This document shows, piece after piece, positions 1 through 63,451 of a DNA stretch of 63,451 bases. Numbering within the stretch: position 1 is the first letter of the stretch; every line of letters begins with the position of its first letter. The notes below the pieces were generated by a model, which did no database searches, was not told the origin of the DNA, and worked only from the letters and a program-made list of their open reading frames with translations. This stretch comes from a virus: the IMG/VR virus record IMGVR_UViG_3300007960_000021, positions 1 through 63,451 of that record; one strand, written 5' to 3'. The translations under genes and the position numbers were made by a program.

Positions 1-1
1 C

Positions 2-1645
2 ACGACGTCGGCTGGCTGGCGGCTGAGCACGTCTGTCGGTGGTCGTGGAACTGGCGAGCACCCTGACTTCATTGTCGTTGACGATCCGCACACTGCTGAC
101 GGCGCAAAGAGCGACACATCCCGTACGCACGTCTCTGCTTGGCACGACACGACGCTGTCAACACGCCGAGGCCGAAACCCAAGCTACGTCACTGTCATGC
201 AGCGGCTGCACGAAGATGATCTGTCTGGGCATCTGCTGCGGAAGAAGTCGTATGTCCATATCTGCCTGCCGATGGAGTACGAGCGCGATCATCCGACGAA
301 GATGAAGACGACTCCGCTTGGGTTCAATGATCCGCGAACCGAGGAGGGCGAACTGCTCTGGCCTGACTACTACCCGGCCGATGGGAGCGAGAGGTCGGTG
401 AGGTCACTGAAGTCTGACCTTGGCACGCCCTATGACATTGCCGGGCAACTGCAGCAGCGACCGTCCCCCGCGTCGGGTGACATATTTCAGGTTGAATGGT
501 TCCCTCGACTGCGGTCGCGTCCGTGCGGAGTCAGGTCGTCTGTCAGGTTCTGGGACATTGCCGCTACTGAGGGCGGCGGCGACGCTACGGCCGGTGGCAA
601 GCTGTCGCTGCTGTTCGATGGCAGGGTGATGATTGAGCACATTCATGCTGGCCACTGGGGCGTCGCAAGGCGAGACGCAAACATCAAGTCGGTGGCTGAG
701 CGAGACGGCAAGGGGACGCGAGTTGGCGTTGAGGAAGAAGGCGGTGGCTCTGGCAAGACGTTTGTCTATGGCATCAAGAAGATGCTGCCTGGATACTCAG
801 TGAAAGGCTACAAGCCACGCAAGTCAAAAGAGGTTCGCGCTGGCGCGTTTGCGACACAAGCCTCGATTGGCAACATTGTGATCCTTGGCGAGTCTGACGA
901 CGACGACGAATGGATCAAGGCACTGCTTGAGCAACTGGAGATGTTTCCGCACGGATCGCACGACGATTACGTTGACGCCATTGTCGGTGCGTACGAGATG
1001 CTGCTTGAGTGCGTTGGAGCACTTGTCAATCCGGCCGACATCCTTCGCCACATCACGGTCTCCGACAGGACGCTGCGTATCAATCTTGCTGATGGCAGTG
1101 TCAAGTCGGTTGACCTGTCACTTGCTCGGCCTTCCATGTTTGTGTATCCAGTCAGCGTTTCCGAGGGATCTGACGAGTTCGCTGGCGGATTCCCTTGCTC
1201 TGTGATTCAAGTATGGGTTGGCGGCCCGAACTTGCTGTCACTTGTTAGCGCTTGGAAGGAGCCGGGGACGTATGACGAGGTGCTGGCTGCGGCGCGAGAC
1301 ATGGCGACAAAGACGAAATGCAAGTCGATCAGGGTCATTGATTGCCCTGCTGCCGCCAAGATGTCGAAGGAACTCGGAAACGCGGGGGTAGTCCCGCCTC
1401 CGACTGACGCTGTATCTGGCTCGCTGATGCTGCAGACTATGGCAAGGGACAAGTCGCTGTCCATGCCTGACGAGCAATCGCAGTGGCGAGACGCATGGCT
1501 GGCTGACATTGCAAGCTACTCTGGCGGCAAGGGCGTTCCCGCGCACTATGTTGCATCTGCGGTGGCTGCTGGTCTAATGTCGGTCAAGGGGCAGACTTGG
1601 AGTCGTCTCATTACTGAGACGCCGATGGCGAGGAGGACTGTATGA
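2..1645 (+). CDS. terL: Terminase large subunit (5' truncated)
   Basis: This is the packaging motor ATPase and nuclease that pumps DNA into the prohead. The start is beyond the left edge; the frame is open from base 2, and 547 residues are visible. The Walker B-like strand FIVVDDPH lies near residue 21. An RNase H-like nuclease follows, with acidic residues in RFWDIAA (near residue 184), in VGVEEEG, and in HDDYVDAIVGAY. About 210 residues follow the nuclease. They look like a second, degenerate copy of the nuclease fold ending in AHYVASAVAAGL, lacking the key acids. One copy of the dispersed 16-bp palindrome sits in the last codons (1605-1620). The stop overlaps the next start (ATGA). The N-terminal Walker A is not visible because of the truncation. 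Confidence 0.92.
   Translation, partial: TTSAGWRLSTSVGGRGTGEHPDFIVVDDPHTADGAKSDTSRTHVSAWHDTTLSTRRGRNPSYVTVMQRLHEDDLSGHLLRKKSYVHICLPMEYERDHPTKMKTTPLGFNDPRTEEGELLWPDYYPADGSERSVRSLKSDLGTPYDIAGQLQQRPSPASGDIFQVEWFPRLRSRPCGVRSSVRFWDIAATEGGGDATAGGKLSLLFDGRVMIEHIHAGHWGVARRDANIKSVAERDGKGTRVGVEEEGGGSGKTFVYGIKKMLPGYSVKGYKPRKSKEVRAGAFATQASIGNIVILGESDDDDEWIKALLEQLEMFPHGSHDDYVDAIVGAYEMLLECVGALVNPADILRHITVSDRTLRINLADGSVKSVDLSLARPSMFVYPVSVSEGSDEFAGGFPCSVIQVWVGGPNLLSLVSAWKEPGTYDEVLAAARDMATKTKCKSIRVIDCPAAAKMSKELGNAGVVPPPTDAVSGSLMLQTMARDKSLSMPDEQSQWRDAWLADIASYSGGKGVPAHYVASAVAAGLMSVKGQTWSRLITETPMARRTV
1605..1620. repeat. Dispersed palindrome copy 1 (exact, forward)
   Basis: The sequence is GTCTCATTACTGAGAC, six-base arms around TTAC, inside the 3' end of terL, where it is read as R-L-I-T-E-T. 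Confidence 0.85.
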
Positions 1646-1827
1646 GCGGAGACCGTCTGGTGAACCCACCAGAAGTTGCGAAGCGGCTTGACGTCTGTCC
1701 TAACACTGTACGCGCTTGGTGCAGGGCCGGACTGATAGCCCACGTTGTGATGCCGAGCGGGAGGATAAAAGTCCCCATTGAAGAGATCGAGCGTTTGTGT
1801 AAGACGATGGTCAAGGCGGGCAGTTGA
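1642..1827 (+). CDS. MerR/excisionase-type helix-turn-helix protein
   Basis: A 61-residue protein that is almost entirely one winged HTH domain. It opens with a pattern typical of HTH_17/excisionase proteins: PPEVAKRLDV, a turn, then NTVRAWCRAGLI, and a basic wing (SGRIKVP) followed by a helix EEIERL. Such proteins bind DNA as recombination directionality factors or transcription regulators. It overlaps the terL stop by four bases, so the two are translationally coupled. No integrase is visible, so a regulatory role is as likely as an excision role. It is a possible binder of the dispersed 16-bp palindrome, but nothing in the sequence shows this. Confidence 0.75.
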   Translation: MSGDRLVNPPEVAKRLDVCPNTVRAWCRAGLIAHVVMPSGRIKVPIEEIERLCKTMVKAGS

Positions 1828-1836
1828 GGAATTGAA

Positions 1837-1959
1837 ATGCGACTCGTAAGAATACGGCAGATCAGGGCCGAGAAGGCAATTGCAAATGCCGTCTTGGCGA
1901 TTGGCATTGTGCTGGCGATTGCCTGCGTGGTTGCGGCAGCGGTATCCAGAATGGCATAG
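1837..1959 (+). CDS. Small single-pass membrane protein
   Basis: A 40-residue reading frame beginning MRLVRIRQIRAEKAIANA. A basic amphipathic N-terminus is followed by a hydrophobic stretch of about 18 residues (residues 18-36, Leu/Ile/Ala/Val), then SRMA. A Shine-Dalgarno-like GAGGA lies 9 bases before the ATG. The charge pattern predicts the N-terminus inside. Its function is unknown; small holin-like or pinholin-like proteins have this form, but no lysis genes are recognised next to it. Confidence 0.55.
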   Translation: MRLVRIRQIRAEKAIANAVLAIGIVLAIACVVAAAVSRMA

Positions 1960-1969
1960 GAGCGATGGC

Positions 1970-2197
1970 ATGGCGACCTACATGGCGAAACCGGGCGTAA
2001 CGTCCATTCATTTTTCGCCGGTGAAGACGAGTGACGTTGTGGATTTCATTGAGTTCATGGACAGGCAGCTTGCTCCTGACGGGTATGCCTGGTGGACAGT
2101 TGCCTGGACGCCCGTCGCATACGAAGGCGGGCAGTCCGCGTTTATCGTGATCGAACGAAGCGGTAGTAACGCAGCTCTTGCTGCAGATAGGAATTGA
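1970..2197 (+). CDS. Hypothetical protein, 75 residues
   Basis: An upstream in-frame ATG exists, but the start at 1970 has AGGAG seven bases before it and leaves the previous small gene intact. The product (MATYMAKPGVTSIHF) has alternating hydrophobic and polar stretches suggesting a small alpha/beta fold, with a Trp-rich centre YAWWTVAWTP. I do not recognise the family. The stop is two bases before the next start. Confidence 0.6.
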   Translation: MATYMAKPGVTSIHFSPVKTSDVVDFIEFMDRQLAPDGYAWWTVAWTPVAYEGGQSAFIVIERSGSNAALAADRN

Positions 2198-2198
2198 A

Positions 2199-2549
2199 AT
2201 GCCAGACTTAGCAGGTGCCATAGTTGGGCATCTTGCAGGTGACTACCTGCTGCAGAACGACTTTCTTGCAATCGGAAAGAAGAACAGCAGCTTGATATGC
2301 GCGCTGCATTGTGCAATCTGGACGGCCGCCGTTGCCGCGCTTGGCGGGATGCCGTTGTGGACATGGCCAGTATTGTTCGTTACGCATTTTGTTCAGGATA
2401 GATGGCTGCTGATTCCGGCATGGATGAAGGCCATTGGGCAGGCTGGCTTTCGGGACGGGCCGTGCTCGCCGTGGGCTGCGATTGTAGTTGACAATGTCTG
2501 GCACATCCTGGCCATTTACGCGATGATCGCCATTGCAGGGAGACTTTAA
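2199..2549 (+). CDS. DUF3307-like membrane protein
   Basis: A 116-residue polytopic membrane protein. It shows the features of the DUF3307 family: a conserved GHLAGDYLLQNDF near the N-terminus, HCAIWTAA, FVTHFVQDRW and a late DNVWHIL, spread over about three or four membrane segments. The family occurs in phages and bacteria and its function is not known. The chosen start has AGGA about nine bases upstream; the earlier in-frame ATG at 2178 lies inside the previous gene. Its stop overlaps the next start (TAATG). Confidence 0.7.
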   Translation: MPDLAGAIVGHLAGDYLLQNDFLAIGKKNSSLICALHCAIWTAAVAALGGMPLWTWPVLFVTHFVQDRWLLIPAWMKAIGQAGFRDGPCSPWAAIVVDNVWHILAIYAMIAIAGRL

Positions 2550-4177
2550 TGACGATTGACTTTGCCGACTTCTTTGGTAAGGCGGGCAAGGCGTTCCACG
2601 CGCTTGACACGCTGAACACTGCGATGGGAACGACCATTGAAGATGAGGTCGAAGACTTCGTTCAGCAATTCGGGTCTGACACGATCCAAGAGATCAACAC
2701 GTTCAGCGGAGTCGCTGACGCGCTGGAGTCACTGCAGAGCGCTGGCACTGCCATGGCCTCTGAGGTTTCCGGTGCCCTGCAGAACCTGCTTGTCTATGTC
2801 GTTGAGCAGGACAATCCACAGTCGTCGCAGGACATTGAGGTTGCACTGATTGAGCTTGTACGACAGATGGAGATATCCCCGACGACTGTCTCGGCCTCTG
2901 CTGTTGGAGCAACGGTGTCCTATGACTCATCGAATGTGGGTGACGGCGTCATTGTCGTGTCCGTCAAGCGGCCGGACGGTCGGACAAACGAGCTTCTGCT
3001 TGCTGAGGACATCGTGTTTACGTGCGGTTCCGAGGGAGCTGAAGCGGGCGGCGAATCGTTCACCGCTGCCGGAGAAGAGTACGTGTCTCCGCTTGCGCAT
3101 GATTGGCCAAAGGGATCGGGTGCAAGCTTCTCTGCTGCGAGCACGACGGCGACAACTGGCAATGTGCTCTCGAATGGCACGTTTGAGGACGCGGACACAC
3201 TTGAGGCGGACTTGCCGGATGGATGGGTAGCTTCGGTAGCCACGTTCGGCACGACGCTGAAGCTGACTGACATTGAAGTGCAAACGGTCATTATCAGCGG
3301 ATCGCCCACTGGTGGTTGGTACTCGCTGACGTTCACGAACAGCGATGGGGACGCGCAGACGACGGCGCCTATTTCATGGGACGCTGGCGAGTCTGACGTC
3401 CAGTCTGCATTGAGACTGCTGACTGGCCTCAGTGCCATTACGGTCACGACGACGGGCACGTCTCCAAACTACACGCACACAATTGAGTTTGTGGGCGTCA
3501 AGAACCCTGGCCAACTGACGAGCACTGACGCAATGACTGGCGGTTCACCGGCCATTGCCCATGCGACAACGACTGCTGCCAGTGCCCACACCGCTCGCGG
3601 CGCGCGGGCCGTTGAGTTTGACGGCAACGGCTCTGAGCTTACTGCCATCCAGCAGCGAGTTGCACTGACGCCAAGAACCCAGTACGCATTCGCAATGTTC
3701 CTGAAACTTGACGTCGTGCCTGCCGCTGGCGTCATCACGGTCGATCTCGTAGATGGCATTGGCGGCACTGTCATTGCTGACGACGAAGCGACAAATAACA
3801 CGTTCACGATTGATTGCACTGCGGCATCTGGGAGCCTGGAGATTTACAGCGGAGTCTTTCGGACGCCCACGGAACTGCCTGCGGTCGTGTATCTGCGAAT
3901 CAGGCTGACCACTGCGATCACTGCTGGAAGCTCCGCGTTCATCGACGAAGCGCAATTGAAGCAGATGGACGAGGCGTACGACGGCGGGCCTTACATTGCG
4001 GTGTTCAGTGGCCTGACTGCTTGGGGGCAGGGCGACAGGGCAACGGTCGCCACGACCAATGATCGCGCTGGCTCGCTGCATGAATGGATGGACCGAGCGT
4101 ACGACTTGAAGGGCAAGGGGCTGCTCTTGCCAAGCACCGGGGGAGCACCTACAATCGCTGACAGTGTAATCGGTTAG
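2549..4177 (+). CDS. Probable virion structural protein, 542 residues
   Basis: A Ser/Thr/Gly/Ala-rich protein with two parts. Residues 1-110 are mainly helical (DFFGKAGKAFHALDTL). The rest is beta-rich with repeated T/S strands, including one region with a GGWYSLTF strand and a later one resembling a carbohydrate-binding jelly roll (NVLSNGTFEDADT, then GARAVEFDGNGSEL and FIDEAQLKQ). Phage neck, tail or head-fibre proteins often have this composition. It is not clearly matched to a family. A Shine-Dalgarno AGGGAGA precedes the start. The position between terL and nuclease genes is unusual for a structural gene. Confidence 0.65.
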   Translation: MTIDFADFFGKAGKAFHALDTLNTAMGTTIEDEVEDFVQQFGSDTIQEINTFSGVADALESLQSAGTAMASEVSGALQNLLVYVVEQDNPQSSQDIEVALIELVRQMEISPTTVSASAVGATVSYDSSNVGDGVIVVSVKRPDGRTNELLLAEDIVFTCGSEGAEAGGESFTAAGEEYVSPLAHDWPKGSGASFSAASTTATTGNVLSNGTFEDADTLEADLPDGWVASVATFGTTLKLTDIEVQTVIISGSPTGGWYSLTFTNSDGDAQTTAPISWDAGESDVQSALRLLTGLSAITVTTTGTSPNYTHTIEFVGVKNPGQLTSTDAMTGGSPAIAHATTTAASAHTARGARAVEFDGNGSELTAIQQRVALTPRTQYAFAMFLKLDVVPAAGVITVDLVDGIGGTVIADDEATNNTFTIDCTAASGSLEIYSGVFRTPTELPAVVYLRIRLTTAITAGSSAFIDEAQLKQMDEAYDGGPYIAVFSGLTAWGQGDRATVATTNDRAGSLHEWMDRAYDLKGKGLLLPSTGGAPTIADSVIG

Positions 4178-4205
4178 CGGTACATTGTAATCGAGGGCGA
4201 TTGGC

Positions 4206-4547
4206 ATGGGGCTGAAAGACGTTGTTGCCATGCAATTCAAGATGCGGAAGGACTTGGGCGACGTAGCGTTTGTCTGTTATCCGCCAGGCATTGGAGCGAG
4301 CGAAAAGGCGGCCCTCAATGAGGCATGCCAGACGCTTGCGGAGGCGACTGGATGCCCTGTCTTCTGCTGTCAGAGCGAAGTGCGATCAGTCGTCGCTGGC
4401 GGCGTCAGATATGACGATACTTCGGACGAGCCGTTCTACTTCGACATCAACGGCATCAGGTTTGGGTACGATTCGCTTGAAGTTGCGAGGCGCGACCAGA
4501 AGTTGGCCGACATGGTCGTGCGGGCGGTGATTGGCAATGGAAAATAA
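4206..4547 (+). CDS. Hypothetical protein, 113 residues
   Basis: An alpha/beta protein beginning MGLKDVVAMQFKMRKDLGD. It has strands (VAFVCYPPG), a helix rich in Ala/Glu (ASEKAALNEACQTLAEATG), and a Cys pair in VFCCQSE. I do not recognise it. It overlaps the following RecU gene by 11 bases, which suggests coupled translation. Confidence 0.6.
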   Translation: MGLKDVVAMQFKMRKDLGDVAFVCYPPGIGASEKAALNEACQTLAEATGCPVFCCQSEVRSVVAGGVRYDDTSDEPFYFDINGIRFGYDSLEVARRDQKLADMVVRAVIGNGK

Positions 4548-5112
4548 GGGTATTGACCGACTATCGGGCGGAGACTTCGAGAAGATCACTGCCGAGGCGC
4601 TTGCCATTGAGTCTGACTGCGGCAGCATTGACTGGGCCAGATACGGCGTGAAGATGTCGTTTCAGCAGGGCAAGTATCGCCCCATTCATTCGATGCCTGA
4701 CTTTGAAGGCGTCATTGCTCCTGGCGGACGCCAGTTTGTCTTTGACTGCAAGGTGTCGTCTGGCCCGTCTCTGAAGATGGACAAGGTGAAGTCGCACCAG
4801 ATGTCATTCATGCTTGGGAGAGAGGCTCGCGGTGCCATCTGCTTCCTGTTCGTCCATTTCAATGCCCGCGAATTGAAGACGAAGTCGGAGCCGCCAGAGA
4901 CGTACGCGATCCCTGTCGCGACGACTCTTGACCTGTGGTACGCATGGGCGCGAGGGGAATTTGACAGCATCAGCAGGTCTGCGGCTGAGGAACATGGCAT
5001 TGCCGTTCCGTGGGTCAAGGCGGAAGGGAAGAGGAAGTATCGCCCGAACATGCTTGAGGCGATCAATGGCTGCCGAGATGTCCTCGACGGTCGTTCAGGG
5101 TACGTTCTTTAG
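4537..5112 (+). CDS. recU: RecU-like Holliday junction resolvase
   Basis: A 191-residue nuclease of the RecU/PD-(D/E)XK type that cuts four-way junctions during recombination and before packaging. The catalytic core is visible as MPDFEGVI followed by FVFDCKVSS, where the first Asp, the second Asp and the Lys fit the metal site. The helix SHQMSFMLGREARG and the strand GAICFLFVHF follow as in RecU. An upstream TTG (4531) is possible; the ATG at 4537 is preferred. RecU normally occurs in Firmicutes and their phages, but RecU-like nucleases are spread across phages. Confidence 0.82.
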   Translation: MENKGIDRLSGGDFEKITAEALAIESDCGSIDWARYGVKMSFQQGKYRPIHSMPDFEGVIAPGGRQFVFDCKVSSGPSLKMDKVKSHQMSFMLGREARGAICFLFVHFNARELKTKSEPPETYAIPVATTLDLWYAWARGEFDSISRSAAEEHGIAVPWVKAEGKRKYRPNMLEAINGCRDVLDGRSGYVL

Positions 5113-5121
5113 GAGATGGCG

Positions 5122-5385
5122 ATGATAATTGACGTGTTTGGCTGGATGGGAGTGATGGCGTTAATCGCGGGCATGGTCATTGGCGCCGCCGTGATGGTCG
5201 TTGTCGCTGTGAACGCTGCCTACCGAAACGGAGTCACTGACGGTTACGGATACTTGCGAGAGCCGGGCAATCCGGGCTATCGGAAGGCCGGGCGATATCT
5301 GCTGAAGCACATGTCGCATCGCTGGCCTGAACTCGACTGCGACTGCCCTGGCGAATGCGAAGATTGCAGCGGGGGCAAGCGATGA
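5122..5385 (+). CDS. Small membrane-anchored protein with Cys-rich tail
   Basis: An 87-residue protein. Residues 1-32 form one strongly hydrophobic segment (VFGWMGVMALIAGMVIG). It is followed by a soluble region and a C-terminal acidic Cys cluster (DCDCPGECEDC) that could bind a metal. The start at 5122 has AGGAG six bases upstream, whereas the ATG at 5116 abuts that site. The stop overlaps the next start (TGATGA region). Function unknown. Confidence 0.6.
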   Translation: MIIDVFGWMGVMALIAGMVIGAAVMVVVAVNAAYRNGVTDGYGYLREPGNPGYRKAGRYLLKHMSHRWPELDCDCPGECEDCSGGKR

Positions 5386-5972
5386 TAGTGTGCGATAAGC
5401 CAAGGATCGAGTCGATGCAACTGAGGCTGTTCGACGAGCCCCTGCGTGGTCATGGCCACGTTCGCGTTGTGAGCGGCAACATGGCTGAGACGATGACTGC
5501 CGCGTTCACTGGCGGAACCCGCATCTCCACCGACTCGCGAGCCGACTACTGCCCCGATGTCGTTGCTGAGATCGAAGGGCGAAAGGTCTTCATCGAGTGC
5601 AAGGCTGTGGGTCTCAGTAATGAGACGTTCGTTTACCATGGTCGGCTTGAGAAGGATCGGTTGTTTGCTGCCGAGCACAGTCTGATGTACGCGATCTGGC
5701 GACACAGAGCCGCGACAAAGAAGTGCTCGACCGTCCAGCAGTTGCAAGCTGCGTGGCTGACGAGCCTGGAAGCGGCGTACCTCGTTCCGTTCAAGGACTT
5801 CTTTGACATTGCGATTGGCAGTGGCATTGAGAAGCTGAACTCCGCGTACGGATCGAGCCGGACACAGCCAAAGATGTACGGTTCTGGCTACCGAGTGCGA
5901 CTTGCGAAGCTTGCTGCGTGGAAGGTGCTTGAGTTTGCGAATAATTCCAGAAAACCGCGAACAGCCTATTGA
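5382..5972 (+). CDS. PD-(D/E)XK-like nuclease
   Basis: A 196-residue protein. The centre has CPDVVAEIEGRKVFIECKAVG, which has the layout of a PD-(D/E)XK active site: an acid before a strand, then E-x-K at the end of the next strand. Downstream helices contain many basic residues. The N-terminus (SMQLRLFDEPL) resembles a sliding-clamp-binding peptide (Q-x-x-L-F), although this is tentative. The Q-x-L-x-LF spacing would let it dock on the beta clamp. It is the second nuclease within 1.5 kb, after RecU. A copy of the dispersed palindrome lies in the catalytic region and encodes G-L-S-N-E-T. Confidence 0.65.
   Translation: MIVCDKPRIESMQLRLFDEPLRGHGHVRVVSGNMAETMTAAFTGGTRISTDSRADYCPDVVAEIEGRKVFIECKAVGLSNETFVYHGRLEKDRLFAAEHSLMYAIWRHRAATKKCSTVQQLQAAWLTSLEAAYLVPFKDFFDIAIGSGIEKLNSAYGSSRTQPKMYGSGYRVRLAKLAAWKVLEFANNSRKPRTAY
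5611..5626. repeat. Dispersed palindrome copy 2 (exact, reverse)
   Basis: The sequence is GTCTCAGTAATGAGAC, the reverse complement of the main form, inside the nuclease gene just after its E-C-K motif. Confidence 0.85.
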
Positions 5973-5996
5973 CGGCGTTAGCGAATCTGGTAAACT
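5969..5996 (+). promoter_or_regulatory. Candidate sigma70-type promoter
   Basis: TTGACG and TAAACT are separated by 16 bases. The -35 box overlaps the stop codon of the nuclease gene. Transcription would begin near 6003, 125 bases before a strong terminator and in front of no convincing long gene. Confidence 0.5.
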
Positions 5997-6002
5997 GAAG
6001 GA

Positions 6003-6128
6003 GCGATGGCAACGCGGCGTCGTAATGAGACATTCGGATGCAATGGTTGCCAGCCTTTGCAACCCCGGCCCTCCCTGAGTCACCACGTCAGCCGACTGCC
6101 ATCGCTGACCTGCAGGGAGGGCTTTTTT
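6003..6128 (+). ncRNA. Candidate small RNA between promoter and terminator
   Basis: About 125 bases bounded by a -10/-35 pair and a rho-independent terminator. It contains a hairpin with arms GGTTGC (6045-6050) and GCAACC (6059-6064), then the nested terminator stem. A reading frame starting at 6006 runs through the terminator and out into gene-free sequence, so I do not call it a gene. The stretch also has GTAATGAGAC (6022-6031), which is one and a half arms of the dispersed palindrome. It could act as an antisense regulator or a leader. Confidence 0.4.
6068..6128 (+). terminator. Rho-independent terminator with nested stem
   Basis: Outer arms GCCCTCCCTG (6068-6077) and CAGGGAGGGC (6113-6122) are followed by TTTTTT. 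An inner stem, GTCAGC with GCTGAC, folds in the loop. Confidence 0.8.
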
Positions 6129-6501
6129 CGTTTACTGGCTTGCCGCCTGATGGCAGTTGCATTGCAACGGTGGCCAGACAAGCTGACCGAGAAGTCGGCA
6201 AGATACGGCGTAGAATGGCTTGAGCCGTGCCCTGCGGGGCGAATCAGGCCGCAATGAGGCGAAAGCCTTCTGCTTGACGAGGATATTGCCGTTGAGCGGA
6301 AGGTCCTCTGCGTTCCCCAGGGAGTGGTGACAACGTACGGCCTTGGGTCAAGAGCATTGGCGTGGTGGGGTTGGTAGACCTGAGCGTGCCACGTAAAAGA
6401 AGTGCTCAGGCTGCGGGCATTTAGGCATCCAGCATTCCACCATCCACGGATGGGGTTGCTGCGCGCTGAGGGCGCCGTCTGGCGCTGGAAAGGGGTATCC
6501 A
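6129..6501. other. Gene-free stretch with hairpins
   Basis: About 370 bases without a convincing gene. Short hairpins are present: CCGA-gaag-TCGG near 6185, GCCC-tgc-GGGGC near 6229, and CCTGAGC (6379-6385) with GCTCAGG (6404-6410). No tRNA-like T-arm is visible. It may be the 5' leader of the next gene or a second structured RNA. Confidence 0.35.
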
Positions 6502-6972
6502 ATGACCTACGCTGCTGCTGGAGAGGACGCGATTGAGTATCGCGGATGGGTGCTTGAAAGCACTCCTGGGGTTGGGCTGGTTGTGAGTCGCGGCCATGAG
6601 GTAGGGGTCATGCCAAGCATCTCCCATGCCGTGCGGCAGATTGACCGCGTGATTGAGTTGGAGTCGGCTGAATCTGGTTTCACTGGAAAGGGAGTCAAGA
6701 TGAAGGAAATCGTTCTGATGCTCGCTGGCGCAGAAATCATCGCTGGTCTCATTGAGACTGTCGCTGTTGCCGCTGGCGACAAGGACCCGGAAATCGCCAA
6801 GGGCATGAAGACTGCGGCCCGATCCATACGGGTGAACGTGCGGAGCGCCATTGACGAGGCTCGAACCTACTGGAAGCCCGCCGCCGAGCCCGGCAAACAA
6901 TCACCGAGCCTTGACCAGTTTCAGTCGCCCGGCGAACCGGACGACGATCAGCACGAAGAGCATGGAGACTGA
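6502..6972 (+). CDS. Hypothetical protein, 156 residues
   Basis: AAAGGGG precedes the ATG by nine bases. The product has an N-terminal beta part (YRGWVLESTPGVGLVVSRG), a middle helix that is Ala-rich and hydrophobic (EIVLMLAGAEIIAGLIETVAVAAG), and an acidic, disordered C-terminus (GEPDDDQHEEHGD). The N-terminal part is like small phage DUF proteins that carry a Trp and a GxGL strand. Unrecognised. It is the first gene after a 370-base gap and leads the XRE gene by five bases. Confidence 0.55.
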   Translation: MTYAAAGEDAIEYRGWVLESTPGVGLVVSRGHEVGVMPSISHAVRQIDRVIELESAESGFTGKGVKMKEIVLMLAGAEIIAGLIETVAVAAGDKDPEIAKGMKTAARSIRVNVRSAIDEARTYWKPAAEPGKQSPSLDQFQSPGEPDDDQHEEHGD

Positions 6973-6977
6973 TTGCG

Positions 6978-7244
6978 ATGGGAAGACTTGAAGCCGATGA
7001 CAAGAAGAAGAAGCCGGATAATCCGCTTGCCACCATCGTCGGTGACAACCTGCTGAGATGCAGACGCAAGACCAGGGAGACGATACGAGTCTTGTCGGAA
7101 AGGACTGGCCTGTCTCAGGCGCATCTGTGCGACATGGAAAACGCGAAGAGGAATCCGAGTCTCGCGACGGCTGTGATACTGTCGAAGCATTTCGGCGTCA
7201 GCCTTGACTACTGGACCGTTGACCGCAGGAAGAGAAAGGGGTAA
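6978..7244 (+). CDS. XRE-family DNA-binding regulator
   Basis: An 88-residue protein whose residues 20-80 form a Cro/CI helix-turn-helix: VGDNLLRCRRKTRETIRVLSE, the recognition region GLSQAHLCDMENAKR, and NPSLATAVILSKHFGVSLDY. The N-terminus is a short basic arm (DDKKKKPDN), as in repressors that contact the minor groove. It lacks a dimerisation or protease domain. It is one of two XRE proteins in the window. A site it binds cannot be shown from sequence; the dispersed 16-bp palindrome is a candidate. Confidence 0.85.
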   Translation: MGRLEADDKKKKPDNPLATIVGDNLLRCRRKTRETIRVLSERTGLSQAHLCDMENAKRNPSLATAVILSKHFGVSLDYWTVDRRKRKG

Positions 7245-7249
7245 TTGCC

Positions 7250-7606
7250 GTGTCTGAGCAGAGCCTGATTGACCACTCGAAGGCCATGTGCCGCGAGGTC
7301 GTTGTCTATGACATGGAGCATTACGTTGGCCGAGAGGACGAGTTTGAAGTCCAACTCAAGCTCGACACTGCTGCCATGACGAGGCGGATGGAGAACTCGA
7401 CGGTTGCTGCGGATGCTCTTGCGTGGTTCATTGAGTTTCGCGACGGCAAGCTGCACAGCGCTGTCATGCTCGACTGCACGCCGGAGCACTACAACCGGGT
7501 CATGGCGAAGTACAACGGAACGGTTCCCATTCCGGCGACCCCTGGACTCGGACTTGCCAAAAAGTTTCCGCCTGACGACGTTGACACGCTGATCGCGATG
7601 GCCTGA
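7250..7606 (+). CDS. Hypothetical protein, 118 residues
   Basis: It starts at GTG with AAAGGGG upstream. The protein is alpha/beta with an acidic N-terminus and no recognisable motif. The stop is two bases before the intergenic palindrome. Unrecognised. Confidence 0.55.
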   Translation: MSEQSLIDHSKAMCREVVVYDMEHYVGREDEFEVQLKLDTAAMTRRMENSTVAADALAWFIEFRDGKLHSAVMLDCTPEHYNRVMAKYNGTVPIPATPGLGLAKKFPPDDVDTLIAMA

Positions 7607-7608
7607 AC

Positions 7609-7624
7609 GTCTCATTACTGAGAC
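7609..7624. repeat. Dispersed palindrome copy 3 (exact, forward)
   Basis: GTCTCATTACTGAGAC in the 36-base gap between two small genes, two bases after a stop codon and 18 bases before the next start. Confidence 0.85.
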
Positions 7625-7642
7625 AGAACGGAGCGTCCTGCC

Positions 7643-7852
7643 ATGACTGATGTATTCTGCCCCAAGTGCAAGCTGATCGGAGAAGGCTGCATCTGCAAGG
7701 CCAAGCTGGAGCACGATCCTGACTGCAGGTTCCTGAGAGCGGCAAGCCTGTCTGTTGAAATTGCCTGCGATCATGGATTTCAGGCGTGCCCTGAGTGCGA
7801 CCCTTGCAAGTGCGAGGCATTTAAGGATTCTCCACCAAAAGGGATTCGGTGA
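7643..7852 (+). CDS. Small Cys-rich zinc-ribbon-like protein
   Basis: A 69-residue protein with FCPKC, GCICKAK, DPDC and CPECDPCKC. Several CxxC pairs suggest one or two zinc sites. It follows the palindrome in the gap and overlaps the next gene (TGATG). Small zinc-binding phage proteins usually act as regulators or nuclease partners. No specific function can be given. Confidence 0.6.
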   Translation: MTDVFCPKCKLIGEGCICKAKLEHDPDCRFLRAASLSVEIACDHGFQACPECDPCKCEAFKDSPPKGIR

Positions 7853-8052
7853 TGTCAAGCATTCACGACATGAAGCTGTTTGTCAGGCAAGTTGCTGACA
7901 TGAGGCGCGCTCAGAAGGACTTGAGGGCGATGGAAGGCGAGCTTGGCGCGGGCCATCCAACTGTTCTTTTGGTGAGGCAATCTATCTTGCTGTTGGAGCA
8001 AGTGACTGACAGGATGCTATCGCGAATCGAGGGGAAAGAATGGTCCGGATAA
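7852..8052 (+). CDS. Small helical protein, 66 residues
   Basis: The product is predicted to be mainly coiled-coil (MKLFVRQVADMRRAQKDLRAMEGELG, then LVRQSILLLEQVTDRMLSRIEG). It is coupled to the genes on both sides by overlap. Unknown function. Confidence 0.55.
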   Translation: MSSIHDMKLFVRQVADMRRAQKDLRAMEGELGAGHPTVLLVRQSILLLEQVTDRMLSRIEGKEWSG

Positions 8053-8516
8053 AGTTCAACGGCCACTGGGAAGGCACTGGCGTTGTCGATCGCGGACTGA
8101 GCGTATTGTTTTGTAAGTGTGGGTTCCTGAAATCAAACTGCAAATGCAAGGGGAGCGAAGGCATGGACATGAAACAGTTCAGCGTTGAGAACAAGAAGCG
8201 GTGCGAGTCGCCGCTTGGCTTTGGCCACGACATCAATTCGTGGGGCGCATCCGACTGGTTCACTGCGACGATCGGCGAGTTCGGCGAGGCTGCAAACGTA
8301 GCAAAGAAGCTGAACAGGATTCGCAATGGCTTGAAGGGCAATGCCAAGGGCGAGACCGAAGAGTCGCTGAAGGCCAAGCTGAGGAAAGAGCTTGCCGACG
8401 CATTCATCTACCTCGACCTGCTCGCCACGTCCGAGGGAATTGATCTGGCGAGCGCTGTCGTTGACACGTTCAATGAGAAGTCGGCTGAAATTGGATATCC
8501 GGTCATTCTTACGTAA
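8040..8516 (+). CDS. MazG-like nucleotide pyrophosphohydrolase
   Basis: It hydrolyses NTP/dNTP to NMP and pyrophosphate. The all-alpha NTP-PPase signature is clear: GEFGEAANVAKKLNR near residue 80 and KELADAFIYLDLLA near residue 123, giving the four acidic metal ligands (ExxE and ExxD type). Phage MazG proteins are thought to lower stress alarmones or change nucleotide pools. An internal ATG at 8163 has a better ribosome site (GGGGAGCG) and would give a 117-residue enzyme. The longer form carries a short N-terminal CKCGFLKSNCKCKG zinc-like element, so either start may be used. Confidence 0.82.
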   Translation: MVRIKFNGHWEGTGVVDRGLSVLFCKCGFLKSNCKCKGSEGMDMKQFSVENKKRCESPLGFGHDINSWGASDWFTATIGEFGEAANVAKKLNRIRNGLKGNAKGETEESLKAKLRKELADAFIYLDLLATSEGIDLASAVVDTFNEKSAEIGYPVILT

Positions 8517-8530
8517 GTTGGATCGCGACA

Positions 8531-8749
8531 ATGAAAGAGAAATGCAAGTGCGGCCGAGCAGACTGCGACGAATGCTGGAACCGTGGACGAGAAGAGTCGT
8601 TTCGGAAGGATGACGAAGAAGCTGAACAGAGGATTCAAGGCAATCGCATGTCCGGCGAGAGCTGCCCTCAATGCGGCTCGCACAATTACGTCAGCGCGAC
8701 GAAGGCTGAGGAATGTTACGCCTGCGGTTACTCGCAGGGATATTGGTAG
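8531..8749 (+). CDS. Zinc-ribbon protein, 72 residues
   Basis: Residues 4-15 hold CKCGRADCDEC, and the C-terminal half is a classical zinc ribbon, CPQCGSH followed by CYACGYSQG. The middle is a charged helix. Likely a small nucleic-acid-binding protein. The transcript ends soon after at a terminator (8818-8848). Confidence 0.6.
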   Translation: MKEKCKCGRADCDECWNRGREESFRKDDEEAEQRIQGNRMSGESCPQCGSHNYVSATKAEECYACGYSQGYW

Positions 8750-8817
8750 CCGCCATCGAACGGGCGGAACGTGGGGCTGGAGCGGGTAACGCCGATGTTG
8801 CAAGTCCAGCCCCTCAC

Positions 8818-8848
8818 GCCGAGTCGGTGAAGCTCGGCATTGTTTTTT
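8818..8848 (+). terminator. Rho-independent terminator
   Basis: The stem GCCGAG/CTCGGC closes on the loop TCGGTGAA and is followed by ATTGTTTTTT. An upstream inverted pair, GGGGCTGGA near 8773 and TCCAGCCCC near 8805, may add a second stem. This ends the unit that includes the MazG-like gene. Confidence 0.75.
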
Positions 8849-8873
8849 CGGTTCTATTCAACAGGAGAGAGAC

Positions 8874-9317
8874 ATGCAGATTATCTGGCACAATGGCCAC
8901 CGCAAAGTAAAGGTATCCGACCGCGAGCGTTCGCGATGGGATACGAGCCTGAATGACATTGAGGCGTTGCTGCGATCGGTCGCCAATGACGGAGGCGTTG
9001 ACATCGTGATGGAGCTTCGCGGCATGATCGACGAAGCCTGCAAGGACTCGCTTCCTGGCAGCAAGGAGGCGAGTGACGAGCCGCCGCCTGCCGCTGGCAG
9101 GCTGTTCGATGAGGAAGGCGAGGCCGTTGCCAACAATCCTGACCCGCCGATTGGCGAATGCGACGGACGCCTGACAATGGAAGAGGCCCAGAAGATACTT
9201 GACGACGCGAGCGCTGTCCCTCCCGCGAGCTATGTTGCTCCGGTGAAGAAAGACATCGGTGAGATAGGCACTCCCGTCCCCAAGCCTTCGCGTTCTGGTA
9301 CTGCCGCGAAGAAGTAA
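8874..9317 (+). CDS. Hypothetical protein, 147 residues
   Basis: It begins after the terminator with AGGAGAGAG upstream. The N-terminal half is alpha/beta with basic residues; the C-terminal half is Pro/Asp/Glu-rich and probably disordered (EPPPAAGRLFDEEGEAV). The extreme C-terminus is basic (SGTAAKK). Unrecognised. Confidence 0.55.
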   Translation: MQIIWHNGHRKVKVSDRERSRWDTSLNDIEALLRSVANDGGVDIVMELRGMIDEACKDSLPGSKEASDEPPPAAGRLFDEEGEAVANNPDPPIGECDGRLTMEEAQKILDDASAVPPASYVAPVKKDIGEIGTPVPKPSRSGTAAKK

Positions 9318-9345
9318 CTCAAACCGTAGCCACTGGAGCGATGCC

Positions 9346-9624
9346 GTGAGCAGAAAGAAAAGTAATCGCAATTTCATGTGCGACGCAAGGCTCAGGAATG
9401 AGCTTGCAAGGCTTGAGGCGACTGGCGAGTACAAGGACTTGAAGATCGTTGGCAGTGGGCCAAGCGGGATCATTCGGGGACGCGACAAGAAGAAGGGGTC
9501 GCCTCTGAAGCGACTGTACCCGAAGCCCAGCATGGTACACGAGAAGGTTGACTGCCCTGTCGTTTGGTATAACGGCAGGCGAATTGGCCGGGCACTGAGC
9601 GTTTCGATCAATGGTGGCGTCTGA
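9346..9624 (+). CDS. Small basic hypothetical protein, 92 residues
   Basis: Starts at GTG (MSRKKSNRNFMC). Lys/Arg-rich throughout, with a beta C-terminus (VVWYNGRRIGRALSVSING). The last base of its stop is the first base of the next start. Possibly nucleic-acid binding. Family not recognised. Confidence 0.5.
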   Translation: MSRKKSNRNFMCDARLRNELARLEATGEYKDLKIVGSGPSGIIRGRDKKKGSPLKRLYPKPSMVHEKVDCPVVWYNGRRIGRALSVSINGGV

Positions 9625-10001
9625 TGGCTGAAGACAACAAGCCTGCGATCACCGCGCTTGCCGCTGCCCAGGAATTCCTTGAGGAGATCATCAGGGACTT
9701 CAACATGTCGCCTGAACTTGAGAAGCGGTTCTGGGTGGCGATGCACGTCCGCTGCGGTGACATGGCTGGCATCAGCGCGAAGGGGAAGGAGCCGACGAAC
9801 GAACTGCTTCCGATGTCTGACGCTGCTGCGAAGGGATTCGAGTGCAGGCGGATGCCATGGGGCAAGCACACTGGAGAGCAGATCAAGGATGTTCCGCTGT
9901 CGTACCTTGAGAAGCTATGCGACCACGATCCGTTCGTTGACGACCTGAAGCGATACCTTGAGTCGCCAAGGATTCGAGTTCAACGCAAGGCATTTGACTG
10001 A
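9624..10001 (+). CDS. DUF3820-like protein
   Basis: A 125-residue protein. The C-terminal half, MPWGKHTGEQIKDVPLSYLEKL then DPFVDDLKRYLE, matches the DUF3820 pattern (M-P-x-G-K-H-x-G, then P-x-x-Y-L). The N-terminus is helical. In bacteria, this domain is found in small proteins and next to exonuclease domains; its precise biochemical role is not known. It ends just before a strong terminator and is the last gene of the left module. Confidence 0.6.
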   Translation: MAEDNKPAITALAAAQEFLEEIIRDFNMSPELEKRFWVAMHVRCGDMAGISAKGKEPTNELLPMSDAAAKGFECRRMPWGKHTGEQIKDVPLSYLEKLCDHDPFVDDLKRYLESPRIRVQRKAFD

Positions 10002-10025
10002 CTGGCTGTCGTTGCGAAGCTGAAA

Positions 10026-10053
10026 GCCGCCGTACCACTACGGCGGCTTTTTT
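10026..10053 (+). terminator. Rho-independent terminator
   Basis: A perfect nine-pair stem, GCCGCCGTA-ccac-TACGGCGGC, followed by TTTTTT. It separates the left small-gene module from the head module. Confidence 0.9.
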
Positions 10054-10057
10054 CGTT

Positions 10058-10073
10058 GTCTCATTACTGAGAC
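10058..10073. repeat. Dispersed palindrome copy 4 (exact, forward)
   Basis: GTCTCATTACTGAGAC four bases after a terminator T-run. It is itself followed by CCAGG and seven T residues, so here it could also act as a second terminator stem. Confidence 0.85.
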
Positions 10074-10114
10074 CCAGGTTTTTTTGCTCAGAATGCGCAG
10101 AATGCTCACCATAT

Positions 10115-10123
10115 TGGTATGAT
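10115..10123 (+). promoter_or_regulatory. Candidate extended -10 promoter for the head module
   Basis: TGG-TATGAT has the TGn extension and a good -10 box about 70 bases before the protease start, in the gap after the terminator. No good -35 box is visible. Confidence 0.35.
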
Positions 10124-10193
10124 CTGACGGAAGGCCATTGATTCCAGGTGGCCTGAGCGGTTTAGATTGGTCGTACCAGCAACGGAGACGCAG

Positions 10194-11915
10194 ATGTACT
10201 ACCGCAAGAACATTCTGAAGGTTGGAACGTATCACTCGCCGGATGATATTGTTCATGTGACGCCGCAGAGACTGTCTCAGTGGGCGAAGACCTTCAACCA
10301 GATGCGAAAGAACAAGCAGGTTGTTCCGATGCACTGGGATCACTCGGACGACATTGACGACTGCGTTCCACTGTCCATGTCCGAGTACGAGAAGCGCCGA
10401 ACCGCGAAGAACACCGTTGGCCGCATGTCGGCGTTTGAGCTATCGAAGGATGGCAAGTCTGCGGTAGTGACGACTGCGTTCAGCAGCAAAGCGGCTGCGA
10501 GAAAGGCGGCTGGCAATGACATCTTCGTGTCGCCTGTCATTCTGCCGAAGTTCCGCGATGGCTCTGGCAACGAGTACCAGGACGTCATTGGCGCACTTGA
10601 CCTTGTTAACTATCCGGTCGATTCAAGCCAGGGGCCGTTTGTCCCGGTGACGATGAGCGCGATGAAGAGTGGGATGCGGCCGTGCGTAGCGATTCGCATG
10701 GGCATTGAGCTTGCCGAGCCTGTCGTGTATCGGCTTGGCTGCGACGACGAACCTGCCAAGAAGAAAAGGGCGGTGAAGATGGCAAGTGACGACTACGAAG
10801 AAGATGACGACGAACTCGAAGATGAGGACGTCGATGACGACGACTACGAAGACGACGTCGAGGATGAAGAGGAAGGTCTCGACGACGAAGAGGAAGATGA
10901 CTACGAGGACGCTGGCGACGACGATCCCGAAGACGACATCGGTGACATCGGCGGCGATGATGTCGAAGATGAAGACTACGAGGATGAGGACATTGACGCT
11001 GACGACTCGGACATGGACGACGAGGACATGGAGTCCGAGATCGAAGGTGCCGTTGACGAGTACGCCGACGACTACGCGGACGATCCGGTCGTTGACGATG
11101 CCGATCTTGAGGACGATGACTACGACTCTGACGGCGACGGGCTTGACGACGAGCTTGGCGACCTTGACGAAGAGGACGAGCCGATCGAAATGTCGGACGA
11201 CGAGGCCATGGATGCCATGCTGAACGACGACGACGGCATGGGCATGGGTGGCGGCATGGGTGGCGGCATGGACAGTGGCCTTGAAGGCGGATTCGGTGCG
11301 ATCATCGGAGAGAACCTTGAGGCTGCCGGAATTGCGGCTCCGCTTGACTGCGATCCTGAGCAGAACCCGCGTGAGTACCTTTTGCAGCTTACTGCCGCAC
11401 TGCGGCAGAGGACGATGGACGACGGCGGCGGCGGTGTCGATGTTGGCGGCGCTGACGAAGAAGATGTGCCGTTCGACGACTATAACGAGGAGGACCTTGA
11501 AGTGAAGTCACCGGAAATGGCAACGCTTTCCTTGCGAACCAAGCAGGCCACGAAGCGGGCTGCTGCGGCCGAGAAGTACTTGATGGCCGGTGAGCGGAAG
11601 CGACTGAGCGCTCGCGTCAGCCGGATGTATCGCCTTGGCAAGCTGACTGGCCGCGAGGCACTGAATCTGCAGAAAAAGATTCGCGTCGTACAGCTCTCCC
11701 TTGGCGCGCGCGGCGTGAAGCTGACGAACGTGCATCGGTTCCTTGAGTCGCGAAAGACGGTGCCTGCCGGGACCTTCCTGACCGACGCCAAGCGTGCTCG
11801 CTTGTCCGTGATGCCTCAGCCGAAGCTGTCGGCCCAACGAGAAGTGACTGCGGAGCAAGCGGCTGCGGAGGCTGCAAAGCTGGCTGAAAAGAACCCGGCG
11901 ATGTACCGCAAGTAG
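10194..11915 (+). CDS. Mu gpI-like prohead protease fused to acidic scaffold
   Basis: The head maturation protease with a scaffold, 573 residues. Residues 38-130 have the Mu-I-type pattern: VVPMHWDHSDD, then VGRMSAFELS, and IFVSPVILP, matching D-x-x-H and S-P-V features of that family. Residues 195-370 are extremely acidic (long Asp/Glu/Tyr runs and a Gly/Met patch), as expected of a scaffold core. The C-terminus (residues 460-573) is basic and helical and could hold the capsid. The junction AVKMAS at the start of the acidic part is like junctions in other proteins here, so it may be a self-cleavage site. Start chosen at the ATG with GGAGACG upstream rather than at the TTG at 10167. Confidence 0.8.
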   Translation: MYYRKNILKVGTYHSPDDIVHVTPQRLSQWAKTFNQMRKNKQVVPMHWDHSDDIDDCVPLSMSEYEKRRTAKNTVGRMSAFELSKDGKSAVVTTAFSSKAAARKAAGNDIFVSPVILPKFRDGSGNEYQDVIGALDLVNYPVDSSQGPFVPVTMSAMKSGMRPCVAIRMGIELAEPVVYRLGCDDEPAKKKRAVKMASDDYEEDDDELEDEDVDDDDYEDDVEDEEEGLDDEEEDDYEDAGDDDPEDDIGDIGGDDVEDEDYEDEDIDADDSDMDDEDMESEIEGAVDEYADDYADDPVVDDADLEDDDYDSDGDGLDDELGDLDEEDEPIEMSDDEAMDAMLNDDDGMGMGGGMGGGMDSGLEGGFGAIIGENLEAAGIAAPLDCDPEQNPREYLLQLTAALRQRTMDDGGGGVDVGGADEEDVPFDDYNEEDLEVKSPEMATLSLRTKQATKRAAAAEKYLMAGERKRLSARVSRMYRLGKLTGREALNLQKKIRVVQLSLGARGVKLTNVHRFLESRKTVPAGTFLTDAKRARLSVMPQPKLSAQREVTAEQAAAEAAKLAEKNPAMYRK

Positions 11916-11970
11916 TTGCCGAGCGTTCGATTGCCTTGACGATGTTTAATTGCTGAACGGAGATTGCCAG

Positions 11971-12819
11971 ATGGCTTACGTGCCCAACCCGACCGTCGGA
12001 GCGAATCCTGGCATTGGCGCCAAGGTCGAGACGACGGAAAAGAAAGTATGGTATGGCCGTTACGAGCAACTGCTGATCGCTGGCAATGTCCAGATCGGTA
12101 GCTCGACGGTTGACGCAGGAAACAGCCCGACGACCGAGCTTCGCCCTGGACTGATCCTTGGCATGAAGACCTCGGACAGTAAGTTGTACCAGTGGAATCC
12201 TGATGCGACGGACGGAACCGAACGAGTGTTCGGCGTCCTGCTTGAAGGCTTGTCGATGCTCGACAACTACGGTACGGTCGAGGACAAGACTGCCCAGGTG
12301 ATTATCAAGGGCGGACTGGACGCGGCCTCCTTGCTGATCGAAGGCACGCTGTTCACGTCGAGCACTGCCGAGCACTTGGCTCGCTGCCAGATGGCCGACC
12401 GATTCTTGTTCAGTGACGACATTCAGAACGGTGCTGGCTTCCTTGGGCAGCCGATCCGCAACTTGAACGTAATCACCGATCAAGTCGTCACTGCGGCGCA
12501 CAACGGCACTCGCTTCATTGCGACGACTGCCGACTGCGACTTCACGCTGCCGACCATCGAGGCTGGCCTGGCGTTCGAGTTCCTGCGGGCGTCCGATCAT
12601 GAGATGGCTGTCATTTCGGCCGAGGGCGACAACATTATCGTCGGCAATGACCTGTCGGCCGACTCCGTGACGTTCACGACGGCCGGTCAGCAGATTGGCG
12701 CCCTGGTGCGGATTGAGGCGGTGTACGTCGGCAGCACGCTGAAGTGGCTGGCCACGCTGCCGAGTGTCCCGTTTGGCACTGGCTTGACTGGCGGATTCGC
12801 CTACGCCATCGCCACGTAG
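11971..12819 (+). CDS. Head decoration protein (lambda D-like)
   Basis: A 282-residue protein found just before the capsid gene. The segment LRPGLILGMKTSDSKLYQWNP followed by DGTERVFGVLLEG is the pattern of the HDPD (decoration protein D) family, which stabilises the capsid shell at its three-fold axes. It is longer than lambda D (about 110 residues). The added C-terminal half (residues 170-282) is a beta domain of unknown role. ACGGAG lies nine bases before the ATG. An upstream TTG at 11950 is less likely. Confidence 0.7.
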   Translation: MAYVPNPTVGANPGIGAKVETTEKKVWYGRYEQLLIAGNVQIGSSTVDAGNSPTTELRPGLILGMKTSDSKLYQWNPDATDGTERVFGVLLEGLSMLDNYGTVEDKTAQVIIKGGLDAASLLIEGTLFTSSTAEHLARCQMADRFLFSDDIQNGAGFLGQPIRNLNVITDQVVTAAHNGTRFIATTADCDFTLPTIEAGLAFEFLRASDHEMAVISAEGDNIIVGNDLSADSVTFTTAGQQIGALVRIEAVYVGSTLKWLATLPSVPFGTGLTGGFAYAIAT

Positions 12820-12879
12820 TTCAGTTGACGCGGTGGCATGGGATTGCTCTTTCTCTTGATATGACAAAGGTCTGGTTGA

Positions 12880-13533
12880 ATGGCAAAGCAGCAGGATGTG
12901 AAACAGGAAGACAAGGCCCCTGCGAGTGAAGCAACTCCGCTTGACTCGAAGACGGCCGACATGTTTGCCCGCCTCGAAGAGATGCAGGCAAGCCTGGAAG
13001 CCCGCGAGCAGGAACTCATTGTGCAGCAGGAGTCGCTGCGAAACGAGGACTTGCAGCGGAAGATCGAATGGCAAGAGCAGATGAATGCTGTCATTGCCAA
13101 GCAGGAAATGATCGACCGTGCTGCAAGGGAAGCGGAGGCCAAGTCGCCGTCTGCCGACCAGGAAATCCTGCGGATGGCGAACATCCTGCGTACTGCCGTT
13201 CAGCCTGGCGTCACGCTGATCCCCGGCATTCCGGTGAGAGGCGACATTATCAAGGTGAAGCGGGGCGACGTCGTTGCGTACGACGCCGTCCGTCAGGGTC
13301 CGCCGCTTGGTGGATGGGTGAAAGCTGACGAGGACACGGTGTGCGGCCCGATGATGCCGATTATCGGCATTGCGTTGCACGACTTCAGCTATGACTCCGT
13401 TCGCGGTGCCCCGTACCATTCCGTCAAGTTCCAGAAATGGAAGAGGTTCTTCAAGGAGCGAGGCTCTGTCGTTGTCGGCAAGCGTGAGTTGCCGGATGCT
13501 CCGAGCCCTGAGGCTGGTTACGTCGTTTACTGA
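12880..13533 (+). CDS. Probable virion protein with coiled coil
   Basis: 217 residues. Residues 25-90 are a coiled coil rich in Glu/Gln (FARLEEMQASLEAREQELIV). The C-terminal half is a compact beta region with GVTLIPGIPVRGDIIKVKRGD and GGWVKADEDTV. The coil resembles scaffolds, but the protein lies between the decoration and capsid genes, so a capsid accessory role is also possible. Not recognised. Confidence 0.55.
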   Translation: MAKQQDVKQEDKAPASEATPLDSKTADMFARLEEMQASLEAREQELIVQQESLRNEDLQRKIEWQEQMNAVIAKQEMIDRAAREAEAKSPSADQEILRMANILRTAVQPGVTLIPGIPVRGDIIKVKRGDVVAYDAVRQGPPLGGWVKADEDTVCGPMMPIIGIALHDFSYDSVRGAPYHSVKFQKWKRFFKERGSVVVGKRELPDAPSPEAGYVVY

Positions 13534-13576
13534 TCCGGAGCGTTCCTGCCGGAAGCCACATTGAGGAGGAAGTCTA

Positions 13577-14677
13577 GTGCCTGTTCTGCCCACGTTTCTG
13601 CACCCGCAGATGGTCATGGCTCGTATCAGCCGACTGATTGTCATTAACACGACGCTGCAGGACCGATTTGGGACTGGCGCTGGCGGGAGCAATGTCCGCA
13701 AGACGCCGAGCCGAAGCGGTTCCTACGACGTGTTTGACGACACTCGTGAAGTTGCGACCGCGACCGTCCCCGGTGCCCCGGCTGTCCACATTGCCCGGCA
13801 GCCTGTCGGCAATGTTCCGTTCCGCATCCCGCGTTCGGCTGAGAAGCTGCCGATCCCGAAGGAGACCGTCAACCAGATTCGTCCGGTTGGTGGTCAGGTC
13901 AATGAGATTGACGAGCTTGGCCGTCAGTACATCCAAGACCAAGAGCAGATCGTCCGCCAGCGCAACACGAACCTGCGTGAGTTCCAGACCTCTGCGATGC
14001 TCCGTGGCTCGTACACGTTCACGCAGTCCGGCGTTGACATGTTCACCCATGCCTACAGCGGTGGCTCGATCACCGTTGACTACCAGATTCCGGCTGGCAA
14101 CAAGAGCCAGTTGGACATGACTGGCGACGGTGACATCATCGGCACTGCCTGGGACAACTCGGCCGCGCCGATCGTCCGCGACCTGCTGGCCATCAATGCG
14201 GCGTTCATCGAGAACGTGGGCATTGGCCTGCATGACGTGTTCGTGACGTCGGTCATGTGGGGCCACATCGTCGTGAACGCCGAGGTTCAGTCCTTGGCCG
14301 GATCGACGAATGATCCCGTGTTGGAGTTCAAGCGCGATGAAGTGAAGCAGGAGTTTACTGCGGTCCTTCGCGGTGCCCCCTGGGTCACGTTCCACATCGT
14401 TGACAACGGCTTGAACTTGAGCGGGACGTTCACGAAGCTGATCGCGGACACGGCTGGCGTGTTCACGACCGGCATCGACTCGCGAGTCGTACAGTTCTGG
14501 GAATGCCCTGAGCCGGTGATGAACCCGGTGACGCAGGCCGAGAGCAACGAGTACGGCGAGTACTACTACCACAAGCTGCTTGACGACCCGGTTAGCTACG
14601 AGTTCCATTCGCGGTACAACGGCCTGCCGGTGCTCTTGATTCCCGCTGCCATCTGTTACGCTACCCTGGACTTCTAA
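13577..14677 (+). CDS. Major capsid protein (lambda gpE-like family)
   Basis: 366 residues, HK97-fold capsid protein of the phage capsid E type. Features that fit: a hydrophobic N-terminal arm, RSGSYDVFDDTREVA, the central EIDELGRQYIQDQEQIVRQRNTN, and the C-terminal FWECPEPVMNPVTQAES with PVLLIPAAICYATLDF at the end. It starts at GTG with a strong GAGGAGGA. The gene is followed by a strong terminator, which would raise its own message level over the genes after it. Confidence 0.85.
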   Translation: MPVLPTFLHPQMVMARISRLIVINTTLQDRFGTGAGGSNVRKTPSRSGSYDVFDDTREVATATVPGAPAVHIARQPVGNVPFRIPRSAEKLPIPKETVNQIRPVGGQVNEIDELGRQYIQDQEQIVRQRNTNLREFQTSAMLRGSYTFTQSGVDMFTHAYSGGSITVDYQIPAGNKSQLDMTGDGDIIGTAWDNSAAPIVRDLLAINAAFIENVGIGLHDVFVTSVMWGHIVVNAEVQSLAGSTNDPVLEFKRDEVKQEFTAVLRGAPWVTFHIVDNGLNLSGTFTKLIADTAGVFTTGIDSRVVQFWECPEPVMNPVTQAESNEYGEYYYHKLLDDPVSYEFHSRYNGLPVLLIPAAICYATLDF

Positions 14678-14729
14678 TCGAAGTCCATTAACTGTGAGCT
14701 GTCGCCACGCCATCGCGTCGCTGCAAATA

Positions 14730-14761
14730 GCCGGGTCGGGTGCATTCCCGGCCCGGCTTTT
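14730..14761 (+). terminator. Rho-independent terminator after capsid gene
   Basis: GCCGGGTCGGG (14730-14740) and CCCGGCCCGGC (14747-14757) pair with one mismatch around TGCATT, then TTTT. It lies 53 bases after the capsid stop. Confidence 0.85.
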
Positions 14762-14781
14762 GTCATTTGAAGGAGCAGAAC

Positions 14782-15285
14782 ATGGCGGTCTCATTGCTGC
14801 AACACGCCCTGTCGAGCGTCAGTGAACTTGAACGCAAGTTTGGCCCCAAGGCGATTCGCCTGTGGTCTGACCACGACCGAGACGGAGGCATCAACACTGA
14901 CGTAGTGAACGATGCCATCAACGCTGCGACCGAAGAGACTTGGGCATACACGGAGCCTGCTGGCTACGCGGCCGTTGACATCGTCAACAGCACGCTGCTT
15001 CGCCGTTGGTGTACGATCGCGGCTGGCCTGTTCCTGTCCACTGATCGCGGCAACTCTCCACCTGAATCGCTTGTGAAAGAGTTCGAGCGAATCTATGGAC
15101 CGCAGGGGCAGATGGTCAGCCTGGCGCGAAGCGGCCTGACACTGCCTGGCATCACGAAGTCGATCAACGTAATGCCAGCGCTGAGCAACCTGCGTCCTCA
15201 TCGCGGATACGCGAATGCAAAGGTTCGCGTCGTTACTGAGACAAGCTTTCCGCTGCCGTCAAAGACAAAGCAGTTCCGAGACTGA
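14782..15285 (+). CDS. Mu gp36-like (DUF1320-like) head-tail protein
   Basis: 167 residues. The N-terminal LERKFGPKAIRLWSDHDRDGG, then VVNDAINAATEETWAY and YAAVDIVNSTLLRRW fits the gp36/DUF1320 head-completion family (helix, W-S-D-x-D-x-D-G, helix of Ala). Members connect the head to the tail. The start has AGGAG seven bases upstream, right after the terminator. The position before a gpG-like gene matches Mu gene order. Confidence 0.65.
   Translation: MAVSLLQHALSSVSELERKFGPKAIRLWSDHDRDGGINTDVVNDAINAATEETWAYTEPAGYAAVDIVNSTLLRRWCTIAAGLFLSTDRGNSPPESLVKEFERIYGPQGQMVSLARSGLTLPGITKSINVMPALSNLRPHRGYANAKVRVVTETSFPLPSKTKQFRD
15227..15242. repeat. Degenerate palindrome copy (13 of 16 bases match)
   Basis: GCGTCGTTACTGAGAC has an intact TTACTGAGAC half but a damaged left arm. 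It lies in the 3' end of the gp36-like gene. Counted apart from the 13 good copies. Confidence 0.4.
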
Positions 15286-15286
15286 C

Positions 15287-16099
15287 ATGGCGCTGAAGTA
15301 CGAAGGTGACGTTGACGAACTCATTGAAGAACTGTCTTCGATGCCGTTCGTCGTGTTTGGCACTGGAGCCAAGGAGGACTTCGGCAGAATCGTAATGACC
15401 GCGATAGGGTTCGCTGCCATATCGGACTTGCACAAATCGTTCGTCACGAAGTCTCGCGGCGGCACTGACGAGATGGGGGTGAAGTGGCCGAAGCTGTCGC
15501 CTGTAACGATTGCGAATAGAAAGGTCGGCAAGGACGACGTGTTCAGGGGGCGGTCTGCAAAAGGCGGTGCATTTGTTGGCGGAAGATACTATCATGGCGG
15601 ACAGTATTTACCGAAGAATACAATTCAGGAACGTGAGAAGATAAGGAAGGCTGAGTTCCGAAAGGCATTGAAGCGCCTGATGGTTTCGATGCCTGAAGCA
15701 GATGCGAGAGCAAGGGCCGAGAGGGTAGCGCAGCATAGGACGACGCAGCTCACTGGCCTGTCAAAGCTTCATGCCCTTGGTTCGCGTGACGTTGAGATAC
15801 TGAGGGACACAGGCGTCATGCTGTCAACCTTGACGCCTGGCGTTTTCCGGATGAGCAAGGACTCGGTGTCGTACGATCCTCCTGATGGACAGATTTTCAA
15901 TGTCAGCGCTGACAAGGTTGTGATTGCAAGCTCTGACCCGCGAGTAGCAATGCACGACAAGGGGAACCCGAAAAGGAATCTGCCGCGACGGCAGATTTTC
16001 CCAGGGGACGATGAGATACCGGAGGCGTGGCTGCAGAACTGGTGTGACGCTGGCGCTCAGGCAGTCCTTGTGATGATGAACCAGACGTACGGGAGGTAG
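15287..16099 (+). CDS. Mu gpG-like virion morphogenesis protein
   Basis: 270 residues. The C-terminal part has VMLSTLTPGVF, AMHDKGNPKRNLPRRQIF and PEAWLQNW, the signature of the Phage_tail_S (gpG) family: H-x-x-G, then L-P-x-R-x-F. The N-terminal helix GFAAISDLHKSFVTKSRGGTD and MGVKWPKLSP also match it. gpG acts at the head-tail joining stage. The start is an ATG just after the preceding stop; an upstream in-frame ATG overlaps the gp36-like gene and has no ribosome site. Confidence 0.75.
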   Translation: MALKYEGDVDELIEELSSMPFVVFGTGAKEDFGRIVMTAIGFAAISDLHKSFVTKSRGGTDEMGVKWPKLSPVTIANRKVGKDDVFRGRSAKGGAFVGGRYYHGGQYLPKNTIQEREKIRKAEFRKALKRLMVSMPEADARARAERVAQHRTTQLTGLSKLHALGSRDVEILRDTGVMLSTLTPGVFRMSKDSVSYDPPDGQIFNVSADKVVIASSDPRVAMHDKGNPKRNLPRRQIFPGDDEIPEAWLQNWCDAGAQAVLVMMNQTYGR

Positions 16100-16101
16100 C
16101 G

Positions 16102-16659
16102 ATGGCGAGGGACTACTTTGGCGAGCAGGCGCTGCTTGAGGCGACGCTCAAGATCGTTCGGGATGTCTGCGGGTACACAGAGGACGTGTGTCGCGTTGAG
16201 TACGATGAATTTGCCCCAGCCGAGGTTGGTCAGATTTACGTTGCAATCATGTCGAATGGCGTTCGCCCCGGCCGGACGCACTCGCCAAGCGGAACGGTGA
16301 TTGACGAGACCTACGGGATCGAGATAGCTGTCGTCATGCGGGTGGCCGATGTCCCCAAAGACTCGCTGTCGGACTTCTATTTGCACGGAGCCAACAGCCT
16401 GAACTCGGAGCTTGGCCGAATCCGAGATGCCGTTGACTTCAGCTATGACTTGATGAACGACTGCAACGAGCAACTGAAGAGGCTATCGAAGAACGTCTCC
16501 GCGCAGCCGTTCAGCCATCCGCTCGTATGGCAAGGGTACTCGGCGCGTCCAAGGATTGTTGGCTCTGAGTACTTCTCTGACATTGCAGGAGAGCAAAAGG
16601 CTGGCTTGGTGAGGAGCGTTCAGTTTGACGAAGCAAGGCGAATCCAAAACAGGTATTGA
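16102..16659 (+). CDS. Probable tail completion or terminator protein
   Basis: 185 residues. N-terminal helix followed by beta strands (VGQIYVAIMSNGVRPG and YGIEIAVVMRVAD). This fold order and position (after gpG, before the tube) fit tail-terminator proteins, but no family motif is certain. Confidence 0.5.
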   Translation: MARDYFGEQALLEATLKIVRDVCGYTEDVCRVEYDEFAPAEVGQIYVAIMSNGVRPGRTHSPSGTVIDETYGIEIAVVMRVADVPKDSLSDFYLHGANSLNSELGRIRDAVDFSYDLMNDCNEQLKRLSKNVSAQPFSHPLVWQGYSARPRIVGSEYFSDIAGEQKAGLVRSVQFDEARRIQNRY

Positions 16660-16662
16660 GCG

Positions 16663-17148
16663 ATGGCAAAGCAAAGCTACTACGATCTTGAGAAGGTTGA
16701 GCACAGAAGGGCAGTGGCGGCAAGGTCGTTTTCGGAGCTTGCCAACAGGAAGGGTCAGCTTGCGTATGACCAGCAGACGACAAAACAGCCGGTCTGGATG
16801 CGATGCCCGAATCCTGAATGCTGCGAAAAGGGCGAGCCGTACTTTGACTTTCAGTCGGATTACCCGAAGTGCCCGAAGTGCTCGCTTGGTCCGCCTGCTG
16901 TCGAGAAGCGGGCCTTGATGCACTTGCTTGTCAGGGACCCGAAAGGTCCGGTCGTCGGCCAGCTTGGACTGAGGTACGCCTTGGCCTGCGACAAGAAGCG
17001 TGACTACCTCGCGACATGGAGAAACGGAGAGGCGGCGACAGGGAGTCCCAAGGACGTGAATTGCCCTGGATGCAAGAAGAGCAAGGCGTACAAAGCTGGT
17101 ATATTGAGCGGCAGCCAAGAACTGTACATGAACGAGGTCGGCAAATGA
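16663..17148 (+). CDS. Zinc-ribbon protein in the tail module
   Basis: 161 residues with CPNPECCEKGEPYFDFQ, then YPKCPKC, and CPGCKKSK near the C-terminus. These Cys pairs suggest one ribbon and one smaller zinc site. Small zinc proteins are not usual inside a tail module. Unknown function. The stop overlaps the next start (ATGA). Confidence 0.5.
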   Translation: MAKQSYYDLEKVEHRRAVAARSFSELANRKGQLAYDQQTTKQPVWMRCPNPECCEKGEPYFDFQSDYPKCPKCSLGPPAVEKRALMHLLVRDPKGPVVGQLGLRYALACDKKRDYLATWRNGEAATGSPKDVNCPGCKKSKAYKAGILSGSQELYMNEVGK

Positions 17149-17579
17149 GCATCTACATCGTGCTGCAATCGAGAGACACTGAGTCGCCTGCCGACGGGGC
17201 GTTTGACGTCCGGCCGATTTCATGGAGACCTCCGCACATGAGCCACTACGGCCACCTGTCTGCGCTCCCTGTTCCTGTTGCTGGCGACGTCAAGTCATGC
17301 CTGCCGCTCAAGACGAGCGTTGCATTCACGCTTGAGGAAGTCGGCCTTGTGGCCGTTGGTTCGCCCCCGGTTCCCACTGAGTTTCAGATTGAGGCCGAGG
17401 ACAAGGATGACGCGGCGCGAATCGTCAGATCGACTGGCAAGCGGGACTCCGAAACGGGCCTCGTCCTTGAGTCTGCGAGAATGGCCTCGGTGAGCGGAAA
17501 GTGGAAGTGTTGGCTGCGCATGTTTCCTGCCCACGGAGACGTTGGGTCGTTTGATATCGAAGAACTTGGAGGACGGTGA
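17145..17579 (+). CDS. Hypothetical protein, 144 residues
   Basis: A mainly beta protein (MSIYIVLQSRDTESPADGA). It lies in the tail gene series with overlapping starts and stops on both sides (ATGA and TGATG). Not recognised; probably a tail component. Confidence 0.5.
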   Translation: MSIYIVLQSRDTESPADGAFDVRPISWRPPHMSHYGHLSALPVPVAGDVKSCLPLKTSVAFTLEEVGLVAVGSPPVPTEFQIEAEDKDDAARIVRSTGKRDSETGLVLESARMASVSGKWKCWLRMFPAHGDVGSFDIEELGGR

Positions 17580-17962
17580 TGGACGGAGTAATGAGTCGTG
17601 GCATGTCCTTAGGCGGAACCGCACTCGCTCAGAGTGAAACGCTGACTGGGACGCTGTCCACATTGCTGTTCGAGGAGCAGGTGCCCGATTCGTCCACTGA
17701 CCTTGAAGTCGTCTTGGCGATTGACGTCAGCGCGGTGAAGGCAATCCATATTCAATCCGACCAAGACGTGACGATTGAGACCAACGATGGCACGACGCCT
17801 GACGACACGATCGCACTGAAGGCCAACAAGCCGTATCAGTGGTCAACGAACGACTACCATACGTTCGTGCTTGGCACTGACGTTACTTCGATCTTCGTGA
17901 CGAACGCGAGCGGTGCGACGGCAACTATTTCGATTATTGTCTTGACTGATCCCACGCCGTAA
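17579..17962 (+). CDS. Probable virion structural protein, 127 residues
   Basis: A beta-rich Thr/Ser/Val protein with repeated strand-turn units (AIHIQSDQDVTIETNDG). This look is typical of small tail or decoration proteins in phages. Starts at the ATG overlapping the prior stop. Confidence 0.5.
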   Translation: MDGVMSRGMSLGGTALAQSETLTGTLSTLLFEEQVPDSSTDLEVVLAIDVSAVKAIHIQSDQDVTIETNDGTTPDDTIALKANKPYQWSTNDYHTFVLGTDVTSIFVTNASGATATISIIVLTDPTP

Positions 17963-17973
17963 GGAGTTCCCTG

Positions 17974-18444
17974 ATGTCGTTCATTGACGGTGCATACACC
18001 ATCACCTACAAGGCGTCGTCCGTTGGCCAATTGCAGGACGGTGCGAGACTGTCGCATCAACACTTCAAGCGGCTGATTACTGGCGACAACTTTGCGGAGT
18101 CCCCGCAAGACGCGATCTTTCGCGGCGGTGCCCAGTTCAGCGACTGGACGATGCTGGAGTACAACGCTGCCGCAGCGCTGTCGGCTTTCTATCCGTTTGG
18201 GTCGGCCTGGCTGACGATGGACGCTGTCATTGGCGTCCTCGATTCGAGCAAGTACGGCTCGCTGGTGCTCACTGCGGTCGCCGGGACTCCCGCTGCCGCA
18301 TCACCGGCCACTGTCACGCTGCCGAGGTCGATCATCATGGAAGGATTCGACGTTGCTTTGCTGATGGCACCGGACCTGAGGACGGTTCCGATGCGAATGC
18401 GGCACTACGTTGGGTCTGGTGGAGTCTTCGGCACTCTCACGTAG
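17974..18444 (+). CDS. Probable major tail tube protein
   Basis: 156 residues, beta-rich, with a strong AAGGAG. It lies directly upstream of the Ala-rich tape-measure-like gene, where a tube protein is expected. Motifs such as GAYTITYKASSVGQL and a C-terminal LRTVPMRMRHYVGSGG fit a tube-like beta barrel. The call rests mainly on position. Confidence 0.45.
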   Translation: MSFIDGAYTITYKASSVGQLQDGARLSHQHFKRLITGDNFAESPQDAIFRGGAQFSDWTMLEYNAAAALSAFYPFGSAWLTMDAVIGVLDSSKYGSLVLTAVAGTPAAASPATVTLPRSIIMEGFDVALLMAPDLRTVPMRMRHYVGSGGVFGTLT

Positions 18445-18449
18445 TCGGT

Positions 18450-18465
18450 GTCTCATTACTGAGAC
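18450..18465. repeat. Dispersed palindrome copy 5 (exact, forward)
   Basis: GTCTCATTACTGAGAC in the gap between the tube-like gene and the tape-measure-like gene, replacing a visible ribosome site. Confidence 0.85.
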
Positions 18466-18471
18466 AATCCA

Positions 18472-20154
18472 ATGGCAAAAGCGCAGATTGAAATTCAGGT
18501 GGTCGCCCCGCGCCCGGTGTCGCAATCGTCGGCACCGGCGCGCAGTGGCGGTGCTGCGGCGTCTGCACCGCCATCTCCTGCCCCGTCGTCCTCTGGCGGA
18601 TCGTCTGCGTCTCCAGCCAGTGCGGCGGCTGCCGCTCCGAAGGCGGTCAATCAAGCTGCGGCGAGTCATGGCACTGACCAACTCGACAGTCGGCCGAGAC
18701 GTAGCTACAGCTACGAGGACGGCGGGCCGACTGTTGGCGATGCCCTTCGTGGCTTGACGGCTGCGGCTGGCACGCTTGCATCTGCTGGCCAAGGTCTTGC
18801 CGGGATCATTGATCCGGTCGCGGCGCAGGCCATTCAGTCGCTAAGTGCCATTGCCGGACAGGCGGTTACTGTCGTCAGGGCAGTCGGAGAGGCGGCCAAT
18901 GCTGCTCGCGGCAACACTGGCGTCAGGTATGACAGCAGAGGCAGGCGGACCACTTACAAGAGGACCCAACCGGCGTCGAGGTCAGTTGGCGTGTCAAATG
19001 GCCAGTCTAACACTGGACTTCCTGGTCGTCGTGCAGATTCGTCTGGCGACACGCCAACTGACTCCGGTTCCAGGCATGACGTGCTCTCTGCGTCGGCTGT
19101 CAAGGCGAGCGAATCGCTAGACCACCTTGCCGCAAGCGCTGGGAGTGCGTCTTCGGCAATCGCTGCGGGCTCACAGGCGGCTCCGACGGCCGATGCGAGC
19201 AAGATGCCGTCTGCGACCCCGTCCGCTGCTCCTGCGGCAAGCCAGGGGGCTCAGGCGACGCCTAAGGCGGCAACGGCTGCGTCTGCGGCGTCGAATAATG
19301 CGAGGACAGCCGCTGATATGACCCAGAAGATGGCTCCTGGGACTCGGTCGGTTGGAATTGCGTCTGGTGGCGTCAAGAAAGCTGCGGCGTCAACTGGAGC
19401 GACTGCCGGGACCGCAGTTGCGGCGAGGGCTGCTCCCGCCGCTGTTTCGGCGGCTGCCGGTGGGGCGACTGCCACTGCGGCCGGTTCGGCATCTGGCGGT
19501 GTTGCGGCTGGCCTTGGCGCCATCGCGGCCGTAGCGGCTCCTGCGGCTGTCGCGATTGCGGCGGTAGCTGGAGCGGCAACCGTGACCGCCATTGCCATTC
19601 ACCGTTTCGCGTCGGCGATGGAAAACGAAGCTCGCAATCTGTCTGACTTCGATGAGCGGCTGTCGCTGGCGGTGACACTGACGGACGTCGGTCGGGAGAT
19701 GCGAAGATTCCAGGCATCGCAGCGCATGAGCAAGGACTTGTCGGAGTTCGAGAAGTCCAGATTCAAAGTTGAAGACAAGATGGCTGGCATTGGCTTGGAG
19801 ATCAAGCTGCTGCTGGTCAGGATCGCCAATGCGGTCATGCCGATCGTCGAGCGAGGCTTGCCCTACATCGAGGCTGGCGTCATGCAGATTGGCGCGTTTA
19901 GCGACATGGTTCAGTCGCAAATTGAATGGTGGAAGGGCAACCAGGCTGAGTCTCTGCGACTGGCCGTCGAGTCGGTGAACAAGCAGGTCGAGATTGCACT
20001 TCTGCTGAAGAAGGCGCAGGAAGAGGACGATCCGCTGCAAGACCCGTTCACTGCCGACTTCCTGAACATTGGATGGGAAGCTGGGAAGGGTCGCGGATTC
20101 TTCCCAGGCTTGTTCCCGATCATGCAGATGGAGCCGATTGGCGGGGGATTCTAA
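18472..20154 (+). CDS. Probable tape measure protein
   Basis: 560 residues. Residues 20-375 are dominated by Ala, Ser and Gly with low complexity. Residues 340-385 have a hydrophobic segment (GVAAGLGAIAAVAAPAAVAIA). The last 180 residues are charged and helical (EFEKSRFKVEDKMAGIGLE). Tape measure proteins are long, helical and have hydrophobic parts; 560 residues would set a tail of about 80 nm by the usual 0.15 nm per residue. No sheath protein is visible. No Shine-Dalgarno precedes the ATG; the palindrome ends 6 bases upstream. Confidence 0.6.
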   Translation: MAKAQIEIQVVAPRPVSQSSAPARSGGAAASAPPSPAPSSSGGSSASPASAAAAAPKAVNQAAASHGTDQLDSRPRRSYSYEDGGPTVGDALRGLTAAAGTLASAGQGLAGIIDPVAAQAIQSLSAIAGQAVTVVRAVGEAANAARGNTGVRYDSRGRRTTYKRTQPASRSVGVSNGQSNTGLPGRRADSSGDTPTDSGSRHDVLSASAVKASESLDHLAASAGSASSAIAAGSQAAPTADASKMPSATPSAAPAASQGAQATPKAATAASAASNNARTAADMTQKMAPGTRSVGIASGGVKKAAASTGATAGTAVAARAAPAAVSAAAGGATATAAGSASGGVAAGLGAIAAVAAPAAVAIAAVAGAATVTAIAIHRFASAMENEARNLSDFDERLSLAVTLTDVGREMRRFQASQRMSKDLSEFEKSRFKVEDKMAGIGLEIKLLLVRIANAVMPIVERGLPYIEAGVMQIGAFSDMVQSQIEWWKGNQAESLRLAVESVNKQVEIALLLKKAQEEDDPLQDPFTADFLNIGWEAGKGRGFFPGLFPIMQMEPIGGGF

Positions 20155-21821
20155 TGCCTGGACTTCCGATTACTGGAACGCTGTCGTACAACGGCTACTC
20201 GTTTGACGGTGCGACTCATGTTCAGACGTCGCAGACGCCGGTTCGTGACGAGGCGAACAGAACTGTCATCTACGTTGAAATCGCCATCAACGTGACCGCG
20301 ATCATTGCCGTTCGCCCTACCGACGGCTCGCTTGAAAACATCCGAAAGCGACTGTCGCAGGACTCCGGTCCATTGATCTACTCGCACAAGGGGTTCAGTC
20401 AGAATCTTCGCGTCAATGTTGGCGGCGGCGTGACTGACGTCAAGTTCGGCCCGAAGACCGACGTTGTTCGGTTTACTCCCATCGGAGACAACAACGCTGC
20501 GGAAGTGTCAATGACGATCCGCACATGGATACCCGACTGTCCGTGGGGAACGCACCAGCGAGACAATGGCATCCTGGCGTTCAACTACGACGTAAACTAT
20601 TCGCGTGACGAAGGCGGATACGTGACGCGAACGATCAGCGGATACATTGAGATCGCGCTGAACAGAAAGGGTCGATTCATTCACCGAACCGCAGACCAGT
20701 ATGCCGAATGGTTCAAGGTGAGGCCCCCGAAGGGATTCAAGAGGACTCAGTCGAGGCATGTGTCGAAGGACAAGAGGCGGCTTGACTTCTCGATCACTGA
20801 CCAGCAGATAAAGACTCGCAATGCGTATCCGACAAAGACGATTGCGATAAGCGGCGGGCATCGACTGAGCTGGGGCCGCTCCAAAGGTGGATCAATGATT
20901 CACCGAAACTCCATCTCGATGAACATTGAGCCAGAGTTTGGTACGAACCCGTCGAACGCATGGGCATGGTTCGCGGCTGTCGTCACGCAGCGAATGCGGC
21001 ACACCATGAACAGAGGCAAGTGGGTGCTCCTCGACTCGTTGGAGGTAAGCGAAGACCTGTACGGGATGCCGGTGTCATTCAGCGCTGGGTATCGCTTCAT
21101 CGGCGCAATACGCGACTTCATTGGCGACAGTGGAATATGGAGGCCGTTGCCTGGCGACTGGGACCTGTGGCAAACTTCGCTGAGCGGCAGCATGTTTGCT
21201 CCGAGAGGACTGAGCGGACTGACGACGTATCCGGAGGAAGACTTCATTCTTGATCCATGCGGCCCTGACTCGCCGATCACTGTCGGGAAGCAGGCGAAGA
21301 CCCCGCCGCGTCCCGTGTACGCAAAGTACATCCTGCAAAACGAGCAGCCGCCGCCAGAGAAGAGTTGGATCAAGTACGACACTGTCTTGCGGCCAAGCAG
21401 GGTACACCCGACGGCAAGGCTGTCGTACATGCAGACGCCGCCGATTGACAGGCAGGACCCGCACCAGACGACTGGCGTATTTGCCATGTCCGACGACCAC
21501 CGGCAGAAGAATGACGAGATACAGAAGTCGGGGGCACCAAGGTACTCGATGTCTCTTGTTGGCCACGCAATGCGGGCTGGGCATGAGATTCCGAGGCCGA
21601 AGCTGCAGGCGAAAGGGCAGGTGCTTGAAGAGGAGTCTGACAGCCTGTTCGAGCTTCGGACTTTTGGTAATTTCCTTGGAGTGACTGTCTACAGTGCTCG
21701 CTGGGCGTTAAATTACATTCTCGACAGGCCCCCGGAAACCGTAAGTCCGGTTGGGCCAATTGGCAAGCCCGATGAGGGCATAGGTAGCAGTGGCGTCGCT
21801 GAGGCGCCGAGGAGCAAATGA
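20154..21821 (+). CDS. Probable distal tail/baseplate protein
   Basis: 555 residues, beta-rich. The start is an ATG overlapping the prior stop (TAATG). Segments such as RTVIYVEIAINVTAIIAV and EVSMTIRTWIPDCPWGT suggest a Dit-like beta sandwich. The C-terminal half has many Trp/Tyr/Pro. It sits after the tape-measure-like gene where a distal tail protein would be expected. Confidence 0.5.
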   Translation: MPGLPITGTLSYNGYSFDGATHVQTSQTPVRDEANRTVIYVEIAINVTAIIAVRPTDGSLENIRKRLSQDSGPLIYSHKGFSQNLRVNVGGGVTDVKFGPKTDVVRFTPIGDNNAAEVSMTIRTWIPDCPWGTHQRDNGILAFNYDVNYSRDEGGYVTRTISGYIEIALNRKGRFIHRTADQYAEWFKVRPPKGFKRTQSRHVSKDKRRLDFSITDQQIKTRNAYPTKTIAISGGHRLSWGRSKGGSMIHRNSISMNIEPEFGTNPSNAWAWFAAVVTQRMRHTMNRGKWVLLDSLEVSEDLYGMPVSFSAGYRFIGAIRDFIGDSGIWRPLPGDWDLWQTSLSGSMFAPRGLSGLTTYPEEDFILDPCGPDSPITVGKQAKTPPRPVYAKYILQNEQPPPEKSWIKYDTVLRPSRVHPTARLSYMQTPPIDRQDPHQTTGVFAMSDDHRQKNDEIQKSGAPRYSMSLVGHAMRAGHEIPRPKLQAKGQVLEEESDSLFELRTFGNFLGVTVYSARWALNYILDRPPETVSPVGPIGKPDEGIGSSGVAEAPRSK

Positions 21822-22318
21822 TGGCGAAGCGATCGGTAAAGCGGAATTCCAGGGTGCAAAAGCCGCGTGAGCTTGACACGTTCTCGGCGAACGCGGTCAT
21901 TGAGGCGGCGTACCTCAACAACGGGCGAGCCTACACCAAGGAACTTCTTGATGAGATTCAAAACGGGTGCAAGAGTCTCGGATCGACCATTAGCGGGCTG
22001 GAGGTAATCCAGCTATGCAACATGGTCTCGGACAAGCTGTACAGTCCGATCGACGAGTCTGATAATCCGGCGATTGTCGAAGTTCGCGGGAATGCAGTTT
22101 CGCTTGTCGAGTTGCTGCTTGAGATCGAGAAGCTTGAGCGGCATCACGAAATCGGCCGGTCGTCCGACCTGACTCGGCAGTTTGCACTTGACGTCCACTT
22201 GGCCGCGAAGAGGTTCGGCCTTGAGTTGGCTGACGAATTTGAAGCCGTGAGGGTGTGGCGTGACGTCGGCGAGAAGGTGCAGAACGCAAAAAAAAATTCA
22301 AGCATCGTTTTGACCTGA
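21818..22318 (+). CDS. Tail assembly chaperone-like protein (short form)
   Basis: 166 residues, charged and helical (LVELLLEIEKLERHHEIGR, DEFEAVRVWRDVGEKV). The gene ends in a run of nine A residues (22288-22296) read as GCA-AAA-AAA-AAT. This is an A-AAA-AAA slippery heptamer in the correct phase for a -1 shift. In the -1 frame the reading continues without a stop into the next gene. This is the classical layout of tail assembly chaperones (lambda G and GT). Unusually, it follows the tape-measure and distal tail genes instead of preceding them. GAGGAG lies six bases before the ATG. Confidence 0.6.
   Translation: MMAKRSVKRNSRVQKPRELDTFSANAVIEAAYLNNGRAYTKELLDEIQNGCKSLGSTISGLEVIQLCNMVSDKLYSPIDESDNPAIVEVRGNAVSLVELLLEIEKLERHHEIGRSSDLTRQFALDVHLAAKRFGLELADEFEAVRVWRDVGEKVQNAKKNSSIVLT
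22288..22294 (+). promoter_or_regulatory. Candidate programmed -1 ribosomal frameshift site
   Basis: The heptamer A-AAA-AAA lies within A9. A -1 slip gives codons AAA TTC AAG CAT CGT TTT GAC CTG and then the ATG of the 22318 gene, forming one 253-residue protein (159 + 94). The zero-frame stop is 21 bases further on. Confidence 0.6.
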
Positions 22319-22578
22319 TGTCCCACTACGGTGTCGATACGATCGCATGGACTGACGAGCAGGTGCTCGGCGGAATTGCGAACATGGACAGGTCGAAGGC
22401 GAGGCGGCAGATTGAGAGCGGGGCGTGCCCTGACGAGGACTTCGAGTACATCTACCAGCTTTACATGCTTGCGTACGACGATCTGTCGAGAGCCGCAAGA
22501 GCCAGGGACGATGCTCGGCGTGAGTCAATGAAGAGAAAGACAGAAGCTGCCATGGCAGGGAGAACGAATGGCCACTAA
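22318..22578 (+). CDS. Downstream half of the frameshift fusion
   Basis: 86 residues from the first ATG (MSHYGVDTIAWTDEQVLGG), helical and charged. It could be made alone by re-initiation at the overlapping TGATG, but there is no ribosome site; the -1 frameshift from the previous gene explains it better. Its C-terminal helix is Arg/Ala-rich. It overlaps the portal gene by 11 bases. Confidence 0.6.
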   Translation: MSHYGVDTIAWTDEQVLGGIANMDRSKARRQIESGACPDEDFEYIYQLYMLAYDDLSRAARARDDARRESMKRKTEAAMAGRTNGH

Positions 22579-25500
22579 TCGCCAGGTTCATAACGCACAG
22601 AAGAAGATGCTGTCTGGGAGGGCCAAGACTTCCGGATACACGCCAGTGTCTCCGTACGCATGGTTTTCACGCATCCGCGACCTGCCAGTCCTGACGTTTG
22701 AGTCGATCGAGATGATGCTTGTCGATCAGACGATACGGCTCGGCCTGTCGATGCGAGCGGCCCCGGTTCAATCTGCCGAGTTCGGATTCGAGAAGGACGG
22801 GCAGTTTGTTCAGGGCGTTCGCTGCCACCACAAAGGTGTTGCACAATGGGTCTCGGCTATGCTCAAAAAGCTTTGGGCGTACGAGATTCACAAGGTCCTT
22901 TCGTCGCAGATTTGGGGATGGTCTTGCGGCGAAGTCATGTGGAAGACTGGTCGAGTTGAAGGCAAGAAGCGAATCGTCGTCGATGAGCTGCTTGACCGGC
23001 ACGCAAGAGACTGTCAGGCCATCGACCTGGATGGACAGTTCTGGGGCGTTCAGTTTGGCGGGATACCAGATCGCGGAAACGTCCAGCTTCCGTCTGGAAA
23101 GTCGTACTGGCATTCGTTCGAGGCCGAGGGCGGAAGCTACTACGGCAAGAGCGTGATGAACGGCCCGCATTCTGCTTGGTACGACAAGTGGTGTCAGGGC
23201 GGCGCGTTGGACGTTCGCAGGCTGTTCATGCTGGCCAATGCGTTCAGCGGTCGAAAGGTCAGATACCCTGAGGGCGTACAGTCGATCGAGGGACTTGGCG
23301 AGAACATTCCGAACCGCGATATCGCAAGGATGCTTGTCGAGCAGATCATGTCCGGTGGCGTGCTGGCAATTCCGATTGCGTACGACGAGCAGGGCAGGGA
23401 GACGTGGAAAGTTGAGGAAGCGTCGTTTCCGTCTTCGCCTTCGCACATCCTTGAGTATCCTGAAAAGATCGACGTTGACATTCTGCATGGACTCGATATC
23501 CCTGACGACTTCATCACTGGCAACAGTGGTGGCGGTGCGTGGCAAGGGAAGATGGTTCCGATGCAGGCTTTCTACATGGGCCTGAACAGGTTTGGTCTGT
23601 CGGTGCTCAAGTCGATGATTCGGCAGGTTATTGAGCCGGGCGTGTTTGCGAACTTCGGGAAGGCGATCGACTTCGACGTCGAGATGAAGCGGCTCGACAA
23701 GCAGGCGATGGAGATGCAAAAGCCTGGCGGGCAAGAGGCTCCCGGCGTCCCTCCTGGCGGCGCTCCTGGTGGAATGCCCGGTGGTCTTCCTGGCGGTGCT
23801 CCCGGTGGTCCTCCTGGTGGCGGAATGATCGGCATGTCGGCGATGGAGCAGGACGGCGGGCATTACGTCACCGCTGACCAGTTGGCTTCGGCGGCAAGAA
23901 GGGCGATGCGACTCGCTCTTGACGGCGCACAGTGGAACGTCACCGGCGCCGGATCATTCATGCTTCGTCGAGGCGACAAGCGACGCCCGTACTCGTGCTT
24001 GATGCTCCCGCTGCCGAACGACCTTGCCGACGATGTTCGTCGTTACGCGGTGACGATGATCGACAAGGAAGACTTGGCCGAGAAGGGCATTGAGGCGGAC
24101 CCGCACGTTACTGTCGCCTACGGCCTTGAGACTGACGACGTTCGCCAGATAGAGCACATCGCTGCCCAGGAAGGCCCGGTCCCGCTGTGGATGATCGGCC
24201 TGAGTTTGTTCAGTTCGCCAGAGCATGACGTCCTCAAGATTGAAGTCCAGAGCGCGGCACTGAACAGGCTTCGCACTGCGGTCTTGTCTGCGATACCAAA
24301 CACGCAGACATACGACGAATACGTCCCGCACGTCACTGTCGCGTACCTGAAGCCTGGCACTGGAGAGAAGTACGTCAACGCCGACTCGCAGATAACCCGC
24401 GAGCCTGGGCATGTCGCTACGTGGCTGAAGTTCAGCGACAGGAACGGAGTCAAGACGGACATTTGCCTGCGAGGCATCGTTAGATTCTCCGCTGACGCTG
24501 GAGAGTTGAATCGCCGCGCGCAACAGGCAGAGGCGGAAGGCCGGAAGCGAGTAGCTTCCATGCTGCGAACTCTCGCGAAGAAGGCGGCTGACGTCCAGCC
24601 GCTTGAGGAGGCTCCGAAGCCTGTTGCTGCGCCAAAGCGTGAAGGCAAGCCGCGACGCCCTGGAAAGCCGACGCTGCGAGGGAGAGGCGAGAAGCGCGGC
24701 GCGACAGCAGGCCCTGACTTGACTCCGCCGACGCCAGTCGCTGGAGAAGTGCAGGGGCAGAAGACGCGACGCAAGGCTGACCGTGTGAGGACCGTGAAGG
24801 GCAATGCCGCAGCCAAAGCCGCATCGCAGTTCCTGAAGGAAGGCAAGCTTGAGGACGCGGTGCGAGAGATGAAGGCCGCTGAGGAATACGGCGTGCCTGG
24901 CGGCGACATCCTGAAGCTGCGAAAGCGAGTCGCGAAGCTTCGCAAGGAATACATTGCGAGGAACGCCGCAAAGCTCACTGAGGAGTTTGCGAGGGCTGCC
25001 GCACACCGAGCCAAGGAAGAGGCTGACAAGTTCATCAAGGCAAGGACCGGGACGTACAAGGACGTTCTGAAAAAGCTGACGTTTGCGAATGGAGGCTCGA
25101 TTGCCGTCGGCAACGACAGGTCTATCAAGGCCCCTCCCGCAACGTGGAAGCTGTACCTGAAGAACGAAAAGGGCAAGCCCGTCTTGGATGAAGACGGAAA
25201 GAAGATTTACATTGGCGACGCAAAGTTTTCGGGCGGGACGGTTGTCGGCACTGTGAGGATGATCTGGAAGCCGAAGCTGCTTGACGCCAACTGGCATCAG
25301 GCTGACATTCGGTACGAGATGCAGGGGTTTGATAAGGACGGAACGCTGCACAAGCAACGGAAGACGATCACCATTGACATCGTTGGCGACAACATCCTCG
25401 GCGCTGTCACGCCAGTCAACCGTCCTCAGAAAACCAGAAGCGCGTCCAAGCCGGGCGACCGTGACGCTCAAAAGATGGTATGGGAGGCCAAGCACGACAG

Positions 25501-27049
25501 GCCGCGTCTCAATACTGAGACAGACGACGACGAAGGCGGCGCCACCGAGATGAGCCTTATCAAACTCGGAATGGACGCAACGGAACTCCTGCGACGGTCA
25601 GCGGAAGCTGCCGCTGCCGGAAAGAAACGAGTTGCGTCCGGCCTGGCAACGAGAGCAAAGAGAGCCGGGGCCAGTGACGCGCAGATCAAGCGTGCCATGT
25701 CCGGCAAGATGCCTGCTGGCGCGAAGGCCGCAAGGAAGCCTGCTGTCGCGAAAGGGAGAAAGGCAGGCGGGAAGTCTCGCCCAATGACAGAGGCGGATGC
25801 AAATGACGCAGAGTTGTTTCACAGGGCATTCTCGGCGATATTCACGTCAGCGCCAGCGGCAAAAGCGATTAAAGCAGAAGATGTCCCTGATCGCCTCACT
25901 GGCAAAAATGCCACAAAGATAGCAGAGAAGAGTGCCAAGAAAATCAAGGCAAGCATTGCTTCGCATTACGGTGCTATCCTTAACAAGGGCGTCTCGAAAG
26001 ATGACCTAAAAAAAGCATCTGCGATGCTGAGCAGAGAAGACTACGACGACTACGAAGACTACGGAGACTACTCAGGTGATTACGCTGAGTACACTCCTCG
26101 TGACCGCAGCAAGCTCAGCCTTGGCGAGAGTGTCGTTGCTGACATCGTTGACGGATGGGCGGGGACAAGTGCAGATCACAGCGCGATTGCGATTGCCGTT
26201 CAAGAATTGATTGGAGAAAGATTTAAGATAAAGGCCGCGTATGATCCAGGCCAGCAAATGCGACGCCGTGGAAAGGGAGCAGCGATAGACAAAGCGAAGG
26301 AAGCGATGAGGGTGGCCGTGTTTGCGTTTGCGGATCATGTCTACGCCGAGACGCAAGAGGCATACAAAAAGGCTGGCGTTACTCACGTACCACTGTGGCG
26401 CGGAATGGATACCAAGCAGAAGCTGGCGAACGCGGGCCACGACGGAGGTCGGTATGACGCGAATGCAGACATTGCACTTCAGCCTCTGTCTTCGTTCTCG
26501 ATGGACCGGGGGACGGCTGACGGATTTGGCGACACGCTCATTGCATCGTTAGTCCCGGTCGAAAACATATTTTGCACATTCGGAACAGGGCTTGGATGCG
26601 CAGGAGAAAGCGAGGTTGTTGTTTTCGGAAGGCCGCTAAAGGCTGCCGCCGTAACTGGCGGAGACGATTTCTTTGAATATCTAAAGCCGGAGCGTCACGA
26701 AGAGGCGGCCAAGAACAAGAAAAAAGTTCCTGTTAAAAAGCTTGCAGAGTCATACGCATCCATAGCGAGCCATCCAAACATCAAGTCGAATAAGACAGTG
26801 CATTCGGCAGTAAAACAAATTGCCAAGTTCGCCTCAGGAAAAATGAAGGATTTGAACAGTGGCAACAAAGGCAAGCTGCCTAGCTCTCAGGTGTTTGACA
26901 TTGCCAAAAAGCTCAAGGCCGCTGGCGTTATTAGCAGCGGCACTGCAGACAAGATGATTGTCTCGGCATATCCGTGGGGCGAGGGCAATCCAGGGAAGTA
27001 TTTGGCAGATGTTCTTGCGAAAATCAAGTTGAAATACAAGGTCAAGTAG
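22568..27049 (+). CDS. Portal-2H phosphoesterase-ADP-ribosyltransferase polyprotein
   Basis: 1493 residues with a modular layout. Residues 1-385 look like a Mu gp29/DUF935-type portal (MLVDQTIRLGLSMRAAPV, DIDVDILHGL-like, MIRQVIEPGVFANFGKAI), the dodecameric ring at the head vertex. Residues 387-421 are a Gly/Pro linker. Residues 440-635 hold a 2H phosphoesterase with two HxT motifs, PHVTVAYG (near 511) and PHVTVAYLK (near 587). Residues 637-675 and 995-1046 contain two copies of the Ala/Lys motif shared with other proteins here. Residues 1265-1365 are an ADP-ribosyltransferase: LWRGM (Arg 1278), LSSFS (Ser 1308) and E-S-E (Glu 1347, Glu 1349). The R-S-ExE set fits arginine-specific ART toxins. 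It is three to four times longer than a usual portal, so proteolytic processing is likely (inference). Confidence 0.8.
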   Translation: MATNRQVHNAQKKMLSGRAKTSGYTPVSPYAWFSRIRDLPVLTFESIEMMLVDQTIRLGLSMRAAPVQSAEFGFEKDGQFVQGVRCHHKGVAQWVSAMLKKLWAYEIHKVLSSQIWGWSCGEVMWKTGRVEGKKRIVVDELLDRHARDCQAIDLDGQFWGVQFGGIPDRGNVQLPSGKSYWHSFEAEGGSYYGKSVMNGPHSAWYDKWCQGGALDVRRLFMLANAFSGRKVRYPEGVQSIEGLGENIPNRDIARMLVEQIMSGGVLAIPIAYDEQGRETWKVEEASFPSSPSHILEYPEKIDVDILHGLDIPDDFITGNSGGGAWQGKMVPMQAFYMGLNRFGLSVLKSMIRQVIEPGVFANFGKAIDFDVEMKRLDKQAMEMQKPGGQEAPGVPPGGAPGGMPGGLPGGAPGGPPGGGMIGMSAMEQDGGHYVTADQLASAARRAMRLALDGAQWNVTGAGSFMLRRGDKRRPYSCLMLPLPNDLADDVRRYAVTMIDKEDLAEKGIEADPHVTVAYGLETDDVRQIEHIAAQEGPVPLWMIGLSLFSSPEHDVLKIEVQSAALNRLRTAVLSAIPNTQTYDEYVPHVTVAYLKPGTGEKYVNADSQITREPGHVATWLKFSDRNGVKTDICLRGIVRFSADAGELNRRAQQAEAEGRKRVASMLRTLAKKAADVQPLEEAPKPVAAPKREGKPRRPGKPTLRGRGEKRGATAGPDLTPPTPVAGEVQGQKTRRKADRVRTVKGNAAAKAASQFLKEGKLEDAVREMKAAEEYGVPGGDILKLRKRVAKLRKEYIARNAAKLTEEFARAAAHRAKEEADKFIKARTGTYKDVLKKLTFANGGSIAVGNDRSIKAPPATWKLYLKNEKGKPVLDEDGKKIYIGDAKFSGGTVVGTVRMIWKPKLLDANWHQADIRYEMQGFDKDGTLHKQRKTITIDIVGDNILGAVTPVNRPQKTRSASKPGDRDAQKMVWEAKHDRPRLNTETDDDEGGATEMSLIKLGMDATELLRRSAEAAAAGKKRVASGLATRAKRAGASDAQIKRAMSGKMPAGAKAARKPAVAKGRKAGGKSRPMTEADANDAELFHRAFSAIFTSAPAAKAIKAEDVPDRLTGKNATKIAEKSAKKIKASIASHYGAILNKGVSKDDLKKASAMLSREDYDDYEDYGDYSGDYAEYTPRDRSKLSLGESVVADIVDGWAGTSADHSAIAIAVQELIGERFKIKAAYDPGQQMRRRGKGAAIDKAKEAMRVAVFAFADHVYAETQEAYKKAGVTHVPLWRGMDTKQKLANAGHDGGRYDANADIALQPLSSFSMDRGTADGFGDTLIASLVPVENIFCTFGTGLGCAGESEVVVFGRPLKAAAVTGGDDFFEYLKPERHEEAAKNKKKVPVKKLAESYASIASHPNIKSNKTVHSAVKQIAKFASGKMKDLNSGNKGKLPSSQVFDIAKKLKAAGVISSGTADKMIVSAYPWGEGNPGKYLADVLAKIKLKYKVK
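25506..25521. repeat. Dispersed palindrome copy 6 (arms exact)
   Basis: GTCTCAATACTGAGAC inside the portal fusion gene; the arms are perfect and only the spacer differs (ATAC). Read as R-L-N-T-E-T. Confidence 0.8.
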
Positions 27050-27050
27050 C

Positions 27051-29225
27051 ATGCCTTTGCCTGCCGCAATTCGCTTTGCTGAGTCTGGGTGGATTCCCTA
27101 CAAGGGACCGAAGGGTGGCGTTGGCTGGCAGAACCAGTCAACGGGCAAGGTCGTGTACCAAGAGAAGCAGCCTGGAGCCAGCACCAAGCCGAAAAAGATT
27201 GACTACGAGGGATTGCTGCTGGAAGACGAAAAGGAGAGCGAGTACGGCAAGAAGACCTACATTGAGAGCCACAAGGAACTCGACGGCCTGGTCAAGCAGA
27301 TGAAGAAGGTCGTTTCCGGCATGGGCCACTCAGGGATGCTCAAGGGATACGAGGTAGCAGAGTTTAACCTTGGAACTGGAGAGCTTGACGTAAAGAAGAC
27401 CCTGGAGGGGATATCCTACGTTGCCATGAAGGCCGTTAGCAAGCTCGCATCTGCATCGGGCATGAACGATCAGGTTCTCGCCTCGGACGTTCTTCGCACT
27501 GTCATTGGCGCATTCGATTCTGCTGGAATTTCGTACGGTGTTCTTGGGAAGTACGAAGCGGGGCAGATCAAGGATGCTCTGAGCGACTCCGTGAACAAGA
27601 GCGTCATTGACCACTACCGATCGACGTTTGCTGCAGCGGCGTTTTCGTATTCCATGTCGCTCAGGAAGGACGTCGGCGAGTACATTGGCCTTGACAACGA
27701 AGAGCTTGAAAGCAGCGAGCACGCAGGTAAGTCCATGGAGATGCTTGTCGATTCGCTCGCGGACGATATGGCGAGTAATCATCACGCAATTCGCGCGAAA
27801 GCCATGGAGCTGACGAAGCGGCTGGCGACGACGATCGTGCTTAGCGGAACAGCGCTTCCAGAGGTAATGCCGCTTGCGAGCGTGAGTGATCTCGTGAAGG
27901 CATACAGCTTGGCCGCTTACGAAACCGGATACGGCAAGGACCTCGATGCGGCGGTGAAGGAGTCAATCGACAACGACTATGAAGGCGACCCTGACTATGA
28001 CGACGACGCCCCGCCGATAGGCGACGACTACGAGGACATTGACAGCCTCGACGATCTTCTGCCTGACGTTGACGACATTGGCGACGACGATGTGGCCATC
28101 CCGCCGCCGATTCCAACGAGACCGCCTCTCATTAAAAGGTACGCTGGCGGGCCGACTGACGACACTTTGTCGCAACCTCTGTCGAGCCCTGAGGACTCGG
28201 AGACCGGGAGGGCAATTGTCTGGCACTTCGCGAACGTGATTCAAAAGGGGCTGATCGACAAAGTCCCTCTTGCGTCTGACGAATTCAAGGAGAAGCTCAA
28301 GCACAATTCAGTGTTCCTTGAGCACCAAACAATCAAAGCGTCGCCAGAAGTTACCGTTGCCATGAAGCACGCCATTGCCGTAGATTGCGGCAAGGGGATA
28401 GATGACAGGGTCTCCCCTGAAAGAGTCAAGGCATTCAGTGAGTTCGTCAGGAAGCGAGGCGCAAGGAGTTACTCGAATCTGAAGGGGAGGTTGACTGACG
28501 GAGAGGTAGCGGCGGCGGAACTTGTCACGACCTGGGCGCACAGTTCGGACGGGTCTAGCGACCTAAGCTGGGCGCTGCAGCACGCCGCCGAGGAAATGTT
28601 TGGACTCAAGGACCCGTACAGAACGACAAGAGCGTCTACGCCCTATGCCACAAAGGGGAAGGAGATTCTTGAGGAGTATGGCGACGTTATCGGCGCATTC
28701 ATGGAGCACACTTACGAGCAAACGCAGGCCATGCTTGCCGACGCTGGTATCAAGCACGTCACCCTGTACCGTGGAATCACCATGAGCACCGCGCAGAAAA
28801 ACCGACTGAATCTTGACACGGTCGCGATCAAGTCATTCAGCGGAAGCACGACCATTCGCAGGTCTGGACGCGACGGAGAGGACGTGTCCATGCAGCCGCT
28901 TTCGTCGTTCTCAACATCCCCTGGCACGGCTGCGGAGTTTGGTGAAGTTATGATTGCGGCGGTGGTTCCTGCGGAGGCGATATTCTCGTCGGCGTTTACT
29001 GGGACTGGGTGCCTGAACGAATCGGAGCTTGTCGTCCTGTCCCACAAGATGAACGCTACGGTTCTTGACTTCGGTGACTCAGACTCAGATGCGTACACCG
29101 CAAAAAAGTACTGGGAACTCGCAAGCGGAGAGCTTGACCACGAGAATCAGTCGTCGGTTGCAGGAAAGTCCTCGCCAGACGATGATTACCTCAATGGGCT
29201 TGACGACCTATTTGACGACCTATGA
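27051..29225 (+). CDS. ADP-ribosyltransferase with GGVGW domain
   Basis: 724 residues. The N-terminus runs AIRFAESGWIPYKGPKGGVG, then TGKVVYQ, a short domain also present at the start of the GNAT protein at 31011. Residues 60-300 are helical and unknown. Residues 300-360 are an acidic Asp/Tyr/Pro linker. The C-terminal ART domain has LYRGI (Arg 574), LSSFS near 616 and N-E-S-E (Glu 657, Glu 659), giving the R-S-ExE set that transfers ADP-ribose from NAD to a protein. The bacterial target is unknown. The tail end is acidic (DDLFDDL). It follows the portal fusion by one base. Confidence 0.75.
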   Translation: MPLPAAIRFAESGWIPYKGPKGGVGWQNQSTGKVVYQEKQPGASTKPKKIDYEGLLLEDEKESEYGKKTYIESHKELDGLVKQMKKVVSGMGHSGMLKGYEVAEFNLGTGELDVKKTLEGISYVAMKAVSKLASASGMNDQVLASDVLRTVIGAFDSAGISYGVLGKYEAGQIKDALSDSVNKSVIDHYRSTFAAAAFSYSMSLRKDVGEYIGLDNEELESSEHAGKSMEMLVDSLADDMASNHHAIRAKAMELTKRLATTIVLSGTALPEVMPLASVSDLVKAYSLAAYETGYGKDLDAAVKESIDNDYEGDPDYDDDAPPIGDDYEDIDSLDDLLPDVDDIGDDDVAIPPPIPTRPPLIKRYAGGPTDDTLSQPLSSPEDSETGRAIVWHFANVIQKGLIDKVPLASDEFKEKLKHNSVFLEHQTIKASPEVTVAMKHAIAVDCGKGIDDRVSPERVKAFSEFVRKRGARSYSNLKGRLTDGEVAAAELVTTWAHSSDGSSDLSWALQHAAEEMFGLKDPYRTTRASTPYATKGKEILEEYGDVIGAFMEHTYEQTQAMLADAGIKHVTLYRGITMSTAQKNRLNLDTVAIKSFSGSTTIRRSGRDGEDVSMQPLSSFSTSPGTAAEFGEVMIAAVVPAEAIFSSAFTGTGCLNESELVVLSHKMNATVLDFGDSDSDAYTAKKYWELASGELDHENQSSVAGKSSPDDDYLNGLDDLFDDL

Positions 29226-29238
29226 GAAGGAGAGCTGA

Positions 29239-30453
29239 ATGACGATCTACCCTGACCGGGATATCCGAAACGCCGACTGGACAAAGAAGACGAAGGATGT
29301 TCGGATTGGCAGGCGGCGAAGGCGAGCAAGACCAAAAGGACGAGCGGCCATTGATGACAGGAGCGCATTGTCGCTGGCTGTTATTCGCTTCGCCGCGAAG
29401 AAGTCGGCGGCTGAACTCATAAAGTCGGCCGAAGAGGCCATGGCTGCCGGTCGCGTCCGCGTGGCCAATCGTTTGATGACACTGGCGAAGCGGGCCGGTG
29501 CAAGCGACTCTGCGGCAACGAAGGCCGTTGGTCGAGCGCTGCCTGAAAGAACGAGCACCAAGACGCGGCGAGGCAAGGCCAAGGCCGACACGTCGTCATT
29601 TGTTGGTGCCAAGCTGAAGACTGTCACGGTAACGCTGAAGAGCGGCAAGAAAAAGAAGAAACAGCAGTACGTGCAAGCCAATGGGAAGCCGCTGCCGCCG
29701 CACATTCCGCCGATCCCGCCAAACTGGAAAGATGTCAAGTGGAACCCAGACCCGAAGGGCGACAGACTTGTCGTTGCTCGTGACGAGGCTGGCCGCGTCC
29801 AGTCGAAGTACAGCGAGAAGTTCAGCGGCGGAAACGCTGGAAAGAAATTCTCGCGAGTCGGCGAACTGGCACAGAAGCGAGAAGACGTTGCCCGCCAAAA
29901 CGCTGGGAACATGCGGCACAAGAACCCCAAGATTCGCGAGGCGGCGCAGGTGCTCGCGCTTATCTTGGCGACTGGCATTCGGGTTGGCTCTGGCCGTGAA
30001 ACAAATGCAAAGGTTCAGTCGTACGGAGCGACGACGCTGCTGGGCAGGCACGTTGTCGTCAAGGGCGGCAAGGTGTCTCTGCAATACACAGGAAAGAAGG
30101 GCATCCAGAGAAACGTGCCTATCAACGACCCGCGAATTGCTGCCGAGCTGAAGAAGCGAAAGCGGGCGTCAGGCCCCGACGGCAAGCTGTTCAAGGTGGC
30201 GGCTACCTCGATGCGCAAGTACACTGACTCACTTGACGGCGGCGCGTTCACGCCGCACGACTTCCGAACCATGATGGGAACGAACATCGCGGCGGCGGAA
30301 GTTGCCAAGCTGCCGAAGGCCAAGAACGAGGCCGAGTTCAAACAGATCAGCATGGGCATTGCCAAGAAGGTTGCTGCTCAGCTTGGTAACACGCCGACCG
30401 TTGCTTTGCAGTCGTACATTGACCCTACCGTATGGGCCAAGATCAAGCCGTAG
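29239..30453 (+). CDS. Type IB DNA topoisomerase with N-terminal tag
   Basis: 404 residues. It relaxes supercoils by nicking one strand through a 3'-phosphotyrosyl link. The catalytic domain (residues 150-404) shows all expected residues: ATGIRVGSGRETN (Arg), YGATTLLGRHV, QYTGKKG (Lys), TPHDFRTMMGTN (Arg) and LQSYIDP (Tyr near residue 393). Residues 47-105 hold the shared motif after AVIRFAA. The N-terminus is basic (IGRRRRRARPKGR). Phage-encoded topo IB is uncommon. Its place among head cargo genes suggests packaging with the DNA. A tyrosine integrase is less likely because of the GIRVG...SYGATTL topo signature. Confidence 0.78.
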   Translation: MTIYPDRDIRNADWTKKTKDVRIGRRRRRARPKGRAAIDDRSALSLAVIRFAAKKSAAELIKSAEEAMAAGRVRVANRLMTLAKRAGASDSAATKAVGRALPERTSTKTRRGKAKADTSSFVGAKLKTVTVTLKSGKKKKKQQYVQANGKPLPPHIPPIPPNWKDVKWNPDPKGDRLVVARDEAGRVQSKYSEKFSGGNAGKKFSRVGELAQKREDVARQNAGNMRHKNPKIREAAQVLALILATGIRVGSGRETNAKVQSYGATTLLGRHVVVKGGKVSLQYTGKKGIQRNVPINDPRIAAELKKRKRASGPDGKLFKVAATSMRKYTDSLDGGAFTPHDFRTMMGTNIAAAEVAKLPKAKNEAEFKQISMGIAKKVAAQLGNTPTVALQSYIDPTVWAKIKP

Positions 30454-30460
30454 TTTCACC

Positions 30461-30476
30461 GTCTCATTACTGAGAC
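30461..30476. repeat. Dispersed palindrome copy 7 (exact, forward)
   Basis: GTCTCATTACTGAGAC in the gap after the topoisomerase gene, 16 bases before the next start codon. Confidence 0.85.
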
Positions 30477-30491
30477 ACAGCGGAGGAAGAA

Positions 30492-30665
30492 ATGAAAGGT
30501 CCAAGGACATTCGCGGAGCCATCCGCGCCTGACGCTGACACCGACAGCACTCAGACTTCCGTGCAGGTCGGCGACATTTGGGTCGATACATCGACCAACG
30601 ACGTTTACATCTGTGCCGCATCGACTCCCGGCGCGGCTGTCTGGAAGAAGGTCAACAACGCATAA
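30492..30665 (+). CDS. Small protein, 57 residues
   Basis: Reads MKGPRTFAEPSAPDADTDS, then VQVGDIWVDTSTNDVYIC and AAVWKKVNN. The pattern (GDIWVDTSTNDVYIC...AAVWKKV) is like the small beta units found in phage tail-fibre and virion proteins. The start has GGAGGAAG seven bases upstream. It follows the palindrome. Confidence 0.6.
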   Translation: MKGPRTFAEPSAPDADTDSTQTSVQVGDIWVDTSTNDVYICAASTPGAAVWKKVNNA

Positions 30666-30675
30666 GGGCGGTCAG

Positions 30676-31011
30676 ATGAAAAACTCAGCAGGGGCCGCAG
30701 GCTCCGACAATCTGTCTGGATTCGAGGGCGGGAAGAATGCCAGCAAGACCGATCCGTTCGGCTGCGGGTGCGACACGCACTTGACGAATCCGGTGGACTG
30801 GCGGGCCAATCGCGGCCCGGAGGATGAATTCGACCCTGACGACGAGGAACTTCGGGAGACGCCTCCTGAGGTCATTGAGGCGCTTGGGTTCGATCCGAAG
30901 TCGTCCGAAAGCGAGCCTGCCGCGTCTCGGCTTGGCAAAAAGCGTATGCGGCCGGTTCGCGATCGCGGTGACTATGAGGGGCTTAGCCACATTCGAGCGG
31001 AGGACTACTGA
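30676..31011 (+). CDS. Hypothetical acidic protein, 111 residues
   Basis: MKNSAGAAGSDNLSGFEGG, a CGCDTHLTNP element, then an acidic helix (DEFDPDDEELRETPPEVIEAL), a short basic patch (GKKRMRPVRDRG), and the end HIRAEDY. The acidic Asp/Tyr end recalls the tails of its neighbours. Its stop overlaps the next start (TGATG). Not recognised. Confidence 0.5.
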   Translation: MKNSAGAAGSDNLSGFEGGKNASKTDPFGCGCDTHLTNPVDWRANRGPEDEFDPDDEELRETPPEVIEALGFDPKSSESEPAASRLGKKRMRPVRDRGDYEGLSHIRAEDY

Positions 31012-32000
31012 TGATCGACTTGGTCCGGATGGCGTCAAGGGGGTGGAAGCGATATCAGGGTCCTCGCGGCGGCGTCGGCTGGGTCAATTCGATTACAGGC
31101 AAGGTAGTGTACCAAGACGAACGCCCTGGCGACGGCGAGCCTGCAAAGAAGAAGTCGCCTGCCAAGCGGAAAGGGAGGGCCGCAAAGCCTGCCGCAAAGC
31201 CTGCCGCAAGGCCATCTGCAAGGGCTGCGAAAAAGCCTGCGAAAAAGCCTGCGAAAAAGCCTGCGAAGAAAGCTGCCAAGCCCGTCCGCGTGACAGAGAG
31301 GTTCACTGGGGACGCAGAGGGAAGTCTTGCTGAACTCAGGAAGTATGGCGGCGGAAGTCTCCCGAAGGGATTGAAGAATGCGGGCGAACTTGCAAGTCTT
31401 GGCGGTGCCTCGGAAGGCGACGAAAGCGCCAACATAATGGAGATGGAGCCCGGCAGGTGGGACATTTCGTTTGGCAGCAAAGGCACGTTTGGCCATACGA
31501 CTGTTGACATGAGGGACAAGTCTGTCCGCATTGAACTTTGCATGGTCAGCAAGGAGAAGCGAGGGACGGGGTTCGCCACGGACATGCTGCGGAACATCGT
31601 CAGTAACGCCCAGCGGCTCGGCCTGAAGAAAATCACGCTGCAGGCAGTAGAGGATGGGCCTGCGGTTTGGCCGAAGTTCGGGTTTAGTGCGAATCTCGGC
31701 GAGGAAGAGCTTGTCGGCGCCCCGAAGGGCGCTAAAGAAGTCAGCGATCTCATGCTGACGCCTGAAGGGAGGGAGCATTACAAGACGATACAGTGGAACT
31801 ACGATGACGTTGATTTTGAAATGTCACTGAAGCCGGGAAGCACGGACCTCAAGGTGTTCAATGAGTACATGAAGTCAAAGAGCCCCAAAAGCAAGAGTTG
31901 GCGCAAGCCGCTGTTCCCGAACGCGAAGCCGACTAGCGGCAGCAGGTATGACGATAGCGGCGACGATTACGACGATTATGACGACGACGATGACTATTGA
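31011..32000 (+). CDS. GNAT acetyltransferase with H1-like segment
   Basis: 329 residues. Residues 1-35 repeat the GGVGW domain of the 27051 protein (VRMASRGWKRYQGPRGGVG, then TGKVVYQ). Residues 45-95 are a Lys/Ala/Pro region of AKKPAKKP repeats, like histone H1, likely to bind DNA. Residues 130-260 look like a GNAT fold: VRIELCMVSKEKRGTGFATDML with an acetyl-CoA-binding R-G-T-G loop, then a helix and KITLQAV, and FGFS. The C-terminus is an Asp/Tyr run. The family acetylates proteins or small molecules; the substrate is unknown. With its tail it may bind DNA in the capsid. Confidence 0.65.
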   Translation: MIDLVRMASRGWKRYQGPRGGVGWVNSITGKVVYQDERPGDGEPAKKKSPAKRKGRAAKPAAKPAARPSARAAKKPAKKPAKKPAKKAAKPVRVTERFTGDAEGSLAELRKYGGGSLPKGLKNAGELASLGGASEGDESANIMEMEPGRWDISFGSKGTFGHTTVDMRDKSVRIELCMVSKEKRGTGFATDMLRNIVSNAQRLGLKKITLQAVEDGPAVWPKFGFSANLGEEELVGAPKGAKEVSDLMLTPEGREHYKTIQWNYDDVDFEMSLKPGSTDLKVFNEYMKSKSPKSKSWRKPLFPNAKPTSGSRYDDSGDDYDDYDDDDDY

Positions 32001-32026
32001 TCCACGCGAAGCTTAGGAGCAAGAAA

Positions 32027-32647
32027 ATGCGACAGTCGAAGACCATCGAAAACTGCGGCTCTCCGATTGAGCTTGTGAAGTGCGGGCTCGCGCTGACTCG
32101 AAACGGAGAGCGGCTGAAGCCTCGTCTCGTGGCTGAGGCTGTACGCATGGGAGCGTCGTCGTTCGGCATCGTCGGCGACAAACGAAAGCTGATCCGCGAC
32201 GGAGAAACGTGGCACATCACAAGGATGGCCAGTTCGCCGGAAGAGCTTGAAAAGAAGGCCGCTGAGGCGGAAGCGGCTGGAAGCAAGCGAGTGGCGTCGC
32301 GTCTTCGCACGCTGGCGAAGAAGGCCGGTGGTGGCGGCAAGCCACCTGGCCCTGCCGACTACGACGACTACGACTACGACGACTCCGAGGTTCCGTTGGC
32401 GCGTGCCGACAGGGGTGTATCGCCGGAAACCCAGGCCATGTTGATCGCGTCCGGTGCGGACAGGGGTCAGCCTGACGACTACGACGACTACGACTACGAC
32501 GACTCCGAGGTTCCGTTGGCGCGTGCCGACAGAGGCGCGGCCGAGGCCAAAAAGCCACTCGGCCCTGCCGACTACGATGAGTACGGCGACTACGAGGAGC
32601 CGGAAGATGACGACGAAGATTACGACTACGGCGACGATGACTATTGA
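32027..32647 (+). CDS. Tagged acidic repeat protein
   Basis: 206 residues. An N-terminal domain (residues 1-60) is alpha/beta. Residues 63-105 hold the shared motif after ITRMAS (AAEAEAAGSKRVASRLRTLA). The rest is an acidic Asp/Tyr region with an exact 19-residue direct repeat. AGGAG lies seven bases before the ATG. It looks like the tag plus an acidic linker without a catalytic domain. Perhaps a structural cargo or a decayed fusion. Confidence 0.55.
   Translation: MRQSKTIENCGSPIELVKCGLALTRNGERLKPRLVAEAVRMGASSFGIVGDKRKLIRDGETWHITRMASSPEELEKKAAEAEAAGSKRVASRLRTLAKKAGGGGKPPGPADYDDYDYDDSEVPLARADRGVSPETQAMLIASGADRGQPDDYDDYDYDDSEVPLARADRGAAEAKKPLGPADYDEYGDYEEPEDDDEDYDYGDDDY
32357..32532 (+). repeat. 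56-bp direct repeat pair
   Basis: 32357-32412 and 32477-32532 are identical over 56 bases and spaced by 120. Both code for Asp/Tyr-rich units ending EVPLARADRG. Confidence 0.8.
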
Positions 32648-32666
32648 TACCTGAAAGGGCGACGCG

Positions 32667-33566
32667 ATGGCAAACGGCAGTACGATCTTGGTTTCATTCG
32701 AGGGGAGCGGTCTCAACTGGTGTCGATGGGTTCTTGAAAAGTGCTGCAAGATCAGGACTCCAGGCGGGCACCTGACTGGCATGGGCAACGAGGGGCGATA
32801 TGCGTTCTATCGCACCCACAACGTCAACTGCAGAAAGATTGCGGTTCGCCATGGGTGGCGTCCGTACTACGGCAACGACGGCAAGGCTTGTCACGACAGG
32901 GCGATACTGCTGGTCCGGCATTACCTTGAGTCGTACGCCAGGGAGATGCGTGGATACGGCGCAATGAGTCGCGTTGGCGTGTATTGCGAAAACGTGAAAG
33001 CCTTTGACGAGTTCGAGGGCGAGAAGATCGTTGTCAGGTATGAGGACCTGTTAAGCAAGGAACTGATCGGGCAGAGACAGATCGCGGAGTTCCTTGGGGC
33101 GGAATTTGACGACTCGAACTTTGATGTTGAAAGGGAGTCCGCCGTCTCTGTTGAGTGGTACAATCGGCTGAAGCGAACGAACGGCGGCGCTCGAACGAAG
33201 GACTACGGCGACCTTACTTGCAACACCGCTGGAGTGCCTGAGGTCGAGAAGAGGATCGTCAAGCGAGTTGTCCGAAGGTCACTGTCGAGCGTCCAGATCG
33301 CAAGGTACATGACACAGGACATACGCGCCATTGCGGCCGACGGAGACATAAGCGTGTGCGGCGCGCCATTGTCGGTCGAGGAGGCGAACATTGCAGCGAG
33401 AGTCGGGCAGTACGAGTTCGACGTGATGATTGATGGCGAATGGCAGCACGTAGTAAGCGACTGCGGCGAGTGGGTCGAGGTAGGCCACGGATGGGTAGCT
33501 GAAGATTGTAGGCCGAGCGGGTGTCGGTACATAACTCCCTCTGGGCGTTCCATACGAGTTTACTGA
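32667..33566 (+). CDS. Sulfotransferase-like protein
   Basis: 299 residues. Residues 1-165 fit a PAPS-dependent sulfotransferase: the N-terminal strand ILVSFEGSGLNWCRW (the 5'-phosphosulfate loop position), ILLVRHYLESYARE (the 3'-phosphate region), and VVRYEDLLSK then QIAEFLG. The nucleotide-binding Lys or Arg and Ser are partly visible; the SGLNW loop differs from the usual PKSGTTW. Residues 230-299 form a separate small beta domain (DGEWQHVVSDCGEWVEVGHGW). Phage sulfotransferases are rare. It may sulfate a host glycan or small molecule. The gene has AAGGGCGACGCG upstream. It lacks the shared tag. Confidence 0.6.
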   Translation: MANGSTILVSFEGSGLNWCRWVLEKCCKIRTPGGHLTGMGNEGRYAFYRTHNVNCRKIAVRHGWRPYYGNDGKACHDRAILLVRHYLESYAREMRGYGAMSRVGVYCENVKAFDEFEGEKIVVRYEDLLSKELIGQRQIAEFLGAEFDDSNFDVERESAVSVEWYNRLKRTNGGARTKDYGDLTCNTAGVPEVEKRIVKRVVRRSLSSVQIARYMTQDIRAIAADGDISVCGAPLSVEEANIAARVGQYEFDVMIDGEWQHVVSDCGEWVEVGHGWVAEDCRPSGCRYITPSGRSIRVY

Positions 33567-33576
33567 GGAGCATGTG

Positions 33577-34854
33577 ATGTTCAACAAAGCAGACGTGCAG
33601 TTCGCCAGGCTTGCGAAGGATGCCGCGTACTTTCTTGAGGCGGCTGCTGCCGCAAAGGCTGCTGGCAAAAAGCGAGTCGCTTCTCGCATGTTGACGTTGG
33701 CCAAGCGAGCCGGGGCGTCGCAGGCGAAGATCAACAAGATTGACAAGCAGCCGTTTGGCGAGAAGGCGGCGAGGCCGGGCGCTGCAGCCAAGAAGACGGC
33801 AAAAAAGCCTGCCGCAAAGAAGCCTGCTGCGAAGAAGCCTGCGCGTGCAACGAAGAAGGCTTCAACGCCCGCAGAACAGTTGCACATGGACGCAATCTCG
33901 TCGCTAAAGTCTGCCGGGCTGAACGCGCGGAAGCACATGCAAGACGGCAGGGCGCAACTGAGGATCACCGGAGACGACAATGCCGCCGAGAAGAAGCTCA
34001 AGAAAGCTGGGTGGAAGACCAACAGCACCAATGTTCCGTATGGTGGCATGTCAAGCTCCACGATGATGACGTCACCCGACGGAAAAATGCAGGTGAACAT
34101 CCGCAACAAGGGGAGCAATAAGTACTCGACAGTCAGTGTGAAAAAGCTTGCGGGAGGATCGTCCGGCTCTGGCGAGTCGAGCGGCGGAATGACTCCGCAG
34201 CAGACAAAGAAGATTGCGACCTCAATCGTACCCGGTGGCGCAAGCAGGCACGTAGGCACCGATGGTGTAGTGTCGTGGACAAAGAAGGGCGGCTACGCAC
34301 ACAATCAGTTAAAGAGAATGCACGCCGCCTTGAAGGCCAACGGATTTGAGCACGAGAAGTCCAATATGTTCGGCACTCCTGACGGATCGACGGTTGGCGA
34401 CGACACGTACTACAAAGACAAACACGGAAACAAGGTGCAAGTCAGTTCGTCCCTCGGTGCGACGAGTAGCTACAATCGCTACAGTGTCACGTTCACGCCT
34501 GCCGGACACAAGAATTCTGGCCGCACGAAGTCGGCTGGCGACACGACGATATCCAGCAAGGCGCCGAGCGGTAGCATTCTTCGCAAGATGAACTACTCGG
34601 ATCGGGCTGACGTGCAGGACGCGCTCTATGAGGCGAGCGAAGCGACGATGCTTGGCGGTGGATCGTCAACGGGGTACAAGGAAGGCGTGTCGCAGGCCAG
34701 GTCAGCGCTTCAGGCGGCTGCACAGAAGATGATCGACACAGGGCTCGACGCAGAGTCCGTCAATGAGTACCTGTACAATGAGATGTCCAAGGACTACAAG
34801 GACAAAGAGCTTGAGCCGTTCAGGAAGATGCTTTCCGAGGTAACGGGAAGGTAG
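33577..34854 (+). CDS. Tagged DNA-binding-like cargo protein
   Basis: 425 residues. Residues 5-55 hold the shared motif after VQFARLAKD (AAGKKRVASRMLTLAKRAGA). Residues 65-95 are H1-like (AKKPAAKKPAAKKP). Two similar beta domains follow (near 110-190 and 240-310), with HKHGNKVQVSS-type strands, then a C-terminal helical domain (residues 330-425). The catalytic function is not recognised. The start is taken at ATG 33577, with GAGGAG upstream, not at the overlapping GTG 33574. Confidence 0.55.
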   Translation: MFNKADVQFARLAKDAAYFLEAAAAAKAAGKKRVASRMLTLAKRAGASQAKINKIDKQPFGEKAARPGAAAKKTAKKPAAKKPAAKKPARATKKASTPAEQLHMDAISSLKSAGLNARKHMQDGRAQLRITGDDNAAEKKLKKAGWKTNSTNVPYGGMSSSTMMTSPDGKMQVNIRNKGSNKYSTVSVKKLAGGSSGSGESSGGMTPQQTKKIATSIVPGGASRHVGTDGVVSWTKKGGYAHNQLKRMHAALKANGFEHEKSNMFGTPDGSTVGDDTYYKDKHGNKVQVSSSLGATSSYNRYSVTFTPAGHKNSGRTKSAGDTTISSKAPSGSILRKMNYSDRADVQDALYEASEATMLGGGSSTGYKEGVSQARSALQAAAQKMIDTGLDAESVNEYLYNEMSKDYKDKELEPFRKMLSEVTGR

Positions 34855-34863
34855 GATGCCTAC

Positions 34864-37407
34864 ATGCCGTCGCTGGTTGATTCAATACTGAAGGTCGGGC
34901 TTGTCGCTGGCCAGACTTTTGTTGACGAATTGCGGGGGAGGCTGCTGTCTCAGGTTGGTCTTCTAAATGCCGGTGTTCCGATTGAAACGGTGATCCGAGC
35001 CGCCCGCGAGATCATGTCTGAGACAGCACCTCTTATCGCATCGCTGGCGTCGGATATTCAGATAGCCGGTTGGGTTGCCGGGCTTGACGAGACGGCAAGG
35101 TCGCTGCCGAAGAACGTCCAGAGGGCAATCGCTGAACTCGATGATCCTCTTGGCCTGAAGGCCCCGAAGCTCTACCTGCCGTCTGACCCGGTTCCGCCAT
35201 CGGAAGTGAAGTTCTCGCCGGTCGTCGAGTTTCCATGGATGGACGAAGCGATCAATCGCCTGATTCACCGAAACGTGATGACGCGAGACGAGTTCGACGA
35301 GGCTTCTGACGACCTGAAGTCTCAGGCGTTCACCATCGCGAACATTGACAGCGAAGAGACGATCGGAACGATAAGGGACCTGCTCGCAGAGCACATGGCT
35401 GACCGCGACGCGAAGAACACTCCCAGGGAGTTCTACAATCGTGTCGTTGACAAGCTTGGTTCGTCGCCGATAGGGATGCCGCATCTTGAGACGGTGTTTC
35501 GCACGAACACCACGATGGCATACTCCGCGTCGCGCGAGGCGATGCACAGCAGTCCGGTTGTCCAGGCGGTGTTTCCGTACGCTGCGTACTGGTCGATTCG
35601 GGACGGAAGGGCAAGGCAGAATCACCGGGCACTTGAGAAGCTCGGCCTGAACGGAACGAACGTCTATCGCGCAGACGATCCCATGTGGAAGCTGTTCACT
35701 CCACCGTGGGACTTCAACTGCCGCTGCAGCAAGACGTACATGACGATCCGACAAGCAGCACAGGCTGGCGTCGAGGAGGCGCAGGACTGGTTGAACTCAG
35801 GCGTTCCCCCGTCGTCGCCAGAGTGGCGGATTGACGACATTCCGTTCCGCAAGCAGAACGACTTCGTTGGCGTCAGGCTTTCGACGACAGTTAGGATGAT
35901 GCGGTTCGGACTGTCGGCGTCCGAGTTGCTGAAGCGATCCGCAGAGGCCGCCGCTGCTGGCAAAAAGCGAATTGCATCCGGTCTCGCCACGCGAGCAAAA
36001 AAGGCCGGTGCCACTGACGCGCAGATTGCCAGGGCAATGAAGGGCGGCGGCAAGGCCAAGCCTGCAGCAAAAAGACAGGCCAAGAAGTCAGCAAGCACTG
36101 GCTCGCGGCCTATGACAAAAGAGGAATGGAAAGACCCGGCCTTGTTCAAGTCGGCGGTCACTGCAATTTTCAGCACTGGCCTTGCATCGAAGGCTGTCCC
36201 CAAAAGCAGGCTCAAGGGCGCCTCTAGCTGGAGGAAGGTCAGCGAAGTTGGCATGGCGTACGCCCCGAAGATGAAGGCCAATATAGCCAAGCACTACGGA
36301 GCCATGCTAGAGAAGTCGCTTCCGGCGAGCCACCTGAAAAAGGTCGTGACTGAGCTGCTAGGTGATGACGACGACGATTACAGCTACTATGGCTACGCTC
36401 ACGGCGAGCGGCTAAAGGAGGCCGAGGATGCGAAGGGCGACGGCGAGAAGCTCGTCGCATTCATTGTTGATAGCTGGGCGGAAACCAGCGCTGACCACGA
36501 CGCTCACGCGATTGCGATACAGGAGATTGTCGGTGAGACGCTAGGAGTGAAACCTAAATGGAGTTCAACCGACCGAATGGACAGGGGCGAGGTCCTCGGA
36601 GTCAAGAGGCTGCTCAAGAAGGTCGTTGGCGAATTTGCCAAGAGGGTGTATGCCGATACTCAAGCCTCATTTAAGAAGGCAGGGGTGACGCACCTGCCGC
36701 TGTGGCGAGGAATGCACTCGGATCACAAGCTGAAAGAGGGATTCAATGACACTGAATACTCCCCCGAAGTAGACGTTGCCCTGCAGCAACTGTCGTCATT
36801 CTCGCTGGAGCAAGAGACGGCAAAGACATTTGGCGACACGCTGATCGCGGCAACGGTCCCCGTCAAGGACGTATTCTGCGTGTTCGGGAACGGACTCGGA
36901 TGCGCCAGTGAGACTGAGGTTGTCGTTCTCGGTAGGCCGATGAAGGCGGCAGTCGTGAAGGGCATGTCTGGAGACGACTTCTTCGAGGAACTGAATCCTG
37001 AGTTTCACAGAAAGGCGATCGAGGACAAAAAGGCTGCGGACGCGAGAAACAGAGAGAGTGCTGCCAGCCTGAAGGCGGCTGACTCAAAGGCTGGCAAGCC
37101 CTACGCGCTGCCGCCGAAGCTTGCAGAGAAGTCGGGCGACGTGCTCAAGCTGCTCAAGTCTAAGGCCAAGAGCGCGGCGGGCAAGAAGAAGCTTGCGGCG
37201 TTCAACAGGTACATGAAGTACATGACGAGCGGGAATTTGAAGATAGGGTCGAAGAAGATGACTGAGGTGTCCCACGGAATGAAGGAGGCTGGCCTGATCG
37301 ACTGGGGATTGCACATTAGGATCGTAAATGCTTCAGTGGCAGGAGTTGACCTTGACCCAAGAATTGTCATGGAGGCAGTCTTGAAGCACATCATCAAGGA
37401 GTCGTAG
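34864..37407 (+). CDS. Mu gpF-like minor head protein fused to ADP-ribosyltransferase
   Basis: 847 residues. Residues 1-340 are a gpF/SPP1 gp7-like minor head protein: VFRTNTTMAYSASREAM, then IRDGRARQNHRALE and FTPPWDFNCRC. Residues 344-400 hold the shared motif after MMRFGLSA. Residues 430-560 are helical with an Asp/Tyr run. Residues 605-700 are an ART domain, LPLWRGM (Arg 615), LSSFS (near 644) and S-E-T-E (Glu 683, Glu 685). Residues 700-847 are helical. Mu gpF is present in few copies near the portal and enters the head; ART fused to gpF is known from other phages. It is very close to the C-terminal 450 residues of the portal fusion, so the two share a duplicated tag-ART unit. Confidence 0.82.
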   Translation: MPSLVDSILKVGLVAGQTFVDELRGRLLSQVGLLNAGVPIETVIRAAREIMSETAPLIASLASDIQIAGWVAGLDETARSLPKNVQRAIAELDDPLGLKAPKLYLPSDPVPPSEVKFSPVVEFPWMDEAINRLIHRNVMTRDEFDEASDDLKSQAFTIANIDSEETIGTIRDLLAEHMADRDAKNTPREFYNRVVDKLGSSPIGMPHLETVFRTNTTMAYSASREAMHSSPVVQAVFPYAAYWSIRDGRARQNHRALEKLGLNGTNVYRADDPMWKLFTPPWDFNCRCSKTYMTIRQAAQAGVEEAQDWLNSGVPPSSPEWRIDDIPFRKQNDFVGVRLSTTVRMMRFGLSASELLKRSAEAAAAGKKRIASGLATRAKKAGATDAQIARAMKGGGKAKPAAKRQAKKSASTGSRPMTKEEWKDPALFKSAVTAIFSTGLASKAVPKSRLKGASSWRKVSEVGMAYAPKMKANIAKHYGAMLEKSLPASHLKKVVTELLGDDDDDYSYYGYAHGERLKEAEDAKGDGEKLVAFIVDSWAETSADHDAHAIAIQEIVGETLGVKPKWSSTDRMDRGEVLGVKRLLKKVVGEFAKRVYADTQASFKKAGVTHLPLWRGMHSDHKLKEGFNDTEYSPEVDVALQQLSSFSLEQETAKTFGDTLIAATVPVKDVFCVFGNGLGCASETEVVVLGRPMKAAVVKGMSGDDFFEELNPEFHRKAIEDKKAADARNRESAASLKAADSKAGKPYALPPKLAEKSGDVLKLLKSKAKSAAGKKKLAAFNRYMKYMTSGNLKIGSKKMTEVSHGMKEAGLIDWGLHIRIVNASVAGVDLDPRIVMEAVLKHIIKES

Positions 37408-37409
37408 CC

Positions 37410-40010
37410 ATGCCGGTAGTAGACGTAGGCGTACACCTTGACGACACGTACGCCTGCCTGCACCCAGACGCACTGATTGAAACGACAGTTGCATCCGAGT
37501 GGCCTCAGCACTACTGGCGGCGAGCAAACTCGTACACATGCCAGAGAGGGTTCGCTCCTGGCGTCGCGTACCTGCTCATGGCCAAGCGTGACGTTGATGC
37601 GATCGACAAAAATGCCGCCCACACGATCACGTTCTCTGCCGGTGCGGAGTACGTCCGCCTGGTGAAGATGTACTTCGTCAAGGCGACGTGCATGTCGGGT
37701 CTCATTAGTGAGACAAGCCCATACCTTGTCGAACTGAGGGACTGTCGGGTGCTGTGCGAGATGACCTCGTACAACAAGCGGATCAACGTGAGGCAGTCTC
37801 TCGCGCCAATTGGGTCCGAGACGACGCCCGACCTGTACTACTCGGAGAGCTTGAACAGCGGGGCGCTGTGGACATGGAACACCCTCGTCGCGAACATCTG
37901 GACGACAATGCCATCGGGCGTGACGGCAACCGCTCCGACGTTCCCGGTGACGCCAGAGGGGAGTCCTGAGAATCTTCGCTTTGACGGCTACTCGGCGTGG
38001 GAGGCGCTGAAGGTCGTTCTTCGCGTGAACCAAATGACGCTGGCGTACGATCCGTCAAGCGGTGAGTTTTCGATCGTCAAGCCGGACGACCAGAACGGCG
38101 AAGAGCTTGGCTTGCTTGTCGATGTCCACGGCAGGAGGGTGTATGACTTCGAGCCCATTGAGGGCGACGCCGCCAAGGAGGTAGAGAAGGTTGACGTCGT
38201 GTTTCGCGTCGTTGACAAGTACACCGGCCAGGGGTGGGATCAGTCGAGAGACGATAGATCGTTTGAAGGCGACGTTCACATTGAAACGGTCGCCACTGGA
38301 ATCGCCGGGGCAGTCGTCGGGACACGTCGCATTGTCAGGGACTCGATGCTCGCGATCAAGCTTGAGAACGGGTCGATTGACAATACGAGCGAGCTGTCGT
38401 CGCGGGCAACGCAGTTGGCAGGCGCACTGTACGCAACGCACACGAAGATCAACCGGTACTACGGCCTTGTCACTTCAATCGTGCCCGGCGCTGGCATCGG
38501 CATGGTCCGCTGGCGACAGTACAGCACGCGAAGCCAGCCGAGCGGCGGTGTTGAAGTTGGCGGGATGATAACTGAAATCTCAACTGGCGGCAACGACATT
38601 GCCGCAGAGTTTGGTCGCGACGAACTGCCTCAGGCGAGATGGCCTGACTACCAGCTAGAGACTTATCTCGGCAAGCTGGACGATAACATTGAAGCAATGA
38701 GTGACTCCGACGAGCCTGGCGTCGGAACGGTGAGCATCTACGGCATCGACAAAGACTCGCCGCAGGTCGTGCAGGACATGGGCTGGAACGTAGAGGCGAT
38801 GAATCCGCTTGACATAGACAGAGGGTCCACTGAGTTCTCGCTTCTGCATCGCGATCCGTACAGCAGGCAGTTCATGCTTGGCGCGCCAGGCATGGGAGAC
38901 ATCGACGTCATCTGGTGCAAGCCGTACTCAGGAACATGGGGGAAGGGCCAGCTTGTCTTTCCGTACGAGGAGGTCAGTTCGCCGTACTCGACGACGCTCA
39001 ACGGGCTGCAGTTGACCCAGAGAAAGAACAGGAGATTTAACGCATATCGGTTTGACGAAGTCTGGGCGCAGCACGTAGACGCGAACGGCAATCCATGCAG
39101 GCACCTTCCTGGGATGGCGGGAGTCGCATTGCAGACGGCTGGCAACACGACGGACTACTGGCCGGTTGCGATCGGCGGGGTTGTTCCTGCGATCATCGCG
39201 ACCGAAGACATGGCGATTGCTGGCGTCCGGCCTGAGTGGGCGTACGTTTTTCCTCAGGATCAGGGCGACGTCACTGGGAAGACGACAAGGCCGCCATACC
39301 TGTACGGCTCGCAGTGTCGAGAGTGGTGGAACACTCCGCACTTGAACATCAATGACGGAGCCAACTACCCGATCGACGACAGTTGGTACTTTTCGCAGAC
39401 GCCAAGGGCCAGGATATTGTCTTGGAACAACTGGGACAACGCAACGAACAACCTTGCGACGAGCGTCGATCAGTACAACTGGGCATGGGTTCAGCTTATT
39501 CCTCCGCGAACGAAGTACGGAGTAGAGGTTGCGGTCAATGCGACCAATCAGGACCCGTCGGGATTCACCTACGGCGCTGACCTTGGCGCGAAATACTACG
39601 ACAGTCCTGATGCGATGTTCACGATTGACGGAGACGGGTTCCTTGAGGCGCTTGGCACGTTCCGGGTGAGGCTCAGGTGTGCGATAGACTTGACGTGGAC
39701 TCCAGGCTCCGCCACTGCGAACCAGATCAACATTTACTGGGTCAGGAACAATGCGACAATCTCGGCGATAACAAGCAGCAATCTGATATACGCAAGCAAG
39801 GTCCGCGACGTTGTTACGAGCACCGGGAGCGGCACGTTTTACCTGACGTACCACATGGAACTTGAGCTGTACGTCACGATTGGCGACACGATAACGGTCT
39901 ATCCAACTGACGGCAGTGACATCGAGATAGACTACTTGATCGTTCAGGCCGAGCACGTAGACGAGCTTGTGACGCCTGGGTGTACGCAGATTTGGCTCAA
40001 TCCTCCGTAG
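37410..40010 (+). CDS. Probable tail protein, 866 residues
   Basis: A large beta-rich, Trp/Tyr-rich protein. The N-terminal 450 residues have Dit/Tal-like strands (FDGYSAWEALKVVLRVNQM, YDFEPIEGDAAKEVEKVDVVF). The C-terminal 400 residues are enriched in aromatic residues and look like a carbohydrate-binding or receptor-binding part (WNNWDNATNNLATSV). It starts two bases after the gpF-ART stop. Probably a tail hub or host-recognition component. Confidence 0.55.
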   Translation: MPVVDVGVHLDDTYACLHPDALIETTVASEWPQHYWRRANSYTCQRGFAPGVAYLLMAKRDVDAIDKNAAHTITFSAGAEYVRLVKMYFVKATCMSGLISETSPYLVELRDCRVLCEMTSYNKRINVRQSLAPIGSETTPDLYYSESLNSGALWTWNTLVANIWTTMPSGVTATAPTFPVTPEGSPENLRFDGYSAWEALKVVLRVNQMTLAYDPSSGEFSIVKPDDQNGEELGLLVDVHGRRVYDFEPIEGDAAKEVEKVDVVFRVVDKYTGQGWDQSRDDRSFEGDVHIETVATGIAGAVVGTRRIVRDSMLAIKLENGSIDNTSELSSRATQLAGALYATHTKINRYYGLVTSIVPGAGIGMVRWRQYSTRSQPSGGVEVGGMITEISTGGNDIAAEFGRDELPQARWPDYQLETYLGKLDDNIEAMSDSDEPGVGTVSIYGIDKDSPQVVQDMGWNVEAMNPLDIDRGSTEFSLLHRDPYSRQFMLGAPGMGDIDVIWCKPYSGTWGKGQLVFPYEEVSSPYSTTLNGLQLTQRKNRRFNAYRFDEVWAQHVDANGNPCRHLPGMAGVALQTAGNTTDYWPVAIGGVVPAIIATEDMAIAGVRPEWAYVFPQDQGDVTGKTTRPPYLYGSQCREWWNTPHLNINDGANYPIDDSWYFSQTPRARILSWNNWDNATNNLATSVDQYNWAWVQLIPPRTKYGVEVAVNATNQDPSGFTYGADLGAKYYDSPDAMFTIDGDGFLEALGTFRVRLRCAIDLTWTPGSATANQINIYWVRNNATISAITSSNLIYASKVRDVVTSTGSGTFYLTYHMELELYVTIGDTITVYPTDGSDIEIDYLIVQAEHVDELVTPGCTQIWLNPP
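37699..37714. repeat. Dispersed palindrome copy 8 (arms exact)
   Basis: GTCTCATTAGTGAGAC in the tail gene. The arms are perfect and the spacer is TTAG. Read as G-L-I-S-E-T. Confidence 0.8.
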
Positions 40011-40039
40011 TTGACACTGCGGCAGCAATCAATGATTAT
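40011..40039 (+). promoter_or_regulatory. Sigma70-type promoter for the secreted-protein unit
   Basis: TTGACA, a 17-base spacer, then GATTAT, directly after the tail gene stop and about 38 bases before the next start. A consensus -35 and near-consensus -10. Confidence 0.6.
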
Positions 40040-40076
40040 TACGTTGTAAGTACCCCATCCTTTTTCGGAGAGTGAC

Positions 40077-40430
40077 ATGAGCGATCGAAAAGAGGTTGTC
40101 GAGAGTATTGTGCTTGGAGTCGCGCATGGACGTGCAAGCGCGCTTCCCAACAAGAAGTTCAGCTTCGCCGAACTGCTTGGCGTTCTTCGGTCGGTGCTGG
40201 AGGACGGGCGGATTGACCAGGGGGACAAGCCGGTCCTGACAAAGGCCATGCAGTCCGCATTTGACAAGTACGTCCGCGACTACGACATCCCGTTCATTCC
40301 GAACGTGATCGAGCCGTGGGTTGACGACGCGCTGTACGCGGCGATTCCGGCGATCGTTGGGGCGGCTCTGAATAGCATCTTGCCTCAGGCTGTCGAGGCG
40401 CCGAAGGGATTTCCGCCGATGGGAAGCTGA
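40077..40430 (+). CDS. Hypothetical protein, 117 residues
   Basis: It starts with MSDRKEVVESIVLGVAHGR, has a helix FAELLGVLRSVLEDGRIDQG with an EF-hand-like acid pattern, and ends with a weakly hydrophobic helix (YAAIPAIVGAALNSIL). CGGAGAG lies upstream. First gene after the promoter at 40011. Unrecognised; possibly a holin-like or membrane-associated protein, but the C-terminal segment is too short to be sure. Confidence 0.5.
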   Translation: MSDRKEVVESIVLGVAHGRASALPNKKFSFAELLGVLRSVLEDGRIDQGDKPVLTKAMQSAFDKYVRDYDIPFIPNVIEPWVDDALYAAIPAIVGAALNSILPQAVEAPKGFPPMGS

Positions 40431-40467
40431 GCAACGCAGCCAACCGCCACCTGACGAGGGCAGAAGC

Positions 40468-41289
40468 ATGAGCCAGTTGATTTGCGGAGTCACCCCGGCA
40501 CAGTCCCGCATGGCAGCGCAGCAGCGGTGCCAGTGGGATCGGGGGTACGAGATTAAGTGGGCCGTTGAGTCGTACGTACCTGGGTTAGACCAGGACGAGC
40601 AAGAGCGGCTGCATACCGAGTCGTACGAAGAGTGGATGAGCGTCTGCGGCGTGTTGTTCAAGCGGGTCCGAATGCAGGACCGGCCGAACATCATTATTCG
40701 CCATCGCAAGATTGACGGACCTCAGGGCGTCCTGGCGCAGCACTACATGCCGTGCGGAAAGCCGAATCCTGAGACGGTCTTGCCTCACGAGATCGACGAA
40801 AGCGAAAGCTGGAGCACGCAGAAGAGTCCTCCTCGCGGTCAAATTTCATTCTACCATGTCGTGAGGCACGAGACTGGGCACGGGCTTGGTTCTCCGCACA
40901 TCGAGGACCCCGAAGTCGTCGCTGTGATGAACCCGTACTACAACGTGGCTCTGGCGGTCTTGCAACCGGGCGACATTCAAGAAGGCTTGATTCGGTACGG
41001 AGAGGCAAAGGTCGCTCCTGACGAGCCGGGCACGGACGATGCCGCCTGCGAGTTGACCAAGTGCCTGAAGTCGCTTGGCATCGTTGATTCGCGATCTGAG
41101 CGGGCAATCGGTATTGCAAGGCAGCGAATCACGGAAGAGTGCGTCAAGCTGATATTCGGCTCGCTGTTCCCGAAGAGCGTTGGAGTTCGCATTCCACCTG
41201 CGGTTGTCGAGGCAGTGCAGGACCTGTCGAATCCGGTGAACGCGGCACTTGTCCGCGAGTTCATCGAGCATCCGGAGGCTTATCAATGA
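40468..41289 (+). CDS. Metzincin-type zinc protease
   Basis: 273 residues. HETGHGLGSPH (residues 138-148) is a complete HExxHxxGxxH zinc site, and VAVMNPYY about 15 residues later fits a Met-turn, so it belongs with matrixins. The first 130 residues are a mixed region with FYHVVR leading to the helix. The C-terminal 90 residues are helical. No signal peptide is visible, so it may act in the virion or in the host cytoplasm, or be released on lysis. It may degrade host cell-surface protein or process another gene product of this unit. It overlaps the next start (ATGA). Confidence 0.8.
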   Translation: MSQLICGVTPAQSRMAAQQRCQWDRGYEIKWAVESYVPGLDQDEQERLHTESYEEWMSVCGVLFKRVRMQDRPNIIIRHRKIDGPQGVLAQHYMPCGKPNPETVLPHEIDESESWSTQKSPPRGQISFYHVVRHETGHGLGSPHIEDPEVVAVMNPYYNVALAVLQPGDIQEGLIRYGEAKVAPDEPGTDDAACELTKCLKSLGIVDSRSERAIGIARQRITEECVKLIFGSLFPKSVGVRIPPAVVEAVQDLSNPVNAALVREFIEHPEAYQ

Positions 41290-43103
41290 CAGCGTATGCG
41301 ATGGCGTGGCTCCTGTTGTCGAGTGTCCAAAATCCATTGCTCCTTGCGTGCGTTCCGGCTCCGCATATCGCGGACTCTGTTCCTGTCGTTCTCGCCGACA
41401 CTGAGCAGCAGGGGGCGACGTTCTTTCGGTACGTCTGGATTCCGATTGATCCCGATCCGGCAAAGGCGACTCGGCAGATATCCGCCGCCGCCATGGCTGG
41501 GCATCAAATACTCAATCATTCAGGAACGGAGCAGTCTGGCACGTATCTTGGAAACGGTGTCTATCGCTATGACCTTGCAGTCATGGCTGGCGGGGACCCT
41601 GACGTGCTCTCGGACCTTGTGGCGACATGGAACAGGTTTGGCGGCGTCGGTGTCGGCAAGGACGATCACGAGCCGTTCACCTTGACGAATGCCCAGCAGG
41701 TCGGCGAGGGCACTGGCGTCGTAAAGGTGATTGCGGCACCGCTTGTGTGGGCCGTCGGCCTTGACGAGAAGGATGCCAAAGTCACGCTGTCAAGCGGAAC
41801 GAGGCAGATCAGGCTTGTCACTGGAACGACGGTCAGTCTGGCCAAGCCGTGGGATTCATTCAAGGACGCATGTGCGATCGTTATTGACGGGCAGCTTGCA
41901 ATGGTCCCGAAAACCGCACTTGTCGCACTGACGACTCCGTCGGCGGTAAGGGTGCCAGCTCCGTACATGGGCGCAGAGTACGGCGTCATCATGGAGAGGA
42001 CCGCTTGTGCCGCACCGATTGTCCACTTCGGCGAGTTCGTCTCTCGCGGCGTCAGCCAGACTGACGGTCTTGGCTTGTGGTATGCGTTCAGGAGGATCAA
42101 GAAGTCGCCTGACCCGAAGGTGACGGACTTCGACTACATCCTGTCGCAGCTTTCAGGGACGACTCTCGATGAAGTTCGCCGTCGCCGAAAGGTCCAGCTT
42201 GCAATTGTCACGCCGTCAAAGGTTGTTCTCAATGAGGGTGAGCGGGCGGTCTGGCTTTACAGCGGTCTCGCTGTGCCTGGGAGGAATCAGGGCCTCGTCG
42301 GGATCACCGGAGACGCCCGCGTTGGCAGGCCGAACCACGAACTGCCAGTTGCCACGCTTGACGAGTTCAAGCCTGACGCGATGGAGGTATTCGTTGAGGG
42401 AGTGACTCTTGTTACTTTGCTGTTCAGCGGGTACGACAAAAACACTGGCGAGTTCCTCGGAGAACTGCAGGACTTCGCTCCTGACAACATTGCAGCGGAT
42501 CACTCGGCGCCTCTCTCTTACGATCGTCGCATAGACGGGTGGCTTGACTGTGTCGGCTGCCACTGCATTCACAACGATCAGCCTGGCCCATGGTTAGAGT
42601 TGACAAGCTCGATCGGCGACATGCTCAGGAACGGAGAGACGAACCTGACGACCGTCGCCGGACTGAAGGACCCCAAGCTGCTCGATAGGCTCAATGGCGA
42701 ACTGACTCCGAGGTACGCCAAGCCGCTTAGGCGAGCCAATGACGACTTCAACGAAAGTCTGCATTTGCTCACTGGAGACCCTGGCGTGCTTGAAGAGGGG
42801 GAGACGACTGCGAAGCGTCATATCGGCCAGCTTCTGCAGATGTGGAATTACCATTCCAGAAGCACTGTCGATGCGAGGAAGGCACTGCTTCACGCTGGGA
42901 TCGACGCGCCAAAGGAGATTGCCCCATCGGTCGTCGCGTCCCTGTTTGCGCAAGTCCCTGGTCAGGTGCGATACATAGACGCGCTGGCATCTGGCCGCTC
43001 GATTCCGGCGACTGCGTTCAAGGCAATAGCTGTTGATTTCCTGTCACAGACCTACGAGGCTAGGTCGGCCATGCTTAGTGTTCCACAAGGAGTTGAAAAA
43101 TGA
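41286..43103 (+). CDS. Secreted protein with CxxCH heme-like motif
   Basis: 605 residues. The first 22 residues form a signal peptide ending in LLLAC, a plausible lipobox, so it may be a lipoprotein. The body is mixed alpha/beta with several strands. Near residue 420 the motif DCVGCHCIHN contains C-x-x-C-H, the site for covalent heme c. Only one such site is seen and a distal Met or His ligand is not obvious. The C-terminal 150 residues are helical. The next gene also has a CxxCH site, which favours heme over zinc. A c-type cytochrome needs the host Ccm machinery outside the cytoplasm. Overlaps the following gene by four bases. Confidence 0.6.
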   Translation: MTAYAMAWLLLSSVQNPLLLACVPAPHIADSVPVVLADTEQQGATFFRYVWIPIDPDPAKATRQISAAAMAGHQILNHSGTEQSGTYLGNGVYRYDLAVMAGGDPDVLSDLVATWNRFGGVGVGKDDHEPFTLTNAQQVGEGTGVVKVIAAPLVWAVGLDEKDAKVTLSSGTRQIRLVTGTTVSLAKPWDSFKDACAIVIDGQLAMVPKTALVALTTPSAVRVPAPYMGAEYGVIMERTACAAPIVHFGEFVSRGVSQTDGLGLWYAFRRIKKSPDPKVTDFDYILSQLSGTTLDEVRRRRKVQLAIVTPSKVVLNEGERAVWLYSGLAVPGRNQGLVGITGDARVGRPNHELPVATLDEFKPDAMEVFVEGVTLVTLLFSGYDKNTGEFLGELQDFAPDNIAADHSAPLSYDRRIDGWLDCVGCHCIHNDQPGPWLELTSSIGDMLRNGETNLTTVAGLKDPKLLDRLNGELTPRYAKPLRRANDDFNESLHLLTGDPGVLEEGETTAKRHIGQLLQMWNYHSRSTVDARKALLHAGIDAPKEIAPSVVASLFAQVPGQVRYIDALASGRSIPATAFKAIAVDFLSQTYEARSAMLSVPQGVEK

Positions 43104-44212
43104 AGGGCAGACTGGCGATTGTCATTGTGGCGTGCGCGCTGAGTCAGACGTGCGATCCGCATGTCCTACCGGCATCGGAACCGTACACGCTCGTTGACGC
43201 AAGTATCAATCTTTGGCAGGGTGCCGACGGCAACTACTACTCGAAGGAGAAGTACAAGGTTGCGATTCGGCGATGCTCGTACGGTTGCCGATACAGTTGC
43301 AGTCACTGCTACACGACGTACGAGTGGAGGTATCGCTGGACGAAGGTTGACACGGCACCGTCGTACTCGTCGTACAAAAAGCCGGTGGCATCCTCGTACA
43401 CATGGAAGGATCGGTTCATTGACGCCGAGGCGGCTGCGGAAGAGACGAGGGCGTTCTCTTCGCTGATGGCCCGAAAGATGGAGCGCGACGGCCTGCAGTA
43501 CGGGCAGCAGGGCTACGCACAGCAGGGCTACCAGCAGCAATTTGGCTATGCGTCGAATGCGATCACGACGCAGAGCATTTACGGATTTCCGCCGACTGCG
43601 GGAACGTACGCTGGAGTCTACTCGCGGCCGGGATTGCAAGCCCAGGTTGACATGCAGACGGCGGCTCGCTTGGCGACCCAAGCGGGAGAGGTACACAAGT
43701 CGGCCGTATCCGATGTAATGGGCGTCCTGGCGTTGATTGCGCAGTACAACGGAGAGACCAATCGCCAACTGTCGATCAATGAGAGAGACCTTGGCATTGC
43801 GGCGTTGCTGTCGCAGGGGCTGGCGCAGATCGCGACGAGACCTGAGTCTCATACGAGCCAGACAGTCCAGCAGACTGCCCCTACGCAGCAAACGGCACCG
43901 ACCGGGCCGTCGCCGCAGGTGAGTCAGCCTGACGGGATGCTGAACGCAAGTCAGCAGGCGACTCTCAATGCCGCGTCAGCTATAGTGTCGCAGAATTGCG
44001 CAGGATGCCACAGTGGAACCGACGCGCCGAAGGGGCTGCTTCTTACCGACTGGAGCGCACTGTCGCTCGACCAGAAGCGGAAGTGCCTCATTGCGGTGAA
44101 GTCGGGAGCAATGCCGATCGACGCCAGCACAAAAGAGCCTGCGCCACTGACAGACGCCGATATTAGGACGCTCGAAAATGCCACCTTGATATCCGCCGCA
44201 TTTGGTGGTTAA
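43100..44212 (+). CDS. Secreted c-type cytochrome-like protein
   Basis: 370 residues. A signal peptide (MKGRLAIVIVACALSQTC) is followed by a Cys/Tyr-rich region (RRCSYGCRYSCSHCYTTY), a Tyr/Gln/Gly region and a helical part. Residues 280-370 look like a cytochrome c domain: SAIVSQNCAGCHSGTDAPKG with the heme site near residue 299, KCLIAVKSGAMP with the Met that can be the sixth ligand, and PLTDADIRTLENA as the last helix. That order (helix, CxxCH, M-P, helix) is what is expected of class I cytochrome c. Its neighbour has a CxxCH too. AAGGAG precedes the start. Confidence 0.7.
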   Translation: MKGRLAIVIVACALSQTCDPHVLPASEPYTLVDASINLWQGADGNYYSKEKYKVAIRRCSYGCRYSCSHCYTTYEWRYRWTKVDTAPSYSSYKKPVASSYTWKDRFIDAEAAAEETRAFSSLMARKMERDGLQYGQQGYAQQGYQQQFGYASNAITTQSIYGFPPTAGTYAGVYSRPGLQAQVDMQTAARLATQAGEVHKSAVSDVMGVLALIAQYNGETNRQLSINERDLGIAALLSQGLAQIATRPESHTSQTVQQTAPTQQTAPTGPSPQVSQPDGMLNASQQATLNAASAIVSQNCAGCHSGTDAPKGLLLTDWSALSLDQKRKCLIAVKSGAMPIDASTKEPAPLTDADIRTLENATLISAAFGG

Positions 44213-44277
44213 ATAGTAGTCGAATCGCCCCACGCGAACGCAGATTGTTTCAGGCACTTTCACACAAGGAGACTTCC

Positions 44278-44589
44278 ATGAAACCGAAGCATCGCATCAT
44301 GCTCATTGCCCTTGCTGTCATTGGGCTGCTCGCGTTCCTGCCGATTGGGTCGGCCGACGCATGTCCGTATGGCTCGGCCGGTCTCGCCTTCGGGTATGGG
44401 TACTCGCCTCCGGCTCAGCAGTTCGGGTTTGTTGCCCCCGCTGGCTTCGCCTACGCCCCTCCGGTCGCCCAGTTTCAATTCAGGGCGCAGCCTATCCACC
44501 ACGCTCCGCGAGTGCAGTTCAACTTTGCTCCGCAACCGCGAGAGATCGTGTTTGGCCCCTTTGGGCGTGTTCGTCGAATCCGAAACTAA
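44278..44589 (+). CDS. Small secreted protein, Pro/Phe/Gly-rich
   Basis: 103 residues. The signal peptide is clear (MKPKHRIMLIALAVIGLLAF, then a cleavage region near GSADA). The mature part is Phe/Tyr/Pro/Gln/Gly-rich (FGYGYSPPAQQFGFV) and low in charge until the basic end (FGRVRRIRN). AAGGAG lies seven bases before the ATG. Possibly an envelope or matrix-like protein. The last gene of the unit that starts at the 40011 promoter. Confidence 0.6.
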   Translation: MKPKHRIMLIALAVIGLLAFLPIGSADACPYGSAGLAFGYGYSPPAQQFGFVAPAGFAYAPPVAQFQFRAQPIHHAPRVQFNFAPQPREIVFGPFGRVRRIRN

Positions 44590-44592
44590 GTC

Positions 44593-44608
44593 GTCTCATT
44601 ACTGAGAC
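44593..44608. repeat. Dispersed palindrome copy 9 (exact, forward)
   Basis: GTCTCATTACTGAGAC three bases after a stop codon and 53 bases before a terminator stem. Confidence 0.85.
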
Positions 44609-44660
44609 GCTGTCGCAAAACCTTTAGACGATGCGAAGTTTTGTTTGAGGCTGGAGATGA

Positions 44661-44695
44661 GCCGCCGATCGGGAAACCGGTCGGCGGCTTTTTTT
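44661..44695 (+). terminator. Rho-independent terminator
   Basis: GCCGCCGA (44661-44668) and TCGGCGGC (44681-44688) pair, with a second inner pair CGG/CCG, then seven T residues. It closes the secreted-protein unit. Confidence 0.9.
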
Positions 44696-44706
44696 ATTTT
44701 CCCCTG

Positions 44707-44735
44707 TTGACAGGAAATTAAACGCCTGGTTTAAT
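44707..44735 (+). promoter_or_regulatory. Early promoter, near consensus
   Basis: TTGACA, 17-base spacer, TTTAAT. Transcription would start near 44742 and run into the XRE gene and the recombination module. Confidence 0.8.
44717..44735. promoter_or_regulatory. Operator-like palindrome over the early promoter
   Basis: ATTAAAC-gcctg-GTTTAAT, seven-base arms, covering most of the spacer and the whole -10 box. A protein bound here would block RNA polymerase. The XRE gene just downstream is the obvious candidate. Confidence 0.65.
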
Positions 44736-44773
44736 AGCTGTAGGTAGTCGCGGGTAGCTCGGAGGTAACGACA

Positions 44774-44980
44774 ATGGGGGAAGCGAATGCGAAGTCTATG
44801 GCGGCGAAAATCGTGGCGGCTATGAGGCGGTCGAAGGTCAGGCCGGGGGAGCTTGCTGACAGGATTGGCGTGACTCCGCAATACGTCTCTTACTTGAGGT
44901 CTGGAAAGCGTAGGCCGTCTCTTGAAATGCTCGGCAAGATCGCAAAGGAACTTGGCGTGGAAATGGGGGAATTGCTGTGA
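44774..44980 (+). CDS. XRE-family repressor or Cro-like protein
   Basis: 68 residues, a single Cro/CI HTH: AAKIVAAMRRSKVRPGELADRIG, TPQYVSYLRSGKRRPS, then LEMLGKIAKELGVEMGELL. It has no C-terminal domain. The promoter in front is overlapped by a palindrome, so it probably represses its own operon. It shares its last four bases with the start of the next gene. A small single-domain protein of this type is more like Cro than like a lysogeny repressor with a peptidase domain. Confidence 0.85.
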   Translation: MGEANAKSMAAKIVAAMRRSKVRPGELADRIGVTPQYVSYLRSGKRRPSLEMLGKIAKELGVEMGELL

Positions 44981-45918
44981 TAGGTATGCGTGTAGGCGAA
45001 GAGCTTCCGGAAGACGGAATCCGCGAGGGGTTCGCGTGGGACGAATACAGGAAGTTGAACGCGATGAACGCGACGACTCTCCTGTGGGGGCTGAACTCGA
45101 TGCAGCACTTGAAGGCTGCAATCGACGGGACGCTAGATAGAAAGGAGACGCCCGCGCTGGCGTTCGGGAAGGCTCTGCATTGCAGGCTTCTGGAGCCGTC
45201 TCTGTACAAGACTCTCTATACCGTCGCGGAGCCGTGCTCGGCTCGGTTGAAGTCGGGGAGGCGGGCTGGCGAGCCATGCGGAGCATCGGGGTCATATACT
45301 GACGGGTCACGGTGGTACTGCGGGACGCACAAGACGCTGTCGTCTTACGAGCCGACTGACGTCATATCTGCAACGGACTCGGCCTCGATTGAGGCGATCT
45401 ACCGCGCAGTGAGGAATCACAAGGTAGTGAACCTCATTCGGCAGCACGGAGGCTACGAGGTCACTGCGGTCGCCGCAATGCGCGGAGTCAAGTTCAAGAT
45501 TCGGCTCGACAAGCTGATACTTGACGGAAACTGTCCGCCAAGCATCGTCGATCTAAAAAAGACGACGGTGGGCGGTGCGGCCATCCAGAAGTTCGAGCGA
45601 TCTGTTGACAAGTACAACTACGACGTTCGGGCGGCGATGTACGTTGACGTAATAAAAGCGCTGACCGGAAAGCTGTGTCATTTCATTTGGGTCGTCGTAG
45701 AAGATGGATTCCCGCACGGCATCAACGTGATCCATGCAGACCTTGACACCATTCGAGTAGGGAGGGCGAAGTATCGCGGGCTGACTGACGACTTCCTGCG
45801 GTGTGTAGAGGCGGACGATTGGCCGGGGTACACGAACGACATCATCCCTGGCGGTCTCAGCAAGTGGGGGCGAAGAGAGTATGGCGAAATGTTGGCTGGC
45901 AGCGAGTTCCTAGAATAG
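44977..45918 (+). CDS. RecE-like PD-(D/E)XK exonuclease
   Basis: 313 residues, a 5'-3' dsDNA exonuclease that makes 3' ssDNA tails for RecT. ALAFGKALHCRLLEP is the first helix of the RecE/PDDEXK_12 family, and FKIRLDKLILDGNCPP with SIVDLKKTTVG gives D...D-x-K catalytic residues. ASKFERSVDKYNYDVRAAMY-like region has the Q/Y-containing motif that follows in these nucleases. Also has CGASGSY...CGTHKTL Cys residues. The GTG start is preceded by GGGGGA and overlaps the XRE stop. It is followed by RecT and an SbcC-like ATPase, a normal phage set. Confidence 0.8.
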   Translation: MIGMRVGEELPEDGIREGFAWDEYRKLNAMNATTLLWGLNSMQHLKAAIDGTLDRKETPALAFGKALHCRLLEPSLYKTLYTVAEPCSARLKSGRRAGEPCGASGSYTDGSRWYCGTHKTLSSYEPTDVISATDSASIEAIYRAVRNHKVVNLIRQHGGYEVTAVAAMRGVKFKIRLDKLILDGNCPPSIVDLKKTTVGGAAIQKFERSVDKYNYDVRAAMYVDVIKALTGKLCHFIWVVVEDGFPHGINVIHADLDTIRVGRAKYRGLTDDFLRCVEADDWPGYTNDIIPGGLSKWGRREYGEMLAGSEFLE

Positions 45919-45928
45919 GGGTAGTGCG

Positions 45929-46726
45929 ATGGCAAAGAAAAAGCTGGACCTTCCAGCTTGCAAGAGCGACCTAGCAGAATTCGTCGCTGTGAATATCAGC
46001 AAGATTCTGCAGTTCCTTGATCCGCGAATAGACCAGGGCGTCTTCGCCGGGTCATTGATCGTCGCGGTGAACGAACTGAGAGGCTCGCGGGACACGATCG
46101 ACGAGGCGTCGGTTATGAGGTCGGCCGCGAACGCCGCGAGGCTTGGCCTTCCGCCTGGAGGCTCAGCCGGTCTGTGCTTCCTTATCGCAAGGAGAAACAG
46201 GGAGTTTCCGAAGAAGGTCTGCACTCTTGAGATAGGCTACAAGGGCTATCTCGACATTGCGTTCACGAACGACTACCTAAAGTTCGTTTACGCAGATGTG
46301 GTGTTTGAAGGGGAGGAGTTCGAGCGGTGGGTCGATGAAACAGGCCCGAAGATTCGGCACAAGCCTAATCTTGACCGCGACGACCTGAACCCCGCGCAGG
46401 TCCGCAAGCTGTATCGCGGTGCGTATTGCATCTGGGAGACGACGCTAGGCGGGCACTGCAATGAGTGGGTCAATCGAAAGCGGATCGAGGCCGTAGATAC
46501 CCACGAAAATGTCTGGAAGTCTGATCCCTACTCGATGATACGGAAGACTCCCGTCAGGCGGGCGTCGAAGTTCTGGAAGATGACGGACAGGCTCGCCCTG
46601 GCGTTGCGAATCGACGGGGAGAATGACGAGTTTAGCGATGGCGCGGCCCCTCTCGACGCTCCTGTCGATGATGGGCCTGGTTTTTCACTTAACGACCTGG
46701 AGGCTGGCGAAGATGAAAATGACTGA
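45929..46726 (+). CDS. recT: RecT-family single-strand annealing protein
   Basis: 265 residues. It coats ssDNA and pairs complementary strands, working with the RecE-like nuclease upstream. The family marks are present: AANAARLGLPPGGSAGLCFL, EIGYKGYLDIA, VYADVV, and a basic KTPVRRASKFWKMTDR at the end. The acidic tail (LEAGEDEND) is like that of SSB partner proteins. The last 14 bases overlap the next gene. Confidence 0.88.
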   Translation: MAKKKLDLPACKSDLAEFVAVNISKILQFLDPRIDQGVFAGSLIVAVNELRGSRDTIDEASVMRSAANAARLGLPPGGSAGLCFLIARRNREFPKKVCTLEIGYKGYLDIAFTNDYLKFVYADVVFEGEEFERWVDETGPKIRHKPNLDRDDLNPAQVRKLYRGAYCIWETTLGGHCNEWVNRKRIEAVDTHENVWKSDPYSMIRKTPVRRASKFWKMTDRLALALRIDGENDEFSDGAAPLDAPVDDGPGFSLNDLEAGEDEND

Positions 46727-48155
46727 AGTTGAAGTCCGGAACGTGATGAAGGTCTCTTACGCGCACATCCGTCCACTTGGCACGGCGACGGTGATCGGCG
46801 GTCGCAACGACCAAGGAAAGACGTCCTTCCTTGACGCGATTGCCATGGCGCTCGGAGGCGCGGTCATGTGCCCCGAAGAGCCGCTGAAGCGCGGAGAAGA
46901 CGAGGGGTCGGTGACGGTGGCGCTGGAGGGCGAGCCGACTCGACACTTGCCGCCGATGCGGGTGACGCGGCGGTTCTGGAGGACCGACGAAGGCGAGCAC
47001 AAGAGCGCCCTGACTGTCGTTTCCGACGACGCCTTCAGGTCGGCCCCTGGCGAGCAGCAAAGGCTGCTGTCGTCGCTGGTGTCGTTCGTCACGTTCGACC
47101 CCATGAAGTTCATGTCGGCGAAGCCGAAGGATCAGTTCGAGAAGCTGACGCAGCTTGCCGGTCTCAATCTCGATGCGGAAGACGCGGCGATCGCAAGGGA
47201 GATGGAGAGCCGCAAGGACTTGAAGAAGGACCTTGCCCGCGTCAAGTCTGAGGGAGAGACCCTCCGCGACGAGCTGACGGTTCCGTACGAGAAGGTGCCG
47301 GATGAAGAGGTCTCGCCCGACGAGATCGTCGAGCGGCTCAATGCTGCCAACGCGCACAACGCGGAAGTTGCCAATGCTGAAAGTTCGATCTACAGCTTGG
47401 TTTCTCAGGTCGAGGCGGCAACTCTGAGCGTAACGAAGGCCGAGAAGGACGAGGCCAGCGCTGCCGCCGAAGTCCAGCGCCTGACGAAGGCGCTGGCGGA
47501 GGCAAAGGCTGAGAAGAAGGCAGTCAGCGCGTCCGTAAAGGAAGCGAAGAAGGTGCTCGACACGAAGAAGTCGCTTCACCAGTCGCAGGTGGAGAAGGTC
47601 GGGAAGATGGAGCGACGAGACACGGAGCCGATCCTGTCTGAGCTTAACAAAGTCTCCGAGACAAACGCTGCTGTCTCATTAAAGAGACGAATCAATGCGA
47701 AGCGGGACGAGTACCGGGCCGTCGCCGGTCTTGTTGAGCGGGCGGACAAGAAGATTGAGACGCTCCGCGAGAAGAAGCTGAAGAAGATCGCGGAAGCGAA
47801 GTGGCCGATCGAAGGTCTGTCGGTTAACACGGAGGACAAGGTCGTGCTGTACAACGGATTCCCGCTGTCCAGCCAGACCAGCGTAAGCAGTCAGATGAAG
47901 GTTGGGATTGCGATTGGAGCGGCGCTCAATCCAAACCTGAAGCTGATTATCGTCAGGGACGCTTCGCTGCTGGACGAAGAGTCGCTGCAAGAGGTCGTGC
48001 TGTACGCGGCCGAGAGGGGATTCCAGCTATTCGTTGAGCGTGTTGGAAGCGGGGCCGAGTGCCATATCGTAATGAAGGATGGCGTGGCCGAGGTTATCGA
48101 AGAGGCTTGCCGACCGTCGGGAGCCTGCGAGCAAGCAATCGAAGGTGAGGAGTAA
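46713..48155 (+). CDS. SbcC/Rad50-like AAA ATPase
   Basis: 480 residues. Walker A GGRNDQGKTSFLDAIA lies near residue 27; it has the GxNxxGKT form of SMC/RecF ATPases. Residues 160-370 are a coiled coil (EVQRLTKALAEAKAEKKAV). The C-terminal part, KLIIVRDASLLDEESL, is Walker B-like. It is shorter than SbcC, so it is a small phage form. No SbcD nuclease gene is adjacent; the nearby RecE-like nuclease may be its partner. A palindrome copy lies within it. Confidence 0.72.
   Translation: MKMTEVEVRNVMKVSYAHIRPLGTATVIGGRNDQGKTSFLDAIAMALGGAVMCPEEPLKRGEDEGSVTVALEGEPTRHLPPMRVTRRFWRTDEGEHKSALTVVSDDAFRSAPGEQQRLLSSLVSFVTFDPMKFMSAKPKDQFEKLTQLAGLNLDAEDAAIAREMESRKDLKKDLARVKSEGETLRDELTVPYEKVPDEEVSPDEIVERLNAANAHNAEVANAESSIYSLVSQVEAATLSVTKAEKDEASAAAEVQRLTKALAEAKAEKKAVSASVKEAKKVLDTKKSLHQSQVEKVGKMERRDTEPILSELNKVSETNAAVSLKRRINAKRDEYRAVAGLVERADKKIETLREKKLKKIAEAKWPIEGLSVNTEDKVVLYNGFPLSSQTSVSSQMKVGIAIGAALNPNLKLIIVRDASLLDEESLQEVVLYAAERGFQLFVERVGSGAECHIVMKDGVAEVIEEACRPSGACEQAIEGEE
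47673..47688. repeat. Dispersed palindrome copy 10 (14 of 16 match)
   Basis: GTCTCATTAAAGAGAC, in the coiled-coil part of the ATPase gene, read in a different frame (V-S-L-K-R) from the other coding copies. A shorter GTCTCCGAGAC lies 21 bases upstream. Confidence 0.6.
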
Positions 48156-48159
48156 GACA

Positions 48160-49152
48160 ATGAGCAGTTTGATTACACTGGACCTGAGCGAATTCGACAA
48201 AGACACTCAGGGCAAGCTGAACTACTTCGCGAAAGCCATCGGCAAGGCGCTTGCCACTGGCTGCGCAAGCTTCATCGAAGTTGGAGAGCAGCTTTACGAG
48301 GCTCGCGAGCTTCTGGTGGAGCAGGGCCGTGAGTCGTCCTTTGAAGCGTACGTCGAGTCGTACACGGCACTCAGCCGTGCCACTGCGTACAGGTACATTG
48401 GGATTTACGAGGCGTTCGGCGACACGCCGGACTGCCTGCAGTACATCGACCAACCGGCACTCACGCTGCTGTCCAAGGCGTCTACGCCTGAAGCGGCGCT
48501 GCGGGAGGCGATTCGAGTGGCGACCAAGAAGACCTACGTGCGGGCCGACGACGCGAAGACCATCATTGCCAAGCACACGCTTGAGGGAGAGGCGGCGAAG
48601 GCGGTGCGGTCGCCGTCGTTCGGCAAGCTGAGCGCCGAGGCCAAGACTGCCATCGTCTCCGGAAAGGTGGACGTCACTCCGGACAACGTCAAGCAGATGT
48701 CAAAGTTGACGAAAATGGAGCAGCGAAACGTCGTCAAAAAGGCTGTCGCCGGGGTGCCGATCGAACAGGCGATCGAGACCGCCGTCGATGCTGCTGAACT
48801 CAAGGAGGAGGCAGCAGAGGCCGAGGATGACAGCGGCTCAAAGGACGACGCCGTTGTCGTCGCGCCAGCACACGTCAGGTCGGCGTTCGCGATGGAAATG
48901 TGGAAGCAATTTCCAAGCGACTTGAAAGCGATGCTGAGGCAGATCAAAAAGACTGCCGGTCGCACTTCGGGAAGCTGGTTTGATCTCGCCGTCGTGACCG
49001 AGAAGTTCGAGGCGGCGATTGACGCGATCGAGAAGGCCGCGCCGTACATCGTCTGTCCTGCCTGCGAGGGCAAGAAGTGTAACGAGTGCCGAAATTCCGG
49101 ATTCATGCCCAAGGAGGAGTACGACGCTTATGTTGCCCGCACTGGAGATTGA
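48160..49152 (+). CDS. Hypothetical protein, DUF3102-like N-terminus
   Basis: 330 residues. Residues 1-75 resemble DUF3102 (helix, G-x-x-L-x-E-A, then YVESYTALSRATAYRYIGIYEAF). That region has an HTH-like look. Residues 100-230 are charged helices. The C-terminal 25 residues are a zinc-ribbon-like CPACEGKKCNECRNSG. Probably a DNA-binding accessory of the recombination operon. The start is an ATG five bases after the prior stop, with AGGAG upstream. Confidence 0.55.
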   Translation: MSSLITLDLSEFDKDTQGKLNYFAKAIGKALATGCASFIEVGEQLYEARELLVEQGRESSFEAYVESYTALSRATAYRYIGIYEAFGDTPDCLQYIDQPALTLLSKASTPEAALREAIRVATKKTYVRADDAKTIIAKHTLEGEAAKAVRSPSFGKLSAEAKTAIVSGKVDVTPDNVKQMSKLTKMEQRNVVKKAVAGVPIEQAIETAVDAAELKEEAAEAEDDSGSKDDAVVVAPAHVRSAFAMEMWKQFPSDLKAMLRQIKKTAGRTSGSWFDLAVVTEKFEAAIDAIEKAAPYIVCPACEGKKCNECRNSGFMPKEEYDAYVARTGD

Positions 49153-50674
49153 TCTAGGCGGCAAGCAACCAAGAGGCTACCAGCTTGCGGCGGTCGAGCG
49201 TGCTCGCTCGGCCGTCGCGGCCGGTTGCCGCAACTTGGTGATCGTCGGGCCGACAGGCAGCGGCAAGACGGTTATGGCTTGCATGTTAATCAAGCTGGCC
49301 GAAGAGAAGGGCAAGCGAGCCCTTGTCATCGCCCCTCGTCGAGAGCTGGTGACTCAGCTATCGACGCATCTTTACGACTGCGACGTTGAGCACGGCATCA
49401 TCATGGCCAACAGTCGCGGAGGCGAGAATCACTACGCCAGCGTTCAGGTTGGCACGAAGGGCACGATCGGCTCCCGCGCAGTTCGCGCCAAGAGCATGAT
49501 AATGGCGAAGTTCGATCTTGTTATCGTAGATGAGTGTCACGACGCGACGGCAAGCGAGTGGCTGAAGATTTACGAGATGCTGCAGAAGGCTGGCAATCCC
49601 GTATTCATTGGCCTGACGGCAACTCCGAGCAAGGGGAACGGTGCGTCGATCGGCCCGTTCTGGAAGCAGCTAGTGCCGACTGCGACGTATGGCGACCTGC
49701 AGGACGCCGGGCACTTGGTAAAGGTGACGGCATACGCCCCTGAGACGCCGGACATGAACGGATGCGGCATAGCGGCGGGCGACTGGAAGAACGACGAAGT
49801 TGACAAGCGAATCAATAGGCCAAAGCTTGTAGGCGACGTCGTTGAGCACTGGAAGAGGTACGGCGGCGACAGGCAGACCGTACTGTTTGCCTGCAACGTG
49901 CGGCATTCAATGCACTGCCGGGACGCATTCAAGAGGGCCGGGATCAATGCGGCTCACATTGATGCGACGACGGACCTCGCTGACCGGGAGGATATCCTTG
50001 CCGACTACAATGCCGGGGAGATTCAGGTAATAACCAACTGCGATATCTTGACGTATGGTTGGGATTCTCCGCAGACAGGGACGATCATCCTGGCTGCTCC
50101 GTCGCGAAGCATCGTGAAGTATCGTCAAAGGTCTGGCCGCGCTCTGCGGCCGTTTCCTGGCAAAGAGGACTGCATCATCATCGACCATTCCGGCGCAATC
50201 TTCATGCACGGATTCCCCGACGAGGACATGGAGTGGTCGCTCGACGCCGGATCGAATGTCGTGAAGGAGAGCCTGACGAAGCGATCCAAGCCAGAGAAGG
50301 AGCCGTCGCAGATTTGCTGCACGAACTGCACTTGCATCTACTCAGGCAGGCCGGACTGTCCACGATGCGGCCATCGCGGCGGAAAGAGCGGCCAGAAGAT
50401 TGCTTTCCAGAAGGGGCTATTGAAGGAGGTGTCGCGAGAGAAGGCGAAGGCTGGCGGTGCCGACACGCCAGAGGAGAAGATCAAGCACTGGCACTACTGC
50501 CTTGCGGTGTCGGCAAACAAGGGACTCAAAGCCAGCGCCGCTGCCGGAATGTACAAAGGAAAGTTCAAGGTCGCTCCATGGGAGGAGGGGTTCCTGCCAA
50601 ACATGCCGGAGGGATACGAATGGAAGAAGCTGACGGCGGACCTGTACCCGCAGTACGTGCAGAGAAAGAAGTGA
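49130..50674 (+). CDS. SF2 DEAD/DECH-box helicase with zinc finger
   Basis: 514 residues. Motif I is GPTGSGKTVM (residue 39), motif II DECH (near residue 133), motif III GLTATP, and motif VI QRSGRALRPF. Between residues 390 and 425 a zinc finger is visible (CCTNCTCIYSGRPDCPRCGHRG). The C-terminal 60 residues carry an extra Trp-rich domain. Helicases with this layout load or remodel DNA at phage origins or recombination forks. The ATG overlaps the previous stop. Together with the primase it forms the replication core; there is no recognisable polymerase. Confidence 0.88.
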   Translation: MLPALEIDLGGKQPRGYQLAAVERARSAVAAGCRNLVIVGPTGSGKTVMACMLIKLAEEKGKRALVIAPRRELVTQLSTHLYDCDVEHGIIMANSRGGENHYASVQVGTKGTIGSRAVRAKSMIMAKFDLVIVDECHDATASEWLKIYEMLQKAGNPVFIGLTATPSKGNGASIGPFWKQLVPTATYGDLQDAGHLVKVTAYAPETPDMNGCGIAAGDWKNDEVDKRINRPKLVGDVVEHWKRYGGDRQTVLFACNVRHSMHCRDAFKRAGINAAHIDATTDLADREDILADYNAGEIQVITNCDILTYGWDSPQTGTIILAAPSRSIVKYRQRSGRALRPFPGKEDCIIIDHSGAIFMHGFPDEDMEWSLDAGSNVVKESLTKRSKPEKEPSQICCTNCTCIYSGRPDCPRCGHRGGKSGQKIAFQKGLLKEVSREKAKAGGADTPEEKIKHWHYCLAVSANKGLKASAAAGMYKGKFKVAPWEEGFLPNMPEGYEWKKLTADLYPQYVQRKK

Positions 50675-50898
50675 GACGCGAGTGCGTTCGCGCTGCGGTT
50701 GGTATCGTAGAGGCCCTGATAAAGACAAGTGAGACCGAGGCTCAGCTTGAGTCGCTTGCCAGGCTTGTAAATGCCGGAATCAACTGCGGAGACATAACCG
50801 AGAGGCAGCGTAGATGGCTGAAAATGACGTACGCAACGAGACTCAAGGAGATTCGCGATGGCAAAGCTAAAGTCGGCAGACAAGAAGATGTACGATGA
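50671..50898 (+). CDS. Small helical protein, 75 residues
   Basis: Starts at GTG overlapping the helicase stop (AGTGA). Product is predicted helical (AAVGIVEALIKTSETEAQLESL, split in two helices) with a basic end. Not recognised. It is coupled to the helicase and overlaps the HNH gene. Confidence 0.5.
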   Translation: MRRECVRAAVGIVEALIKTSETEAQLESLARLVNAGINCGDITERQRRWLKMTYATRLKEIRDGKAKVGRQEDVR

Positions 50899-51268
50899 GT
50901 TTGCGAGACTCTTCGACTTCTGCTTTACGTGCGGCTGGCGACCAAATGAAGGTCTCTGGCGAAACTGGATGATTGGAAGGCTTGAAATGTCGCACATCGT
51001 AGGCGGCAGCGGGCGAAGGCATGACAGGCGAGCGATCGTTAGGCAATGCAGTGGATGCCATCGACTATTCCACGGCGACAGGGTGCGTATTGGCGGGTCG
51101 CTAATGCCGACGCTGACCAAGTCAAACCTGCTGTGGGCAAAGCAGAAGTTTGACCCTGACTACTACGACGTCGAGTACCTTAACTCGCTTTCGATTGCAA
51201 GGCTTGCTGAACCAAAGGAACCAGCCGAATGGTTTATGAGCGAACTGCGAGCAAATGGGTTAGGGTAA
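50858..51268 (+). CDS. HNH-type zinc nuclease-like protein
   Basis: 136 residues. CFTCGWRPNEG and QCSGCHRLFHG give two CxxC pairs, and LEMSHIVGGSGRRHDRR holds the H for the HNH core. The layout fits NinG/HNH proteins that cut recombination or replication intermediates. The overlap with the next gene is 40 bases, long for this genome. Confidence 0.65.
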   Translation: MAKLKSADKKMYDEFARLFDFCFTCGWRPNEGLWRNWMIGRLEMSHIVGGSGRRHDRRAIVRQCSGCHRLFHGDRVRIGGSLMPTLTKSNLLWAKQKFDPDYYDVEYLNSLSIARLAEPKEPAEWFMSELRANGLG

Positions 51269-52215
51269 GCGCGTCCGAGCCGTGCTCGATATGCGGACAG
51301 AAGCGATACTGTACGCGGACTGCCGACGGAACGGCAGCAAAGTGCATGAAGGTCGAGTCTGGCACTTCCGTCAAGACGGGCGGCTGGGTGCATAAGCTTG
51401 ACGATCCGCTTCCTGAGCGCGTCGCACCACCGCCGAGAAAGATTGACTATGAGCTATGGAGGAATCGCTGTGCGGAGGCGTACCGGCACAAGCTTGCAGG
51501 AAAGGTTAGGGCCGAGGAAGCGGAAAGGCTTGGCCTGTCGCCTGGGATACTTGATCGCCTGTACGTCGGAGCCGGTGTTGACGCGAAGCATGGCGTTTAT
51601 TCGACATGGCCGCAGAGGGACGGAAAGGCGAGGTTCGTTGGATACTGCCGCCGATTCAGTGACGGAACGAAGATGTCCGAGAAGGGAGGCAAGCAGGGGC
51701 TGTTCTATCTCCTTCATTGGTATCTGTCGGCAGGGCCGTTGTTTGTCGTTGAGGGTGGCAGCGACGTTGCGGCACTCGCCGGAATCGGCGCAGTCACGAT
51801 CGGCAGGTTCAGCAATGTAGGCGGCGCTGACATGATAGCCACGGCATGGAACGGCCTGACGAAGAAGCCGCAGATAGTCGTCGTCGGCGAAATGGACGAA
51901 AAGCCTCACAAGAGAGGGACGTTGAAATCGTGCAAGCTCGACTGCCCAGGGTGCTCAAACTGCTGGCCTGGAAAGTACGGGGCGATTCATACCGCAGTTC
52001 AGTTGTCGAGCGCTCTTGGCGTTGACGTTCGGTGGGCGATGTGTCCAGACGGATGCAAGGACGCCAGGGAGTGGGCCTCAAAGAACAGAGGGGCGTCGGT
52101 GATCGACTGGATTGAAGACATGAAAGGTGGCGTCAATGTCAAGGTTTCGCAAGCCAGGCAATTGCTTATGTCAGGGACGATGGAGTCAGAAGTTAGAGCA
52201 CTGGGGGGTCCTTGA
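51229..52215 (+). CDS. TOPRIM primase-like protein with zinc finger
   Basis: 328 residues. Residues 15-45 are a zinc site (CSICGQKRYCTRTADGTAAKC). TOPRIM features follow: FVVEGGSDVAALAGIGAVTI (residues 165-185) with the conserved Glu and Asp, and VVVGEMDEKPHKRG in place of the DxD. A late Cys cluster (CKLDCPGCSNC) may bind another zinc. It makes primers at the fork. DnaG or P4-type primases are usually larger, so it is probably a compact phage form. It is the only primase seen. Confidence 0.72.
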   Translation: MVYERTASKWVRVSASEPCSICGQKRYCTRTADGTAAKCMKVESGTSVKTGGWVHKLDDPLPERVAPPPRKIDYELWRNRCAEAYRHKLAGKVRAEEAERLGLSPGILDRLYVGAGVDAKHGVYSTWPQRDGKARFVGYCRRFSDGTKMSEKGGKQGLFYLLHWYLSAGPLFVVEGGSDVAALAGIGAVTIGRFSNVGGADMIATAWNGLTKKPQIVVVGEMDEKPHKRGTLKSCKLDCPGCSNCWPGKYGAIHTAVQLSSALGVDVRWAMCPDGCKDAREWASKNRGASVIDWIEDMKGGVNVKVSQARQLLMSGTMESEVRALGGP

Positions 52216-52675
52216 GAGAGGCCCGGTGAGCAAGCTCAAGTGCCTGAAATGCGGGTGGTACTGGGATTCGTCTCGACAGTACGTTGATCGCATACGGGAC
52301 TGGACAGAGCGGTCCCGAAAGGGGCTGACCGATGAGGACATCCTTGCTCGCTTAATCGAAGGGACTCTCTCGGTTGACATCGTCAAGGCTGAGGTCTACT
52401 CAGGTGACAGGAAGCTCAGCGTCAGGGAGGCTGATCGCGGCAGTCGCGGGCGATATCGCTTTGTCGAGATATGCCGCAACGGCAAGAAGAAGGCGATTGC
52501 GTTGCACAGGATCGTGTGGATGGCAGTCACGAAGAGGCTTATTCCTGACGACAAGGACATTGACCATATCAGGGGATCTGTCGCTGGGGATGGCATCAGC
52601 AATCTTCGCTGCATCCCATCGTCGATGAACCGCTCGCGGTCAAAGATGGCACTCGCAGACCAGTCTCATTACTGA
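52136..52675 (+). CDS. HNH endonuclease
   Basis: 179 residues. The HNH domain is at the C-terminus: ALHRIVWMAVTKRLIPDDKD, IDHIRGSVAGDGISNLRCIP and SMNRSRSK, as in HNH_3 proteins. It has a CLKCGWYWD element at residue 35. The start at ATG 52136 has GGTGG upstream; GTG 52127 is an alternative. It overlaps the primase by 80 bases. Free-standing HNH genes are often mobile; this may be a homing type. The final codons and the stop TGA fall within a palindrome copy. Confidence 0.72.
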   Translation: MSRFRKPGNCLCQGRWSQKLEHWGVLERGPVSKLKCLKCGWYWDSSRQYVDRIRDWTERSRKGLTDEDILARLIEGTLSVDIVKAEVYSGDRKLSVREADRGSRGRYRFVEICRNGKKKAIALHRIVWMAVTKRLIPDDKDIDHIRGSVAGDGISNLRCIPSSMNRSRSKMALADQSHY

Positions 52676-52678
52676 GAC
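52663..52678. repeat. Dispersed palindrome copy 11 (exact, forward)
   Basis: GTCTCATTACTGAGAC supplies the stop codon of the HNH gene (CAG-TCT-CAT-TAC-TGA). This is a third reading frame for the element. Confidence 0.85.
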
Positions 52679-52691
52679 AAGGCAAACAGGC

Positions 52692-52720
52692 TTGCAACCT
52701 TGGCTGAATGGTTGGATAAT
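52692..52720 (+). promoter_or_regulatory. Sigma70-type promoter for the second structural group
   Basis: TTGCAA, a 17-base spacer, GATAAT, about 37 bases before the next start codon and just after a palindrome copy. Confidence 0.6.
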
Positions 52721-52756
52721 CGCCACTGGTAGTGTCTCGTTCACCAGGAGGTACAC

Positions 52757-53185
52757 ATGGCGAGCAATTTCAAGATTTCGACTGCCGCGAGAAACGCCGC
52801 GTGCGACGCGCTGGTCGATCTATTCGATGGCGGGACCCCGCCTGCAACAATTGCCATCAGAACGGGAACGCCGCCGACCAACGTCAGCGATGCAAGCAGC
52901 GGTACATTGCTTGGGACGCCGACGTTCGGGAATCCGGCGTTCGGCTCCGCGTCTTCTGGCGTTGCGACTGCGAACTCAATCACGAGCGATTCGAGCGCGG
53001 ATGCGTCTGGTGATGCCGGTCACTTCCGCTGCTACCAGGGGGCGGCTGGCGACACGGCGGCTCTGTGCCAGGGGACCGCTGGAGAGGCGGCTGACTCTCC
53101 GGACTTGACGTTCGACAACAAGACGATCGTTGCCGGTGGCGTCATTGCGATATCGTCCATCACCATCACCGTGCCGATTCAGTAA
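52757..53185 (+). CDS. Probable virion structural protein, 142 residues
   Basis: A Ser/Ala/Thr/Gly-rich, mainly beta protein (AACDALVDLFDGGTPPATIAI near the start). It has a strong AGGAGG. Its composition is typical of small phage decoration or fibre proteins. It opens the group after the promoter at 52692. Confidence 0.55.
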   Translation: MASNFKISTAARNAACDALVDLFDGGTPPATIAIRTGTPPTNVSDASSGTLLGTPTFGNPAFGSASSGVATANSITSDSSADASGDAGHFRCYQGAAGDTAALCQGTAGEAADSPDLTFDNKTIVAGGVIAISSITITVPIQ

Positions 53186-53196
53186 GGAACGATCGA

Positions 53197-53628
53197 ATGT
53201 CTGAGGTCAAGCAGGTCATTGTTGGCGGATCGTTCGCGCCGAAACTCACGGCGGGAGAGGTTCATGCCATGAGTCCGCTCTTTAGTGAATGCGATGCGGA
53301 AGTGAAGGATGTCGTCGGAATCCTGAGCCGGTGCGTTCTGACGTTCCTTGAGACGCCGGAATCGCGGCTTCCTGGGATGCCGCATCCGTCAGGCGTGGCA
53401 TCCGTCGTTCCTCTTGAAGAGGACGAGAAGCGGCGGATATTCGATGTCGTACCGTGGTCATGGGAATGTGACACGTACGGCAGGGTGCTCGACCGCCTCC
53501 CGCTTGGCAATGCTCGAAACGCGGCCTATCACCTTCTGTGGTACGCTCGCGAACTCACGGTTGACAGGGAGCCGATCACCGTCGATCGGATTGTACGAGA
53601 AGTCACTGACAAGGTCCGGAGGTCGTAA
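53197..53628 (+). CDS. Hypothetical protein, 143 residues
   Basis: Charged alpha/beta protein beginning MSEVKQVIVGGSFAPKL. No motif recognised. The stop overlaps the next start. Located between structural proteins. Confidence 0.5.
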   Translation: MSEVKQVIVGGSFAPKLTAGEVHAMSPLFSECDAEVKDVVGILSRCVLTFLETPESRLPGMPHPSGVASVVPLEEDEKRRIFDVVPWSWECDTYGRVLDRLPLGNARNAAYHLLWYARELTVDREPITVDRIVREVTDKVRRS

Positions 53629-53918
53629 TGGCCGATAACTTGATTGATCTGTCGAAGCGGGCCGCGACTGGCGACAACGTCAGGACAGTGGCGGCCAAGC
53701 TCGCCGCGATTTCGAGAAGAATGGCAGAGGTAGCTGCAGAGGCGGCGGTCGTCAGGAATGAGATCGCAGCCGATCCTGGGGTGTTCACGGCAGCAGATCG
53801 AGCTGTGGCAAAAGCCGCCGTTGAGGCAGCCTACACGGACGTCCTGGTTAGCGTTTACCAGAACAGCCTGTTGACTGGAGTGCTTGTGATAACGGTTGAC
53901 GGCACTCCGGTCGCGTAG
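53628..53918 (+). CDS. Hypothetical Ala-rich helical protein, 96 residues
   Basis: Helices of Ala/Val/Arg (VAAKLAAISRRMAEVAAEAAV) followed by VYQNSLLTGVLVITVDGTPVA. Possibly a small tail or fibre chaperone. The start is overlapped by the prior stop (TAATG). Confidence 0.5.
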   Translation: MADNLIDLSKRAATGDNVRTVAAKLAAISRRMAEVAAEAAVVRNEIAADPGVFTAADRAVAKAAVEAAYTDVLVSVYQNSLLTGVLVITVDGTPVA

Positions 53919-53938
53919 GCACGATCGGGGACGACTGA

Positions 53939-55930
53939 ATGCCAACCTTCTTTGATGATCCAGTTGACGTTACGCCTACGGCGACGGCGACGGCGACGTA
54001 CCACGACATTGACCTGACCAGTCACGTAGGCTCTGACGCCGGAAGCCTCGCGATTGCCCTGTTCCTCGTCGAAGGCGACTCGACGTTTCGCGGCGTTGAG
54101 ATGCGAGGAAACGGGCAATCCTGGGACCCGTACTCCTTGTCTAACTCGCGGTCGCTTGGCCGCTTTGGTTACAGGATCTACGCTGTCAAGCCTGACGGCG
54201 ACGACATTGTTGAAATAGCCTGGACGAACAAGCCAGTGCTCGTCAACTTCCTTGGCTACTTCACGACCGACGAGGCGGTTGGTCATAGCGAGCCAGTTTC
54301 CCGCGCCCCGTCAACGAACAGCACCTACTCCACCTTCACTGTTTCCGGTTCTCCTTCGGATTGCGTGGGCGTCGTGCTGGTACACTTCAACAATACCACT
54401 GCTCAGTACAGGACGGCAGCCAGGGCGTACGGAGACTCGGACGACCGATTTCTCGACTCGCAGTGCTGCTCCATCTCAGGCGTTGATGGAAGCTACCAGT
54501 ACGAAGTGAAGGAGGAGGTGGTCGCGTCGCAGGAATGTTACGAGATTGGCTACTTGAAGTCTGATTCCGGTTTTCAATGGAAGGGCGACAGCGAAGAATC
54601 GTTGACGGTGTCCGCGTCAGAAGACGACATGTGGACCAACAAGACGCCAAGCACGTTGCGAACGGGAGCGACCCACGTGCTGGTCGCATGCACGAACTCC
54701 GTATCCTCTGGGTACGATTGTGTCGCTCGAAGCGGTGACTCGACATGGTCGCTTCAGACCATCACGTATGGTGGACCCGGTTCGGGAATGGCGAAGGACT
54801 GCTATGTCGTGAAGCTCGGATCGAGCGACGACGTTGACGTCTACATCGACCAGTACAACTTTGAAGCGGTTATGATCCTCGGCGACTTCGTGCCGCCGAC
54901 GAGCACGTACACCGGATCGGCCGCTCTTGGGGCTGGCGGCGTCACGTTCTCAGGCTCAGCGGGATTCACTGCCCCGACCTACAGCGGTTCGGCAGCCATA
55001 GAGATTGGTGGTGTCACGTTCGCGGGGTCTGCCACTTCGGCCGACCCTACGTTTACTGCAACGGCAGGTCTTGGCGTCGGTCCAGTTGAGTTCGCGGGGT
55101 CCGGCACGTTTACGGAGCCGACGTACGCTGGTGAGGCAACGCTGTCTATTGCTGGCATTGTCTTTGAGGGCACTGGAACGACGACGGTCCCAGAGTTTGC
55201 CGCGACGGCCGCACTTGAAGTGGCGGGCCTGCTGTTCGCCGGAGACGCGACGTTTGACTCAGGTACGTTCACCGCGTCGGCCGATCTGTCCGTTGGCGGC
55301 ATTGCATTCGACGGCGAGGCCAGCTTTGAGTCGCCCACGTTTACTGCGTCGGCTGCCGTTACGATAGGCCCGGTTGAGTTTGTCGGCAGCGGGACGTCGG
55401 CCGATCCGACAATGACAGCATCGGCTGACGTGTCGATCGGCGCAGTCGAGTTCCAGGGCGAGGCCACGTTTGACTCAGGTACGTTCACGGCGACGGCCTC
55501 GTTGACGACAGGCGGGATTGAGTTTGCGGGCGAAGGGACGTTCGATGCAGGCACGTTCACGGCATCAGCCTCTCTCGTTGCTGGAGCGGTTTCCTTTGAC
55601 GGGTCGGCGCTGTATGTCGAGGCGGTTACGGCGACGGCTTCGCTCACTTCGGGCGCGGTGGTGTTTGTCGGGTCGGCGTCGTATTCAGCGGGCACGTTCA
55701 CGGCGTCGGCCGAGCTGACGGTAGGAGCGATTGAGTTTGCGTCGGCAGGCACGTTCGTTTTCCTGTTTGATCCGAGCGGGCTTTGGGTGTCTCTCAATGC
55801 CGGGCGGTACGCGGCCGGGCGGGCGCCGGGCAGAGTTCACGTCAGCAAGGAATGTGGTAGACTTGCCAAGTCGAATGCGGTTGGTCGCGTGAGCACTTCC
55901 AGGCCGATAGGTCGGCTATACCGAGGGTGA
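53939..55930 (+). CDS. Repeat-rich tail fibre or adhesin-like protein
   Basis: 663 residues. Residues 1-320 are a beta domain with Cys pairs (SQCCSISGVDG) and Trp/Tyr clusters, probably the attachment or receptor part. Residues 323-610 are twelve tandem repeats of 24 residues, each like TFTASADLSVGGIAF plus about nine more. A basic C-terminus (NAGRYAAGRAPGRVHVSKE) ends the protein. Each repeat suggests a two-strand beta unit stacked as a shaft. It is likely a fibre or adhesin on the virion. No chaperone gene is identified with certainty. Confidence 0.65.
   Translation: MPTFFDDPVDVTPTATATATYHDIDLTSHVGSDAGSLAIALFLVEGDSTFRGVEMRGNGQSWDPYSLSNSRSLGRFGYRIYAVKPDGDDIVEIAWTNKPVLVNFLGYFTTDEAVGHSEPVSRAPSTNSTYSTFTVSGSPSDCVGVVLVHFNNTTAQYRTAARAYGDSDDRFLDSQCCSISGVDGSYQYEVKEEVVASQECYEIGYLKSDSGFQWKGDSEESLTVSASEDDMWTNKTPSTLRTGATHVLVACTNSVSSGYDCVARSGDSTWSLQTITYGGPGSGMAKDCYVVKLGSSDDVDVYIDQYNFEAVMILGDFVPPTSTYTGSAALGAGGVTFSGSAGFTAPTYSGSAAIEIGGVTFAGSATSADPTFTATAGLGVGPVEFAGSGTFTEPTYAGEATLSIAGIVFEGTGTTTVPEFAATAALEVAGLLFAGDATFDSGTFTASADLSVGGIAFDGEASFESPTFTASAAVTIGPVEFVGSGTSADPTMTASADVSIGAVEFQGEATFDSGTFTATASLTTGGIEFAGEGTFDAGTFTASASLVAGAVSFDGSALYVEAVTATASLTSGAVVFVGSASYSAGTFTASAELTVGAIEFASAGTFVFLFDPSGLWVSLNAGRYAAGRAPGRVHVSKECGRLAKSNAVGRVSTSRPIGRLYRG
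54905..55768 (+). repeat. Twelve 72-bp coding repeats
   Basis: The repeats are in frame and diverged at DNA level but keep T-(F/Y)-T-A-(S/T)-A and (V/I)-E-F-x-G positions, so selection is on protein. Confidence 0.8.
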
Positions 55931-55934
55931 TTGA

Positions 55935-56315
55935 ATGTCTGAGCAGAACAGCGTGCTTGCCCGCGAGACGAACGACAAGGCGGCAACCGAGCAGATCAAT
56001 TACCTTTGCGACTTTGGCGACCGACTTGCCGCAGGGGACACGATCGCGACAGTCACCGGAAACGATGCCAATGGCAACGCACTCGGCGCAATCGACAGCA
56101 CCGGCGACTTGACGATAAGCTCTGTGGCAGCCAACGGCTCCCAGGTGACGGTAGACGGAGTCGCAGTTGCCGCGAATGAAGGGTTGCAGTACACGGTCTA
56201 CGGCGGGACCGCAGGCGACCTCTACACGATCGTTTGCCGAGTCGTCACGACGAACGGCGAGACGCTTGAGGTACGATGCCGACTCCGGATCGTACCGGAC
56301 GCCAATGCCCTATAG
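55935..56315 (+). CDS. Probable structural protein, fibre-tail adaptor-like
   Basis: 126 residues. An N-terminal helix with ETNDKAATEQINYLCDFGDRL, then Ig-like strands (AAGDTIATVTGND, YTIVCRVVTTNGETLEV). This is the look of phage fibre-tail adaptor proteins that attach fibres. It follows the repeat protein by five bases, which supports it. It is the last gene before a gene-free stretch of 1.4 kb. Confidence 0.55.
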   Translation: MSEQNSVLARETNDKAATEQINYLCDFGDRLAAGDTIATVTGNDANGNALGAIDSTGDLTISSVAANGSQVTVDGVAVAANEGLQYTVYGGTAGDLYTIVCRVVTTNGETLEVRCRLRIVPDANAL

Positions 56316-56441
56316 CCTCGCCACGCGAGCGTAATGGCCCCTCTCGCACGCTTTGTGCCATCCGGACGCCTTCCGAGCCGGATTCCCTTTCTGCGTGCTC
56401 TACGCGGCCGTCAGGCGGTCGGTACGCGCGGCAATCCGGCC

Positions 56442-56457
56442 GTCTCAGTAATGAGAC
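56442..56457. repeat. Dispersed palindrome copy 12 (exact, reverse)
   Basis: GTCTCAGTAATGAGAC in gene-free DNA, about 180 bases before the promoter at 56637. Confidence 0.85.
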
Positions 56458-56636
56458 TCGCGTAACAGCACGCCGGATATGAAAATCCCGCGTTTTCAAG
56501 CTTCCGCGTATGGAATGAGTTTAGGGGCGGATCGGCCGAATCCGAAAGCTACGCCGACCGGCCGGAATTCCGCACCACCCATCCAGGGGGGAGGCCCCCA
56601 TACCCCCCGCCAGGTAGGGGTACATCCGTACACGTA

Positions 56637-56665
56637 TTTACAAGCGACTACTTTAAGGGTAGAAT
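56637..56665 (+). promoter_or_regulatory. Strong sigma70-type promoter in the gene-free region
   Basis: TTTACA, a 17-base spacer, TAGAAT. The first gene downstream starts about 1,050 bases later. Confidence 0.65.
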
Positions 56666-56683
56666 CGGGGTTCAACCCGATTC
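56662..56683. promoter_or_regulatory. Operator-like palindrome over the -10 box and start site
   Basis: Arms GAATCGGG (56662-56669) and CCCGATTC (56676-56683) around a six-base spacer. It overlaps the -10 box, so it could be an operator; if transcribed, it also forms a hairpin. A T-rich stretch follows. Confidence 0.5.
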
Positions 56684-57720
56684 GCTCTTTCTTAATCCGA
56701 GACGTCACCAGCCGACAACGGGCGCGGCGCAAACGGCGCCCCCGCGCGGGGTTCTCCCCGCGCGCCTATCTCGCAGCATTCAAGCTACCGGCACCCCGCA
56801 GTGCGTGACGTTTCGCATCGTAGCAAGCTTCCCCGCATTCCGCAGGAAGCGCGTAAACCGATACCGAAACGGCCGCACATGTGTGCAGTTAGTGCGATAT
56901 AAGTCGCGGGCTAGCCAACCGCAGACACGACCCGTTGCAAAAGCCTTTGAAGAGCGGGGATTACCCTTTCGGGTATGAAAGCAATTCCAGGGCAGGCAGA
57001 GCCGAGCGTACCTATCACCACTTGATCCGGAACGAATCAAGCACCGATAAGCGCAGGCCAAAGATGACCGGACCAAGTTGTCCTAGTAGTCGAGGTGACG
57101 TTCACAAAGCTAGTAGACCTACTCTTCAATGAGTTGAGTTCAGCCAACGTCCCATCGGGACGGGCAACATGGCAAGAGGGTATGAAAAGCGCCGACTTCC
57201 ACAGGAAAGAAACGGACCCCAACGATCCACCGGATCGCCATAACGCCCAAAAGAACTTGACGACGACTTGAACGATATGACAGCGCGGTAGGCCGGGAAA
57301 GCAGTCCACGTAGACAAGACAGGGCATTCGCAACATCGCATGAGATACGCGGTGTCCGATATGCGTGACGTTTCCTGGTTGGGCAAAGCGGTCGAAACTC
57401 AAGTCGCATCATTACGGCAGGGGATGTTCGGAAAAACGACAAGGAAGTGCGTGCAGTTCGCGGAAACGAACGAATCGCGATAGTCGCCAGCATTCACCGT
57501 CAAGACGAAACTCATTGAGGCCACTTGTGAGGCGTAGGTTAGAGGTTATCCGAACGCGCTACGGCGCGCGGGACCGATAGCATACTAGCGAAGAATCGAA
57601 CTTAAAATCGAATTGCCCGCCATGCGTGACGTATCGCGGGTAATGCAACCGTTTGGCATCGGTTGCCTGATGATGACAGCCAAAGTTCAGTTTCCAGTTT
57701 CTTTGCGAGGAGTTTCAGTT

Positions 57721-58047
57721 ATGTCCAGCAGCAACAGCAGCAACCGCGTCGTCGTCGAATTCGTCAGCATCCCGGTCAGCGAAGTGCGTGTCGTTTCGCC
57801 GGAGATGGTTGAAGTTACGGATCGACAGAAAAACGTCCGCCTCTCGCTTCGTACGATCGGCGGCAACATCAAGCACCTCTATGCGAGGAGTTACAAGACG
57901 GACGGGGAGTTCGCAGTAGTCGTAACCGAGGATGCGTGTCGTTACCGGCGTGCTCGGATCATCGACGCGAAGGAAAGGGCAGACGGAGTAATCGTCCGCA
58001 CGCTTCGCATTCCGGCCGACGGAATCGTCAAGGTCGTCAGTGCGTGA
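57721..58047 (+). CDS. Small protein with shared C-terminal domain, 108 residues
   Basis: The start at 57721 has CGAGGAG upstream; the frame opens earlier but has no other good start. The C-terminal 65 residues (LRTIGGNIKHLYARS, then RYRRARIIDA and TLRIPADGIVKVV) are clearly related to the last 70 residues of the next protein. Function unknown. A TGCGTGNNGT copy overlaps its stop codon. Confidence 0.6.
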   Translation: MSSSNSSNRVVVEFVSIPVSEVRVVSPEMVEVTDRQKNVRLSLRTIGGNIKHLYARSYKTDGEFAVVVTEDACRYRRARIIDAKERADGVIVRTLRIPADGIVKVVSA

Positions 58048-58073
58048 AGTTCCGGAGGCTTTGTTTGAGTTCA

Positions 58074-58110
58074 GCGACGCGGGGCGTTATCCCCGCGTCG
58101 CTTCGTTTTT
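58074..58110 (+). terminator. Rho-independent terminator
   Basis: Perfect 11-base arms GCGACGCGGGG and CCCCGCGTCGC around CGTTAT, then TTCGTTTTT. Confidence 0.9.
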
Positions 58111-58143
58111 AGTTTTCAGTTTTCTATGCGAGGAATTACAGCG

Positions 58144-59301
58144 ATGGCAAAGGCAACCAAGAGCAGCAGCGGCACCGTCAATGCGATGAATCTCACCGTC
58201 AAGGCGGTCAAGGTAAACAAACGGCTCAGCCGCGAGACTGATTGCTTCAGTGCGAGCATTTACCTCGACGGCAAGAAGGTCGGGACGGTTATCAACGAAG
58301 GATCGGGCGGCCCGAACTTCTATGAGTGGAGTTCGCAATCGCAAGGCCGCGACATTGAAGCATTTGCAAAGTCGATCGGCAAGTTTCAATTCGGCGAGGG
58401 AGAGGACGCCTTTGAGTTGAGTTACGACCTCGACCTCCTGATTGAAGACATCATCTGTGGCGAGACGGCGCAGCAAGTCGTCGATAAAGTCGCGCAGTAC
58501 AACGCCAGCAAGAGCAAGAGCAAGAAGTCCGAAGTGAGTGAAGTTTCCGTTTCCAAGTCCAAGTCCAAGAAGGGGAATGAGATGAGTTCCAAGTCCAAGT
58601 CGTCCGCTACCGTTACCGTTTCCGAGTCCAAGAGCAAGAAGGAAGACAAGATGACCAAGACTGAGACCGCAGTGAGTGTCGTTTCCGCCCGCGATGGCAT
58701 CATCGAACGGCTCGCCGCAGAGTTCGCGCCGCATGAATTCCACTTGTCCAGCAATCCGGAATCGCGACGCGCCAAGAAGATCGACGACGTCGGCCCCGTC
58801 TACTTGTGGGACGACAATGCCGCAGTGCGTGACGTTATGGGCCAATTGACGATCGACGGCACGGTCACGAAGCCGCAGATCACGGATGAACTCACGGAAG
58901 AGGCGTTCACGACGTACAAGAAGTGCGTGAAGTACTTCCTCGCTTGCCGCGAGGAACTCGTCGGAGAGGACGCCGACACAGTCGGAGAGTACGTAGCGGC
59001 GGATGATGATGCTGCTGCTGCTGAGCACTCCCCTCGGCACACCTACCGAGTTCCCGAACCGGAACTGGGTGAAGTTAGCCGAGAGAAGGCCGACGTCACG
59101 GTTACGATTCGCACGATCGGCGGGAACACCAAGAACTTCCGTGCGATGAGTTTCGTCCAAGGTGAGGAGGTTTGCGTAGTCGAAACGAAGGACACGGAGT
59201 TCAAGTTCCGCCGGGCGCGCACGATCGACGTGCGTGACGTTAAGGGCGAGAAGGTCCGCCGTCTCCGCATTCCGGCCGACGCAATCGTCCGCGTCGGCTA
59301 G
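58144..59301 (+). CDS. Hypothetical protein with SKSK linker, 385 residues
   Basis: Residues 1-115 are an alpha/beta domain (MNLTVKAVKVNKRLSRETD). Residues 118-180 are a low-complexity Ser/Lys/Glu linker with repeated SKSKSKK. Residues 180-280 are another domain (GIIERLAAEFAPHEFHLSS). Residues 315-385 match the protein encoded just upstream (VTIRTIGGNTKNFRAMSF, then FRRARTIDV, and RRLRIPADAIV). The start at 58144 follows AGGAATTACAGCG. Function unknown. Confidence 0.6.
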   Translation: MAKATKSSSGTVNAMNLTVKAVKVNKRLSRETDCFSASIYLDGKKVGTVINEGSGGPNFYEWSSQSQGRDIEAFAKSIGKFQFGEGEDAFELSYDLDLLIEDIICGETAQQVVDKVAQYNASKSKSKKSEVSEVSVSKSKSKKGNEMSSKSKSSATVTVSESKSKKEDKMTKTETAVSVVSARDGIIERLAAEFAPHEFHLSSNPESRRAKKIDDVGPVYLWDDNAAVRDVMGQLTIDGTVTKPQITDELTEEAFTTYKKCVKYFLACREELVGEDADTVGEYVAADDDAAAAEHSPRHTYRVPEPELGEVSREKADVTVTIRTIGGNTKNFRAMSFVQGEEVCVVETKDTEFKFRRARTIDVRDVKGEKVRRLRIPADAIVRVG

Positions 59302-59337
59302 TGCGTGTCGTTCGGCAGGGTTAGTTAGTTCGGTTAA

Positions 59338-59374
59338 GCGGCGGTCGGGTTTTCCCGGCCGCCGCTTTCGTTTT
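59338..59374 (+). terminator. Rho-independent terminator
   Basis: GCGGCGGTCGGG and CCCGGCCGCCGC pair with one mismatch around TTTT, then TTTCGTTTT. Confidence 0.88.
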
Positions 59375-59425
59375 AGCCCGACGGCAATGCGTGCAGTTGG
59401 GCGGTTTATGACAAGGGGATATGAC

Positions 59426-59887
59426 ATGCTGGCAATCGGCGAGAAAACAAGGGTTCGGGGAAGCGCTGGCAACCGATATGAAATCCGACGGGTCGAGAAG
59501 CATACGAGTCCGAGCGGATTTATGTGCTCCTGCCTTGCGTGGCGTTTCAATCCCGAACGGATGTGCAAGCACATCCAGCGATTCCGCAGCGGAGTCGAGA
59601 CCGCGAGCATGAAGGGCGTTGCGGACGAGATGCGAGATGCGGTCGGCAAGAGCGGCCGCGCGTTTCGCGTACAAGAGTCGTTCGCGGTTGACTACATGAA
59701 GGAACATGAAATCGACCGCAAGCAGTTTCCGGCCAAGGATGGCGACTTTGTGGGCGTCGTTATCGGCAAGCGGGAGTTCATCTTCTACCGATGGATGAAT
59801 GACGGCCGATGGTATCTGTTGAAGGCAGGCCGCGAGATGTACGGATATGACTCGGCGGAATCGGCCTTCAAGTACGGTCGCCGGTAG
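59426..59887 (+). CDS. SWIM-type zinc finger protein
   Basis: 153 residues. FMCSCLAWRFNPERMCKHIQR has the CxCx(n)CxH pattern of SWIM fingers, which bind DNA or protein. The other half is alpha/beta (VGVVIGKREFIFYRWMNDGRWY). ATG chosen at 59426 with AAGGGG upstream; 59408 is possible. It follows two TGCGTGNNGT copies and a terminator. Confidence 0.62.
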   Translation: MLAIGEKTRVRGSAGNRYEIRRVEKHTSPSGFMCSCLAWRFNPERMCKHIQRFRSGVETASMKGVADEMRDAVGKSGRAFRVQESFAVDYMKEHEIDRKQFPAKDGDFVGVVIGKREFIFYRWMNDGRWYLLKAGREMYGYDSAESAFKYGRR

Positions 59888-59945
59888 CAGTCCGCCAGTG
59901 CGTGTCGTTCGGTTTCAGTTTCACCGTTATCTAGGGAGTTTTCAA

Positions 59946-60377
59946 ATGTTAAATCAGAATCACTTGTTCCGCCTGTTTAAGGATGGCGTCGTCAAGGCAA
60001 CCGACAATCCTTGCGAGCAATGGGAAGCGGATGAGCTTACCGAAGCGGATGCCGTCGAAGAGTTTCGCAAGCATTGGCACTTCAACTGCGGCGGGTCGTC
60101 TCGGTTTGCGGGCATCAACGACGTCTCGTATGCCGATCTGGTTGCAGCGCTCGGCAGTCCGGAAGATGGATCGAAGCGTTCGAGTGACGGCAAGGTCACG
60201 TTCTGGTGGCACATCATCTTTGCGGACGACGATGAGGAGTATGCGATCCTCACGATTCGCAACTACAAGAGCACGAAGCGAGACAACTTCTTCAGCGTTG
60301 CATTGAACTATGGCAGCGCTGAGACCGGCTTGAGGGCTTTGCATTCGATCTTCGGCAAGAAGCGAGTCACCAGCTAG
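59946..60377 (+). CDS. Hypothetical protein, 143 residues
   Basis: MLNQNHLFRLFKDGVVKATD with later strands WWHIIFADDDEEYAILTIRNY. Alpha/beta, acidic centre. AGGGAG lies upstream. Not recognised. Confidence 0.55.
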   Translation: MLNQNHLFRLFKDGVVKATDNPCEQWEADELTEADAVEEFRKHWHFNCGGSSRFAGINDVSYADLVAALGSPEDGSKRSSDGKVTFWWHIIFADDDEEYAILTIRNYKSTKRDNFFSVALNYGSAETGLRALHSIFGKKRVTS

Positions 60378-60443
60378 GGGCGTCAGTGCGTGTCGTTACG
60401 GTTCGTTTTGTTTGTTTCACAGCTTAGACAGAGAGATTTAGCG

Positions 60444-60659
60444 ATGGCGAAGAAAGCAGTAAAGAAGGCGACGACGAAGAAGAAGCTGGTCGGCGTCACG
60501 ATGTCCGAATGGAACGGCAAGCCGATGATGATACTTGGTGATCCGGAGTCGCGGTTTCCGTTTCAATTCCAGAAGCACAAGGCGCAGTTGATCCTCGATG
60601 CCATCGAGAAGAACGGAGTCGAAGCGTTCAAGGATGCGCTACGCAAGGTCATTGGCTGA
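60444..60659 (+). CDS. Small basic protein, 71 residues
   Basis: N-terminus MAKKAVKKATTKKKL is Lys-rich; the rest is a small alpha/beta unit (MILGDPESRFPFQFQKHKAQ). Resembles small phage DNA-binding or basic proteins. The real start is after GAGAGATTTAGCG. Function unknown. Confidence 0.55.
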   Translation: MAKKAVKKATTKKKLVGVTMSEWNGKPMMILGDPESRFPFQFQKHKAQLILDAIEKNGVEAFKDALRKVIG

Positions 60660-60680
60660 TCTGGCGTGCGTGACGTTACA

Positions 60681-60712
60681 GGGGCGGTCGGCAGTCCGGC
60701 CGCCCCTTTTTG
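60681..60712 (+). terminator. Rho-independent terminator
   Basis: GGGGCGGTCGG and CCGGCCGCCCC pair with one mismatch around CAGT, then TTTTTG. A TGCGTGNNGT copy precedes it by a few bases. Confidence 0.85.
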
Positions 60713-60743
60713 TTTTGACATCAGTTTCCGCAGGAGAGTACAG

Positions 60744-61172
60744 ATGAACGTGACGATTAACGGCTTCGAGTTGAAGGGCGTATTGAAGAACGACTTGATA
60801 TTCCCTCAGCCGAATGCGAAGGACCCGATCGCAAGGGACTCGAAAGGGCACATGCTGATGTTCGACCTCTACTACACAAAGCGGTTTGGCTGGTGCGTGA
60901 AGACTCTCGGAATCAGCCGGGGAAAGGCGGGGCGGGAAGACCGCACCTACGGATGGTCGCTGAAAGACAACGGCTTGGTGACGATGGGCAACGGGCCGCA
61001 CGTACTCGCGAAGGCGACGGTTTATGTCCGAGAGAGTCGGCGGGAGAAGTTGGCGTTTCTGCTTGAGGCGTTTGAGACCGGCATGGTTGCGGCGTGCGAA
61101 TACCGCGACAGGCTAAGCACGAATCGAGCGCGGGGCCGGGCGCGTCGCGCGTCATGGCCGTCGTGGATGTAG
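60744..61172 (+). CDS. Hypothetical protein, 142 residues
   Basis: AGGAGAG precedes the ATG. Beta-rich N-terminus (MNVTINGFELKGVLKNDLIF) and an Arg-rich C-terminus (STNRARGRARRASWPSWM). Unrecognised. Confidence 0.55.
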   Translation: MNVTINGFELKGVLKNDLIFPQPNAKDPIARDSKGHMLMFDLYYTKRFGWCVKTLGISRGKAGREDRTYGWSLKDNGLVTMGNGPHVLAKATVYVRESRREKLAFLLEAFETGMVAACEYRDRLSTNRARGRARRASWPSWM

Positions 61173-61173
61173 C

Positions 61174-61189
61174 GTCTCAGTAATGAGAC
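61174..61189. repeat. Dispersed palindrome copy 13 (exact, reverse)
   Basis: GTCTCAGTAATGAGAC, starting one base after the previous stop, in the 57-base gap before the GHKL gene. Confidence 0.85.
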
Positions 61190-61229
61190 AGGCGTAGTTT
61201 TGTTTCCAGCGTGCAGTTAGGGGTTCAAG

Positions 61230-62687
61230 ATGGCACACATCACAATTGGTCCGGAGTTCTTTGCAAAGGCGAAGAACGACTACGGATGCTGGCAATGGGC
61301 GATCGTCCGAGAGTTCATGCAGAACTGCATGGACGCGCCAAGGACTTCGTCTATCGAGGTCGGCATTGAAGAGAAGGTCATTGACGGACATGACAAGACC
61401 GTATTGACCGTCGCCAACAACGGGGAGCCGATGTCGCGTGACGTTCTCGTCGATAAGCTGCTGGCACTCGGCGGAAGCGCCAAGGCGGCCGGTTCGGTTG
61501 GCGGATTTGGCAAGGCAAAAGAGATTTTGTACTTTTGCCACGACTCGTACCAGATCGAGACGGGCACGTTTGCCGTACTCGGAAGAGGCGCGGAGTACGA
61601 GATTGACGAAATTCCGATGCTCAAGGGGACGAGGAGTACCGTCGTCATTGACGGCGCGGTGAAGGCGAGTCTGATTGCGATGTTCGACAGGTTCGCAGAC
61701 GAATGCTACTGGCAAGGCTCATTGACGGTCGATGGAACTCGCCTCCATTGCAAGAGGGACGTCGGCGAGAACGTCAGGACTTATGATTGGGGCGAGGTCT
61801 TCGCCGCAGACATGGAGTCCCCGGAGGATGACGGTCGGCTGCTAGTCAGGATTGACGGGAAGCCGATGTTTCGCCGCTCGATCAGGGCAGCGAAGGACGT
61901 CATTGTCGAGTTGAGCCAGGACTCCGTAATCGTACTCCAGTCGTCGCGGGACTCGATGAAGTATCAATACCAGCAAGAACTCAATTGTTTCATTGAGGAG
62001 ATTGCGATTGACACTTCGTCGTCTCTTCGCCGGAAGGACCCAGAGGTTACGGTTTATGCTGGCGACAAGCTTGGGCTCACCATCCCCGACGGCGTTGACG
62101 CAAGGGCGGAAATGGCGTTCCTGATTGAGCATTTGCCGAAGGCGGACTTCCGCAGGCAGGTTGCGATTGCTGCGAGCAGTTCTCAGCAAGTCAAGGCCAC
62201 GGCTGTCAGGGTCTCTTCGCTTGGACATGAGTTCATCCTCAAAAACTCGTTCAAAGGCGCGACTCCGATGGGATACGCGCCGGATGAATTCAACCGTTAC
62301 GCTCGGAGCGTCGCGTTAAGTTGGACTCGCATCATGCTCCTTATCTGGAAGCTGTTCGACGAGCAGCTTGACTTCTCGGTTGGGTTCATCTTTGATCCAG
62401 ACCGAGTCGCAGAGTACGACAGGGATGCTGTCAATGGCCGCGTGTTCTATATCAATCCGTTTGAGACGGGAGAGGAGGGATACGAGAAGAGGATTTCCAG
62501 ATGGTCGCTAACGACTCGGCATAAATGGGAGATGCTGGCGACGGCAGGGCACGAGTATTGCCATTATGCCGGGTTTGACTATCACGACGAATCGTTCACC
62601 AGCTACTACACGTTGAAGGTCGAGCCGGTACTTCACCATCACTCGGCAGAGTTTGCGAAGTGTTTTAAGAATCCGCGTTCCAAGTAG
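61230..62687 (+). CDS. GHKL ATPase-HExxH metalloprotease-like fusion
   Basis: 485 residues. The first 200 residues fit the GHKL/HSP90 ATPase fold: IVREFMQNCMDA (N box, residues 26-37), VLTVANNGEPM (G1 box, with Asn where Asp is usual) and GGFGKAKEI (G2 box near 90). The middle (residues 200-400) is alpha/beta with a helix. At residues 445-460 GHEYCHYAGFDYHDE contains HExxH, with possible third ligands (His or Glu) soon after. The two domains in one protein are unusual. ATP-driven conformational change coupled to a protease is suggested. It may be a phage anti-host or anti-defence protein (inference). Confidence 0.65.
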   Translation: MAHITIGPEFFAKAKNDYGCWQWAIVREFMQNCMDAPRTSSIEVGIEEKVIDGHDKTVLTVANNGEPMSRDVLVDKLLALGGSAKAAGSVGGFGKAKEILYFCHDSYQIETGTFAVLGRGAEYEIDEIPMLKGTRSTVVIDGAVKASLIAMFDRFADECYWQGSLTVDGTRLHCKRDVGENVRTYDWGEVFAADMESPEDDGRLLVRIDGKPMFRRSIRAAKDVIVELSQDSVIVLQSSRDSMKYQYQQELNCFIEEIAIDTSSSLRRKDPEVTVYAGDKLGLTIPDGVDARAEMAFLIEHLPKADFRRQVAIAASSSQQVKATAVRVSSLGHEFILKNSFKGATPMGYAPDEFNRYARSVALSWTRIMLLIWKLFDEQLDFSVGFIFDPDRVAEYDRDAVNGRVFYINPFETGEEGYEKRISRWSLTTRHKWEMLATAGHEYCHYAGFDYHDESFTSYYTLKVEPVLHHHSAEFAKCFKNPRSK

Positions 62688-62707
62688 TTTCAGTTTTGGA
62701 GATGGAC

Positions 62708-63379
62708 ATGAAGACGATCGAGAAGCGACAACTCACGAATCCCCGCGACGGCAAGGTCATTTTGACCGACATGGACGACGTAGCGGCGATTACCGAACTG
62801 CGTGCAGTTCCAGGGGAGTTCCCGAAGAGTTTGATTACGTCCTTCGACACAAAGGGCAGGCTCTCGGAGTCTCAATGGTTCTGGGCGCACAAGCTTGTCC
62901 TCGACAACCGCCGCAAGGCGTCAAGCGTTTCGTCTGGCGGCGATATGCTCAAGCCGGGGTCGCACGCCAGAATCTCGCAGCTCTTTGACACGGCGGCGGA
63001 AGGCGGACTGAAGCGTCCCCGCATCACCATTCGGCACAACGAGCATGAGCTTCTGTTTACCATTGCCGGATCGGGGTCGAAGTTTCCCGGCGCCGTCAAC
63101 GTCATGTCGCCGGGAGCGTTTGGAGAGCGGACTTGGTTCGGGCGGCTTCTTGACAGCGACTTGCTCCACCGGAGCGCGGATTGCACGGACGCAATCGCAG
63201 GGATCGTCGCGGAGTTCGCGGATGACCCGATTGAGTTCGCGGCGACGCACGGAAGGCGATCGGGGTTCTGCTGCTTTTGCGGCAGAGAGTTGACGACCGA
63301 CGAGAGCACTTCGGTCGGATATGGCCCGGTATGCGCCGAGCGATGGGGGCTTCCTTGGGGGAGCAAGACGGCGAGCTAG
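62708..63379 (+). CDS. DUF6011-like zinc protein
   Basis: 223 residues. The last 35 residues (FCCFCGRELTTDES, then GYGPVCAERWGLPW) form the four-Cys signature of DUF6011. The first 180 residues have a separate unknown domain with TDMDDVAAITELRAVPG. The ATG at 62708 is six bases after GGAG. A TGCGTGNNGT copy is in the gene. Confidence 0.6.
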   Translation: MKTIEKRQLTNPRDGKVILTDMDDVAAITELRAVPGEFPKSLITSFDTKGRLSESQWFWAHKLVLDNRRKASSVSSGGDMLKPGSHARISQLFDTAAEGGLKRPRITIRHNEHELLFTIAGSGSKFPGAVNVMSPGAFGERTWFGRLLDSDLLHRSADCTDAIAGIVAEFADDPIEFAATHGRRSGFCCFCGRELTTDESTSVGYGPVCAERWGLPWGSKTAS

Positions 63380-63434
63380 TTGGTACAATTACTTGGTTTC
63401 GTTTCGCGTGTTCTTTAGCAAAAGGGGTTAGCGA

Positions 63435-63451
63435 TGGCAGTTGGCGAGAAG
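63435..63451 (+). CDS. Truncated gene at the right edge
   Basis: AAAAGGGG precedes an ATG that reads MAVGEK before the window ends. A TGG-TACAAT extended -10 box at 63381-63389 may start its message. The product cannot be named. Confidence 0.45.

What the first reader, a model, noticed from the sequence alone, without database searches (positions are those of the whole stretch)
41286..44212. Two secreted proteins with c-type heme sites in a phage
The 605-residue protein has a lipobox-like signal and C-V-G-C-H; the 370-residue protein has a signal and a C-terminal domain with C-A-G-C-H, a downstream A-M-P and a final helix, as in class I cytochromes. The genes overlap and share a promoter and terminator with a zinc protease and a small secreted protein. 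Phage-borne cytochromes are very rare. They might change host electron transport during infection, stay in the envelope to block superinfection, or be virion parts that bind heme.
Basis: partly seen in the sequence, partly recalled or inferred. Interest (0 to 1): 0.76.

Follow-up and report, generated by a model that had tools for sequence, protein, structure and literature searches.

The report
Paired cytochrome cassette shared by phages
This virus carries two adjacent genes for exported proteins that almost certainly bind heme like cytochrome c, and the same gene pair, usually in a set with a peptidase gene and a small exported protein, recurs in more than twenty other, mostly very distantly related, bacterial-virus sequences, so it is a standing part of these viruses that no paper I could find describes.

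Summary
The 605-aa (CVGCH) and 370-aa (CAGCH...MP) ORFs are real, overlap by 4 bp, and lie in a matrixin-605-370-small secreted protein run ended by a strong terminator. A memory-derived DNA pattern, then a profile search, found the 605 family on 21 other distinct IMG/VR contigs and in LR756511.1 (595 kb uncultured phage). CxxCH is invariant in 23 aligned 605-family proteins. In 18 aligned downstream partners (15-24% identity to the window's) the only invariant residues are C, C, H, M, P: the heme-c attachment site and His/Met ligands of class I cytochrome c. All 20 CxxCH...MP ORFs in 353 kb of related loci lie directly downstream of a 605-family gene. The two families co-diverge (Mantel r 0.80). 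A small secreted protein follows in 20 of 21 loci. A peptidase of one of three unrelated classes lies within about 1 kb upstream in 10 of 23 records; none has an Amidase_2, Phage_lysozyme or M15_3 endolysin. PSCyt1 ('Planctomycete cytochrome C') matches 16 of 23 records. Best guess: an envelope-acting, probably egress, module of phages of protein-walled planctomycete-like hosts. Function, host and heme loading are untested; cellular homologues could not be searched.

The parts
40011..40039 (+). promoter-like site (TTGACA-17-GATTAT) upstream of the run
   Evidence: 10/12 consensus match; not above chance for the region
40077..40430 (+). 117-aa helical protein, hydrophobic stretch near residue 85; unassigned (other loci also have small helical or TM proteins upstream)
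   Evidence: no Pfam/PHROG family; hydropathy
40468..41289 (+). matrixin-type zinc peptidase without signal peptide (HETGHGLGSPH)
   Evidence: Pfam Peptidase_M10 E 4.6e-16; homologous to the L024 matrixin upstream of that cassette, E 1e-24
41286..43103 (+). 605-aa exported protein, first c-type heme protein of the cassette; CVGCH at residues 422-426
   Evidence: leave-one-out HMM E 3.5e-43 over residues 14-595; CxxCH invariant in 23 sequences; AF2 pTM 0.74
42549..42563 (+). CVGCH heme-attachment codons of the 605-aa protein
   Evidence: sequence; C422, C425, H426 invariant
43100..44212 (+). 370-aa exported protein: aromatic/Cys N-terminal part, predicted helical middle, C-terminal class I cytochrome c domain (about residues 281-370)
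   Evidence: leave-one-out HMM E 1e-29; Cytochrome_CBB3 E 5.3e-5 in the one-genome search, below the curated cut-off; AF2 C-terminal pLDDT mostly 77-97
43997..44011 (+). CAGCH heme-attachment codons of the 370-aa protein
   Evidence: invariant C300, C303, H304 in 18 sequences
44111..44116 (+). Met338-Pro339, presumed distal heme ligand
   Evidence: invariant in 18 sequences
44278..44589 (+). 103-aa small secreted protein, last gene of the run
   Evidence: strong N-terminal hydrophobic segment; an equivalent small secreted ORF follows in 20 of 21 related loci
44659..44690 (+). intrinsic terminator (14-bp stem, T run)

Best explanation
The two genes are the core of a conserved phage cassette: [peptidase of variable class] - [about 500-750 aa exported CxxCH protein] - [about 250-440 aa exported protein with a C-terminal class I cytochrome c domain] - [small secreted protein]. 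Shown by sequence: membership, gene order, invariant heme-ligand residues, co-divergence of the two heme proteins, presence on contigs with terminases. Inferred: both are exported by Sec, the host's cytochrome c maturation system attaches heme, and they work as a partnered redox pair in the host envelope. Most likely role: they act with the peptidase late in infection to weaken the envelope for egress in hosts whose wall is protein rather than peptidoglycan (Planctomycetes-like). There the peptidase would take the place of an endolysin and the heme pair would do redox chemistry on, or anchor to, the Cys-rich wall layer. The heme/cassette part is about 0.9 likely; the egress role about 0.35.
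For: 605 family on 21 further distinct IMG/VR contigs and LR756511.1; pair in order with a CxxCH...MP partner within 1.8 kb downstream in 20 loci, and in L055 a partner with Cys for Met; all 20 CxxCH...MP ORFs among 1,210 ORFs in 353 kb are cassette partners. Only C, C, H, M, P invariant in 18 partners; CxxCH invariant in 23 605-family proteins. Co-divergence r 0.80, 0 of 5000 permutations. AF2 C-terminal domain with helices in class I order; the best PDB folds are mostly c-type cytochromes, though with E >= 0.57. PSCyt1 in 16 of 23 records, 9 over cut-off, none of 14 control genomes. Phage context: phrog_2 terminase in 11 of 23 IMG/VR records and Terminase_6C above cut-off in one more, tape measure gene on the L027/L054 contig; window terminase, Mu-type portal, head protein, RecT. 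Peptidase on the same strand within about 1 kb upstream in 10 of 23 records: S8 six, M10 three, C1 one. Amidase_2, Phage_lysozyme, M15_3 in 0 of 23. Most Planctomycetales lack peptidoglycan synthesis genes and have Cys-rich wall proteins (PMC8567305).
Against: No experiment. The host is not established: Planctomycetes rests on the PSCyt1 family name and on memory, and cellular genomes of that phylum could not be searched. The window's own domain is not matched by PSCyt1. In six records with a peptidase hit it lies 4-48 kb away on the same strand, in LR756511.1 33 kb away on the other strand, and in several records none was found. Only three peptidoglycan-hydrolase families were excluded, in records that are often fragments. 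L049 has a 605 homologue but no partner gene was found. No electron donor or target is known, and no lysis system known to me uses heme.
Confidence: 0.4

Rival explanations
1. Auxiliary electron-transfer genes: the pair sits in the periplasm and reroutes respiratory electrons during infection, as cyanophage plastocyanin/PTOX are proposed to do.
For: Class I His/Met cytochrome signature suits electron transfer; partner co-divergence; precedent for phage electron-transport genes in cyanophages (PMC10452541).
Against: Constant linkage to a small secreted protein and frequent linkage to peptidases; no oxidase, reductase or respiratory gene was seen next to the cassette; strong synteny across phage contigs of very different size is unlike patchy auxiliary genes.
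Confidence: 0.2
2. Envelope-resident superinfection exclusion, or receptor/wall-binding or virion proteins that happen to hold heme for stability.
For: Exported proteins; position after a large late protein (37410-40010) in the window and beside tail genes on the L027/L054 contig; aromatic/Cys-rich N-termini of the partner.
Against: A purely structural role does not readily explain strict conservation of the Met ligand and of a second heme protein; signal peptides are atypical for virion parts; the peptidase linkage is unexplained.
Confidence: 0.17
3. The CxxCH motifs bind zinc (or are an HNH-like DH...CxxCH site in the 605 family) rather than heme.
For: The DHxxP...CxxCH spacing in the 605 family resembles an HNH core; one unrelated pattern hit, L033, looks HNH-like by eye.
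Against: The His of DH is kept in only 15 of 23; no fourth invariant Cys/His ligand; both proteins are exported; the partner conserves Met-Pro and matches cytochrome c families.
Confidence: 0.06
4. Ordinary host cytochromes on contaminating or misclassified contigs, or repeatedly captured host genes without a phage-specific role.
For: IMG/VR can contain cellular sequence; contamination of viral metagenomes is documented (PMC3877843); cellular homologues probably exist but could not be searched.
Against: Terminases on 12 of 23 IMG/VR records; tape measure near the cassette on the L027/L054 contig; the window itself is clearly a phage; the same three-gene order on very divergent contigs and in LR756511.1.
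Confidence: 0.1

Closest known systems
Class I cytochrome c / Pfam Cytochrome_CBB3 (PF13442) and PSCyt1 (PF07635)
   Same: CxxCH near the domain's N-terminal helix, Met-Pro about 30-50 residues on, C-terminal helix; Pfam matches in the window (PF13442) and in relatives (PF07635)
   Different: Fused to long aromatic/Cys and helical N-terminal parts; encoded by phages in a fixed cassette; window copy below curated cut-offs
Phage lysis cassettes (holin, endolysin, spanins)
   Same: Signal-less hydrolase gene followed by two adjacent, overlapping genes for exported proteins; hydrolase class exchangeable; small membrane proteins upstream in several loci
   Different: Hydrolase is a peptidase, not a peptidoglycan hydrolase; heme sites; extra secreted protein; function untested
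Cyanophage electron-transport auxiliary genes (plastocyanin, ferredoxin, PTOX)
   Same: Phage-borne proteins of electron-transfer families
   Different: Cytochrome c type, paired, syntenic with peptidases, no photosynthesis or respiration genes nearby

Membership tests
Class I cytochrome c (370-aa C-terminal domain) | CxxCH heme-attachment motif | tested here: met
   Invariant in 18 of 18
Class I cytochrome c (370-aa C-terminal domain) | Distal Met ligand C-terminal to CxxCH | tested here: met
   M338-P339 invariant in the 18 aligned; L055, outside that set, has Cys-Pro-Pro
Class I cytochrome c (370-aa C-terminal domain) | Fold of N-terminal, 60s and C-terminal helices | tested here: inconclusive
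   AF2 helices 283-299, 301-304, 323-335, 352-368 with mostly high pLDDT; Foldseek top hits mostly cytochromes c but E >= 0.57
Class I cytochrome c (370-aa C-terminal domain) | Covalent heme and redox activity | not testable with these tools
   Needs expression with Ccm and spectra
PSCyt1 (PF07635) | Match over curated cut-off | tested here: not met
   Window: no match at E 0.01; 9 of 23 records over cut-off, 16 with any match
c-type cytochrome (605-aa protein) | Conserved CxxCH in an exported protein | tested here: met
   Invariant in 23 of 23; hydrophobic N-termini in most
c-type cytochrome (605-aa protein) | Known cytochrome fold or distal ligand | tested here: not met
   No Pfam family, no PDB or BFVD fold match, no invariant Met or second His; a heme protein of unknown class at best
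Phage lysis cassette | Peptidoglycan hydrolase (endolysin) | tested here: not met
   Amidase_2, Phage_lysozyme, M15_3 absent in 23 records; other endolysin families not tested
Phage lysis cassette | Holin | tested here: inconclusive
   Small proteins with hydrophobic segments upstream in L047, L050, L056, L058-L061; window 117-aa protein has one weak hydrophobic stretch
Phage lysis cassette | Lysis phenotype | not testable with these tools
   Needs a cultured phage-host pair or expression
Phage electron-transport auxiliary genes | Change of host electron flow during infection | not testable with these tools
   Needs respiration or membrane-potential measurements
Matrixin (M10) peptidase, 40468-41289 | HExxHxxGxxH zinc motif and Pfam match over cut-off | tested here: met
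   59.5 bits against cut-off 24

The most novel reading that the evidence does not exclude
A phage egress mechanism based on redox: a phage-made pair of c-type heme proteins, loaded with heme by the host, chemically loosens a disulfide-cross-linked protein wall while a phage peptidase cuts it, replacing peptidoglycan-degrading endolysin and spanins in phages of protein-walled bacteria.
Probability: 0.15. Interest if true: 0.95.

Novelty: new variant of a known kind. Interest (0 to 1): 0.8.

Why it matters
c-type cytochromes need host export and maturation machinery, so a conserved cytochrome pair on phage contigs of about 16 kb (a fragment) to 595 kb means these phages depend on, and act through, the host's periplasmic redox system. 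How phages leave or control bacteria with protein walls is open as far as I know. This cassette gives concrete, expressible candidates, and a sequence signature for finding phages of such hosts.

Tried and rejected
Single-protein searches for relatives of the 605, 370, terminase, tail and ATPase proteins in viral contigs, phages and plasmids found no close kin. A motif pattern from two other window proteins hit other viruses and haloarchaea, not relatives. The breakthrough was a DNA pattern derived from a family I recalled from memory (DHxxP...CxxCH spacing), then a profile search. Rejected: HNH nuclease (DH not conserved), zinc site, contamination. The 605 fold gave no structural match. Literature searches found no such cassette, in an open-access library only.

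Full report
What is there. The window is an IMG/VR virus record with terminase large subunit, Mu-type portal, head morphogenesis protein, exonuclease, RecT and helicase. At 40077-44589 on the + strand, after a large 866-aa protein (37410-40010), lie a 117-aa protein, a matrixin, the 605-aa CVGCH protein, the 370-aa CAGCH...AMP protein and a 103-aa secreted protein. A strong terminator ends the run; a short 68-aa ORF and recombination and replication genes follow.

Finding relatives. Close-kin searches failed. I remembered a family, which I associate with planctomycetes, whose CxxCH is preceded by DHxxP at a fixed spacing, and turned that into a DNA pattern. It hit 13 viral loci. Twelve encode 605 homologues (E 3e-20 to 3e-7 against the window protein), three of them identical copies. 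A profile search raised this to 26 loci, some of them duplicates, with 21 distinct contigs used below. LR756511.1, a 595-kb uncultured phage record, also carries the cassette. The window protein is the most divergent member, which explains why nothing was seen at first.

The cassette. In 20 of 23 loci checked (all but L044, L049 and L055), an open frame with CxxCH followed by M-P begins between 241 bases before and 1.8 kb after the 605 stop codon. These are all of the CxxCH...MP ORFs among 1,210 ORFs in 353 kb. L055 has a partner with Cys in place of Met. L044 is cut by its contig end, and a PSCyt1 match sits at the other end of that contig. L049 shows none. A small secreted protein follows in 20 of 21 loci. 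The two heme families co-diverge.

Heme evidence. Among 18 partner proteins at 15-24% identity to the window's, only C, C, H, M and P are invariant. This is the attachment and ligand set of class I cytochrome c and is hard to explain otherwise. PSCyt1 matches 16 of 23 records. The AlphaFold model is confident only in the C-terminal domain, with helices in the expected order. Foldseek lists mainly c-type cytochromes, but with poor E-values, so I count it as weak support. For the 605 family, C, C and H are invariant in 23, but the fold is unknown and no distal ligand is evident. I call it a probable heme-c protein of unknown class.

Context and function. A peptidase lies within about 1 kb upstream on the same strand in 10 of 23 records: subtilase in six, matrixin in three, papain-type in one. 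L061 has an HExxHxxGxxH protein there and L045 a weak C39-like match. In six further records a peptidase hit lies 4-48 kb away on the same strand, two of these being weak matches. None of the 23 records matches Amidase_2, Phage_lysozyme or Peptidase_M15_3. The cassette peptidases examined lack an N-terminal hydrophobic segment, like endolysins. Peptidase class needs at least 3 and as many as 7 changes on the 605 tree; clustering is only modest, so exchange is suggested, not proven. Most Planctomycetales lack peptidoglycan synthesis and have Cys-rich wall proteins (PMC8567305). This leads me to an envelope/egress module as the most likely role (about 0.35). Electron-transfer, exclusion and virion roles remain open.

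Limits. No cellular genome of the suspected host phylum could be searched. Many records are fragments. The literature library is open access only. Export, heme loading and function are inferred.

Noticed in passing
window 22568-27049, 27051-29225, 34864-37407: Portal and head proteins carry DRAT-like ADP-ribosyltransferase matches; the portal protein also has a 2'-5' RNA ligase/Acb1-like domain. Looks like polyvalent virion-borne effectors.
   Followed up: partly
window 29239-30453: Eukaryotic-type topoisomerase IB catalytic core in a phage (PF01028, E 7.8e-21).
   Followed up: no
window 27051-27140 and 31011-31100: Repeated motif YxGPxGGVGWxNxxTGKVVYQ at the N-terminus of two proteins; a core of the motif occurs in 15 other viral contigs and two haloarchaeal genomes.
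   Followed up: partly
window 50858-51268: A third CxxCH (CSGCH) protein outside the cassette, no Pfam match; nature unknown.
   Followed up: no
L055 6969-8012: Partner protein with CVTCH but KCPP in place of the Met-Pro: possible change of distal ligand to Cys.
   Followed up: no
L049 8001-9764: 605-family gene without a detectable cytochrome partner downstream: the one exception found.
   Followed up: partly
L036 3732-7337 and L037 3714-7325: A conserved 1,200-aa protein of unknown family encoded divergently next to the cassette in the 146-408 kb phage contigs.
   Followed up: no
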